DNA of 44,278 nt from a virus: positions 1-44,278 of the IMG/VR virus record IMGVR_UViG_3300009183_002617. The stretch is one strand, 5' to 3'. Below, one piece after another: positions 1 to 44,278 of the stretch. Below the pieces are notes generated by a model that ran no database searches, was not told the DNA's origin, and saw nothing but the letters and a program-made list of their open reading frames with translations. A program made the position numbers and the translations under genes. Position 1 is the stretch's first letter. Every line of letters starts with the position of its first letter.

Positions 1-864
1 GCCTTGAGGTCCAATCGGACCTTCAGGACCAACTCCACCTTGCTCACCTTGTGTGCCTTGAATACCTTGTTTACCAACCAATCCCTGAATGCCCTGATCG
101 CCTTTATCACCCTTATCTCCTTGAATGCCTTGATTACCTTGTAACCCCTGTGCTCCTCGTGCACCAATATCTCCGTTATCACCTTTTGGACCTTGTGGAC
201 CAACTTCTCCTTGAGGACCAATTTCACCTTGTGGACCAACTTCTCCTTGAATACCACGATCTCCGCGAAGACCTTGAATTCCTTGCTTACCTTGAATACC
301 TTCATCACCCTTAAAACCTTGAACACCCATAACTGGTGTTGTTTCTTTAACTATAGTTCGCTCTATAATTTCAATCTTGGTCTTTGGTGCAACTGGCTTT
401 ACTTCTGGTGATTTTACTGGTACGATAATTTCTTCAAACAGATTTTTAATCTGATGAGAGTTACCATAAAATTTAATAACTTTATTTGTATTTTGTTGAA
501 TGAAATAATGCTCACTGATACCGTGACCAAGTTGCATTTTTTCATCATACGGACAAGAAGAAATTTCTTTCAGTACTTGATTTTGTAATAAAGAACCAAT
601 AGGTCTTTTAACTTTAAAAGAAGTTCCTTGAAGTCCTTCAAAGGTTTGTATTGGAATGAACAAATCTTTAATCTTAGATGCATTACCTTCGATTAGAAAT
701 TCTTCACCATCAGAATTTCTTAGATATAATTGTGTTAACCCAGATCCAACTCGTATAACTTTTGGATTTGTCAGGTATTCAACAATATGATATTCACAGC
801 CTTGCAGCAGTTCTGAGTGCTGTTTTGCCAGTTTTAAAGATGTTTTGTTCTTTCCGAAGAACAT
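1..864 (-). CDS. Collagen-like tail fibre protein, 3' end cut by window edge
   Basis: The reading frame is open from an ATG at 864 to base 1, giving 288 codons with no stop, so the C-terminus lies outside the window. Residues 1 to about 180 form a non-repetitive globular domain that I do not recognise; it has a Pro/Lys/Val-rich linker near its end. From about residue 182 the protein becomes a Gly-X-Y collagen-like repeat rich in Gln, Glu, Lys and Asp (GIQGE, GPQG, GDKGDKG types). This chemistry differs from the Thr-rich repeats of the next two fibre genes. Collagen-like repeats in phage proteins usually form trimeric fibre shafts. A late-promoter-like element ends 6 nt before the ATG and no Shine-Dalgarno sequence is present. 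Role as a virion fibre is inferred from the repeat and from its neighbours. Confidence 0.8.
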   Translation of the reverse strand, partial: MFFGKNKTSLKLAKQHSELLQGCEYHIVEYLTNPKVIRVGSGLTQLYLRNSDGEEFLIEGNASKIKDLFIPIQTFEGLQGTSFKVKRPIGSLLQNQVLKEISSCPYDEKMQLGHGISEHYFIQQNTNKVIKFYGNSHQIKNLFEEIIVPVKSPEVKPVAPKTKIEIIERTIVKETTPVMGVQGFKGDEGIQGKQGIQGLRGDRGIQGEVGPQGEIGPQGEVGPQGPKGDNGDIGARGAQGLQGNQGIQGDKGDKGDQGIQGLVGKQGIQGTQGEQGGVGPEGPIGPQG

Positions 865-870
865 TTATAT

Positions 871-878
871 TATTTAGG
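871..878 (-). promoter_or_regulatory. T4-like late promoter element, start-codon proximal
   Basis: On the minus strand this reads CCTAAATA, close to the T4 late consensus TATAAATA. It is followed by exactly six bases and then the ATG at 864. With T4 spacing, transcription would begin about 1 nt before the start codon. No Shine-Dalgarno sequence is visible. Confidence 0.5.
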
Positions 879-889
879 GTCCGATTTCA

Positions 890-3800
890 TTAGATTGGAA
901 GACATGCAAAGTAAACACCATTGTAAGTAAATCCACCACCATTTCGTGTATTACAAACAATGGGGTAACCAATAACACCATTACCACCGCATGTAGTAGC
1001 ATCACCCATAGAATGTTGATCAGGATCTGCATTACACGCTGTATCACCAAATGGACCACCACGACCATCATATGCATTATAAGTAGTTCCGCGTATTAAC
1101 ATTGCAAATCCAGCAATATCTATATTTGAACCATATGTTGATGTATTGATTGTAGTATCTACATTAAATATACGTAAACCACTATAATTTCCGGCATAAA
1201 GGTTTGTATTACTCTGATATTTGGTAATATTAATCCACCAGGTTCCTGGACTTAATGTTACACCTCTAAAATCAAAACTAGGAGGACCATCTAAAGAAGA
1301 TAAAGATATTTGAATCAATTCTCCTACTGGAGATTTTCCACCACAACTTCCATCTATATATCTACTTTGTAGTGGATCCATATTTACTGAAGCTGGATAA
1401 TCTCCATCTGCAGATGGTTTTGTTTGCCAAAGACTAGGTGTAACTAAGAATTCTCTTGGTGTTGGAGTCCATCTATTAGATCCGTTATAGGAAATTATAT
1501 CACCCGCACACAATCCGTTTTCTGGACGGTTTGGATATAATTTAGAAATTATTGCAGAACCATCAGAAGTAGAACTTCCACCAGTTACACTAATCATCAA
1601 TCCATTCTGAGATGAACACGCTCCAATTATAATATTGGACCCAGCAACTAAATTAACATTACCAGAAAATCCTGCTACAGATGGGGAAGATAAAGTTACA
1701 ACACCAATATTGGTAATAGTAACATTACCAGTAGGACCAGAAACTATAATACCTGCTCCACCAATAGCAGCACACACACCTTGGATCGCTCCAGTTCTTC
1801 CATTAAAACTTCTTACAATAGTACCGTTATAATTTCCACTTACAGTAAGATTACTACCACCTGTGACCGTAATATTTCCATATGCAATTGTATTAACAGA
1901 TTGAGTAGAAGTTCCAATACTGAATGTAGTATCTTTTAAAGCTATACTAGCATTAGTAGCAAAAGCACCAACATGTGATAAAGATATACTTTTAGTAGTA
2001 TCTAGTGATGAAATACTATTAATATCAGTAATACTTGATGGTAAACTTAAAGTTACTATACCTGTTCCACTTCCCGGAGTAGGAAGTGAAGATGCTGTAA
2101 TTTGTGAAGTTGTTCCAACTACTTGTCTTACACCACTATTGGTAATAGTTGGACTAGTCGCAGAACCTGTTAATAAAATTCCAGATCCTTGGCTAATGGA
2201 TGTAACACCCGTTACATTACCAGTAATACCATTAAATTGATTTACAAGATTTCCTGTAATTTGAGTTACATTTCCAACAATACTTATACCACATACACCA
2301 TTTAACAATAATGTGCCTGCTACACCATCTGTTTGAATATATGCTTCTCTTACTGGGGGGCCATATAGACTATTTGTACCAACAGATATAATCTTAGGAG
2401 AACTAATCTCAATATTATCAAAACTTGGATCAATTCTAATATCTGAGGTTGCACATACACCTCTAATATAAACGGTATTATCAAGAATAATTGGTCCAGA
2501 TGAACCGCATGCCCCTGCAGCTGAGAATGTTATAACATTATTTTGAAAAGTAATTCCAATATTATTTCCAGCAGACAGAGTTACAGAACCTGTGAAACCA
2601 TTTAATACAAATTGATTTATTCCAGATATACCATTAGGTACATTTAATAAACCATAAATGGTTGCGAGTGATTGAGTTGTTATACCAATGGTTGTTGAAT
2701 TAGCACCGAATCCTATAGCATTATGACCAATTACAATTTCATTACCGCCAGTTACAGATGTAGATATAGGAAATTTTGGTTTACTATTATTTCCAATAAA
2801 TATAGATTCTTTTGAAGTTTGATTAGATGATCCACTACTATCTGTTTTTGCAGTATTGATACCAATTGCAATATTATTGCTACCATTTTGAATAAATTGT
2901 AATGCCGTATCTCCAATAGCAATATTACCAGTTCCACCTCTCACATTGAATAGTGTGTTTTTTCCAATTCCAATATTTTTATTAGATCCTGTAGCAGATG
3001 ATAATGCGCTATCACCTATTGCTATATTATTGAAACCATTTATATTAGCACGTAAGGATGCATCTCCAATCGCTATGTTATTACTTCCTGTACCCGGTAG
3101 AGCACTAGCACCAAATACAAGATTACTACTAATTTCACCAACACCTCTTCCAATTCTAACATTTCCTTTAACTATAATATCATTACTAAAAGTACCACCA
3201 CTAGCCGAAATACCAGAACTAAAGGTTTGTAGTACTACAAAGTTATTTGCAGTTCCTGTAGTAACTCCGGTTACATCACCAGTAAGTCCATTGAAAGTCA
3301 TAACATATGGACCGCTGATACCATCATTACCAGTATTTCCCTGAATACCAGTAGCACCAGTATTTCCCTGAATACCAGTAGCACCAGTATTTCCCTGAAT
3401 ACCAGTAGCACCAGTATTTCCCTGAATACCAGTAGCACCAGTATTTCCCTGTGGACCAGTTGGACCAGTATTTCCCTGTGGACCTGGAGCCGTTGACCCT
3501 GCACCAGTAGCACCAGTATTTCCTTGAATACCAGTAGCACCAGTATTTCCTTGAGGACCAGTAGGACCTTGAGGACCGGCAGAACCCTGTGGACCAATTT
3601 CTCCTTGTTGACCAATAGCACCTGCAAGATTTATTTTCCAATTAGATCCACGTCCACTTCCACACACACCACTTACACTTATTGTCATACCTGGTGGAGC
3701 ATAACTGGATATAAATCCGTTAAAATATTGTGTAAGACTTACAGCGGCTAATACACTCTGTGCAGTGGTATATGCCAATCCTGTTGGAACACTTAAAAAT

Positions 3801-4513
3801 ACAACAGAACCTTCGGGTGTACGAGAAAGATTAATTTCAGTACCAGAAGTTGTACTATATAAGTCTCCCGGTGTTCCAGTAGTTCCAGTAGTTCCGGTAG
3901 ATCCACGAAGTCCAGTTGCACCAGCATTACCAGTATTGCCCTGAGCACCCTGTTCACCAAAAAGATTTAAAGTCCAAGATGTAAATCTTCCTGATCCAAC
4001 AATTTTTGTTATAGTTAGCGCTACATTAGTAGAAGCCGAATTCACATTTGTAATAGTTCCAATAAAATAATTATTAATATCAGCCGCTATAATTAAAGTT
4101 TGACCAATAGAATACGCTGGTGCAGGTGTTGCAAATACAGAGAAAGCAATAGGATCACCAACAACATAATCACCTATGGATTCTTCTGCAAAACTTACTG
4201 ATAAATATCCTGCACCAGTAGTACCCCTAATACCAGTAGTACCTGTTGCACCAGTATTGCCAGTAGCACCTTTGTTTCCTTGAATACCAGTAGCCCCAGT
4301 ATTTCCTTGAAAACCCTGTGGACCAGGATCTCCCTGTTCACCAGGATTTCCTTTTGCACCAATATTTCCTTGAGGACCTTGTGGACCCTGTGGTCCTGTA
4401 GGTCCAATAGGACCAACTAAAGTATTACCGGGTCCAACTGGTCCCTGTGCTCCAGTGGCTCCGGGAACTCCATACGGAGTTCCGTAAACTATTACATTAA
4501 TGATGTCTTCCAT
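890..4513 (-). CDS. Large collagen-like tail fibre with YadA-like head repeats
   Basis: This 1207-residue protein starts [15 protein letters not shown]. Gly-X-Y blocks lie at about residues 11-100, 184-215 and 296-400; most are GNTGATG or [10 protein letters not shown] units rich in Thr. Residues of about 465-545 carry repeats such as [11 protein letters not shown] and [10 protein letters not shown], the pattern of YadA/trimeric-autotransporter head repeats, which form left-handed parallel beta-rolls in trimers. The C-terminal 150 residues look globular and end in a Gly/Cys-rich segment ([15 protein letters not shown]). More than ten Cys residues are spread through the distal half, which is unusual for a phage fibre. 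No chaperone-type autoprocessing domain is evident. A perfect TATAAATA element precedes the gene with only 9 nt to the ATG. A host-binding fibre is the likely role; the receptor is unknown. Confidence 0.85.
3331..3451 (-). repeat. Perfect 27-bp tandem repeat in collagen block
   Basis: Four identical 27-bp copies (3331-3357, 3358-3384, 3385-3411, 3412-3438) plus a 13-bp partial copy. On the coding strand each encodes nine residues, a GATGIQGNT-type unit. Base-perfect identity at synonymous sites points to recent duplication. Confidence 0.95.
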
Positions 4514-4522
4514 ATGGTAATA

Positions 4523-4530
4523 TATTTATA
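4523..4530 (-). promoter_or_regulatory. T4-type late promoter, perfect consensus
   Basis: The minus strand reads TATAAATA, identical to the T4 late -10 consensus. Nine bases separate it from the ATG at 4513, predicting a leader of about 4 nt. No Shine-Dalgarno sequence is present between the element and the ATG. Confidence 0.65.
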
Positions 4531-4551
4531 TCAAATGCATGTTATTTAAAT

Positions 4552-7500
4552 TTAGGCTGAAGCATAATTTTGTCCACCAATAAATCCTAAAAATGAAGTT
4601 CCCTTATCTACTGTTACGAATGAGAATACATCAACTTTTTGGACTCCAAGAGATCCTGAAGTTAATGTGGGAGCAATTCCACCAGCCCATCTTATTTTAG
4701 ATCCCCAGTTAATTGTAGAAGCTGGTGTATTCATCTGTACTATTAAAGTAAATCCAACAGTACGATTATTAATTGTTGGTGTATTTGTTATAGATACAGT
4801 GTTAACTGTGCGAGTTAATGCCAAAGTAAAGACTTGAGCAACTGATAAATCTAAAGTAATAGAAGCACTAGGATCAGTACCAACAATACTAACTGCTGCA
4901 AAGGGTTCATCATAAAACTGAAGTGTTGGTTGATATATTGTATTTTTATTAAAATCTGCAGTTAAACCACCAGGTGTACCTAGACCTGTTGGTATAATGG
5001 TAAAGCCAGTAGTAAAATTCTGAGTTGCCGTAAAATTCTGAGCAACATCTAATTTAGCAACATTTGTAATTGCACCAGTAGCAGAATTAATACTTAAGAC
5101 ACCATTATTTGTAAATGTAAGAGTATTTCCTGCGCTACTAACTGCTAATCCAGTAGAACCAGTAAATCCAACATTACCTGTTATACCTGTAACAGTATTA
5201 ACAATATTAATACCAGATATGCCACCAGATCCTACAGTTATTTTTGTTGCAGTAAGATTGGCAGTAGTTAAATTGGCAGCACATACTCCAATAGTACCAA
5301 ATTGGTTTAATTCTCCAGTAATACCATGGAAGCCATCATTAACTCTTCTATTGTTTATAGAAACTAAATCCAATTCATATCTTTGATAATCACTTTGTGA
5401 TAATCTATTAATTAATGGAACATAATAAGAAGATCCATGAGAATTATTACTAAGGAATATTTTATTATAAGCAGTACCAGAACCATATGCATGACTACTT
5501 AATAACGATCCACCAGTACATCCAGTACTTCCACCCTCAGTCCCATTTGTTATACCTGTATAAGGTGATATCTTGGCAACATAATTATTTGTTATTGTTG
5601 TATAAACAGCAGTCTGTGATGGAGTAGAACTAACAGCACCATCGGTATTTGATGATCTTGTACCAATTTGTGCTAATCTTTGAGATTCACCTTTTCCTAT
5701 AATAGAATTTCCGTCTGCAGTTATAAAGAGTGGTTGAGTTGCTGATGCACCTGCAAGTCCGGAAGATTGTGTGCCATCATTCTCAGCTACAGCTATAACA
5801 CCTCCTCTATATACTCCAATATTTGCAGGAACATTATTAATAATAATATTATCTCTAACTGTATAGTATTTTGGTCTACCCATACTAATATCAGTATAGA
5901 ATGCTATTGCACTAGAGCTGTCATAAGGAAAATTTCTTGTAGCTGCTATTGGCAAACCATCATCTGTAAATGGACTTTTTCCATCAGTAGTAACATCAAA
6001 GTGGAATATATTATTGCTAACATTACCAACAGCAATTTGAGGATTTATGTGTGGTGAACCTCTAGCAATAGATCTAACATTGCAATATATTTGATTACCA
6101 GTTATTGTAGCTTCATCGCCTTGAATTTTTATTGAACGACCTTGACAATTTGTAAATTTATTATTTGCTACAATACTACTTGCTGGAATAGTATTTGCAC
6201 CATAAGTTCGTCCACCAAATAATACTACTCCATCTGCATCAGAATTTGTAGAAACATCTCCACCAGAAGTTCCTGTTAAAATATTTTCAAATACATTATT
6301 TGTTACATTAACCCATTCTGCATATGTGGATTCTGCGCCTCGATTTGTTACAGCAAAGGCTTGACATCCCCCATTAGCTATTGGAGTTGAAGATCTTAAT
6401 ATATTTTTAAATAATGAATTTGTTAATGTAACACTTTTAAATCCACCCTCAATATAACATCCAAGACTAGCTGGTGTTAAAGCTGTACCAAAAGTATTAA
6501 GAAACTGACAATTATTAATAAAAATTCGTGCGGTTGATTGAGAAGCAGAATAAGATTGAAAAATTCTAGAATTTGTATTATTTGCATCAAAAATTATATT
6601 TTCTAGATGAATATAATTGGTATCTCCATTTAATGTCAACATCCCAGCACCAGTAGCACCACCATATTTTATAGTAGCATTATCTCCTAAAAGTTTAATA
6701 TCTTTACTAACAGGTTCAAAACCAAGTGCTGCGTTTATTTTATATGTTCCATATGGAAAATATATTGTTCCTGAAGAAATACCGGTAAATCCAAACATAG
6801 CACCTAATGCTGTTTGAATAGCAGCTCTATCGTCTGTAATACCGTCACCAATTGCACCAAAGTCCTTAACAGAAAATACATCTTTCAATTTACTGTCTAT
6901 TGTACGAGCGACTGCACCACTACCAGATTGTGTAAAACAAAGACCAGAAAGAGTTACATTACCAGTGGCACCTGTATTGCCCTGAATACCAGTAGCACCA
7001 GTATTACCTTGATTACCAGTATTACCTTGATTACCAGTATTTCCCTGAATACCAGTAGCACCAGTATTTCCTTGATTACCAGTATTTCCTTGATTACCAG
7101 TATTACCTTGGTTACCAGTATTACCCTGAATACCAGTAGCACCAGTATTTCCTTGATTTCCAGTATTTCCTGTATTACCAGTATTTCCTTGTGAACCAGT
7201 AGGACCGGGAACAGTAGAACTTGCACCAGTAGGACCTTGAATTCCTGGATCACCCTTTTGTCCTACTGCACCATTAAGATTTACCTCCCATACATTAGCA
7301 AAAGCTGTACCCGTAACAGTACTAACCGTAAGAGATAATGTTACACCACTATAACTATTAACTGTTGCAACAAAAGATTGACATACACCTGCTGCAACTA
7401 GAACAGTTTGAACTTTACTATATGCTAATCCAGACGGTACAGTTAATGTAACACCAATACCAGGACCAATACTTGCTAATGTAATACCAGCTGTACCAGT

Positions 7501-9255
7501 GGACTTGTAAATATCACCAGCCAGACCTGTACTACCAGTTGGACCATTATTACCTGTATTTCCTTGATTACCTGTATTTCCTTGAGGCCCAATTGGACCA
7601 GGAGCCGTAGAACCAGCACCAGTAGCACCGGTATTACCTTGGTTACCAGTATTTCCTTGATTACCAGTAGTTCCTTGATTACCAGTATTACCTTGGTTGC
7701 CAGTATTGCCTTGAATACCAGTTGCACCAGTATTACCTTGGTTACCAGTATTACCTTGGTTACCAGTATTACCTTGGTTACCAGTATTGCCCTGAATACC
7801 AGTGGCACCAGTATTTCCTTGGTTACCGGTATTTCCTTGTGGACCAGTTGGACCAATAGCAGTAGAACCTGCACCAGTGGCACCAGTGTTTCCCTGATTG
7901 CCTGTATTTCCTTGCGGACCAGTTGGGCCCGGGGCAGTAGAACCTGCACCAGTTGCACCAGTATTTCCTTGCATACCAGTAGCACCAGTATTTCCTTGGG
8001 GACCAGTTGCACCAGTTGAACCTACTCCACCGATAGAAGAAATTTGAATATTATTACCGGATAAAGATATACCAACATTAGAACCTGCTACTAAATTAAG
8101 TCCACCACTAAGACCATTGAGTGATGAGACTCCACTAGTAATACCACCCGTAGAAGTAATAATTACATTATTTCCACTAATTCCCAATGATACATTTTGA
8201 CCAGCAAGAAAATTTATAGATCCAGTAATACCATTTATACTATGTACAACGGTTCCCTGATAACTCCCACTAACACCAATATTGCCATTAATGTATACTA
8301 AACTACCACTTGGTGTTAGAATCAAATTTCCAGCAGATGAAAGATCCACAGTAGCATTTGTAAAAGCACCATCAGTAACATCATTATAAATAAGTTTAAG
8401 AATTTTTCCATCACTTTTATTAACTTCTATTGCATGTGTTCTAGCTAAAACACTATTTCTATTAATCAAAAGATTGGTATCAGATGCATTTTGGTTTCTA
8501 ATTCTAACCATGTTAGAACTAGTTTGTCCCAAAACTTCTAAAACAGTATACGATCCTAATCCTTCAACATCTCCCAATTGAACAAGACTAGGATCTTGAA
8601 AAAAGATTCCAGAATTTGCAATAAAATAAAAGAATGTACTTGCTTCCATTGCTTGAGGTAGTATTGCAAGTGTTGTATTGGGATCCCATGGTGCTAAAGA
8701 AATTTGACCAACTGTTAATTTTGAACCAAGTGGCAAATAAGACATGTAATTTGATGTACCAGTATCAATTTTTAATGCTTGATTACCAGTATTACTAACA
8801 AATACAGGATATTGTTGGGTGTTAGCAAAATTTGCTGTAGTAATAGCCATTTGTGTGGCAATACCACCATCAGCAGGAATCGTATCGTAAATAATAGTAC
8901 CAAAAGTAGAAGTATTACCGTTAACAGCAGTACCACTAACCTGAATAAATGTTATTTGATTACCAGAATATGCTGTAACTGTTCCATAAATATAATTTCC
9001 AATATCTGAAAAACTTACTTTTATTGTATGTCCAACAGATATTGCATTAGAGTTCGAAGATAAATCAACAGTTAATGTACTCGAATTACCATAACTTACG
9101 GTAATAGATCCTGTAAAGTTTAATAAAAAGAAACCTTGACCCGTATTACCTTGTGGACCAGCTGGGCCAGTTGCTCCTGTATTTCCACGGACACCTTCAA
9201 CAGCATATGGAGTTGGATATAAGGTTACTTGAACTGTTTTGCTTGGGTTTGCCAT
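4552..9255 (-). CDS. Giant collagen-like tailspike with pectate-lyase-type beta-helix
   Basis: This 1567-residue protein has collagen-like Gly-X-Y blocks at about residues 18-44, 411-571 and 663-766, dominated by GNTGNQG and GNTGATG units. At about residue 787 it enters a classic pectate-lyase-3/GH55-like entry motif ([19 protein letters not shown]). A stretch to about residue 1300 follows that is rich in Asn, Thr and Ile and fits a right-handed parallel beta-helix; such domains in tailspikes cleave or bind surface polysaccharide. Residues of about 1445-1567 ([23 protein letters not shown]) resemble the C-terminal cap seen on many environmental phage fibres. The ATG follows the stop of the 9257-9655 gene by one base with no Shine-Dalgarno sequence, so translation is probably coupled. 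Enzyme activity cannot be read from the sequence. Confidence 0.88.
6955..7200 (-). repeat. Degenerate 9/18-bp Gly-X-Y coding repeat
   Basis: Imperfect tandem units such as accagtattaccttgatt, with a variable third position, encode the third collagen-like block of the spike. Copies differ by single bases (acc/tcc, ttg/ctg), unlike the base-perfect 27-bp array in the neighbouring gene. Confidence 0.8.
7727..7780 (-). repeat. Perfect 18-bp tandem repeat in spike gene
   Basis: Three identical 18-bp copies (7727-7744, 7745-7762, 7763-7780), each encoding two Gly-X-Y triplets (a GNQGNT unit). They sit in a longer degenerate run of about 7540-8020. Confidence 0.9.
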
Positions 9256-9256
9256 A

Positions 9257-9655
9257 TTAGGAATTCGCAGTTACATCAGGGAGAGTTTCAATTCTTCCTC
9301 TTAATATGGTTATTACACCACCGTTATTTGGATATTGAAGCTGCATATCATAGAATGAGGAAGAATATTCTGAAAAACTTTTAGTATAATTGGATCCAAC
9401 TGTAACATATATTAACCCAGCATTAGCATCGGCAGCTAATCCTCCAACGACACCGTTAACTGGAATAGGTGAAGATCCTGCTGGTATTCCAAGTACATAT
9501 GATACCAAAAGACCACTTGGATGATAACTTTTTCTTACTTGCATAGATAACGTAGCTCCACCTAAATCAAAGCTATTACCTGCTGCACTTGAAACATTCA
9601 TTACCCAAGTTAATGTATCACCTTTGACAACAACTGGATTAAAGTTATCTGACAT
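9257..9655 (-). CDS. Small virion-type protein, BppU-N-like
   Basis: A 132-residue protein begins with [11 protein letters not shown] and then [15 protein letters not shown]. This layout (a polar 'x-Gly-Asp-Thr' strand, then 'Asp-Leu-x-Gly-Ala-Thr-x-x-x-Gln-Val-Arg') is typical of small N-terminal baseplate or fibre-attachment domains in many phages (BppU-type immunoglobulin-like fold). It lies immediately upstream of the giant spike gene and its stop is one base from that ATG, so the two are probably made together. It has its own late-promoter-like element and a 56-nt leader with a hairpin and a GGAG ribosome-binding site 10 nt from the ATG. A connector or adaptor for the spike is my inference. 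Confidence 0.6.
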
Positions 9656-9674
9656 TATTAGTATTCTCCAAAGA

Positions 9675-9700
9675 ATAATAGCCCTATTAAAGGCTATTAT
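9675..9700 (-). promoter_or_regulatory. 9-bp stem-loop in mRNA leader
   Basis: ATAATAGCC (9675-9683) pairs with GGCTATTAT (9692-9700) around an 8-nt loop. On the minus strand it lies between the late-type element at 9712-9719 and the GGAG ribosome-binding site of the 132-residue gene, five bases before that site. The following TCTTT is a poor terminator tail, so a leader structure affecting stability or translation is more likely than a strong terminator. Confidence 0.55.
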
Positions 9701-9711
9701 AGATTCTCCTA

Positions 9712-9719
9712 TATTTAGA
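9712..9719 (-). promoter_or_regulatory. T4-like late promoter element
   Basis: Minus strand reads TCTAAATA. It lies in the gap between the glycosyltransferase stop (9734) and the 132-residue gene, 56 nt from its ATG. A leader with a Shine-Dalgarno sequence follows. Confidence 0.5.
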
Positions 9720-9733
9720 AGCTTTGAAGATTA

Positions 9734-10951
9734 TCAGAGTTTAACAGTAGCTGCTTTGGGATCCATTACCAGAGTAGTTTTATTACTGGCTTTGATTACC
9801 TTTTCTGACCACTCTTTTGTTTGATTTGCAAGGGCTTCTTGCATCTTTTGCATACCTTGCCCATAAATTTTATAATTATTGGCAATTCTTTCTCTGTGTT
9901 CCTGTGGTAGATGTGGTTCCTTTAGCAACTTTTCACAAGTTGCAATACCAATTTCTGGTCTACCGGTGTAGTATGCCGTTGTGGCAATCTCATCAAAAAT
10001 TCCCCATGCGTAATTTGCCTTATCAACAAACAGAATATCATTTTCTGGAAGAGGAATACTAAGACCCAATGAAGCCACTAAGAATGCATTTCTCGGTCTA
10101 TTGTACTTTCTGTAGATGCAGGAAAGGTGATATAGTGGTTCTACTCGATTTGGAGCAGTCTCAAATGCCATCATAAATGCATCTGTAATTTCATGAACCG
10201 GCTTTCCTTGGAATTCACGACACATTCCTACTCGCATCCATGAGAAGAACACTTCTTCATGCCAAGATTCAAGTTTAATTCGTGCCATGTATTCCGTTTC
10301 TGCAACATCATACATTCTAGCATCAAATGCTGACTGTGCTGCATAAAATTGCTTACGAGGCTGATTTGGATCTTTTTCTAGGTAAGACTTAAGAATATGA
10401 TAATCTTTAGTGTACTTTTCAGTATCATTGGCAACTGCACGTGAGCGACAGCCTTCAGTACGAACTTCCCATCCATAATTACCTTCAAGCTTTTTAACAT
10501 TCATGGGCTGTTCACACATTGCATATTCATGCAATGGTTCTTCGTACCACCACTTCTTTCTTGCAATATTGAAAACCTGTGCACGAAGCCACTGAAACTC
10601 ACCTCGTTTGATCTGCACAACATAACCATCCAATTCATCATCAAAGGATGCGACTGGCAATTCTCCAACAAGAAAATCATCAGCATCGATCATCATAACC
10701 CACTTGGTTTTACCCATGCAGGCTTCTAGTGCCTTTGATCTATTGGTTCCGAAATCAGACCATTCGTGATCTAGAATTTCACCAGGAATTCCCTTTTCAT
10801 CAAAGAACTTCTTAATTATTTCCTTAGTGTTATCGGTTGAACCCGTATCACAAATTATATAATAATTAATAAATGGTGCGCATGAAGCCAAGCATCTTTC
10901 AATATTTGGTGCTTCGTCCTTAACGATCATAGATAGTGTCAAATTATACAT
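9734..10951 (-). CDS. GT2 family glycosyltransferase with helical C-terminal region
   Basis: The N-terminal ~200 residues are a GT-A fold family 2 glycosyltransferase: LTLSMIVKDEAPNIERCL, then CDTGSTDNT, then the metal-binding MMIDADDF. The remaining ~200 residues are helical and TPR-like (FYAAQSAFDARMYDVAETEY, LYHLSCIYRKYNRPRNAF). This GT2-plus-helical-repeat layout resembles protein-modifying enzymes of the SunS type. I chose the ATG at 10951 (MYNLT): an AAGGA ribosome-binding site ends 5 nt before it, whereas the ATG at 10957 overlaps that site. The ribosome-binding site itself overlaps the regA stop. The gene separates regA from the fibre genes, where T4 would have DNA polymerase gene 43. 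The acceptor is unknown; fibre protein is one candidate. Confidence 0.85.
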   Translation of the reverse strand: MYNLTLSMIVKDEAPNIERCLASCAPFINYYIICDTGSTDNTKEIIKKFFDEKGIPGEILDHEWSDFGTNRSKALEACMGKTKWVMMIDADDFLVGELPVASFDDELDGYVVQIKRGEFQWLRAQVFNIARKKWWYEEPLHEYAMCEQPMNVKKLEGNYGWEVRTEGCRSRAVANDTEKYTKDYHILKSYLEKDPNQPRKQFYAAQSAFDARMYDVAETEYMARIKLESWHEEVFFSWMRVGMCREFQGKPVHEITDAFMMAFETAPNRVEPLYHLSCIYRKYNRPRNAFLVASLGLSIPLPENDILFVDKANYAWGIFDEIATTAYYTGRPEIGIATCEKLLKEPHLPQEHRERIANNYKIYGQGMQKMQEALANQTKEWSEKVIKASNKTTLVMDPKAATVKL

Positions 10952-10959
10952 AGTCATCC

Positions 10960-11385
10960 TTATGAATTAAAAAATTTACGTAGTGATCCGGTATTAAATT
11001 TAGGAATCAGTTCCCAATTATCTTTTTCTGTGTGTTTAATAATTTTAATACCATTGATTGGCATACAGTCATTAAGTTTATCTTTATCAACGACTTCAAG
11101 AAGTTCCCATTCTTCAAGTAATTTAACAATTGCATTACGTCTTTGCAAATCTTCATTTGAGACATTAGATGGAAGATCATCTAGTGCAAATAGTTCTTTA
11201 AAGTGTGCAACGATATAAACGTCATCTTTATGAATTAAATGACATGATTGATACAGGACATTCTTTCCTTTTGGAGAAACACCAATGCGAGAAAGGGTTT
11301 CACGAACAACCATGAAATCCTCTTCGTCCAAAAGATTAATATGAATACCAATATTTTTAAATGTTTTATCAGATAGATCAGACAT
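10960..11385 (-). CDS. regA: RegA translational repressor
   Basis: The 141-residue product matches T4 RegA (122 residues) through its core: LDEEDFMVVRETLSRIGVS, VLYQSCHLIHKDDVYIVAHF, then RRNAIVKLLEEWELLEVV and a C-terminal WELIPKF. T4 RegA binds AU-rich initiation regions of early mRNAs, including those of genes 44, 45 and its own, and represses their translation. Here it lies directly downstream of 45-44-62, as in T4. The ATG at 11385 has a clean AAGGA ribosome-binding site with a 6-nt spacer. N-terminal and C-terminal extensions account for the extra length. Confidence 0.93.
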   Translation of the reverse strand: MSDLSDKTFKNIGIHINLLDEEDFMVVRETLSRIGVSPKGKNVLYQSCHLIHKDDVYIVAHFKELFALDDLPSNVSNEDLQRRNAIVKLLEEWELLEVVDKDKLNDCMPINGIKIIKHTEKDNWELIPKFNTGSLRKFFNS

Positions 11386-11402
11386 AACAAATCCTTACTA
11401 AA

Positions 11403-11783
11403 TTACCTCACACCACCAGTATCAAGGGCTTTGCGTATTGCCTGCAAATCCTCGGTACTCAGTATATTTAGTACTTCTCTAGCCTTGGATTCTGTGTATC
11501 CGTATGCCTGCTTTATGAGAGTTACATTCTCTTCGGTATCTTTCCGTAACCAAGGAGAAAACCGCTTCTTTTTACGAACAGCAAGTCTATAGAAATCAAA
11601 CTGACTCTTGTTGTCTAACCAAGGAGAACAATTCATTTCGTTAGCATGGAATAGGGTGTCTGCAAAATAAGATAAACACCGATTGACTACAAACGGTGTA
11701 TATGCCTTGACCGCACCCTCATCTGTATCGAGAAGAGGTTTCTTGTCATGGTTTATGCTAGATAGAAAGTCTTTTAGTTGCAT
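11403..11783 (-). CDS. 62: Clamp loader small subunit gp62
   Basis: A 126-residue protein, shorter than T4 gp62 (187 residues), in the invariant T4 position between 44 and regA. The pattern TPFVVNRCLSYFADTLFHANEMN followed by a Lys/Arg-rich KKKRFSPWLRK is characteristic of gp62 in T4-like phages. With gp44 it forms the 4:1 clamp loader that opens the gp45 ring. Its ATG overlaps the gene 44 stop codon by one base (TGATG), indicating translational coupling, which suits a fixed-stoichiometry complex. Confidence 0.9.
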   Translation of the reverse strand: MQLKDFLSSINHDKKPLLDTDEGAVKAYTPFVVNRCLSYFADTLFHANEMNCSPWLDNKSQFDFYRLAVRKKKRFSPWLRKDTEENVTLIKQAYGYTESKAREVLNILSTEDLQAIRKALDTGGVR

Positions 11784-12727
11784 CAGTTAAACTCACAATC
11801 CATCATAAGTTGAACAATCAATGCCATAGTATTAATTTCCTGATCTGCTGCAAAAGCAGACTTATATTGATACTCAGCAATGATTAGAATAGCCTGTGGT
11901 ACCGAAGGATTCTTAAGAGATGTATATAGTTCAGTATATAAACGTTTATAAAAATCAGATGTATTAAGATCTAGATTCTGTACCACCCACTTACGGCATG
12001 ATACAAAGTCCTTGTTCTTCATAAACCCAAGAAGTTCCTTGTAGGATTCACTGCTACCTTGACCAAGAACTCCGATATCAATACTACCAGCAGAGGCATA
12101 TCTCTGTAGTTCATTGATAATACGGCGAAGATCTGGAAAATGCTTCTTTACAAGATTGACAATTACCGTCTTCTCATATGGAATCTTTTCTTGTGTAAGA
12201 ATGTATTCCACACGCTTCATCATTGCAGATGCAACAGCAGCCTTCTCGGCAGTAGGAACTGTAAAATCGATACCTGTGCAGCGAGAGTGCAGAGGTTCGA
12301 TGATACGATTCTTATAGTTACAAGTCATGATGAATCGGCAATTCTTTGCAAATTCTTCAATGGCTCCACGAAGAGCAGGCTGAATTGATTGTGCGTTGGC
12401 ATAATCAAACTCATCTAGAATTACAACCTTGAGATTTCCACTTAGGGAAACTGTTGAGGCGTAATTACGAATCTTCGTGCGTAATGTATCAATACCGTTC
12501 TCTTCAGAACAGTTAATAATAATACTTTCAGCACCAATGTCATTGGCAAGAGCACGGGCTACGGTTGTCTTTCCCGTACCCGCCTTGCCATAGAGCATCA
12601 TATTTGGAATTGTACCTTCCTTGATCATACCATTAAAAATAGTGGTAAGATCAATAGGAAGAATACAATCAGATAATGACTTGGGTCGATATTTTTCAAC
12701 CCAGAGCAGACTATTAATGTCAGACAC
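11783..12727 (-). CDS. 44: Clamp loader large subunit gp44 (AAA+ ATPase)
   Basis: This 314-residue AAA+ ATPase (T4 gp44 is 319) loads the sliding clamp. It shows WVEKYRPKSLSDCILP at the N-terminus, Walker A GKAGTGKTT at residues 48-55, Walker B VVILDEFD at about 101-108, sensor-1-like FIMTCN, and the SRC arginine-finger motif at about 147-149. The start is GTG at 12727, two bases after the gene 45 stop, preceded by a GGGG stretch with a 6-nt spacer. Order 45-44-62-regA is as in T4. Confidence 0.95.
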   Translation of the reverse strand: MSDINSLLWVEKYRPKSLSDCILPIDLTTIFNGMIKEGTIPNMMLYGKAGTGKTTVARALANDIGAESIIINCSEENGIDTLRTKIRNYASTVSLSGNLKVVILDEFDYANAQSIQPALRGAIEEFAKNCRFIMTCNYKNRIIEPLHSRCTGIDFTVPTAEKAAVASAMMKRVEYILTQEKIPYEKTVIVNLVKKHFPDLRRIINELQRYASAGSIDIGVLGQGSSESYKELLGFMKNKDFVSCRKWVVQNLDLNTSDFYKRLYTELYTSLKNPSVPQAILIIAEYQYKSAFAADQEINTMALIVQLMMDCEFN

Positions 12728-12729
12728 AA

Positions 12730-13401
12730 TTAACCCCGCTTGATAGCGATGTAGTAAGCAAGTTCCAGACTCTTATGAGTAAACTTAGATATAATAGTAT
12801 CACTTAATTCTACAGTGTAGGAACCAGGAATAAACTTAATCTCAGATACATTCAAAGTACCTTCAAAATCCTTACCAGTATAGTTTTCATCCAAAACAAT
12901 CTCAAAACTATTGGTAGTACTTTGGCTAGAATCGTCAACCATAATACGGAAAGAACCTTCCCCACCAATCATACGAAGATCACTTACCTGTAGAATGCTT
13001 GCTGCCTTCAAAATTTCATTTAGATCCTTTTCATCAAGATCAAACTTAATTGTGGTCTTTGGCATCTTCAGTTCTCTAGTAGGAACCGTCAGGAGGCTCG
13101 GTTCTGAGTAATAGTAAGTAACACTCGATCTACCGTTAGAAACGACTACATGGGTATCGTGGAACTCTAAATCGGGGTTTGAGAACATACTTACAACACC
13201 CAAAAACTTGTTCAAATCCCAAACAGGAACTTCAACATCAAAGTCCTCTGAGATTGTAGCCTCAACGTAAATATTCTTACCAGGAGAGATGGTCTTTAGG
13301 ACGTTTCCTGGTAAAATAAGAATATTTGAATTGATTGCTGCAAAGTTCTTGAGAATGTTATAGGTGTCTTTTGATAGACGCATTTTTGTCACAGTTTCCA
13401 T
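12730..13401 (-). CDS. 45: Sliding clamp gp45
   Basis: A 223-residue processivity clamp (T4 gp45 is 228). The sequence MRLSKDTYNILKNFAAINS is the start of the T4 protein; FDVEVPVWDLNKFLGVVSMF follows as in T4 (FDVAIYDLNGFLGILSL). In T4 the trimeric ring tethers gp43 polymerase and is also the co-activator of gp55-dependent late transcription. Two starts are possible: ATG at 13401, or ATG at 13383, which aligns with the T4 N-terminus. Neither has a good Shine-Dalgarno sequence, so I keep the longer form with reservation. Confidence 0.94.
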   Translation of the reverse strand: METVTKMRLSKDTYNILKNFAAINSNILILPGNVLKTISPGKNIYVEATISEDFDVEVPVWDLNKFLGVVSMFSNPDLEFHDTHVVVSNGRSSVTYYYSEPSLLTVPTRELKMPKTTIKFDLDEKDLNEILKAASILQVSDLRMIGGEGSFRIMVDDSSQSTTNSFEIVLDENYTGKDFEGTLNVSEIKFIPGSYTVELSDTIISKFTHKSLELAYYIAIKRG

Positions 13402-13420
13402 ATATAAATCTTTCTAAAAA

Positions 13421-13573
13421 TTACTCACGTTCTTTACGATAAACGCTATCGTTAAGTTGCTGCTTCTGTTCGTGGCGATCTCCACGCTTACTTCTCTTCT
13501 GTTGCTTCTTACCCAAACCTGATGGCTTATTCTTGCCCCGATTACTAAACTTCTGAAAACTTTCCTCGTTCAT
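13421..13573 (-). CDS. Small, highly basic protein (50 aa)
   Basis: An ATG at 13573 opens a 50-residue frame ending at 13421. The protein is dominated by Lys, Arg, Gln and Ser (for example GKKQQKRSKRGDRHEQKQQ) and would bind nucleic acid or acidic proteins. A GGAG lies 13 nt upstream, rather far. It occupies the slot where T4 has the small genes 45.1 and 45.2 between 46 and 45, but I see no clear similarity to either. The start of gp45 follows closely, consistent with one operon. Function unknown. Confidence 0.55.
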   Translation of the reverse strand: MNEESFQKFSNRGKNKPSGLGKKQQKRSKRGDRHEQKQQLNDSVYRKERE

Positions 13574-13603
13574 AGCCCTAGTATATCTCCTGTATTAGAA
13601 TAG

Positions 13604-13888
13604 TCAAATCTGAATCCATTGAAATCCCGTAGGATCTTTGTACCAAATATACAATACACCCGTATCAGCCATCCACAGTTGATTTTCTGATGGTTTAACT
13701 GGAGGTACAGAGCCTTTAAAGGTTTCTGTCATTCCAGTAATAGACCAATTAGAATTATCTTGTAGAGGACTTTGTGTAGTAGATTTTAAACACTCGTATG
13801 CACGTCCCTGATCTATAACAATATCACCAATGTTATAAGTTCTTACTGCACCATTAGCATTTTTAAATTTATATTGTCCTCGAAACAT
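13604..13888 (-). CDS. Small CBM5/12-like protein, probable virion component
   Basis: A 94-residue protein with the spacing of a chitin-binding-type (CBM5/12, ChtBD3) fold: Y18-x2-GD(21-22) then Y31-x-C33, SP (40-41), W48. The second half (ENQLWMADTGVLYIWYKDPTGFQWIQI) is aromatic and strand-rich, as in phage fibre or head decoration modules. It lies between replication genes 46 and 45, yet a late-promoter-like element overlaps the end of gene 46 with six bases to this ATG and no Shine-Dalgarno sequence. I infer a late virion protein nested in an early operon. A carbohydrate-binding role is only suggested by the motif spacing. Confidence 0.6.
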   Translation of the reverse strand: MFRGQYKFKNANGAVRTYNIGDIVIDQGRAYECLKSTTQSPLQDNSNWSITGMTETFKGSVPPVKPSENQLWMADTGVLYIWYKDPTGFQWIQI

Positions 13889-13894
13889 TTTAAA

Positions 13895-13902
13895 TATTTA
13901 GA
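13895..13902 (-). promoter_or_regulatory. T4-like late promoter element, start-codon proximal
   Basis: Minus strand reads TCTAAATA, followed by six bases and the ATG at 13888. It overlaps the last codons of gene 46. The geometry is identical to the element before the gene starting at 864, and no Shine-Dalgarno sequence is present. Confidence 0.5.
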
Positions 13903-15619
13903 TATTTGTCTTTATCTTTGAAAAGTTATTCTTCTTTTCAAATTGCATACTTTGATCAAACTTATCTACTAGTTGATCTGCCTTATGACTGATGATATAG
14001 ATAGAACATTTGTTTGTCATCTTATTTAAAATTTTCATAAAGGCTTCAGTACCAGCAGCATCTAAAGATGAATCAAGAATCTCATCAAATATTAATAGAT
14101 TGCAGTTAAGGCTATTCTTCATTCTTGCAACTTCACGCCAAGTTAATAGAATCGCCAAGTCAATGCGTTGTTTTTCTCCCTCAGAGAAAGAGGAATATGA
14201 GAATGCATCTCGGTATCGTGACTTAATTGTTTCCTTGAACTCTTCATCGATGGTGAAGTCAACATAGAGATTAAGCTTTCCGAGGAACTTGTTAACGAGT
14301 CCATTGATGATGGGAACATAATGTGCAATAATACGGCTTTTAAGACCGCCATCTTTGAGTATATCATAGACAATATCATGGTGTATTTGTGTTGTTATCA
14401 GTGCGTCTAATTGCCTAGTAGCACTTTCCTTTTCTAATTCTGCATCTTTAATTTTTTGCAATAATGTAGTCTCATTTTCATTCACCAATTTTTTATTCTT
14501 CTCTTTGTTCATAAAACTAAGAGAAGATTGGTTACTAATAATCTGATATGAGATATCGTTATTGTCAGATTGGTGTTTTAGTTTGAGTGTCTTTAGTTCT
14601 TCTACTTCGGTTTGAAGTTCTAAAAGTTCTGCATTCTTCTTTGTGGCAATAACAATTGCTTTACGGCAATCTGCTAACTTAGATTCTTTATCTTGAATAT
14701 GCTTTTCTTTTTGAAACTTGGGTAGGTTTTGACCACAGCATTTACATAAGGCATTTTCTTTAAGTGATACAATCTCTTCAACCAAGGTTGCTTCTAATAC
14801 CTCTGCTTTGGTTAACATGGCAGGAACATCTTTTAGCGCACTTAAGCTTGTTAACTTCTTGATGAGTTTAGCCGATACATCTTTCAGATTCTTTTCATGC
14901 TTTGCCTGAAGCACATTATCATTGGCAATCTTAGATGTATAATCTTGAATAGAAGTTTCAATAGCCTTAATCTCTTCTACTGCAGTAGTTTGGATTGTTT
15001 CCAATACTTCTTTTTGAGACTTAATCTTTTCATGAACAATCTTTAATAAACTTTCTTGTTCACCAAGAGACAGTTTAAGACTTGATAGTTGTCCTTTAAC
15101 ATACAGATTCATATCCGCAAGAATATCAAGGTTAAGCAGTCCTTCAATAATCTTACGCCTTTCAGAAGGAGTTAGTTGCATGAAAGGAACAAAGTTTGAT
15201 TTACCAAGAATGACTACCTGCTTGAATGCTGCATAATCAAATCCAAGAATATTTTCTTCAAACATCTCTTGGTAATCTTTAGTCTTAGCATTTTGATCAA
15301 GCATTTCACCATCTTTGAATATCTCAAAGAATTTAGGTGCAAGACCACGGCGAACTAGGAAATGACAGTTAGACTTCTTAAATTCTATTTCAACAACACA
15401 CTGCTTGGCATTAACTGAATTAACAAGTTGTGGAATATTAATGGGTCTAAATGGCTTTCCAAACAAACCAAAGCACAGAGAGTCTAATAAAGCAAAAGAC
15501 TTACCATGACCGTTTGTACCTGTTACTAAAGTGGTCTTATAATTATCGAGTTTAATCTCAGAAAAATTATTACCAAATGAACCAAAGTTTTTAAAACGAA
15601 CTGTTAGAAAGTCTATCAA
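13898..15619 (-). CDS. 46: Recombination nuclease subunit gp46 (Rad50/SbcC-like)
   Basis: A 573-residue SMC-type ATPase (T4 gp46 is 560). Walker A is GTNGHGKS at 34-41; long coiled coils flank a zinc hook CKCCG at about 291-295; the ABC signature FSEGEKQRIDLAI is near 476; Walker B is LLIFDEILD near 506. With gp47 it resects DNA ends for recombination-dependent replication and host DNA degradation. The start is TTG at 15619, overlapping the gp47 stop as TTGA, with AAGGA six bases upstream, so translation is coupled to gp47. Confidence 0.95.
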   Translation of the reverse strand: MIDFLTVRFKNFGSFGNNFSEIKLDNYKTTLVTGTNGHGKSFALLDSLCFGLFGKPFRPINIPQLVNSVNAKQCVVEIEFKKSNCHFLVRRGLAPKFFEIFKDGEMLDQNAKTKDYQEMFEENILGFDYAAFKQVVILGKSNFVPFMQLTPSERRKIIEGLLNLDILADMNLYVKGQLSSLKLSLGEQESLLKIVHEKIKSQKEVLETIQTTAVEEIKAIETSIQDYTSKIANDNVLQAKHEKNLKDVSAKLIKKLTSLSALKDVPAMLTKAEVLEATLVEEIVSLKENALCKCCGQNLPKFQKEKHIQDKESKLADCRKAIVIATKKNAELLELQTEVEELKTLKLKHQSDNNDISYQIISNQSSLSFMNKEKNKKLVNENETTLLQKIKDAELEKESATRQLDALITTQIHHDIVYDILKDGGLKSRIIAHYVPIINGLVNKFLGKLNLYVDFTIDEEFKETIKSRYRDAFSYSSFSEGEKQRIDLAILLTWREVARMKNSLNCNLLIFDEILDSSLDAAGTEAFMKILNKMTNKCSIYIISHKADQLVDKFDQSMQFEKKNNFSKIKTNI

Positions 15620-16662
15620 TCTTCATCCTTTGACATGGCTGCATTATATGCTGAGTTTATAATATCAGCAAGTACATTTTTATTAATTGATTTTTCTGTA
15701 ACTGTATCAATCTCTTCATGAAGTAACTGTAGTGTATCTTTATGAATGTCCACAGCCACTAGATCTGGGTTTGCAGTTACATCTTCTGTTACAGACAATT
15801 CTGCTACTCCTGCTTCATAGAATTTATCCATATACTTTTCAAAGGCTGGACTTTTAGTTCTATTCTTGATAAAGATCTTAACATATGTATCTTTGAACTT
15901 TGAGTAGTCTAACTTTTCTGGGTTGGTTTCATCGTAGTCAAACGTATAGAAAAGCCTTTTTGGATTCTCGATAAATTCAAGCGTTCTTGCTGCAAAATCA
16001 AAGACATGAAACCCTTTGGCTTCCCAAACGTCTGAGAAAGCCATTTGGTACTGAGATCCCAGGTAATGTATATTATCCCGGCTAGATTTAATGTGATAAT
16101 GACCAGTAAGAACATATTCAAATTTGTCAAAATGTTTTGGGTCATAGCCATGCTCAATAAAGATACCGCGAATACTCTGAAAGCCACACAACTCTAAATG
16201 TCCTAGTAATAGAGAGCAGGTAGTGTTAGTGATAAACTCTGCCGATTGAATCTCATTCTCTGGGTTAATCCAAGGCAATAGTGCTACACAACCAGCAGAA
16301 GTTTGAATCTCTGTTGGCTCTGAATGAATCTCCCAGTTAGAATACTGCTGTGCAATTTCTTGTAAAGAATTGACCGTATTATTATTCTTGTAGTAAGTAT
16401 CGTGATTGCCACAGATGGCAATACACTTTACGCCAAGATCTTGAAGGGGTTCAAAGAAACGTGTACGAACCTGTTGAAGAGTCTTAAAATTAATATATTT
16501 TCTACGATCAAAGACATCACCTAGATGAAATATGGTCTTGATATCGTTTTCTTTAATATATGGAAATAACTGTCCCTCAAAGAAGGACAGAAAGTATTCT
16601 AAAACTATTGGGGAATCTGCTTTGTACCCAAAATGGGTATCGTTAAGAATTATTGATTTCAT
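15616..16662 (-). CDS. 47: Recombination nuclease subunit gp47 (Mre11/SbcD-like)
   Basis: A calcineurin-type phosphoesterase with all metal motifs in order: NDTHFG near the N-terminus, [24 protein letters not shown] and LTGHYHIKS. It is the nuclease partner of gp46. I chose the ATG at 16662 ([12 protein letters not shown], 348 residues) because it aligns with T4 gp47, which begins just before the first metal motif; an upstream ATG at 16707 would add 15 unrelated Lys-rich residues. The chosen start still lies 20 bases inside the 3' end of gmd. The Shine-Dalgarno sequence is weak. Confidence 0.94.
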
Positions 16663-17671
16663 ATATCTGTCTAACTTCTTTTTTTGCAAGTTTAACATCT
16701 TGATCAACCATCATCTTAGCCAGGTCATATACAGATACTTTTGGTTTCCAGTTTAATACTTGTTGAGCCTTAGTTGAATCTCCAAGAAGTTGATCAACTT
16801 CAGTAGGTCTATAATATTTTGGGTCTATTACTACATAATCTTTATAATTTTTTTCAATCAAACCAAAAGCATAATCACAAAATTCTCTAACAGAAATCAT
16901 CTGCCCAGTAGCAATAACATAATCATCTGGTGTGTCTTGTTGAAGCATCATCCACATTGCCTCAACATAATCACCAGCATACCCCCAATCTCTTAGTGAG
17001 TCAAGGTTTCCTAATCTCAATTCTGTTTGGAGACCCTGAGAAATTCTACCTACAGCCCTAGTAATTTTTCTAGTTACAAAGGTTTCACCTCTACGAGGAC
17101 TTTCGTGATTAAATAAAATACCACACGAAGCATGTATATTATAACTTTCTCGATAATTGATAGTCATAAAATGACTATATGCTTTAGCACAACCATAAGG
17201 TGATCTAGGATAAAATGAAGTAGTTTCTTTCTGAGGAACTTCTTGTACTTTTCCAAACATTTCACTACTTGATGCTTGGTAGTACCGAATTTTATTACCA
17301 GTATGATCTTGATATGAACGTATAGCTTCTAGAATATTAGTTGTCCCTATAGCATCTACATTTCCAGTATATACTGGCATATCAAATGATAATCTTACAT
17401 GGCTCTGTGCTGCAAGATTATAAATTTCTGTAGGATTATGTTTTAACAGAATATTGTATATACTAGTAAAATCATTCATATCTCCATAGTGAAGAAATAA
17501 TGTTTTATTGTAAACTTTTGGGTTGTCAATATGATGTTCCAATCTTTCAGTATTAAATGAAGAACTTCGGCGTATTAATCCATGAACCTCATATCCTTTT
17601 GAAATAAGAAGGTCAGTAAGATAACTTCCGTCTTGTCCAGAAATTCCAGTAATTAATGCTATTTTTTTCAT
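16643..17671 (-). CDS. gmd: GDP-mannose 4,6-dehydratase
   Basis: A full-length 342-residue extended short-chain dehydrogenase. The Rossmann motif is [11 protein letters not shown] near residue 8, followed by [12 protein letters not shown]. The catalytic region is present: SSSEMFG and [12 protein letters not shown] (the YxxxK pair). It converts GDP-D-mannose to GDP-4-keto-6-deoxymannose, the precursor of GDP-L-fucose, GDP-D-rhamnose and GDP-perosamine. The gene is wedged between 55 and 47: its ATG overlaps the gp55 stop (ATGA) and its 3' end overlaps the gp47 start by 20 bases. No GDP-fucose synthase or reductase lies in the window, so a host or distant phage enzyme would have to finish the pathway. 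Confidence 0.95.
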
Positions 17672-18240
17672 ATATCTAATGTATCTTTCTTTGACTTACG
17701 TTTGCGCTTAACGCCTTCTTTCTTGGGTGGATTCAGCATAACACCAAATCTATCCATGTCAAGATCTGTAAGTCCAAAGAAATCTCTTCGACCAATATCT
17801 ACACCAGCATAGACTTTATTAAACCAATGATGAAAGTCTTTATCGTTCTGCTGTTCTGCATACTTGTATTGTGTATATTTTTCTTTCTTTTCTTTGTTTA
17901 TAATACGAACAAAAGAAAACCAGCAAATCTGTGTAAGGTATCCGAATGGACTCTTGGACTTTTCTGGATCAAAATTACCAATATATGTTATACAGTTTAA
18001 GACAGCATCAGATACCATCTCTTCTCTGTATGGATAGTTTGCAAAATTGGGACGAAATGAAAGTCTTGATGCAATCTTAAGAACACACTCTCCTATAAAA
18101 TCTGGGAGTTTAGGTTTCTTTCGACCTGCATTTTCTGCATCATTTGACTTTTTACGATAATCTACTAAAGCATCATAAAGATCAGAGTTACTTACGTAAT
18201 CTGCATCTGATGGTTTTTTTTTCTTGGATGGGTTTTTCAC
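17668..18240 (-). CDS. 55: Late-transcription sigma factor gp55
   Basis: A sigma70-family protein of the T4 gp55 type (T4 is 185 residues). Matching segments are [17 protein letters not shown], the core [19 protein letters not shown], and [18 protein letters not shown]; a Lys/Arg-rich tail follows. It recognises the TATAAATA late element, and such elements occur across this window. The frame is open from GTG at 18264 (198 residues), but a sigma70-like -10 box (TATAAT) lies inside that extension and the in-frame GTG at 18240 falls exactly 6 nt after it. I therefore prefer 18240 (190 residues, leaderless). Neither start has a Shine-Dalgarno sequence. Confidence 0.9.
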
Positions 18241-18246
18241 ACTTAT

Positions 18247-18274
18247 ATTATACAACAAATCCACTTAAATGCAA
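18247..18274 (-). promoter_or_regulatory. Sigma70-type promoter for gene 55
   Basis: Minus strand -35 TTGCAT (18269-18274), 16-bp spacer, -10 TATAAT (18247-18252). The GTG at 18240 begins six bases after the -10 box, so the predicted transcript starts at the start codon itself. Confidence 0.6.
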
Positions 18275-18293
18275 TAAATTATTTAAGATATAT

Positions 18294-18740
18294 TCAGGTT
18301 GATAAGAGTCTTTTGTATTTTTCAATATGATCACTACAAATACCAATACATTCAGTAATATTATCATCAAATATTTCTGGCATAACTGCTATACTATTTT
18401 TTATAATTTGTTTTCCAGGATAAGCCCAAATATATTTTTTGCTTGTTAATGTAACAGTATCTTTTTCATGCCAAAAATAATTTAAATCTGTTGATTGTAA
18501 ATAGTTCAGACAATTGGTATTTTTACAATGTATCCAAAGTTTTTCATTTCTAGCTTTAATCCAAGAATCTTTAATTAGATAAGTTGGCTTATCGTGTCCA
18601 AAATATAATTTATTTTCAATAAACCATAAATCAATTTCCACATCATATTCCATATTTAAAGTTTTATCTATATAATTTGGTTTATTTTCTTCTAACGGAT
18701 TAGATCCGTTAATATTTCCTCTATGTGATATATATACCAT
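18294..18740 (-). CDS. Short GDPD/PI-PLC-like phosphodiesterase
   Basis: A 148-residue protein beginning MVYISHRGNINGSNP. His6-Arg7-Gly8, the acidic pair EIDLW (E35, D37) and GHD (H49-D50) match the catalytic residues of glycerophosphodiester phosphodiesterases. At 148 residues it is about half the length of a full TIM barrel, so it may be a minimal member or a binding derivative. It is last in the glycan cassette, three bases after the HAD-nucleotidyltransferase stop. Possible roles are cleaving or building a phosphodiester linkage in a surface polymer; this is inference. Confidence 0.6.
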   Translation of the reverse strand: MVYISHRGNINGSNPLEENKPNYIDKTLNMEYDVEIDLWFIENKLYFGHDKPTYLIKDSWIKARNEKLWIHCKNTNCLNYLQSTDLNYFWHEKDTVTLTSKKYIWAYPGKQIIKNSIAVMPEIFDDNITECIGICSDHIEKYKRLLST

Positions 18741-18743
18741 TAT

Positions 18744-20117
18744 TTAATTTTTATAGTTTTCTAAAAAATATTTTAAATCTTCTGGTGTTCCCAATCCCCA
18801 CATCTTTTGTGCATTGGTTGTTATTAACTTTTTTCCATCTAATATTGCTTGATTAAACACAGGACAAACATAAAATTCATTATTAACTCTAATATTTTTT
18901 TCTATCATAGTTTCGGCATATTTTACAAAATCTTTTCCGTGTTTCCAGTAATAATACCCAACAGTAGCAAGATTGGAAATGGGATTTTTTTCAGCAACTT
19001 CTGTAACATATCCATTTTTATCAATTTTTGCAAACGACCATTTTGGATGTGCTGACTCAAATGTAACAATTCCACCATCACAGTTTTGTTCTTTCATTTT
19101 ATACATAAACTCATTTGAGTTCCATTCAACAAATTGATCGCTATTAGCAAAAAATAAAGGATTTTCATTATTAATTAAATCTTTAGCTAATAATGCTGTA
19201 CAAGCTGCACCCTCAGTTAAACCATCTACTTCTATAATTGAACAACCAGGAACAATTAAATTTAACAAACCATCTAAATTATATTTTTCTCTATGGATTT
19301 TTTGTACTATAAAAATATAATTTGCATCTATGTTTATATTTTCAACAACCAATTGAATCATTGGTTTTCCATTTACATCTATTAACGGTTTTGGAAATGT
19401 ATAACCTGCTTTTTCAAATCTGGAGCCAGCTCCAGCCATTGGTATTAAAATATTTACAGTTTTGTCAGACCATTTTGGCATATTATATTCCTTTTCTGTT
19501 TGAATGTTATGTATTTTATCATTAATAAAATTTATATTTATTTCATCTGGACTAGACACTCTTAATATATGGGCTTTACTTCTGTGTGCGGCTATTAAGC
19601 CGTGGGGAGAATCTTCTAATATTAGAGTATTTTCTGGTATACATTCTAACTGTGACATACATTTCCAATACATTTCTGGGTGGGGTTTACTATTTTTAAC
19701 ATCTTCATTGGATAAGATAACATCAAAATATTCAATTACTTGAAGTTTATGTAAAACTAATAATACTGTTTTTTTTATACTATTACTACAACATGCAATT
19801 TTATATTTATTTTTAATTAAAAATTTAAAACATTCTATTAATTGTTCTGAAGGTTCTACATTTTTTAAATATTCTGTTGTATAATTCTGTTTATCTTCCC
19901 AAATTCTTTTATGTAAATTTGTAGGTAGATTTTTTTCTTCTGTCAACAGTTTTAATTTTTCATTGGTTTTAAGACCATCGTATTTGGTTAGATGTTCTTT
20001 CCATGATATTTGATATAAATCACCTAAAGCTTTATTTAAAGCATCAAAATGTATTTTTTTTGCTTTAACAAGCACACCATCAAGATCAAAAATAATAAGT
20101 TTAATGTTATTTGTCAT
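18744..20117 (-). CDS. HAD phosphatase fused to sugar nucleotidyltransferase
   Basis: A 457-residue two-domain protein. Residues 1-210 are a beta-phosphoglucomutase-like HAD hydrolase: IIFDLDGVL with nucleophile D11 and D13, CCSNSI, NSKPHPEMYW and LEDSPHGLIAA. From about residue 222 a nucleotidyltransferase fold begins with VNILIPMAGAGSRFEKAG, then FPKPLIDVNGKPMIQ, and ends with WGLGTPEDL. Together these could dephosphorylate a sugar phosphate and activate the product, or one related to it, to an NDP-sugar. Both active sites look intact. The ATG overlaps the stop of the gene before it in transcription (20114-20117). Confidence 0.85.
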   Translation of the reverse strand: MTNNIKLIIFDLDGVLVKAKKIHFDALNKALGDLYQISWKEHLTKYDGLKTNEKLKLLTEEKNLPTNLHKRIWEDKQNYTTEYLKNVEPSEQLIECFKFLIKNKYKIACCSNSIKKTVLLVLHKLQVIEYFDVILSNEDVKNSKPHPEMYWKCMSQLECIPENTLILEDSPHGLIAAHRSKAHILRVSSPDEININFINDKIHNIQTEKEYNMPKWSDKTVNILIPMAGAGSRFEKAGYTFPKPLIDVNGKPMIQLVVENINIDANYIFIVQKIHREKYNLDGLLNLIVPGCSIIEVDGLTEGAACTALLAKDLINNENPLFFANSDQFVEWNSNEFMYKMKEQNCDGGIVTFESAHPKWSFAKIDKNGYVTEVAEKNPISNLATVGYYYWKHGKDFVKYAETMIEKNIRVNNEFYVCPVFNQAILDGKKLITTNAQKMWGLGTPEDLKYFLENYKN

Positions 20118-20719
20118 TGATTATTTTTAAAAAATATATTTTCTTCATTTTGTTGTTTTGTTATATCAATTATTTTAAAATTGTTTTTTTCTAAAAAATC
20201 TAACATATCTTTTTTTGAATGTTGATTTTTATATAACTTAACTTCTTCGTTCATTGGAACTTCTACAACTCCAGATTTAATAATTTGAATTTTTTGTCCA
20301 AAAGATTCTAAAACTTTTAAATCATTTCCTTGAGTATCTATATGAACATAATCTATATGTTCTATATCAAGATTTTCTTTTAAAAATGTGTCCATTCTTG
20401 TAACTAAAACCTCAACATCATATGTAACTTTTAAATCTAACCTATTTGGCCAGGTTTGATCTAAATTATTAGAAAAATCCAATAAAGAACTACATCCCCA
20501 ATCTGCTTGACCCGCAACATGAAATACTGATTTACCATTGTAATCTGATATAGCTTTTTCAATTAAAAAATAAGTAGGTATATTTGTATAACCTTTTTGT
20601 TTTATATTATTAATTAATTCTGGAGTTGGTTCAAAACAATAAACAAACGAACCATTTCTAGCCTGTTGTAAAAAAGTATCTCCTGTGTTTGCACCAATAT
20701 CAAAAATTATTGTTTTCAT
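20114..20719 (-). CDS. FkbM family methyltransferase
   Basis: A 201-residue SAM-dependent methyltransferase with motif I DIGANTGD at residues 7-14, the acidic CFEPTPELI loop, and IDYVHIDTQGNDLKVLESFG, the signature of FkbM enzymes. These usually O-methylate sugars in glycans. The stop overlaps the start of the HAD-nucleotidyltransferase gene as ATGA. No Shine-Dalgarno sequence precedes the ATG. Confidence 0.85.
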   Translation of the reverse strand: MKTIIFDIGANTGDTFLQQARNGSFVYCFEPTPELINNIKQKGYTNIPTYFLIEKAISDYNGKSVFHVAGQADWGCSSLLDFSNNLDQTWPNRLDLKVTYDVEVLVTRMDTFLKENLDIEHIDYVHIDTQGNDLKVLESFGQKIQIIKSGVVEVPMNEEVKLYKNQHSKKDMLDFLEKNNFKIIDITKQQNEENIFFKNNQ

Positions 20720-20745
20720 ATAATGTTACTGTTTTATTAAACCAA

Positions 20746-21372
20746 TCATGGTTCTAACAACTGATGTTTTAAATACATAGTAGTTGGAACTCTTTTTATA
20801 TTTATAGATGGATTTTTACTTAAATGATAGTTTAAAAGAAATTCTGGATGAAAATATGGAATTTCATGTATATAATCTTTTATTTTATCATATAAGCTAC
20901 AATAATAAAAAAGATTATTATAATTTCCCAAACAACAAAGATCTAATATACCATTTCTAAAATTACCACCATGTGGTATTATTAATTTATCATCCTCATA
21001 ATAATCAAAAATATATTTTAAACTGTAACAATCAAACCTTGTTAAAAAAATTATATCATATGATTTATCAATCATATTAAAACATAATTGTCTTTTTCTC
21101 CACATGTTTAAAACATTACTAGCCCTTGTTTCTGGTTGTTTTTTGGATTCACATAAAGATAAAAGATTTAAATCTAAATTTTTAGATGTGTCATCTAAAT
21201 CAAAAATATATTCCTTTGGTTTATAAAAATCTATAATTTCGTTTTTCTCTAAACAATCATATGAGTGTATAAAAATATCAATATTTGGATTTTTTTTATA
21301 AAAACCATAAATGTGATCTTTGTGAGAAAGACCACAGTTAACATGACCTGAGATCAATATTGCTGTTTTCAT
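20746..21372 (-). CDS. Putative glycosyltransferase of uncharacterised family
   Basis: A 208-residue protein starting MKTAILISGHVNCG. It has DIFIHSYDC, a WRKRQLCFNMI helix and a short acidic motif FLTRFDCY (R-x-D), followed by PHGGNFRNGILDLCCLGN. This is the layout of small nucleotide-sugar-dependent enzymes found in phage and capsule clusters, where R-x-D replaces the DxD metal site. I do not recognise a characterised family. The assignment rests on this layout and on the surrounding glycan genes. Confidence 0.5.
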   Translation of the reverse strand: MKTAILISGHVNCGLSHKDHIYGFYKKNPNIDIFIHSYDCLEKNEIIDFYKPKEYIFDLDDTSKNLDLNLLSLCESKKQPETRASNVLNMWRKRQLCFNMIDKSYDIIFLTRFDCYSLKYIFDYYEDDKLIIPHGGNFRNGILDLCCLGNYNNLFYYCSLYDKIKDYIHEIPYFHPEFLLNYHLSKNPSINIKRVPTTMYLKHQLLEP

Positions 21373-21383
21373 TCTTTTTATTT

Positions 21384-22247
21384 TTAAATAATAGAATTTT
21401 TCTTTAAGAAAACTAAAAGATTGTCTATATTTACATTCATATTATCTAAATGATCTATTTTATCTGTATAGAATTTGTAATATGGTATAGAACAGCTAGA
21501 ACACATACATTGATACAAATGATCTACCATGTGTGGATTCTGGGTATTCATTTCAACAATTTTTGTTTTTGAATTTGCAAATAAAGAAAATGTTAATGCT
21601 CCACTATTTGGAGATAGTATTGTATCTGCTTGATTAAAGATTTTTATTTTATCTACAGTTTTAAAATCTTCAAGATCTATGCATTCAAAACCATTTTGAC
21701 TAAGAATAGATTTTAATTCTTCATTGTTTACAACATTTCTTCTTTTTATACCAGAATTGCCATTAAGTAAATGTGATTTGTTTCGTGAAATATAGAATTT
21801 TTTATTTTTAAATTCTTCTGATTCATTTGGAATATTTTTTAAAAATAAATTTTTTAAAAAGAAATATAATTCTGAATCTATTGTACAACCTTCATTTGCA
21901 ACTGGTATGACTGGTTCACCATAACTTGTAATAACAATATCATCTGTTTTAATTTGTTCTTTTGGTATAAAAATAAAATCCGATTTGATTATATCCAACG
22001 ATTCAATATGAAAATCTCTAAGTTCAGTTGGCTTGGAACAAGTAATAAAATATGGAGCCTTTAAATTGGAAAGATATTGATCTTTTTCATCGAGATTTTG
22101 CTCTATCATTAGGTGTGGATTGCTATCTAGTCCAGCTCTTACTAAATTATTTGGTACTCTTCGTAAAGCACCTAACATTAAAATATACCAATGAAAAATA
22201 AAATCGCTTCCACGGTCTTCCATATTAAAAATAATTTTTTTATTCAT
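21384..22247 (-). CDS. GT61-like (DUF563) glycosyltransferase
   Basis: A 287-residue protein. The C-terminal half matches GT61/EOGT-type enzymes: FYISRNKSHLLNGNSGIKRR, NEELKSILSQNGFECIDLED, then IFNQADTILSPNSGALTFSLFA. In that family the conserved Arg-rich stretch and the 'G-ALT' segment form the donor site. An AAGG lies nine bases before the ATG. Substrate unknown. Confidence 0.75.
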   Translation of the reverse strand: MNKKIIFNMEDRGSDFIFHWYILMLGALRRVPNNLVRAGLDSNPHLMIEQNLDEKDQYLSNLKAPYFITCSKPTELRDFHIESLDIIKSDFIFIPKEQIKTDDIVITSYGEPVIPVANEGCTIDSELYFFLKNLFLKNIPNESEEFKNKKFYISRNKSHLLNGNSGIKRRNVVNNEELKSILSQNGFECIDLEDFKTVDKIKIFNQADTILSPNSGALTFSLFANSKTKIVEMNTQNPHMVDHLYQCMCSSCSIPYYKFYTDKIDHLDNMNVNIDNLLVFLKKNSII

Positions 22248-22252
22248 TTTAA

Positions 22253-22882
22253 TTAACCTTTATATGCACACCAATTATGATTTTTTAAATCAATGACTTC
22301 TATGTTTAAATTTTTAAAAAACGCATTAACATGAAAGGTAACATGAGGAAAAGTAATATGATCATAATCATGACCACATAATACTCCTCCATTTTTTATT
22401 TTTGGCCACCAAAAATTTAAATCATTTTTAATATATTGTTCACAGTGATTTCCATCAATATAAACAAAATCTAGACTACTATCTTCAAATTGTTGATAGG
22501 CTTCTTCTGATTTTTTTCTAATAAACTCTAATCTAGTTCCATAATATGATAATCTGGTTTTTACTAATTCAAATAATGTATCCATTTGATTTTGTTGCAT
22601 ATTCATAGCATCTGCGCCATATTCGACATAATTAAGATATGGATCAACACCATATAACTTTTCTATATTAGTTTTGCTTAATATAGAATCCAAATGTCCT
22701 CCATAAGCACATCCAATTTCTACACCAATTTTATAATTTTTATCATTTATAATTTGTGGAATAGATTCATGAGAACAATTCCAAGCAATTAAAGAATCTT
22801 TATAAAATTCACATATTTTTTTATCTGCCTCTTCTTTTTCTTTTAATGTTATTATTCTATCTTCATTTAAATTATTATTCAT
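22253..22882 (-). CDS. Class I SAM-dependent methyltransferase
   Basis: A 209-residue methyltransferase with motif I VEIGCAYGGHL at about residue 54, GVDPYLNY, then LDFVYIDGNHCEQYIKNDL and GGVLCGHDYDH, the arrangement of the Methyltransf_24 family often found in glycan clusters. It has a good ribosome-binding site (AAGGA, 7-nt spacer). Its ATG overlaps the stop of the gene before it in transcription by four bases (ATGA). Confidence 0.8.
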   Translation of the reverse strand: MNNNLNEDRIITLKEKEEADKKICEFYKDSLIAWNCSHESIPQIINDKNYKIGVEIGCAYGGHLDSILSKTNIEKLYGVDPYLNYVEYGADAMNMQQNQMDTLFELVKTRLSYYGTRLEFIRKKSEEAYQQFEDSSLDFVYIDGNHCEQYIKNDLNFWWPKIKNGGVLCGHDYDHITFPHVTFHVNAFFKNLNIEVIDLKNHNWCAYKG

Positions 22883-23721
22883 AAATAGATCCTTTTCAAA
22901 ATATTATTATACATTCCATCAAGAGTAAAATATTTAGTATATATTTCAAAACCTTTTTTTAACATATCTTGATATTTTTCTTCACTTATACAGTTTAATA
23001 TATGTGGTAGATTGCTTAAGTTGTGTTCATCAATAACTATAGAAAATTCATTCCAATTTAATTCATCTTGCCAAGGTAGATATGGTATATCAGTAATAAT
23101 TATAGGAACACACCCCAACTGAAATGCTTCATATAATCTAAAGGAATTTAATCCATATCCACGAGGACAAAGTAAAAATTTACTTCGTAAAGCTAAATCG
23201 ATAAAAAGTTTTAATTCATTGTTATTTACATGGTGTGTCCAGTTTTTACCTATAATAGCAATATTTTTCTGATCTTGCATACTTTGTGCCATTTTAATTC
23301 TAATTGGATGTGTTAACGATCCTACAAAAGAAGCTAAAATATCCTTTGAAACATTTGTCTTTTCATGTGGTATCGGAGAACATATTAGTGGGATTGGGAT
23401 GATATTGGCACCACTAACATTTCCACCAGCAGAAAAACATAAAGTGTCTTTAGGAAGACGATGTTTTGGTGCATCATCATGTTGCATGACTGTAAAATAC
23501 TTTTCATTTGGGTCAAGCAAATCTAAAAAATTTTGAAGATGATGATCTTTATTATCACAATATAGTGTTGTCCAACTAACCCCAATATAATGTCTTACTG
23601 TTGGTGGATTTTCTTGTAAAAAACGATTTAAAAAATAATCCTCAAGATAATATCCCAGATGATATGGCGGGTATGTTGGATATGTTGGTGTCGGTCTTAA
23701 ATCTTCTCTTGTAAATATCAT
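22879..23721 (-). CDS. Exostosin-like (GT47) glycosyltransferase
   Basis: A 280-residue protein with the exostosin signature in the C-terminal half: FVGSLTHPIRIKMAQSM, SKFLLCPRGYGLNSFRLYEA, then GCVPIIITDIPYLPW. It should act as a GT-B type transferase in the cytoplasm. Its ATG directly follows the TAA of the gene before it, with no gap. The acceptor cannot be inferred. Confidence 0.82.
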   Translation of the reverse strand: MIFTREDLRPTPTYPTYPPYHLGYYLEDYFLNRFLQENPPTVRHYIGVSWTTLYCDNKDHHLQNFLDLLDPNEKYFTVMQHDDAPKHRLPKDTLCFSAGGNVSGANIIPIPLICSPIPHEKTNVSKDILASFVGSLTHPIRIKMAQSMQDQKNIAIIGKNWTHHVNNNELKLFIDLALRSKFLLCPRGYGLNSFRLYEAFQLGCVPIIITDIPYLPWQDELNWNEFSIVIDEHNLSNLPHILNCISEEKYQDMLKKGFEIYTKYFTLDGMYNNILKRIYL

Positions 23722-24423
23722 TTATATAATCCAATTAAAACTGTTATCAAAATGTTCATGGTGTTGCTTATATGTAATATAATGACTATCATGACTTGTT
23801 GGGTGGTGATATTCCATATTTTGTAACACTTTTAATTTAAAATTATTTTTTATTAAAATATAATTCATATACTTACACTCAACAAAGGCATTTTTTATTG
23901 GATCTATTTTAAAATTATCTAATAAACAGTTTATTCCTTTTTTTGAAATTAATAAATTTCCTGTATTAAATAAACAACCTTCTTGTAAATGATTTTTATT
24001 CCAAAAGGTTTTATCAATCATGTTACCAACTATATGTTTATAGTTGTGATTCGGTTTGGCTGCAGAAGGACAATAAATTATATTTTCATCCAATCCGTAT
24101 AAATTGTCTTCTTCTTTAATAGCATCTAGATAACTCTTTTCAAAAAAATTATCACTATCAAAAAGTATACACCAATCATTTTTTACTTTTTCTAAAACTT
24201 TAAGTTTATTTTGGTATGCTTGTATATTTTGTTCATTTTTATAAATGACCGTTTTAGGTGACCATGTTTCTTTTATAAGAAGATCATAATCGTTACTACA
24301 ATCATCTATTACAATAATTTCATCTAAATCAGTATAAGTATCATACTCTTTCATAGAAGGTATCAATCGGTCAGATCTATTATAAGTTGTTAGTGCTAAT
24401 GAAATTTTTTTATTTTCTAACAT
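23722..24423 (-). CDS. GT2 family glycosyltransferase
   Basis: A GT-A enzyme with ISLALTTYNRSDRLIPSM, IVIDDCSNDY and the metal site LFDSDNFF. I chose the ATG at 24423 (MLENKKIS, 233 residues), nine bases after a GGGGAG ribosome-binding site; the ATG at 24432 abuts that site. The 5' end overlaps the FkbM gene before it in transcription. Donor and acceptor are unknown. Confidence 0.82.
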   Translation of the reverse strand: MLENKKISLALTTYNRSDRLIPSMKEYDTYTDLDEIIVIDDCSNDYDLLIKETWSPKTVIYKNEQNIQAYQNKLKVLEKVKNDWCILFDSDNFFEKSYLDAIKEEDNLYGLDENIIYCPSAAKPNHNYKHIVGNMIDKTFWNKNHLQEGCLFNTGNLLISKKGINCLLDNFKIDPIKNAFVECKYMNYILIKNNFKLKVLQNMEYHHPTSHDSHYITYKQHHEHFDNSFNWII

Positions 24424-24994
24424 ATAGTGCATCTCCCCAAGAATGTGGTGTAATATGAGTCCATACTCTTACAAATCCCTTTTCTTTTAACCATGTATCC
24501 ATATCTTCAAGTAATGGATTCTCTTTATATAATTCGGCAGTGTTTACTTCAGTATATACTGCATCAATATACGCTAAAGTATTTATTCCACCTTTTAAGA
24601 CATTCAATTCATATCCCTGAACATCCATATTTAAAAAATTGCAACTTGTAATATTAAAACTATCAAGAGTTTTAACGTTAACAATAGTTGTATCGGTAAA
24701 TAAAACAGTAGGGTGTTCTTGTAGATGTGTTTTTGGTTCCATCAATGAAGAGGATTGTTTATTATCTGCCAAATACATAACAAATTCACCTTCTTCGTGT
24801 CCCAATGCACAATTATATTTTTTTACTGTATCAGATATCTGATCAAAGCACTCTTTTTGTGGCTCAAATATGTAAATATTATCAGTATATTTTTGATAAA
24901 TTGGAATCTCTTCTCCAACATGTCCACCCACATGTATAACTCCTTTTATAGTTAAATTTAAAGTTCTAACAATTTCATCAAATGATAGGTACAT
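24410..24994 (-). CDS. FkbM family methyltransferase
   Basis: A 194-residue SAM methyltransferase: GVIHVGGHVGEEIPIY (a variant motif I), IYIFEPQKECFDQI, LNMDVQGYELNVLKGG. It is the second FkbM enzyme of the cassette and differs clearly from the one at 20114-20719, so two different positions may be methylated. AAGGA lies five bases before the ATG. The gene overlaps both neighbours by 14 to 17 bases. Confidence 0.83.
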   Translation of the reverse strand: MYLSFDEIVRTLNLTIKGVIHVGGHVGEEIPIYQKYTDNIYIFEPQKECFDQISDTVKKYNCALGHEEGEFVMYLADNKQSSSLMEPKTHLQEHPTVLFTDTTIVNVKTLDSFNITSCNFLNMDVQGYELNVLKGGINTLAYIDAVYTEVNTAELYKENPLLEDMDTWLKEKGFVRVWTHITPHSWGDALYVRK

Positions 24995-25808
24995 ATATTT
25001 CCTTATTTTTTAAAAGTTTGTTTGCTTGTTTAGAATAATAATCTTTTCTTTCACATACTGACATATTTTTTATTTTTTCAAAAATTTCCATATTTTTAGA
25101 ATGAATCTCTGACATCCATGGTGTAGGATTCAATCTAGAATGTTCTATGTGCCACACATAAGCATCTTCAAGATATTTAATCTTATATCCTAAAGCATGC
25201 ATTTTAAATAATTTTTCTTGATCTTCTGGTCCCCAGCCTATCATCTCTTCATTTTCACATCCAACTTGCATATAGGATGATTTATTAAAAAATTGAACAT
25301 GTCCATAAAATGAATTATTGGATTTAATGGTTTTAAAATCATCAAAATTTAAAGATTTCATAAATTGTTCACATTCGTTATAATTTAAAATTTGTTTTTG
25401 GTATGCACCATAACTATACGGTAAAACCATATCATAACCATTAAAGATATACTGAATACTTTTTTCAATTGATTTTAATGGAATCAAAACATCAACATCA
25501 TAAATGCAAATAACATTTGTTGTAGATTGTTCTATTGCTCTATTAATACACCATGTTTTATAAAATTTTTCATCTATTTTTAAAGTTTTAGTAAAAATCT
25601 TTTTAATTTTTGTATGATTAATATTTTCTGAATAATTTGTATCACCCATTTCATGTATTATAAAATTTGCTTCTGGGCATATATTAATTAAATAATTTAT
25701 AGTAAATAAAAAATTTCTATATCTATCTTGAGTCTCAATTCCAACGGGTAATATAAATGTTAAATTATCCATATTATATTCTACTAAGGTATTGGGTATA
25801 ACATTCAT
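24978..25808 (-). CDS. Galactosyltransferase-like GT-A glycosyltransferase
   Basis: The N-terminal half is GT2-like (TFILPVGIETQDRY, CIYDVDVLIPL with a D-x-D near residue 100). The C-terminal half has GWGPEDQEKLFKMHALGY, the motif of the galactosyltransferase C-terminal domain (GT7/GT27-like), and VWHIEHSR. I chose the ATG at 25808 (MNVIPN), whose ATGA overlaps the stop of the fucosyltransferase-family gene; the longer frame would need a TTG at 25820. Confidence 0.82.
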   Translation of the reverse strand: MNVIPNTLVEYNMDNLTFILPVGIETQDRYRNFLFTINYLINICPEANFIIHEMGDTNYSENINHTKIKKIFTKTLKIDEKFYKTWCINRAIEQSTTNVICIYDVDVLIPLKSIEKSIQYIFNGYDMVLPYSYGAYQKQILNYNECEQFMKSLNFDDFKTIKSNNSFYGHVQFFNKSSYMQVGCENEEMIGWGPEDQEKLFKMHALGYKIKYLEDAYVWHIEHSRLNPTPWMSEIHSKNMEIFEKIKNMSVCERKDYYSKQANKLLKNKEIYVPII

Positions 25809-26590
25809 ATTACGGTCCAACCTTCACAATAAACATCTGACCAGTCTTTTTGTATGCTGGAACCAAACCATAAAGATGGTGCAATAACTTTATTTGAATT
25901 TGCTAACCAAGCACCCCACCAACTAAATGAACTATTAGCAATAATATGATTATTACACATAGACATTAAACACATATCTAAAAATTTATCATTAAATTCT
26001 GGATATATAATTTTCTTATTAAACAAATTAAAAAGATTTTTTGCTTTTTCTATATCATCACTAAAAACAAAAATTAATGAATCTTTTGGCATACACTCCA
26101 TGGCTTTAATATAATAATCTTTAGTACATATTGGATGTGCATTTGGCATATTTAAATAATCACCCAATCTTATATGAACTGATGTAATATTTTCATTTTT
26201 ATATGGTTCTATAAATGAATTACATACATCTTTAATATCTTGTTTAAAATCAAATTGATTTAAAATTTCAGTTTTATAATTTTTAAAATATTTTTCAGTT
26301 TGAAAATATCCCCAAATATCTGTATCATCTGATAAATTAAAAAACCTTTCATCAAATGGAAAATGTTCTTCTCTTACTGAGAACTTAGGAATATAAGTAG
26401 AACAATCTTTTGCTTTTAAGTTTATAAAACAATCTGAAAGACAAAAATTAGTATATTCATTATTTGATTTGCTGTGATATGGAACACCATAATCATATCC
26501 TTTAACGGTTGCCATTCCTAATAAAGAAGCATATTGAAAAAGTTGATTTCCAAATCTTCCATTTGTTCCCAATCCATGATATGTTATCAT
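25805..26590 (-). CDS. GT11 family alpha-1,2-fucosyltransferase-like protein
   Basis: A 261-residue GT11 enzyme. It opens with MITYHGLGTNGRFGNQLFQY, has the donor-binding motif SVHIRLGDYL (H-x-R-x-x-D) and ends with IIANSSFSWWGAWLA, all characteristic. The family transfers fucose from GDP-fucose. The ATG at 26590 forms an ATGA with the GT25-like stop and aligns with the family start; the longer frame from 26620 is unnecessary. It fits the phage-encoded GDP-mannose dehydratase, which makes the first intermediate towards GDP-fucose. Confidence 0.9.
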   Translation of the reverse strand: MITYHGLGTNGRFGNQLFQYASLLGMATVKGYDYGVPYHSKSNNEYTNFCLSDCFINLKAKDCSTYIPKFSVREEHFPFDERFFNLSDDTDIWGYFQTEKYFKNYKTEILNQFDFKQDIKDVCNSFIEPYKNENITSVHIRLGDYLNMPNAHPICTKDYYIKAMECMPKDSLIFVFSDDIEKAKNLFNLFNKKIIYPEFNDKFLDMCLMSMCNNHIIANSSFSWWGAWLANSNKVIAPSLWFGSSIQKDWSDVYCEGWTVI

Positions 26591-27222
26591 AGGTAACTTG
26601 AATTCCTTTCTTCTAAGCAATTATCAGTAAAATGTTGCCACTTATTAGCTGAGTCCCTATTATCAGCCTGATAAAAATAAGGTTTATTTGGTGTATATAC
26701 TTTAGTTTGAAATTGTAATGATGATGCACCCACATCCCATGGTTGTTTTAAATCATGGATACAATGTTTGGCTATACGAGACATATAGTCTCTGTAGATA
26801 GGTGTTACATATAAAATAGCATGAGTGGCTAGTATTCCACCTATTCTCATATATTCTTCTGTATATCTTTTAGTTTGGTATCCACGGTTACCACTAGAAA
26901 TACCAAGATAGATGCCATCTGTATCGTCTGGAATGTCTAGAATTGGATTAAATGACTGTGTAAATTCTGCATCATCTTCTAAAATTAGAAGTGGAGTTCC
27001 ATATTGTGTATCATCTAGAATATCAATATGAGACTGAGCACAACCAACATAATGTGCATTACTTGGTATAGTTCCTTCTGGTGCAGGAAGTATTCTGGCA
27101 GATTTTCTATAAGTATGTTTAAAGCCATACTTTAGAAGATTGTCTTGCATAATTTCAGCATTTTTAGTTGCCGAATCCAAATTAATCCATACGACTGGTA
27201 TTTTGCGTAAATCAATAATCAT
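26587..27222 (-). CDS. GT25-like glycosyltransferase, first gene of the cassette
   Basis: A 211-residue enzyme with VVWINLDSATKNAEIM at the N-terminus, VGCAQSHIDIL at about 59-69 and LLILEDDAEF near 78-87, the order seen in LPS-type GT25 transferases. A GAGG ribosome-binding site lies four to five bases before the ATG. It heads the operon: a sigma70-type promoter and a late-type element both lie in the 85-bp gap before uvsY. Confidence 0.78.
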   Translation of the reverse strand: MIIDLRKIPVVWINLDSATKNAEIMQDNLLKYGFKHTYRKSARILPAPEGTIPSNAHYVGCAQSHIDILDDTQYGTPLLILEDDAEFTQSFNPILDIPDDTDGIYLGISSGNRGYQTKRYTEEYMRIGGILATHAILYVTPIYRDYMSRIAKHCIHDLKQPWDVGASSLQFQTKVYTPNKPYFYQADNRDSANKWQHFTDNCLEERNSSYL

Positions 27223-27236
27223 ATAACCTCATGTTA

Positions 27237-27264
27237 AATATAATACAACTTATAAAGATGTCAA
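27237..27264 (-). promoter_or_regulatory. Sigma70-type promoter for the glycan cassette
   Basis: Minus strand -35 TTGACA (27259-27264), 16-bp spacer, -10 TATATT (27237-27242). Fourteen bases separate the -10 box from the ATG at 27222 and include a GAGG ribosome-binding site. Confidence 0.7.
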
Positions 27265-27266
27265 GT

Positions 27267-27274
27267 TATTTAGT
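27267..27274 (-). promoter_or_regulatory. T4-like late promoter element before the glycan cassette
   Basis: Minus strand ACTAAATA between the two divergent -35 boxes. The predicted late start lies about 39 nt before the ATG at 27222, so the cassette could be read both early and late. Confidence 0.4.
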
Positions 27275-27301
27275 TGACATTTTATTGACTTATACTATAC
27301 T
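27274..27301 (+). promoter_or_regulatory. Sigma70-type promoter for uvsY
   Basis: -35 TTGACA (27274-27279), 16-bp spacer, -10 TATACT (27296-27301). The uvsY ATG begins exactly six bases after the -10 box, so the predicted transcript is leaderless; no Shine-Dalgarno sequence is present. Confidence 0.7.
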
Positions 27302-27307
27302 GTCTTT

Positions 27308-27745
27308 ATGAATCTAGAAGACCTTAAACTTAATATTTCCAAAGACGCTTCTGTTGACTCCTCAGAACTAGGAAATGAGGCTATTAGAACTCCACAATTG
27401 CATAGTAAGTACCTGTGCCTTCATGCCGATTTTAAACTGATTCTCTCTAAGCAGGTAAATGACCTAGCCATTCTCAAACTTCGTAAGTGGAAGATCTTTA
27501 CTGGTAAGGCAAGCTGTGAAGAACTAGAAGCCTGGGGTGAGGATCCTAATGGGCTTACCTTACTCAAGACTGATGTAGAAAAGTTTATTGAGGCAGATCC
27601 TAAGATTATTGAACTAAAATTAAAGATTGCTGTAATTGAAGTTAAGGTTAAGATGGTTGAAGAATTTTTAAAAGTTCTCAATAATAGAAACTTTTCTATT
27701 AAGTCCGCTATTGAGTGGTTCAAGATGACGCAGGGTATCGTCTAA
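27308..27745 (+). CDS. uvsY: Recombination mediator UvsY
   Basis: A 145-residue protein (T4 UvsY is 137). MNLEDLKLNISKDASVDSSEL matches the T4 N-terminus (MRLEDLQEELKKDVFIDSTKL), and YLCLHADFKLILSKQ through KWKIFTGKA matches the central region. UvsY loads UvsX recombinase onto gp32-coated single-stranded DNA. The conserved N-terminus fixes the start at 27308 although no ribosome-binding site exists there. It is transcribed away from the glycan cassette and is followed by uvsW, the reverse of the T4 order. Confidence 0.88.
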   Translation: MNLEDLKLNISKDASVDSSELGNEAIRTPQLHSKYLCLHADFKLILSKQVNDLAILKLRKWKIFTGKASCEELEAWGEDPNGLTLLKTDVEKFIEADPKIIELKLKIAVIEVKVKMVEEFLKVLNNRNFSIKSAIEWFKMTQGIV

Positions 27746-27751
27746 TCTTAC

Positions 27752-27759
27752 CATAAATA
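27752..27759 (+). promoter_or_regulatory. T4-like late promoter element before uvsW
   Basis: CATAAATA, seven of eight matches to the T4 late consensus, four bases before the GTG start of uvsW. T4 UvsW is made late, in agreement. No Shine-Dalgarno sequence is present. Confidence 0.5.
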
Positions 27760-27763
27760 TTGA

Positions 27764-29266
27764 GTGGATGTAGAAGTTGAATCTGTAGATGAAGTTCGTT
27801 ACTATATAAAAACAGAAAAGGGAGTCAAACAAGAACTGAGAGATTATTTCTCGTTCATGATTCCCGGTGCTGAGTATATGCCATTGTTTAAAAGGCGTAT
27901 ATGGGATGGTAAGATACGATTATTCGATATTCTGTCTTCCACACTACCCAGAGGTCTTAAATCTTATCTAAGTAAGTTTTGTAAAGACCGTCAATACACT
28001 TTAAATATTAAAGAGAGCAGGAATCCCCTATGCATAACGGAGGAGAAACTTCTGGACTTCTACGAGACTCTGAAAGTTTCTGTAAAGAAGCAGCGGGTCA
28101 AAATGCACCCCCACCAAAGCCAAGCAATTCTTCACGCTATCAACGCTCACAGGTGTGTAATAATATCTCCGACAGGTTCTGGAAAAAGTTTAATAATCTA
28201 CGTCTTGCTCCGCTATCTACTCTCCGTAATAAAATCAGACAGAAAGATTTTAGTTTTAGTTCCAACAGTAGGGCTAGTCACACAGATGGAAACAGACTTC
28301 TTTGATTACTCAAAGGCAGATCCTTCTTGGCTATCACGAAAATATATTCATAAAATCAGTGCTGGACTGGAAAAAGATACTAACAAACAAGTAGTTGTTT
28401 CTACTTGGCAGTCTATATACAAGTTACCCAGAGAATGGTTTGATCAGTTTGATGCAATCTTCTTTGATGAATGTCACCAAGCGAAAGCAGAATCAATTAA
28501 CCTAATTGGTCAGAAGTTGACTAAAGCATGGTTTCGTATTGGTACTACGGGCACACTAGATCAAACACAAGCACATCGTTTAAGCATAGAAGGCATTCTG
28601 GGACCTGCTGTACAATTTATTCAGACAAAGAGCCTAATGAACAAAGGATTGCTTGCTACTCTTGCTGTTGACTGTATTGTGTTGAAGTACACAGACCAAG
28701 AAAAACAGGATATGAAGAAACAAAAATATCCTGATGAAATCAAAACTATAATAAGTAATAGTAGGAGGAATGAATTTGTCAAAGAACTCGCAATTCATAC
28801 CAAAGGCAATACCCTCATCCTCTTCAACTATGTCGAAGGACATGGGAAACCTTTACACGCTCTCATTGAGGCAGCAGGAACGGATAAAAAAGTATATCTT
28901 ATTCACGGAAAAACAGAAAGTGAAGCAAGAGAATCCATTCGCCGTATTGTTGATACACAGACTAATGCCATATTGGTTGCGAGTTACGGTACTACTAGTA
29001 CTGGCATTAATATTGTCAACATTGATAATCTTATTCTTGCCTCTCCTACGAAATCTATAATTCGTTTACTACAGAGTATTGGTAGAGGTTTACGAGTATC
29101 TGCTAAAAAGAAAACTTTAAAAGTTTATGATATTGTTGATGACCTTTGTTACATGTCATACAAGAACCATGTTTATAGGCATTTTGAAGAACGAATCAAA
29201 ATTTATAAAAAAGAAAAGTTTGATTATAAGATAATGTCGATGCCACTACCTACCGATGATAAATAA
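27764..29266 (+). CDS. uvsW: UvsW helicase
   Basis: A 500-residue SF2 helicase (T4 is 503). The N-terminal domain keeps ELRDYFSF and RRIWDGKIRLFD as in T4 UvsW. Walker A is SPTGSGKS at 135-142, the DEAD-box variant is DECH at 235-238, and motif VI is QSIGRGLR. UvsW unwinds D-loops, R-loops and branched DNA and ends origin-dependent initiation late in T4 infection. The start is GTG at 27764, which aligns with T4 residue 1. No ribosome-binding site is visible; a late-type element is adjacent. Confidence 0.94.
   Translation: MDVEVESVDEVRYYIKTEKGVKQELRDYFSFMIPGAEYMPLFKRRIWDGKIRLFDILSSTLPRGLKSYLSKFCKDRQYTLNIKESRNPLCITEEKLLDFYETLKVSVKKQRVKMHPHQSQAILHAINAHRCVIISPTGSGKSLIIYVLLRYLLSVIKSDRKILVLVPTVGLVTQMETDFFDYSKADPSWLSRKYIHKISAGLEKDTNKQVVVSTWQSIYKLPREWFDQFDAIFFDECHQAKAESINLIGQKLTKAWFRIGTTGTLDQTQAHRLSIEGILGPAVQFIQTKSLMNKGLLATLAVDCIVLKYTDQEKQDMKKQKYPDEIKTIISNSRRNEFVKELAIHTKGNTLILFNYVEGHGKPLHALIEAAGTDKKVYLIHGKTESEARESIRRIVDTQTNAILVASYGTTSTGINIVNIDNLILASPTKSIIRLLQSIGRGLRVSAKKKTLKVYDIVDDLCYMSYKNHVYRHFEERIKIYKKEKFDYKIMSMPLPTDDK
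29258..29265 (+). promoter_or_regulatory. Possible late promoter element before the Sm-like gene
   Basis: GATAAATA overlapping the last uvsW codons. A T4-spaced start would give an 11-nt leader carrying GGAGGG. The match could be chance, since the codons Asp-Lys-stop produce it. Confidence 0.35.
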
Positions 29267-29281
29267 ATTAGGAGGGTTACT

Positions 29282-29950
29282 ATGACTGATGAAGTACAAG
29301 AAACTCCCTTTGGTGGTATTGTTAGAGTTGTTAAGCTTATCAATGGCGATGAACTAATTGGTTTAGTTCGTGATGCACAATTAGATAAAATCCTAATATC
29401 ATTTCCAGCCAAAATTGACTGTGCAATGTCAAGAGATCAAAGTGGTGATCTCATTGAATATTTTAAGTTAACCAATTACGCATCTAATCTACAACTATCA
29501 GAAATTTCAATTAATCGAACTTCTATTTTATATACAGGAGTTCCTACTGAAGATCTTTCTAAAATGTATGATGTATTCTTTCATACAATGCAAGTAGATC
29601 CAAAATCTGTAATGAACAACACAAATGAAGATTTAGTTGTGGGTCCAGAGGCTGGACTTATGATGCTCAACGAACTTTTTAATAATGAAGATTTTGTAAA
29701 TTTTGTAAACGATATGATTGACAGTTTTGAGGGGTCAGAGGTCATACTTGACGATGAATTAGAAGAAATAGAAGAATCTGAACAGCAGGAACCCTCTGTA
29801 GAGGATCTGTTGGTTGAGGAGGCTCCGAAGCCACCTAAACCTGTAAAACGCCGTACAATGAATCCTGAAACTAAAAAGCTACCATTTAATCCAGAGAGCA
29901 GCCCAAATTCAGCTGAAAGCTGGTCTGATAATCCCGAAGATTACATTTAA
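29282..29950 (+). CDS. Sm-like domain protein with acidic tail
   Basis: A 222-residue protein. The first ~85 residues (GGIVRVVKLINGDELIGLV, then KILISFPAKIDC and YFKLTNYA) have the strand pattern of an Sm/LSm-type barrel. Residues of about 145-180 are very acidic (DDELEEIEESEQQE) and the tail is rich in Pro and Lys. T4-like environmental phages often carry such a gene near uvsW. It has the strongest ribosome-binding site seen here (AGGAGGG). Its 3' end overlaps the convergent gene by four bases. RNA binding is suggested by fold pattern only. Confidence 0.65.
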   Translation: MTDEVQETPFGGIVRVVKLINGDELIGLVRDAQLDKILISFPAKIDCAMSRDQSGDLIEYFKLTNYASNLQLSEISINRTSILYTGVPTEDLSKMYDVFFHTMQVDPKSVMNNTNEDLVVGPEAGLMMLNELFNNEDFVNFVNDMIDSFEGSEVILDDELEEIEESEQQEPSVEDLLVEEAPKPPKPVKRRTMNPETKKLPFNPESSPNSAESWSDNPEDYI

Positions 29951-30471
29951 CGCTCATTTTTGAGATTTTCTGGAGCATCGGGGTCCATGTTATAATATGC
30001 AAATTTAAAACTACATGATGCTTTTTCTATTATTGCATCTGAACTATCTGATTGAAATACAATTCCACTAAGTTTACTTGGAACAATATATTTAAAAGTA
30101 ATTGTTGTAGTAACACAATTTGATATAGGACTTATTATTGATAATACTGCCTGATGATGCCATTCGTTATATAATAGATTATTAGTCGAATCACCCTCAA
30201 TATTTGAAACATTGCGCATCCATGAATATAAACTTTTCCAATTATTTAATTCCGAATCAACAATAAATTCTACCTGTAATGGTTCATATGTAAATTGCAT
30301 TGTTGGGACTGGAATAGTTGTACCAAATATAGTTGGCTGACTTACATCTGGAACACTACAACCAGGAAGATTTGCTTTCTGACAATTTAATTCAAATTGT
30401 TTTGTTCCACGACCAAAGATTAATGTAAAGTAACTATTGTATAGTGGATTTATATTTGAAATGCAGCTCAT
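29947..30471 (-). CDS. Tail-tube-fold structural protein
   Basis: A 174-residue protein. SYFTLIFGRGTKQFELNCQKANLPG, then PTMQFTYEPLQVEFIVDSELNNWKSLYSWM, resemble gp19-family tail-tube proteins, which share an N-terminal 'F-x-x-L-P' strand and a 'Y-D-x-L-x-V-x-F-x-V-D' segment. It lies just downstream of the gp23 terminator with its own late-type element, so it is expressed separately. It may be a tube-end, cap or baseplate protein (gp48/gp54-like role); the exact role is not resolved. Confidence 0.6.
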   Translation of the reverse strand: MSCISNINPLYNSYFTLIFGRGTKQFELNCQKANLPGCSVPDVSQPTIFGTTIPVPTMQFTYEPLQVEFIVDSELNNWKSLYSWMRNVSNIEGDSTNNLLYNEWHHQAVLSIISPISNCVTTTITFKYIVPSKLSGIVFQSDSSDAIIEKASCSFKFAYYNMDPDAPENLKNER

Positions 30472-30476
30472 AGAAA

Positions 30477-30484
30477 TATTTATC
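30477..30484 (-). promoter_or_regulatory. T4-like late promoter element, start-codon proximal
   Basis: Minus strand GATAAATA, then TTTCT and the ATG at 30471. The 15 bases ATAAATATTTCTATG recur identically before gp13. No Shine-Dalgarno sequence. Confidence 0.55.
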
Positions 30485-30493
30485 TAATAACAA

Positions 30494-30521
30494 AAGCCCT
30501 CCTCATTTCTGAGGAGGGCTT
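30494..30521 (-). terminator. Rho-independent terminator after gene 23
   Basis: A perfect 12-bp stem (30494-30505 with 30510-30521) around a TTTC loop, GC-rich at its centre. On the minus strand it is followed by TTTTGTTATT counting the stem-end bases. It lies about 30 bp past the gp23 stop, as expected for a highly expressed major capsid gene. Confidence 0.9.
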
Positions 30522-30551
30522 CGAAGTGTTACTTAAGTTCTAACCTATTAC

Positions 30552-31955
30552 TTAGAGCGTGTTACCGTGTAGATTTGTTACACGAGTTAGACGATAGTAT
30601 TGGTTAAGCCCAGTGGTCAATGCGTCTGCATCAGGTACAGCACCATTGAGAACAAAGGGATTAGCAACTACACCGTAACGAGTCTTGAACGCAATACGTG
30701 GTTGGAACGTATTAGGATCAACAGCACGAACCATTTGGAGCGGAACGTATGGGCAGTAGAACAGACCTGCATCATACGGAGATTCGCCCTTATAGCCTGT
30801 GCAGAAGAAATTGAATCCTGTTGGGCTATATGGATCGATATAAACGCGAATCTTACCACTCAAGAGACCAGCAAAATTGCTTTGAGTATCATCCACACTT
30901 AGTTGTGGAGCAATACCAGGTGAGAGGCTCATGAAACCAGACATTGCAAGTGCTGCAGCGGTATCGCTGTCGCAGATGATGAAGTTACCCTTACCACGGC
31001 GAGTTTCCTTGGCGATTGCATTGCATTCACGTTCGATTTGGAAACTGAGACCACGGAAGCGTTCTGCTGACCAACGACCATCTGAATCATTATCCAGATC
31101 GTAGGTACCTGGGGTTACGAGATCATTCTGTTGCGAACCATTCTTGGCAACATAATAGATGGTCTTAACGAGTTCGCGGTTGATTTCAGCAAGAATTTCT
31201 GTGCTGAGAAGATTGGCCAACTCTGCTTCGGCATCTAGACCGTGAACAGCCTTCAAGTCTTGTGCAAGTTCAACAGTGTAATTACTGCTTAGTGCACGAG
31301 TCTTAGCTTGTACTGCAACGCGGTCAATGCTGAAGGCCATTTGATTCCAAGTAGCGTAAGTACCAGTCCTACCGATACCTTCACCGTTCGCAGTAAGAAT
31401 ACCACGAAGATTGTTTAGGGCGATAAGATTTGCTGCTGCACATGAACCAGGGAAGAATCCACCATTGTTCGCCGATAGACCCTTAGCTGCAACAAAAGCT
31501 GCATCTAGTGTCCAACCCGAACCACCGAAGGATGGTTGTGGCTCTTGGAACATAGCTTCTGTGTGTGTACCGGTATATGTACCAGCAACACCAGCAGGTT
31601 GATAATTTGCACGCATGGCAAAGATCAAACCGGTTGGAGCAGTCATTGGCTGAACGCCGCAGATGTCGTAGGCCATTAGATTTGGCATAGAACGACGAAT
31701 GAGCGAGATGAGTACTGGATCGTAACCTGCAACGCCACCGGAATTGGTGAACGATGAAGGCATACCGAGATTGGCACCAGATGCCATATCTTCAGTTAGA
31801 TGCTGAGAACGAAGAGCTTGCTCTTGATTCTCTAAAAGAACGGCGGTTACTTTCTTACGGTAATCGTCTTTGATTGCAGGAAGTGCAGCGTGACTGAGCA
31901 CGGGATCCCACTTCTCGGTTAAAATGTCATACGGGGTGTTTTCTTGAAAATTCAT
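30552..31955 (-). CDS. 23: Major capsid protein gp23
   Basis: A 467-residue HK97-fold capsid protein (T4 is 521). Conserved segments are YDPVLISLIRRSMPNLMAYDICGVQPM, GLIFAMRANY and, near the C-terminus, RYGVVANPF. In T4 the prohead protease gp21 cuts after a Glu in an L/I-x-E context; L53-T-E55, just before the conserved region, is a candidate site here. Its late-type element at 31987-31994 gives a leader with AGGAG. A terminator follows the gene. Confidence 0.96.
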   Translation of the reverse strand: MNFQENTPYDILTEKWDPVLSHAALPAIKDDYRKKVTAVLLENQEQALRSQHLTEDMASGANLGMPSSFTNSGGVAGYDPVLISLIRRSMPNLMAYDICGVQPMTAPTGLIFAMRANYQPAGVAGTYTGTHTEAMFQEPQPSFGGSGWTLDAAFVAAKGLSANNGGFFPGSCAAANLIALNNLRGILTANGEGIGRTGTYATWNQMAFSIDRVAVQAKTRALSSNYTVELAQDLKAVHGLDAEAELANLLSTEILAEINRELVKTIYYVAKNGSQQNDLVTPGTYDLDNDSDGRWSAERFRGLSFQIERECNAIAKETRRGKGNFIICDSDTAAALAMSGFMSLSPGIAPQLSVDDTQSNFAGLLSGKIRVYIDPYSPTGFNFFCTGYKGESPYDAGLFYCPYVPLQMVRAVDPNTFQPRIAFKTRYGVVANPFVLNGAVPDADALTTGLNQYYRLTRVTNLHGNTL

Positions 31956-31986
31956 GGTAAGTTATTAATCTCCTATTGATTAAAAT

Positions 31987-31994
31987 TATTTAGT
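31987..31994 (-). promoter_or_regulatory. T4-like late promoter element for gene 23
   Basis: Minus strand ACTAAATA, 31 nt from the ATG at 31955. An AGGAG lies in the predicted leader, 14 nt before the ATG. Confidence 0.6.
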
Positions 31995-32006
31995 AAAAGT
32001 AAAAGT

Positions 32007-33014
32007 TTAGACTCTTTTATTGAGTCGTCCGATAGCACCAGCATATCCCTCTACGAGGGTTGTTGGTGTATTTTTGACTGGGGAAAAGGTTTGTTCAGGT
32101 TCGGCATTACGAGCGACTGGACGACCTTTGGTTAGATAGTTTTCACGAATAGCAACAAGCTTTTCGCGGTATTCATCTGGATTGCTAAAATTAACGCTTT
32201 CCATTAGATTTTGTAGTTTAGCAACTTGTGTATCTGCGAGATCACGTGTTTCGGCAACAAAGATACCAGCACACTCAGTGAGTGAAACTTCTTTACGAAG
32301 ATTCATGTTGTATTGGAATGATTCATTGAGCTTGGTTTCTAGTTCGCGGTTTTGGGCATAAAGTTCATCAAGAACATTATACTTTTCTGCAGGAACATCA
32401 ATGTAATGATTCTCGAAGAGATTCTTAAGTCCACCGATGAAGTTTTCTGCAATTTGTGTCTTCACACCTTGCTCAACTGCAACAGCATTCTCTGTCATCC
32501 ACTCTTCAACAACAAAGTCAAGATAATCGTCAACCTTCTCTACAAGTGATTCGGTTACATTATCAAGATATGTTTTGACATTACCATCAACATTTTGAAC
32601 GATGTTGGCAACAGTTTTCTCTACACGATCAGATACAGCAGCTTCAAAGATTGCTTCCAATTGTGTTACAAGGGATGGTGAAACATCTTCGCCTAAAAGA
32701 GAAACAAGAGCATTGCGGAAATCCTGTTTGGTTTCCTCATTTGTCTCCTCTTCGTCAGTTTCCTCTTCGGTGTCTTCGTCAGTCTCTTCTTCATCAGGTG
32801 ATGAAGAAGCAACAGCGGTTGGAGCTGCCATTCCAGCACCAACTGGAACCTGAGCTTGAGCCATAGCTGCACCACCAAAATCAATTGGTTGGGAAATTTG
32901 TGAACCACGTCCCGATGCATCAAAATCTGATTTACCGTTGGACATTGGGTATCCACTTAAACCCATGGCTTCGGCTGCTGCTTCTGAAATAGTTTTCTTG
33001 CTTTTTTGTTTCAT
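32007..33014 (-). CDS. 22: Prohead core scaffolding protein gp22
   Basis: A 335-residue protein in the invariant 21-22-23 context (T4 gp22 is 269). It has a very acidic Glu/Asp/Thr stretch at about residues 70-97, then long predicted helices and coiled coil (FIGGLKNLFENHYIDVPAEKY, ELYAQNRELETKLNESFQYN), as in gp22 of environmental T4-like phages. It forms the internal core on which gp23 assembles and is later degraded by gp21. AAGGA lies 10 nt before the ATG. Confidence 0.88.
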   Translation of the reverse strand: MKQKSKKTISEAAAEAMGLSGYPMSNGKSDFDASGRGSQISQPIDFGGAAMAQAQVPVGAGMAAPTAVASSSPDEEETDEDTEEETDEEETNEETKQDFRNALVSLLGEDVSPSLVTQLEAIFEAAVSDRVEKTVANIVQNVDGNVKTYLDNVTESLVEKVDDYLDFVVEEWMTENAVAVEQGVKTQIAENFIGGLKNLFENHYIDVPAEKYNVLDELYAQNRELETKLNESFQYNMNLRKEVSLTECAGIFVAETRDLADTQVAKLQNLMESVNFSNPDEYREKLVAIRENYLTKGRPVARNAEPEQTFSPVKNTPTTLVEGYAGAIGRLNKRV

Positions 33015-33037
33015 AATAAAAGAATCCTTGTGTTAAT

Positions 33038-33045
33038 TATTTAGT
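33038..33045 (-). promoter_or_regulatory. T4-like late promoter element for gene 22
   Basis: Minus strand ACTAAATA, 23 nt from the ATG at 33014, with AAGGA in the leader. Confidence 0.6.
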
Positions 33046-33056
33046 AGTTTTTAAAG

Positions 33057-33827
33057 TTACGGAGTTATACCGAATTTTTTCTCTTGATCTTCCAACTGTC
33101 TTTGTGCTACGGCTCGTTTTCGTGCTGCGAGTGGATCTTCTGGTTCAGTAGGACTAAATCCTTTTCTAGTACTTGTAGCCAATGGAACCCAAGGACTTCC
33201 AGCTCCCTGTGTTGCTAATTGTTGTGCATTTGAACCAATTTTACCAATATTAGCATCAAACCAACTTGAACCAGATATGTCAGCAGCTTGACCTGCAAGG
33301 GAATCCAATGCTCCTGGAATTTTATCCAATCCAGGAATCATCTTTTTAAGGGCACTTGCACCAATTAAAGTTGATGCCTTATTCCCGAGCAAAGATCCCA
33401 TCCAATCTAAACCAGTACCAGCACCATAGGCTAGAGCAGCAGAACCTAGACCAAGATCATCTTTATCTGTATCACCAAATAAAATATTATCTGGGTTACC
33501 ATCCTTATCCACACCTTCACCTTTTCCACCCCGACCGAGGCCTATTCCATATCCAGATCCTGCCGTACCACGTTTTATAGTAGCGTCTCGGTTTGCTTTT
33601 CTGGTTTTATCTCTTGCTGCAGCACCAGGATCAAGAGTATCCATCACAGTATCAAACATACCTTTTTTTTCTGTTTTAGGTAATTTTGTTTTACTAGAAG
33701 CATCAACGGCTATAGCAGGATCTATTCCAAATTCTCTTAAAAATTCTTCGTGCAAATTACCTGTTGAATGTTTATTCAACGATTCAATTAAATATTTTTG
33801 AGAACGTGGTGTAAAGTTGTTATTCAT
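33057..33827 (-). CDS. Gly/Ala-rich protein of unknown function between genes 21 and 22
   Basis: A 256-residue protein that T4 does not have at this place. Residues 1-80 are polar and helical; about 85-110 are Gly-rich (YGIGLGRGGKGEG); about 120-195 are Ala/Gly/Leu-rich with possible amphipathic or membrane-active helices (LGLGSAALAYGAGTGLDWMG); the tail is basic and helical. The ATG overlaps the gp21 stop (ATGA), so it is made with the protease. Being in the prohead block, it could be a core or ejected internal protein. I do not recognise the family. Confidence 0.6.
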   Translation of the reverse strand: MNNNFTPRSQKYLIESLNKHSTGNLHEEFLREFGIDPAIAVDASSKTKLPKTEKKGMFDTVMDTLDPGAAARDKTRKANRDATIKRGTAGSGYGIGLGRGGKGEGVDKDGNPDNILFGDTDKDDLGLGSAALAYGAGTGLDWMGSLLGNKASTLIGASALKKMIPGLDKIPGALDSLAGQAADISGSSWFDANIGKIGSNAQQLATQGAGSPWVPLATSTRKGFSPTEPEDPLAARKRAVAQRQLEDQEKKFGITP

Positions 33828-34471
33828 TTAAGTTTATTAAAATATTCTTCAAATACTTTGACAATATTTTTGTTTAAATTTCTACTCGAGGAACCATTAA
33901 TAAGTTTTTTTGCTGCATCGATTTGACGCTCTTGCCACGATCCTTCGACAAGCATCCATTCACGCCCTTCCATGATTCCATTTACGAAAGCATGTGGAGC
34001 AGATGGATCAGCAACAATATCAACGGCAGCAAGCATAAAGTCTTCTTGTACTTCCTGATATCCGTTCTTGGACTTTAATGAACCCATACCACGAGTAGAT
34101 ACACCTAATTGTGCACCTTCGTCAATAAGATTCTTTACAATCTTGCCCATTGGAGTATCTAAAATCTTTGCTCTTCCGCAAATAGATTGACCATCTTCAT
34201 GAAGTTCTTTAATAATGTGTGATACACGATCAAGATTAACAGTTGGTCCAGTAGGGTGATTTAATTCACCTAGAGCACGACCTTTATTTACATATTCGGT
34301 GATATAACGGTTGGTCTCTTTGGCAAGGGTTCCTTGTGGATAAACACGACCATTCCGATTCTTTACACCAGATTGCATAAAAATACCTTCAATGAAGTAA
34401 TTCTTATCTCCATTCCCAGCATTCTCTTTGATGTACTTTATATCTTCAGTTAATTCTGTGATCAGTTTCAT
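33824..34471 (-). CDS. 21: Prohead core protease gp21
   Basis: A 215-residue serine protease (T4 is 212) of the herpesvirus-assemblin-like clan. FIEGIFMQSGVKNRNGRVYP, ALGELNHPTGP with the catalytic His, and LGVSTRGMGSL with the catalytic Ser match T4 gp21 closely. It matures the prohead by cutting gp22, gp23 and core proteins and then itself. The ATG overlaps the stop of the 54-residue gene before it. Confidence 0.95.
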   Translation of the reverse strand: MKLITELTEDIKYIKENAGNGDKNYFIEGIFMQSGVKNRNGRVYPQGTLAKETNRYITEYVNKGRALGELNHPTGPTVNLDRVSHIIKELHEDGQSICGRAKILDTPMGKIVKNLIDEGAQLGVSTRGMGSLKSKNGYQEVQEDFMLAAVDIVADPSAPHAFVNGIMEGREWMLVEGSWQERQIDAAKKLINGSSSRNLNKNIVKVFEEYFNKLK

Positions 34472-34632
34472 TTAGGTTCTTTCTTTCCAAGAAAATCTTT
34501 AGCAATGACTTTATATTGTTCTTGTAGTCTGGTTCCAACTTTGCCATAGAGGACTTTGGTGGCTTGTTCTTTGAATGCAACAGCATTTTCTTCTACTACG
34601 GTCTTGAGCATTTGACGGATATTGTTTTTCAT
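34468..34632 (-). CDS. Small prohead core protein, gp67/68-like
   Basis: A 54-residue Lys/Glu-rich helical protein starting MKNNIRQMLKTVVEENAVAF. It overlaps both neighbours as ATGA (stop at 34468 with gp21, start at 34632 with the gene before it). In T4 the genes between 20 and 21 are the small prohead core genes 67 and 68; its helical, charge-patterned sequence (AFKEQATKVLYGKV) resembles gp67. The position and overlaps support a real gene although it is short. Confidence 0.7.
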   Translation of the reverse strand: MKNNIRQMLKTVVEENAVAFKEQATKVLYGKVGTRLQEQYKVIAKDFLGKKEPK

Positions 34633-35039
34633 AATAAATTTCTTACCTTCTGTGAAAATGTTAAATGTTGCTTAAATGTCGTACCATCAATAAATAATTC
34701 AGAAATCATACGTTCTCTATTTTTAACATTCAATGATTCAAATAAATTTTTAATATGCAATATATCTGAATCAGTAATATTTATATTCGAACCATTTTGA
34801 AACTTATAATTTCCTGATTTAAAGTTGTTTACAAAGTCTATAAATTCACTTAAAGTTTGATTTTCTGGTGTACTTGATTCTCTATATAACAGTGTTTTAG
34901 ATACTAATAATTCAGTTTCTTTTATAGTTTCATTAAGTTTAATAGCCAAAACTTTAATTATACTTTGCTTAAAGCTCTCATCATTTTTAAAAATGATGTT
35001 TTCTATGCCAGATTTTAATAATAATTTATTATTATTCAT
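34629..35039 (-). CDS. Prohead core protein, gp68-like
   Basis: A 136-residue mostly helical protein (ALKLNETIKETELLV-type segments, then FIDVFTHK-free charged stretches ending FKQHLTFSQKVRNLL) in the 20-67-68-21 position. Its length is close to T4 gp68 (141 residues). Similarity is weak by eye, so the name rests mainly on synteny. No Shine-Dalgarno sequence precedes the ATG, which is six bases after the gp20 stop. Confidence 0.55.
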   Translation of the reverse strand: MNNNKLLLKSGIENIIFKNDESFKQSIIKVLAIKLNETIKETELLVSKTLLYRESSTPENQTLSEFIDFVNNFKSGNYKFQNGSNINITDSDILHIKNLFESLNVKNRERMISELFIDGTTFKQHLTFSQKVRNLL

Positions 35040-35045
35040 GGGATA

Positions 35046-36608
35046 TTATTGCTGTCCACCTTCTTGGGCTGCTTGTTGTGCTGCTAAAGCTGCTTGTTCT
35101 TGTGCTATTCTTTGTCTGTCAACCACCATTTGTTTTTCCATAACCTTGAGTTGTTCTGGAAGTTGTTTGAGAATATCAGTCTTAACAAAATCAGTTGAGA
35201 AGTATTTACCAATGTATGGTTCAACAAACGAAAGCATCTTAAGACGTTCGGATAGAATTTCAGATTCTTTGAGATCCCAGAAATAATTATCTGTATTAAA
35301 TACAAACTTGATATCTGTTTTTAAAACATCCCAATCTTCTTGAGTCATTACACCTTTAAGAAGTAACTGAACTCGTAAGGTATCCATAAATAAACGAGAA
35401 AATTGGTATCTAATACGATCAACAAATTTATAAAACTTAATTTCTTCTCTTGTAATTTCAGTAGAACGTCCCATATTGAAACCTGTTGATTCAGCCGATA
35501 GACGGCTAATTGGAACATTCAGACATGCAAACAATTTCTTTTTGAAGTATTCAATATCTTCAATTTGTGAAGTTGATTGTGCACCAGGAATAGTTGTAAT
35601 TTCAGTTCCACGGGATCCTTCTCTACGTGGAAGCCAGTAATCTTCAAGCACAGACATCATCTTTCGTTCATCTCTTACTTCACCAGTTTCTTGGTTGTAT
35701 GTAAGTTTTGTACGAAATCTGCTCATCATATCCCGCATATATTGTTCGGCTTTGGCTTTTGGTAGTTGACCAACGTCTACATAAAAGATTTTACGTTCTG
35801 GAGCACGAGCAATGCGATAAACCAACATAGCATCTTCCATTTGACGCAACATGTTTAGGGGTCTAATGGCTTTGTGTAGATATCCTAAAATACGTTTTGT
35901 ATTAAGATCAACCAGTCCAGATGGAACATATACAACGCTATCAAGGGATAAATGAAGTCCTTGAGGACCAGTCATTACTGGTGATTCTTTATCATTGTTT
36001 GTATAAACATAATACTCTTCAATTTCTTTAATTAATTGAACAGGAGTATGCGTATGCTGAACAAACTTATCCATTTCTTTTTTAAACTTACGAACTTTTT
36101 TAATCTTTAATGGATCAATAGCAACAATACTTTGAATACCCTGACCCGGAAGATCCTTATCAATTACAATATTATAAAACAACTTTGAATCTACATACCA
36201 TCTACGAAAGATCTCGTATGATTTGTGATTAAAATCTAATAGATGAATTACAGTATCAAACTCTTTATATATTTTTGTTTTAATATTATCAGATATTGGA
36301 CATTTTGATAAATCTAACTTAACTGGTGTATGATCTGTACCTGGGACAATTGATGCGTTCACAATCTCATCTACAGCCGCATCAATTTCTGGATATATTG
36401 AAATATTTCGGTATTGAATAATAGACTGTGTTTCATCACGCATTGTTGCAGCGTAATCAAGTGCAGTACCAAAGAAACCACCAGCCTCAATAGTTACAGT
36501 TCCATCAAATACTTCTGGAACTGCAAAAGATGCCATTGCATCATTTTTTTGATCTTCCTTGGTGGTTTTCTTTTTTCCAAACTGAAATCCAAATATATCA
36601 ATTTCCAT
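35046..36608 (-). CDS. 20: Portal vertex protein gp20
   Basis: A 520-residue portal protein (T4 is 524). Diagnostic segments are EIDAAVDEIVNASIV, LDFNHKSYEIFRRWYVDSKLF, RAPERKIFYVDVGQLPKAKAE and TGFNMGRSTEITREEIKF, all strongly conserved in T4-like portals. It forms the dodecameric ring for DNA packaging and neck attachment. The C-terminus is Gln/Ala-rich. AAGGTGA precedes the ATG. Confidence 0.96.
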   Translation of the reverse strand: MEIDIFGFQFGKKKTTKEDQKNDAMASFAVPEVFDGTVTIEAGGFFGTALDYAATMRDETQSIIQYRNISIYPEIDAAVDEIVNASIVPGTDHTPVKLDLSKCPISDNIKTKIYKEFDTVIHLLDFNHKSYEIFRRWYVDSKLFYNIVIDKDLPGQGIQSIVAIDPLKIKKVRKFKKEMDKFVQHTHTPVQLIKEIEEYYVYTNNDKESPVMTGPQGLHLSLDSVVYVPSGLVDLNTKRILGYLHKAIRPLNMLRQMEDAMLVYRIARAPERKIFYVDVGQLPKAKAEQYMRDMMSRFRTKLTYNQETGEVRDERKMMSVLEDYWLPRREGSRGTEITTIPGAQSTSQIEDIEYFKKKLFACLNVPISRLSAESTGFNMGRSTEITREEIKFYKFVDRIRYQFSRLFMDTLRVQLLLKGVMTQEDWDVLKTDIKFVFNTDNYFWDLKESEILSERLKMLSFVEPYIGKYFSTDFVKTDILKQLPEQLKVMEKQMVVDRQRIAQEQAALAAQQAAQEGGQQ

Positions 36609-36616
36609 AATTCACC

Positions 36617-37135
36617 TTATATTCTCTTTGTAATGTTTGTAATTTCCATATAATCAAAAACAATCATTACAGTATAACTATTTAACACGTTGGGAGAACC
36701 CATATTCATTTGCATTGGTTGAATGCTAGCAGGCCAACATCCATGTAAAACATATTCTTTTAAAGGTTTGATGTTTCCATTTAAATCTAAATGTTGTATT
36801 TTCCAATTACCTGCTTTATATTTTTTTGGTAATGCAGACTTATTGTTATCATGGTCATTTATTAAATTTTGCCATCTATTTAATTGACCCCACAAATTAT
36901 TAGTTCCAACATCATCCCATATCGTTATATTCCAAGTTCCATAATCTCTTTCACCAGGATAATGAAATTTTCTACCAAAATAATCATAACTTAAAGTTTT
37001 ACTTGTAACTCTTGGAAGAGTAGCAGACCTTACATGAAAATCTGTAAATTTACCACCCGTTGGAAATGAACCATCTATTCTAAATCTATTAGAACGTGTT
37101 CCACCAAAAAAGTTATTTTTAAAATCATTTAGCAT
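36617..37135 (-). CDS. 19: Tail tube protein gp19, second copy
   Basis: A 172-residue gp19-family protein (T4 is 163). FKNNFFGGTRSNRFRIDGSFP and WNITIWDD, followed by the C-terminal TVMIVFDYMEIT strand, parallel the copy at 37148-37696. It lies 12 bases after that copy and 8 before gp20. One copy may form the tube and the other a terminator or initiator ring; the sequence does not tell which. Confidence 0.85.
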   Translation of the reverse strand: MLNDFKNNFFGGTRSNRFRIDGSFPTGGKFTDFHVRSATLPRVTSKTLSYDYFGRKFHYPGERDYGTWNITIWDDVGTNNLWGQLNRWQNLINDHDNNKSALPKKYKAGNWKIQHLDLNGNIKPLKEYVLHGCWPASIQPMQMNMGSPNVLNSYTVMIVFDYMEITNITKRI

Positions 37136-37147
37136 GGTTATTTAATC

Positions 37148-37696
37148 TTAACTATTATAGTTCTCTTTATCTTGAATTTTAATATAATCAAATGTAAGAG
37201 TTGTACTAAAGCCAACAAATCCTGGTTCTGCCATATTCAAACTTATTTCATCAACCACAGATGGCCAACATTTATATAATGTTATAGTTTTTAAAATTAC
37301 ACCGTTTGCATCTAATTGTTGCATTTTCCAAGTAGTTTGCAGATTTTTATATGAATAATCATTACCCTTTACTTTGTGGGTATAATGACCATCCATAAAT
37401 TCTGCCCACTGCTGTAACCCCTTCCAGATATTATTGGTATTATTGTCATCATAGATTCCAACATTCCATGGAGCATACATTCTATCTCCAGCAAAATTGA
37501 TTAATCTACCACGATACGGAACAGTAATGGTGTTTATAGTTGAAGCCGGTAAAGATGCCGAAACCATTTTAAATGATGAATCTGCTACACTAACGTTAAT
37601 AGTAGATGGCCACGCTGGTTGAACAATAAACCGATTGGCTCTCGTACCACCATAAAACCCCTCTTTAAAAGTTGTTATTGAATTATTACTTGGCAT
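37148..37696 (-). CDS. 19: Tail tube protein gp19, first copy
   Basis: A 182-residue gp19-family protein: FKEGFYGGTRANRFIVQPAWP, WNVGIYDDNNTNNIWKGLQQW, and FSTTLTFDYIKI at the end. The ATG overlaps the gp18 stop by one base (TAATG), so tube and sheath are translated together, as expected. It is the closest positional equivalent of T4 gp19, which follows gene 18. Confidence 0.9.
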   Translation of the reverse strand: MPSNNSITTFKEGFYGGTRANRFIVQPAWPSTINVSVADSSFKMVSASLPASTINTITVPYRGRLINFAGDRMYAPWNVGIYDDNNTNNIWKGLQQWAEFMDGHYTHKVKGNDYSYKNLQTTWKMQQLDANGVILKTITLYKCWPSVVDEISLNMAEPGFVGFSTTLTFDYIKIQDKENYNS

Positions 37697-38994
37697 TATT
37701 GTGTGAGTGTAATATTAATTACAAAACTGTCAATACTTAGAATTGGTTTGATTACAACCATCATATTTAAAGAACCAGAATTATCAACATTATTAGAACT
37801 ATCGCAAATAATTTGTGTTTTGGTTGTATCGATAAATGCTAGATATGGATCAATTGCACTTTCAATTTCTGAAGTAACTTGTGCTCGAGTTGTAGAATTA
37901 TTAATTTCAAACAGATACTTTAGACCAATTTGATCAAAACTATATCTTAACGTTGAACGTAATCTTGAAGGTCCAACTCTATCATCACTTGTAATAGTTG
38001 TACCAGATGTTGCTCCAACAATATCAGAACCTAAGAATTTTGGATTATAATTAACAAAGAAATTTACTTTATTATTTCTTAGTGTGGTTTTTAGTGAATC
38101 ATTCCAGTCAATGGCTGTAGTAACATTTCCATTAAGAATTGTTGATCTGTCAAGACCAGCAACAGAAAGATTTAATTCATTTCGATTTTTGGCTCGGGCA
38201 AAGAATCCACCAACATCTGTAGAAGTTGGTATTGTATATGTGATTTGACTGTTAGATTGTAATGTTGAAGTATCTAAATTTGAAACAGTTTTTGTACCAT
38301 ATACATTAAATATTCTGTTTGCAACAGTCAATCCTGTTACTAAAGAAGCATTTCCAAATAAGGAGGCATAATTTGCCATAGTGTAACCACTGCCAGTTAT
38401 ACCATTAGAACTTGCAATGGAAGGGAAAATTCCCGTTGTATATGGTTGATCAATCAACCAAGTACACAGTGAAGTATTGGCTTCTTGTCCTACAATAACA
38501 TCTAAATAATTTTCTGTAGTTGCAGTATAATCATTAAATCCACTTGGAGTACCAACAACAACCAATGTACTACCATATGCTAGTAAATTAAGTGCATTAA
38601 GAAAATCTACTCCAGCTGGTCTGGCTATAAGTTGCACCTTATTATCTACTGTTCCTGCTGTTTGGAAAAATCCATATGTTCCACCTGCAGATGGAGCTGA
38701 AATTAAACAAGATGTTATACCAGACAATTGGTTTAAATCACCAACTAGCTCCTGTGGTGTCGTGTATACGATGTAAGTAGAGGATGTTGTGCCCTTTGGA
38801 GTGGTATAGAGATTTGCTCTAGCATATACCAACCAACCAAATAAACCACCGGGATCATTACCGGCTGCACCGTTAAGACCATTAAAAGTGATTCCGGCGT
38901 ATGGTGAACCCAACTTCATACCGCTCAACAAATCAAGAGTAGTACTTTGAGTAGAATATTGGCTGGCGTTAATAAAGGAGCTAAGTGATGGCAT
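37696..38994 (-). CDS. 18: Contractile tail sheath protein gp18
   Basis: A 432-residue sheath protein, much shorter than T4 gp18 (659), lacking the outer domains. The conserved C-terminal core is complete: GFFARAKNRNELNLSVAGLD, NDSLKTTLRNNKVNFFVNY, RSTLRYSFDQIGLKYLFEIN, and the last strand IKPILSIDSFVINITLT. A late-type element 23 nt upstream and AAGGA six bases before the ATG mark an independent late transcript. Confidence 0.92.
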   Translation of the reverse strand: MPSLSSFINASQYSTQSTTLDLLSGMKLGSPYAGITFNGLNGAAGNDPGGLFGWLVYARANLYTTPKGTTSSTYIVYTTPQELVGDLNQLSGITSCLISAPSAGGTYGFFQTAGTVDNKVQLIARPAGVDFLNALNLLAYGSTLVVVGTPSGFNDYTATTENYLDVIVGQEANTSLCTWLIDQPYTTGIFPSIASSNGITGSGYTMANYASLFGNASLVTGLTVANRIFNVYGTKTVSNLDTSTLQSNSQITYTIPTSTDVGGFFARAKNRNELNLSVAGLDRSTILNGNVTTAIDWNDSLKTTLRNNKVNFFVNYNPKFLGSDIVGATSGTTITSDDRVGPSRLRSTLRYSFDQIGLKYLFEINNSTTRAQVTSEIESAIDPYLAFIDTTKTQIICDSSNNVDNSGSLNMMVVIKPILSIDSFVINITLTQ

Positions 38995-39017
38995 TTATTT
39001 TCCTTATGATGTCAAAA

Positions 39018-39025
39018 TATTTAGC
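39018..39025 (-). promoter_or_regulatory. T4-like late promoter element for gene 18
   Basis: Minus strand GCTAAATA, 23 nt before the ATG at 38994, with AAGGA in the leader. Confidence 0.6.
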
Positions 39026-39028
39026 ATT

Positions 39029-40684
39029 TTAACTAGGATACCAAATCACTCCATCCTGGACATATTCGCCCTCATCATCTTCTGAATGGGTAGATGGCAT
39101 GAATAAAACGTTATCATCTTCAGGTTTTTTAGCATCTTCATAACTAAATTGAGCTTGTTCGATTAAATCGGCGAAATATTCTTGTCTAGTTAGCCATGCA
39201 AAAAACACCAAACTCATTACTAAATCGTCATGCTGACCGTCTTCTGCCTTATATGTATTGGATTTAGAAATAAATGACATTAATTCTACAATAATACGCT
39301 CATCGTTTAAGATGATCTTATTTTCTTCAATTAATCGTTTAAGGATGGCACAACCAATTTTTTTAGTTTGGGCGGTAGTTCTTATACCCATTTCATTTTT
39401 ACCCACACCACCAAAACCCTGAGACAATATTTGTCCTTTACGACCCATTACTTTTGTCATCAATACATTTTCATATTCAAGATCGGTGTGTAAAATATTG
39501 GAAACTTGACCACCCAAGTCATTTGTTTCAATCAAAACATATGCATTATTATATGCTTTTGCTGAATTAAATATAACTGTTGGAAAATTAAATGGGCTAA
39601 TTGTATTATTTCTATATGTGGAAACCACTTTATATGGAGTACTAGTTCCATCGATTACCGTAAACGCAGAATAGTCAGACCCCTGACCACGGGATACATC
39701 GGCTTGTAAAAAATAAATTTTATCGGGTTGTGGAATTTCATAGACTCTATGACCTTCTACATTTTCAGAAATTGGTTCTTCGGGAGCAAGAACATTTAAC
39801 TTTGTTGATGAAATTAAAGTATTCGAAGATCCTAAGAAACTACAACCATACTCTTGATTAAACTGTTCTTGGCTGGTATTGGCAATCTGTTCTTCTGCCC
39901 ATTCAGCATTTCGTCGAGGACCACCTGGAGTTATTGGAACCTGAGTCCAATCAACTTCAACTGGTACAAATCTATTTTTGGATTTGTGTCCCATAGGTCT
40001 ATTAGCATCAACCCACAATTTGTGAAAATGGTTCATCCCATTTGGAGTAGAAACAATGATAAGTTTGGTGGTCAAACCTGCCGAAATGGTTGGATAGGTT
40101 GAAGAATAGAATTCTTCTGCAATATGGGATGGTAAGAAGGCGTACTCATCTAACAACAATAGGTTATAAGAGCCACCACGGATCGCTGAAGAAGAAGTTG
40201 CGTCACAGACCACTCTAGACCCGTTTTCCAATTTAAAACTCGTCTTGTTCCATTCTACTACTCCTTGTTGCAAGAAATGTGGTAGATTTTCATAGGCTAA
40301 CTGAAGTTTAGCAAACAACTCATCCTTTGCTGTCTTTAACTTATTGGCAAGAATAGCAACATTTACGCTTTGGTTAAAAGTAACATAATGGCAAATATAT
40401 CCAATAACCGAAGTAGACTTTCCAGACTGCCGAGGCCATTTTGAGATAACAAACCTATTTTGGTGAATCTGTTTTACAAATTCTTCCTGATAATCATACA
40501 ACTTGAAAGGCATGATACCTTTATCAAGAGTTTTAACTTTTACATATTTACTACAAAAATATACAGGATCATTAGCACACTTTACATATTCTTCCAGTTG
40601 CTCCTTAGTATACTGAATATCAATGCCGGGTGGCTTTAGTTTTGGGTTATTTCTATAACCTTGATTACCGTTGTTTAGACTCAT
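39029..40684 (-). CDS. 17: Terminase large subunit gp17
   Basis: A 551-residue packaging motor (T4 is 610). The ATPase has Walker A KWPRQSGKST at about 82-91 and Walker B LLLLDEYAFLP; the coupling motif IIVSTPNGMNHFHKLW follows. The C-terminal RNase-H-like nuclease has LQADVSRGQGSDYSAFTVID, VLIETNDLGG and a final HDDLVMSLVFF. It docks on gp20 and pumps DNA. The 5' end overlaps gp16 by 20 bases with an AGAGG upstream. Confidence 0.96.
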   Translation of the reverse strand: MSLNNGNQGYRNNPKLKPPGIDIQYTKEQLEEYVKCANDPVYFCSKYVKVKTLDKGIMPFKLYDYQEEFVKQIHQNRFVISKWPRQSGKSTSVIGYICHYVTFNQSVNVAILANKLKTAKDELFAKLQLAYENLPHFLQQGVVEWNKTSFKLENGSRVVCDATSSSAIRGGSYNLLLLDEYAFLPSHIAEEFYSSTYPTISAGLTTKLIIVSTPNGMNHFHKLWVDANRPMGHKSKNRFVPVEVDWTQVPITPGGPRRNAEWAEEQIANTSQEQFNQEYGCSFLGSSNTLISSTKLNVLAPEEPISENVEGHRVYEIPQPDKIYFLQADVSRGQGSDYSAFTVIDGTSTPYKVVSTYRNNTISPFNFPTVIFNSAKAYNNAYVLIETNDLGGQVSNILHTDLEYENVLMTKVMGRKGQILSQGFGGVGKNEMGIRTTAQTKKIGCAILKRLIEENKIILNDERIIVELMSFISKSNTYKAEDGQHDDLVMSLVFFAWLTRQEYFADLIEQAQFSYEDAKKPEDDNVLFMPSTHSEDDEGEYVQDGVIWYPS

Positions 40685-41111
40685 TATTCACAACCTCTGC
40701 TTCGATTACTTTATCGGTGCTTCTATCTTTATTTAAGAGGTTCTGAAGATCCTTGGTCGATCCAACAAAAACTGAATTATTTGTTTGTGAAATTTTAGTA
40801 TTAGATGCGGTAGTATCTTTAGCTTTCTTATGAACATCCAAAACATTATTATTTAAATCTGCCATAGTTTTTAATAGAATGGCAACAACTTCAAATGCTC
40901 TTGGGCTATCGGATTCTGTAGCAACTTTCAATGCACTCTCTAATGCTATAGTTCCATTGCCGAGTAAATCTTTTAAATTAGATTGAACAAACTCATAATC
41001 TTTTTGAAAATTATTAGTATCAAAAGTGCCACCAGACGATGCTTTAGGTTCTGCCACTATTGCAGTATTAGGAACATCAAACAACTTAACTAAATTTTTA
41101 TTAATATTCAT
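40665..41111 (-). CDS. 16: Terminase small subunit gp16
   Basis: A 148-residue protein (T4 is 164). The core DYEFVQSNLKDLL, TESDSPRAFEVVAILLKTMADLN and DVHKKAKD, then NNSVFVGSTKDLQNLL, match T4 gp16. It forms the ring that recognises concatemer DNA and regulates gp17. Confidence 0.92.
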   Translation of the reverse strand: MNINKNLVKLFDVPNTAIVAEPKASSGGTFDTNNFQKDYEFVQSNLKDLLGNGTIALESALKVATESDSPRAFEVVAILLKTMADLNNNVLDVHKKAKDTTASNTKISQTNNSVFVGSTKDLQNLLNKDRSTDKVIEAEVVNNESKQR

Positions 41112-41113
41112 AT

Positions 41114-41776
41114 TTAAGTTTCAAAAATTACACCACTAGTAGATGTATTAACTGCTGTTGCTGCTTTTACTTCACCAAAAATCCACGCTTTTGCTATAAA
41201 CTGAAATGATGCAATATTTAATCTTCTACTATTTAGATCACCTTCATATTTTTCAGATAAAGTATTAGTAACCATAACAATTGGAATTTGTACATCTCTT
41301 TGTACATCATTCATATCCATAGTTATGGTATGTTCAGGAACAAAATATGGCATAATTTGTTCTACAATTTGCAACATATCATCTGTATGTCTTGTATAGA
41401 CAAAAAGATTAAAAGATACATTTACTGGAATTTGTGAATTGATTCTGCTACCACTAGACTGGCAAGCACCACCAACATTTGTAAGATTTAAAAGTGGTGT
41501 TACACGATTTAAACGCCTTGTGGGATCTGGAACAATGGTATTGATAATATAACTTATGATTGGTAATTGTGTTTCAATACGAGTACCGGGTGTTATTGAT
41601 GAAGGTTGTAACAAACGTTGAATAAACTTCTCTTGTGGAGAATAGTGAATAGGTACACGAATATTAAATGGGATAGATGTGTCGGGATCGATATGAGCAA
41701 CTTCAATATTGCTAAACAGTGAACCAAATCCAACTACAAGTTTTCTTAAATTTTGATTGTAAAAATATTCAAACAT
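41114..41776 (-). CDS. 15: Tail sheath stabiliser gp15
   Basis: A 220-residue protein (T4 is 272). MFEYFYNQNLRKLVVGFGSLFSNIEV matches T4 (MFGYFYNSSFRRYATLMGDLFSNIQ), as do VNVSFNLFVYTRHTDDMLQIVEQIMPYFVP and RRLNIASFQF. It caps the tail and joins it to the neck. AAGGA lies five bases before the ATG. Confidence 0.94.
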   Translation of the reverse strand: MFEYFYNQNLRKLVVGFGSLFSNIEVAHIDPDTSIPFNIRVPIHYSPQEKFIQRLLQPSSITPGTRIETQLPIISYIINTIVPDPTRRLNRVTPLLNLTNVGGACQSSGSRINSQIPVNVSFNLFVYTRHTDDMLQIVEQIMPYFVPEHTITMDMNDVQRDVQIPIVMVTNTLSEKYEGDLNSRRLNIASFQFIAKAWIFGEVKAATAVNTSTSGVIFET

Positions 41777-41784
41777 ATTAATCC

Positions 41785-42459
41785 TTATGGTCTAAGTGGT
41801 TCAGAACATCCTATAAATGGATCATTTGGATCAAATCCATAAGTAATTCCTTCATCCAACAAAGTATCATTGATACCAAAAGTAGTACCAAGATTATTTG
41901 ATAATGGAATACGTGGAGACCCACATACTCCTATTGTAGTTGTGTATGGACTATTGATTGCTGTATTTGCTGTATCAATCTTTTCATAACTGTATGTAAA
42001 GAGTTCTGCAGTTATTTGGTATGAATATAATTTTCCTAATGGGTATAATGGGTTTTCATGTTCTACAAAATTTATTTCAAATAAGGACTTTGATAAAGGA
42101 AGATATATTAAATCACCTTCTCTAGGTCTGGTGATAGTAGAATCAATATCTGTAATCTCTTGTTTAAACCGCTTACGTGCAAATAATAAAGTAATCTTAT
42201 CTTTAATTTCTAATCCAAATTGAGTAATTACATCTGTACCATCAAAACTTTTATAGGATTGAATAAACATCTCTAGGGTATATGCTTGTTTAAATGAAGA
42301 AGATGGATCTTCTCCAAAAATCTTATCTATTTCAAAGTATTTACGTGGAACATATATTAAATCTTGACCAATACCTTGAATCAATTCTACAGTGATATCT
42401 TCAATGAGAGTTTGTTCTGGTCCATACGAGGTACTGTTGATATAAGGATTAATAGCCAT
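41785..42459 (-). CDS. 14: Neck protein gp14
   Basis: A 224-residue neck protein (T4 is 256): NPYINSTSYGPEQTLIEDITVE, LIYVPRKYFEIDKIFGED, TQFGLEIKDKITLLFARKRF. With gp13 it completes the head for tail joining. I chose the ATG at 42459 (MAINPY), one base after the gp13 stop; a TTG at 42468 would add three residues. Confidence 0.92.
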   Translation of the reverse strand: MAINPYINSTSYGPEQTLIEDITVELIQGIGQDLIYVPRKYFEIDKIFGEDPSSSFKQAYTLEMFIQSYKSFDGTDVITQFGLEIKDKITLLFARKRFKQEITDIDSTITRPREGDLIYLPLSKSLFEINFVEHENPLYPLGKLYSYQITAELFTYSYEKIDTANTAINSPYTTTIGVCGSPRIPLSNNLGTTFGINDTLLDEGITYGFDPNDPFIGCSEPLRP

Positions 42460-42460
42460 A

Positions 42461-43291
42461 TTAACCAAGCATTGGATCTACAGGTAATTCCTGTGTTTTT
42501 AACAACATCGCTTCAATTGAATCAAGTTCACGTATAGCATCTTGCATTATGGCTGGAGCATTTAGTTGTGCTCCACCTGGTAAAGGCATACCTGTATATT
42601 TCATCAAATTCTGTGCCCATTGTTTTTTCAATAGTGCTGCATAATGTCTTTGAAAGATACGATCACTCCATATTTTTGGATAATAATCTGCATTAACTTG
42701 TACATACGCTTCAACCATCATATAAGAATTTTGTCTAATGGTAGACCATTCACTTTCTAAAAATAAACGATCAGTGGTTTTTGTATAGGTAAATGAGCAA
42801 GGATAATTAAATACATCATTAATCATAGAAATATATGTCATTGCTTCCATATACAATCCCATGGGACCCTGTGAATAACCGCTTTGATTAAAATATAAAC
42901 CAAAGAAATCAAACAAAGTCATCTGATATCTTAAATCAAACATATAATCACCAACAACAGATCCAGGACTATAAACTTTTGTAATTGCCCTGATATCAGA
43001 TGCAGCTGGCCAAAAGGAGGTTACACCTGTAGTTGAAGAAGTAACTAATTGGGCTCCCACACTATACCCAAAAGTACTAACATCAAAATATTTATTTGCA
43101 ATAATATTGGCTGTTATGGGTACAACAAATTGTGCACGTTCATTAAAGTCAAAGTGACGTTCGTGCATGTATTCTAATGATTCATCTAAACGATCTTCAG
43201 CTTGCTCAGAATCAATATTAATTTGAATTACTGGTGCACCTAGCCGTCTATAGGTAAAATCAATGAATTCTTGTCGAGTTGTAATTGCCAT
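42461..43291 (-). CDS. 13: Neck protein gp13
   Basis: A 276-residue neck protein (T4 is 309): RQEFIDFTYRRLGAPVIQIN, DSEQAEDRLDESLEYMHERHFD, then YYPKIWSDRIFQRHYAALLKKQWAQNL in short matching stretches. The ATG at 43291 has a CATAAATA element five bases upstream and no Shine-Dalgarno sequence. Confidence 0.92.
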   Translation of the reverse strand: MAITTRQEFIDFTYRRLGAPVIQINIDSEQAEDRLDESLEYMHERHFDFNERAQFVVPITANIIANKYFDVSTFGYSVGAQLVTSSTTGVTSFWPAASDIRAITKVYSPGSVVGDYMFDLRYQMTLFDFFGLYFNQSGYSQGPMGLYMEAMTYISMINDVFNYPCSFTYTKTTDRLFLESEWSTIRQNSYMMVEAYVQVNADYYPKIWSDRIFQRHYAALLKKQWAQNLMKYTGMPLPGGAQLNAPAIMQDAIRELDSIEAMLLKTQELPVDPMLG

Positions 43292-43296
43292 AGAAA

Positions 43297-43304
43297 TATT
43301 TATG
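43297..43304 (-). promoter_or_regulatory. T4-like late promoter element, start-codon proximal, for gene 13
   Basis: Minus strand CATAAATA, then TTTCT and ATG at 43291. It overlaps the stop codon of the gene upstream. The same context precedes the gene at 29947-30471. Confidence 0.55.
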
Positions 43305-43752
43305 AATTCTCAACAATTTTATTTATTTTATCAATCAAATTTTCTTTTTCTTCACTTGAACCTATAGTTACCTGAATAAGATGTAACTCCTCCGGATCAA
43401 TGGCTTCGATCATTTCTTTTCGTAATTTGACTTCTATTGGTTTAAAGTTTGGATCATAATCACTAAATCCAGGCATTTTCATTGGACAATTTAAAACAGG
43501 ATAATCCAATTTTGAATAGTCATCTGAAGTTTTAATTAACCATGTATGTGGTTTATCTCCACAACCACATCCACCACAGTAACTTTTAGTTGGATCAACT
43601 GAACTAGTCTTTAAAAAGACACATGGTGTGTTTATACTGCTTCCACCAAAACAAGATAGAACTCTAAGTTGTTTTGTTTGAATATCGGTTTTTTTGTTGC
43701 CAAGTCCTCTAGATGCTAGAGAAGCAGCAAACATCATCATTTTTTGAAACAT
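43300..43752 (-). CDS. Cys-rich structural-block protein of unknown function
   Basis: A 150-residue protein from the ATG at 43752 (MFQKMMMFAASLASRG). It carries a CGGCGCGDKPHTW cluster (C59, C62, C64, H69) plus C34, C44 and C89, suggesting a bound metal. The ending is an amphipathic helix (EEKENLIDKINKIVENS). I prefer this start over 43809, whose extension is a hydrophobic out-of-context stretch overlapping the neighbour. I do not recognise a T4 equivalent; it sits between a baseplate-type gene and gp13. Confidence 0.7.
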   Translation of the reverse strand: MFQKMMMFAASLASRGLGNKKTDIQTKQLRVLSCFGGSSINTPCVFLKTSSVDPTKSYCGGCGCGDKPHTWLIKTSDDYSKLDYPVLNCPMKMPGFSDYDPNFKPIEVKLRKEMIEAIDPEELHLIQVTIGSSEEKENLIDKINKIVENS

Positions 43753-43756
43753 AATC

Positions 43757-44278
43757 TTATAAAGTTGTATAATTGACAGCCATACCAGCAGGAACAACAT
43801 ACGAAGCAATAAATGGTTTAAACTTTTCTATATCTGAAAGCAATGAACTAGTTACTTTAATATCTATATTGGTAAAATTAGATGTATTAACTACAACATC
43901 ACTTATTGAAAATCCAAGAAGTGAACATATCAAATATTTGATTGCTGGTGGGGTACCTTTAATATCAAAATAATTTGAATCTGCTTTAACCAAAAATCTT
44001 CTTATATTTGGAAGTATTGTACTCAAATGAGATTGAGAAAAATCAGCATTTGGAAAATAAAAATCAGCAAGGGCTTCTAAAAATATAGAATTTATAAACA
44101 ACGGAACTCTGATATTTTCCCAATTTAGTTGAGCACCATAACCATATTCCTGACTTAACAACCATCTTAAATAATTTTTAATTATTGGAATAATAGCAAC
44201 ATTGGTTGGATTGGCTTCATATTCTTTAATAATCCATTGTGGAAATAAAGATTCTATTGTGAGGTTATCTCCTAACCA
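43757..44278 (-). CDS. Baseplate-type structural protein, 5' end cut by window edge
   Basis: The frame is open to base 44278 (at least 173 residues of the C-terminal part). NWENIRVPLFINSIFLEALADFYFP, then FLVKADSNYFDIKGTPPAIKYLICSLLG, resemble tail or baseplate proteins in which a 'K-G-T-x-x-A-I' helix follows a fibre-docking segment (tail protein I-like). The start is outside the window; an in-frame TTG at 44161 is not a real start because coding continues past it (for example PQWIIKEYEANPTNVA). Confidence 0.6.
   Translation of the reverse strand, partial: WLGDNLTIESLFPQWIIKEYEANPTNVAIIPIIKNYLRWLLSQEYGYGAQLNWENIRVPLFINSIFLEALADFYFPNADFSQSHLSTILPNIRRFLVKADSNYFDIKGTPPAIKYLICSLLGFSISDVVVNTSNFTNIDIKVTSSLLSDIEKFKPFIASYVVPAGMAVNYTTL

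What the first reader, a model, noticed from the sequence alone, without database searches (positions are those of the whole stretch)
9734..10951. GT2-plus-helical-repeat enzyme next to the fibre genes, in the place of DNA polymerase
In T4, gene 43 follows regA. Here a glycosyltransferase with a TPR-like C-terminus follows regA and is itself followed by the fibre genes. Some enzymes of this layout (SunS) modify peptides, which makes fibre protein a plausible acceptor.
Basis: inference. Interest (0 to 1): 0.5.

Follow-up and report, generated by a model that had tools for sequence, protein, structure and literature searches.

The report
Phage enzyme that probably sugar-coats fibres
A T4-like phage carries, beside its collagen-like tail-fibre genes, an enzyme whose bacterial relatives often sit beside collagen-like genes too, so the phage probably attaches sugars to its own fibres.

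Summary
The gene is real: a 407-aa enzyme (9734-10957, minus strand) with a GT-A glycosyltransferase domain and a C-terminal TPR superhelix, directly after regA. It does not stand "in the place of DNA polymerase": in six relatives gene 43 lies 8-23 kb further downstream on the same strand. The useful result concerns the acceptor. (1) In most phage relatives the gene lies beside collagen-like fibre genes or their collar gene. (2) Its bacterial relatives have a collagen-like gene within 3 kb in 23 of 50 loci (26 of 50 in the locus), against 0 of 40 random windows, and those collagens are rich in Gly-X-Thr. (3) Collagen is encoded in 38 of 43 GT-bearing phage records and 3 of 18 GT-less ones. (4) C. 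difficile SgtA, same layout, adds GlcNAc to threonines of a collagen repeat (published). Best reading: an initiating O-glycosyltransferase for collagen-like fibres; a separate, hypervariable glycan island may supply outer sugars. Against it: in 49 of 141 typed phage rows the neighbouring collagen has under 10% Thr in the Y position; a regA-linked phage subgroup has no fibre gene beside the enzyme; no chemistry was tested.

The parts
9734..10957 (-). GT2-TPR glycosyltransferase, 407 aa (GT-A domain about residues 1-165, TPR superhelix about 170-391)
10463..10957 (-). GT-A catalytic domain; invariant DTGSxD (37-42), DAD (91-93), HE (143-144)
   Evidence: alignment A1, 40 sequences; the same residues are invariant in A4, 11 bacterial relatives and L050
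9785..10450 (-). TPR-type helical domain
10960..11385 (-). regA, translational repressor, directly upstream
   Evidence: PF01818 E 2e-32
9257..9655 (-). 132-aa Ig-fold protein (phrog_1084, called o1084 here), probable baseplate or fibre-collar subunit
   Evidence: model pLDDT 86; top folds T5 tail tip 7qg9_J Z 10.9 and DT57C baseplate 8hqz_Q Z 10.8, then unrelated Ig domains at Z 9.8 and below
4552..9255 (-). collagen-like fibre A, 1567 aa
   Evidence: PF01391 E 8e-32
7510..8031 (-). collagen blocks of fibre A, residues 409-582, GNT/GNQ/GAT triplets
   Evidence: 50 of 95 triplets of fibre A have Thr in Y
6955..7272 (-). collagen blocks of fibre A, residues 662-767
890..4513 (-). collagen-like fibre B, 1207 aa; 29 of 68 triplets have Thr in Y
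   Evidence: PF01391 E 3e-29
16643..17671 (-). GDP-mannose 4,6-dehydratase (gmd)
   Evidence: TIGR01472 513 bits, cut-off 415
18744..26620 (-). hypervariable glycan island: HAD-nucleotidyltransferase, two FkbM methyltransferases, GT61, Methyltransf_24, GT47, GT2, GT7-like, GT11, one unknown; no stretch passes a simple hydropathy test for membrane segments
   Evidence: replaced by other glycan genes in phages with 96-97% identical GT
11403..13401 (-). gp62, gp44, gp45 (clamp loader and clamp), conserved backbone

Best explanation
The gene encodes a soluble, metal-dependent GT2 enzyme that works like C. difficile SgtA. In the infected cell it puts the first sugar (GlcNAc is the likeliest by analogy) on Thr/Ser residues of the phage's own collagen-like tail fibres, which the TPR groove holds as extended, not yet trimerised chains. 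Enzymes of the separate, exchangeable glycan island (fucose-type sugars, methyl groups) may then lengthen the glycan. Shown: the enzyme's layout, its conservation, its linkage and co-occurrence with collagen genes in phages and in several bacterial phyla, and the Thr-rich collagens beside its bacterial relatives. Inferred: the catalytic activity, donor, acceptor residue, chain state, and the role of the island.
For: Loci of the first two searches: of 68 distinct near-full-length GT genes, 60 have at least 2 kb downstream, and in 50 of these a gene with a run of 8 or more collagen triplets begins within 3 kb. More distant marine relatives (best 80 of 257): 54 have 2 kb on both sides; 44 of 54 have collagen and/or o1084 within 2 kb (34 collagen, 32 o1084), 8 have regA and 6 PolB. 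Pseudo-genes 3-7 kb upstream score 1-5 of 52-59. A further 79 loci, partly the same contigs: 39 of 53. Bacteria (best 80 of 550): 23 of the 50 loci with a long tblastn match lie within 3 kb of a run of 12 or more collagen triplets, 26 of 50 anywhere in the locus; random 13-kb windows from 15 of 30 of these genomes 0 of 40 (Fisher 7e-9). Without Streptomyces 13 of 34, p 9e-6. Thr in Y: median 0.76 in 22 collagens beside the enzyme, 0.34 in 15 not beside it, p 1.8e-4. Phage records: collagen in 38 of 43 with the GT, 3 of 18 without. SgtA passages (PMC7157674): GT-A plus four TPRs, gene next to bclA3, beta-O-GlcNAc on Thr of collagen peptides in vitro. SgtA-sized clostridial and bacillar relatives within 1 kb of collagen runs align over 74-85% of the phage profile (L206, L209, L221).
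Against: 49 of 141 phage tree rows with a typed neighbouring collagen have under 10% Thr in Y and 21 more have 10-30% (recounted), so Gly-X-Thr cannot be the only acceptor. The median over 58 phage loci of the first searches is 0.32, no higher than bacterial collagens away from the enzyme. In 17 marine rows the enzyme follows regA directly; the 8 of them with 2 kb on both sides all lack collagen and o1084 within 2 kb. Five GT-bearing records show no collagen: W05, G015, G070, G072, G074 (fragments). 24 of 50 bacterial loci have no collagen run in the locus. Of 18 collagen loci chosen without the GT, only 1 has a GT2-TPR gene nearby. GT alleles do not track o1084 alleles (98% against 52%, L019/L020), and their partial correlation (0.46) is about that of ordinary neighbours (regA-gp62, 0.41).
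Confidence: 0.6

Rival explanations
1. Virion glycosylation, but not on collagen: the enzyme modifies another part of the fibre, the o1084 collar, or another structural protein; collagen linkage in phages reflects only shared location in the host-recognition region.
For: Thr-poor collagens in many GT phages; o1084 within 2 kb in 32 of 54 marine loci.
Against: Bacterial relatives sit beside collagen-like genes with raised Gly-X-Thr; SgtA acts on collagen peptides.
Confidence: 0.17
2. Host-surface modification: the enzyme and the glycan island alter the LPS O-chain to keep rival phages off, as proposed for glycosyltransferases of pelagimyophages.
For: Published reading for the tail-fibre/GT cluster of pelagimyophages (PMC7029224, passages); gmd, GT11 and methyltransferases in the island.
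Against: GT2-TPR stays while the island is exchanged; no membrane segment, flippase or lipid-carrier enzyme among the island genes scanned; the rest of the genome is not in the window. Collagen linkage in bacterial genomes.
Confidence: 0.15
3. Modification of phage DNA bases, as with T4 glucosyltransferases.
For: Lies among replication genes; T4 has a beta-glucosyltransferase gene near gene 43.
Against: No hydroxymethylase or TET-type match among the window genes scanned, but the window is a fragment; fold nearest to peptide S-glycosyltransferases; collagen link.
Confidence: 0.03

Closest known systems
SgtA of Clostridioides difficile (BclA3 O-GlcNAc transferase; PMC7157674, passages)
   Same: GT-A domain then TPRs in about 360-400 aa; gene beside a collagen-like gene; collagen threonines available as acceptors
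   Different: bacterial spore enzyme; its sequence was not held, so homology was not scored; here phage-encoded and linked to tail fibres, with a glycan island elsewhere in the genome
SunS / ThuS peptide S-glycosyltransferases
   Same: best solved fold
   Different: 16-20% identity; looser over the full length (rmsd 7.5-11.5); fails the NCBI SunS cut-off (34 of 350 bits); glycocin precursors beside it were not searched for
GmaR of Listeria
   Same: best natural PDB profile hit for the GT domain, E 3e-18
   Different: antirepressor of flagellar genes (abstract start in a listing); its flagellin glycosyltransferase activity is recalled
Mimivirus L230 (collagen lysyl hydroxylase and glucosyltransferase; PMC9614988, passages)
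   Same: virus-encoded collagen-glycosylating enzyme
   Different: other enzyme family (27.7% identity to human GLT25D1 per that paper); acts on hydroxylysine
GT2 proteins of giant viruses (Indivirus A0A1V0SEC5 and others)
   Same: up to 35% identity, TM 0.82 over the phage enzyme
   Different: predicted models; function and neighbourhood not examined

Membership tests
Glycosyltransferase family 2 (GT-A) | Pfam PF00535 over its gathering score | tested here: met
   46.8 bits, cut-off 23.3
Glycosyltransferase family 2 (GT-A) | conserved DxD-type motif | tested here: met
   DAD at 91-93 invariant in 40 sequences
SunS peptide S-glycosyltransferase (TIGR04195) | score over the curated cut-off | tested here: not met
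   34.4 of 350 bits
SgtA-type collagen O-glycosyltransferase | GT-A domain followed by TPRs | tested here: met
   SgtA layout from passages
SgtA-type collagen O-glycosyltransferase | gene close to a collagen-like gene | tested here: met
   window: o1084, then fibre A 478 bp downstream; relatives, with the exceptions told there
SgtA-type collagen O-glycosyltransferase | sequence homology to SgtA itself | not testable with these tools
   SgtA sequence not held; SgtA-sized relatives from Clostridium, Bacillus and Paenibacillus align over 74-85% of the profile
SgtA-type collagen O-glycosyltransferase | transfer of GlcNAc to Thr/Ser of collagen repeats | not testable with these tools
   needs the assay named under next steps
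SgtA-type collagen O-glycosyltransferase | neighbouring collagen rich in Gly-X-Thr | tested here: inconclusive
   window 50/95 and 29/68 triplets; 49 of 141 typed phage rows under 10%

The most novel reading that the evidence does not exclude
GT2-TPR enzymes are a general collagen-modification system of prokaryotes and their viruses. Phages carry a constant initiating enzyme for their collagen-like fibres plus a quickly exchanged glycan cassette, so that phages with 99% identical replication genes wear different sugars on their fibres: a way of varying what hosts, defences or grazers see without changing the fibre protein.
Probability: 0.35. Interest if true: 0.8.

Novelty: new variant of a known kind. 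Interest (0 to 1): 0.6.

Why it matters
Collagen-like fibres were found in 38 of 43 GT-bearing phage records here, yet the passages seen of a review on prokaryotic collagens name glycosylation only for spore proteins of Bacillus and C. difficile and for mimivirus. If this enzyme family glycosylates collagen, one gene marks which phage and bacterial collagens are sugar-coated, gives a non-proline route to stable collagen, and offers another reading of phage glycan genes that have been taken as LPS-modifying. It is directly testable with one enzyme, one peptide and a mass spectrometer.

Tried and rejected
Rejected: the enzyme replaces gene 43. Rejected: it is SunS. Tried: allele-level co-evolution of GT and fibre collar. 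The partial Mantel r of 0.46 is matched by the neighbour control regA-gp62 at 0.41, and several phage pairs keep the GT while o1084 is exchanged, so I do not use it as evidence. L060, L061 and L063 carry a GT of only 60-66% identity on a backbone with 98-99% identical gp44 and gp62 (regA 84-94%), with an o1084 of 40-50%.

Tried: co-variation of GT with the glycan island. In the stretch held upstream of gp44, four relatives with 96-97% identical GT (L052, L055, L056, L058) share none of the window's island genes; two were scanned and hold other glycan genes. So the GT is not specific to one glycan.

Rows dropped. Thr-in-Y test: L171, L235 and L236 (collagen on both strands, ambiguous), L243 and L251 (turned out to be GT loci), L252 (has a GT beside it). 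The collagens not beside the enzyme came from the top of a listing cut short by the tool, from overlapping but not matched genomes. Record-level test: G060 (only a partial GT2 hit, E 2e-28) was left out; with it the GT-less count is 3 of 19. Of 26 handles asked, two were the same record, so 25. In one search I called 30 bacterial loci partial by tblastn coverage; one search shows that four of them (L206, L209, L211, L221) are 354-372-aa proteins aligning over most of the profile, so that group is not a clean control and I rely on the random windows. Those windows were placed by hand on contigs of 15 genomes, mostly contigs that one search lists with a collagen match elsewhere. The phage tree rows behind the 141 were made distinct by sequence only; some contigs enter twice through two searches.

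Trees: FastTree only; long branches and near-copies present. I claim only that phage rows group beside a clade holding collagen-linked bacterial rows under midpoint rooting, and that collagen type is clustered on the tree (15 changes, shuffled mean 38). Six lists of relatives were capped by the tool at the best 80.

Not found in print: searches listed no paper on a phage GT acting on collagen-like fibres; only open-licence PMC papers were searched, and I judged most hits by title and abstract start.

Full report
What is there. The window is a whole IMG/VR record of 44,278 bases, a fragment of a T4-like phage: gp23, prohead protease, portal, terminase, tail tube and sheath, UvsY and UvsW; late sigma factor (gp55), SbcC/SbcD-like gp46 and gp47, gp45, gp44, gp62 and regA. 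At 9734-10957 (-) lies a 407-aa protein, two bases behind regA. Residues 10-96 match Glycos_transf_2 at 4e-12. A profile of 40 relatives matches GmaR (3e-18), SunS (1e-15) and ThuS (7msk, 5e-13) in the PDB, and designed TPR proteins over about residues 180-305. The predicted model is confident (pLDDT 90.6). Its best solved matches are SunS and ThuS; the fit is close up to residue 281 and looser over the full length. Its best viral matches are giant-virus GT2 proteins at up to 35% identity.

The neighbourhood claim. In T4 regA is followed at once by DNA polymerase. PolB was found in 8 of 19 related records searched. In the six of the window's clade it is on the same strand, 8.5-23 kb past the enzyme, with collagen-like fibre genes between. 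In S-SM1 it is about 8 kb past regA. In more distant relatives the enzyme lies 0.8-4.6 kb before gene 43 (L042, L046, L048). So the regA-43 interval is an insertion region; the polymerase was not replaced.

Linkage to fibres in phages. In the window's clade the order gp45-gp44-gp62-regA-GT-o1084-fibres is nearly constant; three loci have an extra ORF between GT and o1084 (L067, L068, L074) and L121/L122 lack o1084. Of 60 distinct GT genes with 2 kb downstream, 50 have a collagen-run gene beginning within 3 kb. Further out the enzyme often leaves regA but mostly not the fibres: of 54 marine loci with enough flank, collagen and/or o1084 lie within 2 kb in 44, regA in 8. Pseudo-genes a few kb upstream reach 1-5 of 52-59; 4 kb downstream, among the fibres, 10 of 39. 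A third search gives 39 of 53, partly on the same contigs. The o1084 protein is Ig-like; its top two folds are T5-type tail-tip or baseplate chains, just ahead of many unrelated Ig domains. The exceptions form a group: in 17 marine rows the enzyme follows regA directly, and the 8 of these with enough flank all lack collagen and o1084 within 2 kb; the five loci of this kind looked at run on into other small genes and PolB. L334 of that group has collagen about 21 kb downstream in its record; the L308 and L341 records, 77 and 61 kb, show none.

Linkage to collagen in bacteria. A scan of GTDB genomes returned the best 80 of 550 relatives. Of 50 with a long match, 23 lie within 3 kb of a run of at least 12 Gly-X-Y triplets and 26 have one in the locus. 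They include Streptomyces, Lolliginicoccus, Catenulispora, Rhizobium, Mesorhizobium, Erythrobacter, Hydrocarboniphaga, Bacillus, Desulfosporosinus, an Eremiobacterota and a Hydrogenedentota genome (titles). Ten of the 23 are Streptomyces; without them it is 13 of 34. Forty 13-kb windows from 15 of these genomes hold no such run, and an upper bound from whole-genome Pfam counts is about 1.7% per gene. The collagens beside the enzyme are Thr-rich in Y (median 0.76, 22 loci) compared with other collagens of these genomes (0.34, 15 loci); the figure quoted in a review for all bacteria is 31.6%. The converse is weak: only 1 of 18 collagen loci picked without the enzyme has one nearby, and that one is a GNT-repeat collagen. 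So the enzyme predicts a collagen far better than a collagen predicts the enzyme.

Record-level co-occurrence in phages. Collagen (PF01391) is present in 38 of 43 GT-bearing records, chosen for GT similarity and contig length; seven of them were chosen because their loci showed no collagen near the GT. It is present in 3 of 18 GT-less T4-like records (Fisher 1.3e-7). Many records are fragments and related to each other, ten of the 18 GT-less records are named isolates of other groups, and the empty GT search has its positive control only, so the p-value is too small.

Precedent. I read the abstract and passages of PMC7157674. SgtA (358 aa, GT-A plus four TPRs) is encoded immediately upstream of bclA3; recombinant SgtA with UDP-GlcNAc and Mn2+ adds beta-O-GlcNAc to Thr, and also to Ser, in peptides of the collagen repeat, and the GlcNAc is called initiating there. 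Relatives of the same size within 1 kb of collagen runs in Clostridium, Bacillus and Paenibacillus (L221, L206, L209) align over 74-85% of the phage profile.

Model. The enzyme glycosylates collagen-like fibre protein. Glycosylated Thr in Y is a known way to stabilise collagen (Bann et al. 2000, seen only as a citation, otherwise recalled); fibres A and B have Thr in Y in 50 of 95 and 29 of 68 triplets and Pro in Y in 1 and 3. The glycan genes at 16643-26620 show no membrane segment by simple hydropathy. In phages with 99% identical gp44 and 96-97% identical GT none of the island genes is shared over the stretch held, and two such islands hold GT6, GT10, NodZ-like and aminotransferase genes instead. 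A constant first enzyme with an exchangeable set of later ones fits these facts; that the island acts on the same acceptor is inference.

What speaks against it. About a third of typed phage rows (49 of 141) have neighbouring collagens almost without Thr in Y (charged types such as GEQGPQGEKGDKG). In those, another residue or another fibre part must be the acceptor, or the enzyme does something else. GT and collar alleles are not locked together. The regA-linked group lacks neighbouring fibres. No activity was measured.

Novelty. Phage virion glycosylation (recalled), GT2-TPR enzymes and SgtA are known kinds. What I did not find in the searches listed under Tried and rejected is the link of this family to collagen-like genes across phages and bacteria. 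Hence: new variant of a known kind.

Noticed in passing
window 18744-26620 and loci L052, L055, L056, L058: The glycan island upstream of gp55 shares no gene, over the stretch held, with those of phages that have 99% identical gp44.
   Followed up: partly
window 16643-17671: gmd sits between gp55 and gp47 in the window and in at least eight relatives with a different GT allele (L060, L061, L063, L066, L067, L074, L089, L111; also L092, whose GT is cut), but not in the phages with the window's own GT allele (L001, L002, L004, L005).
   Followed up: no
window 36617-37135 and 37148-37696: Two adjacent tail-tube genes, both phrog_45.
   Followed up: no
window 4552-9255: Fibre A has, behind the collagen blocks, a stretch ([14 protein letters not shown]) that recalls beta-helix tailspikes; the resemblance is recalled and no Pfam hit supports it.
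   Followed up: no
BFVD A0A1V0SEC5, A0A3G5A4J5, A0A481Z8F6: Giant viruses encode structural relatives of the whole enzyme (up to 35% identity); whether they sit beside collagen genes was not tested.
   Followed up: no
L252 1741-5440: The Streptomyces genome of L167 has another GT2-TPR gene (E 1e-97) 2.1 kb from a GNT-repeat collagen.
   Followed up: no
L074, L069, L089: Some relatives carry very long collagen fibres with more than 490 triplets in one ORF.
   Followed up: no
L308, L328, L341: In phages where the enzyme lies between regA and PolB without fibres, an o1084-like gene lies 5-8 kb away.
   Followed up: no
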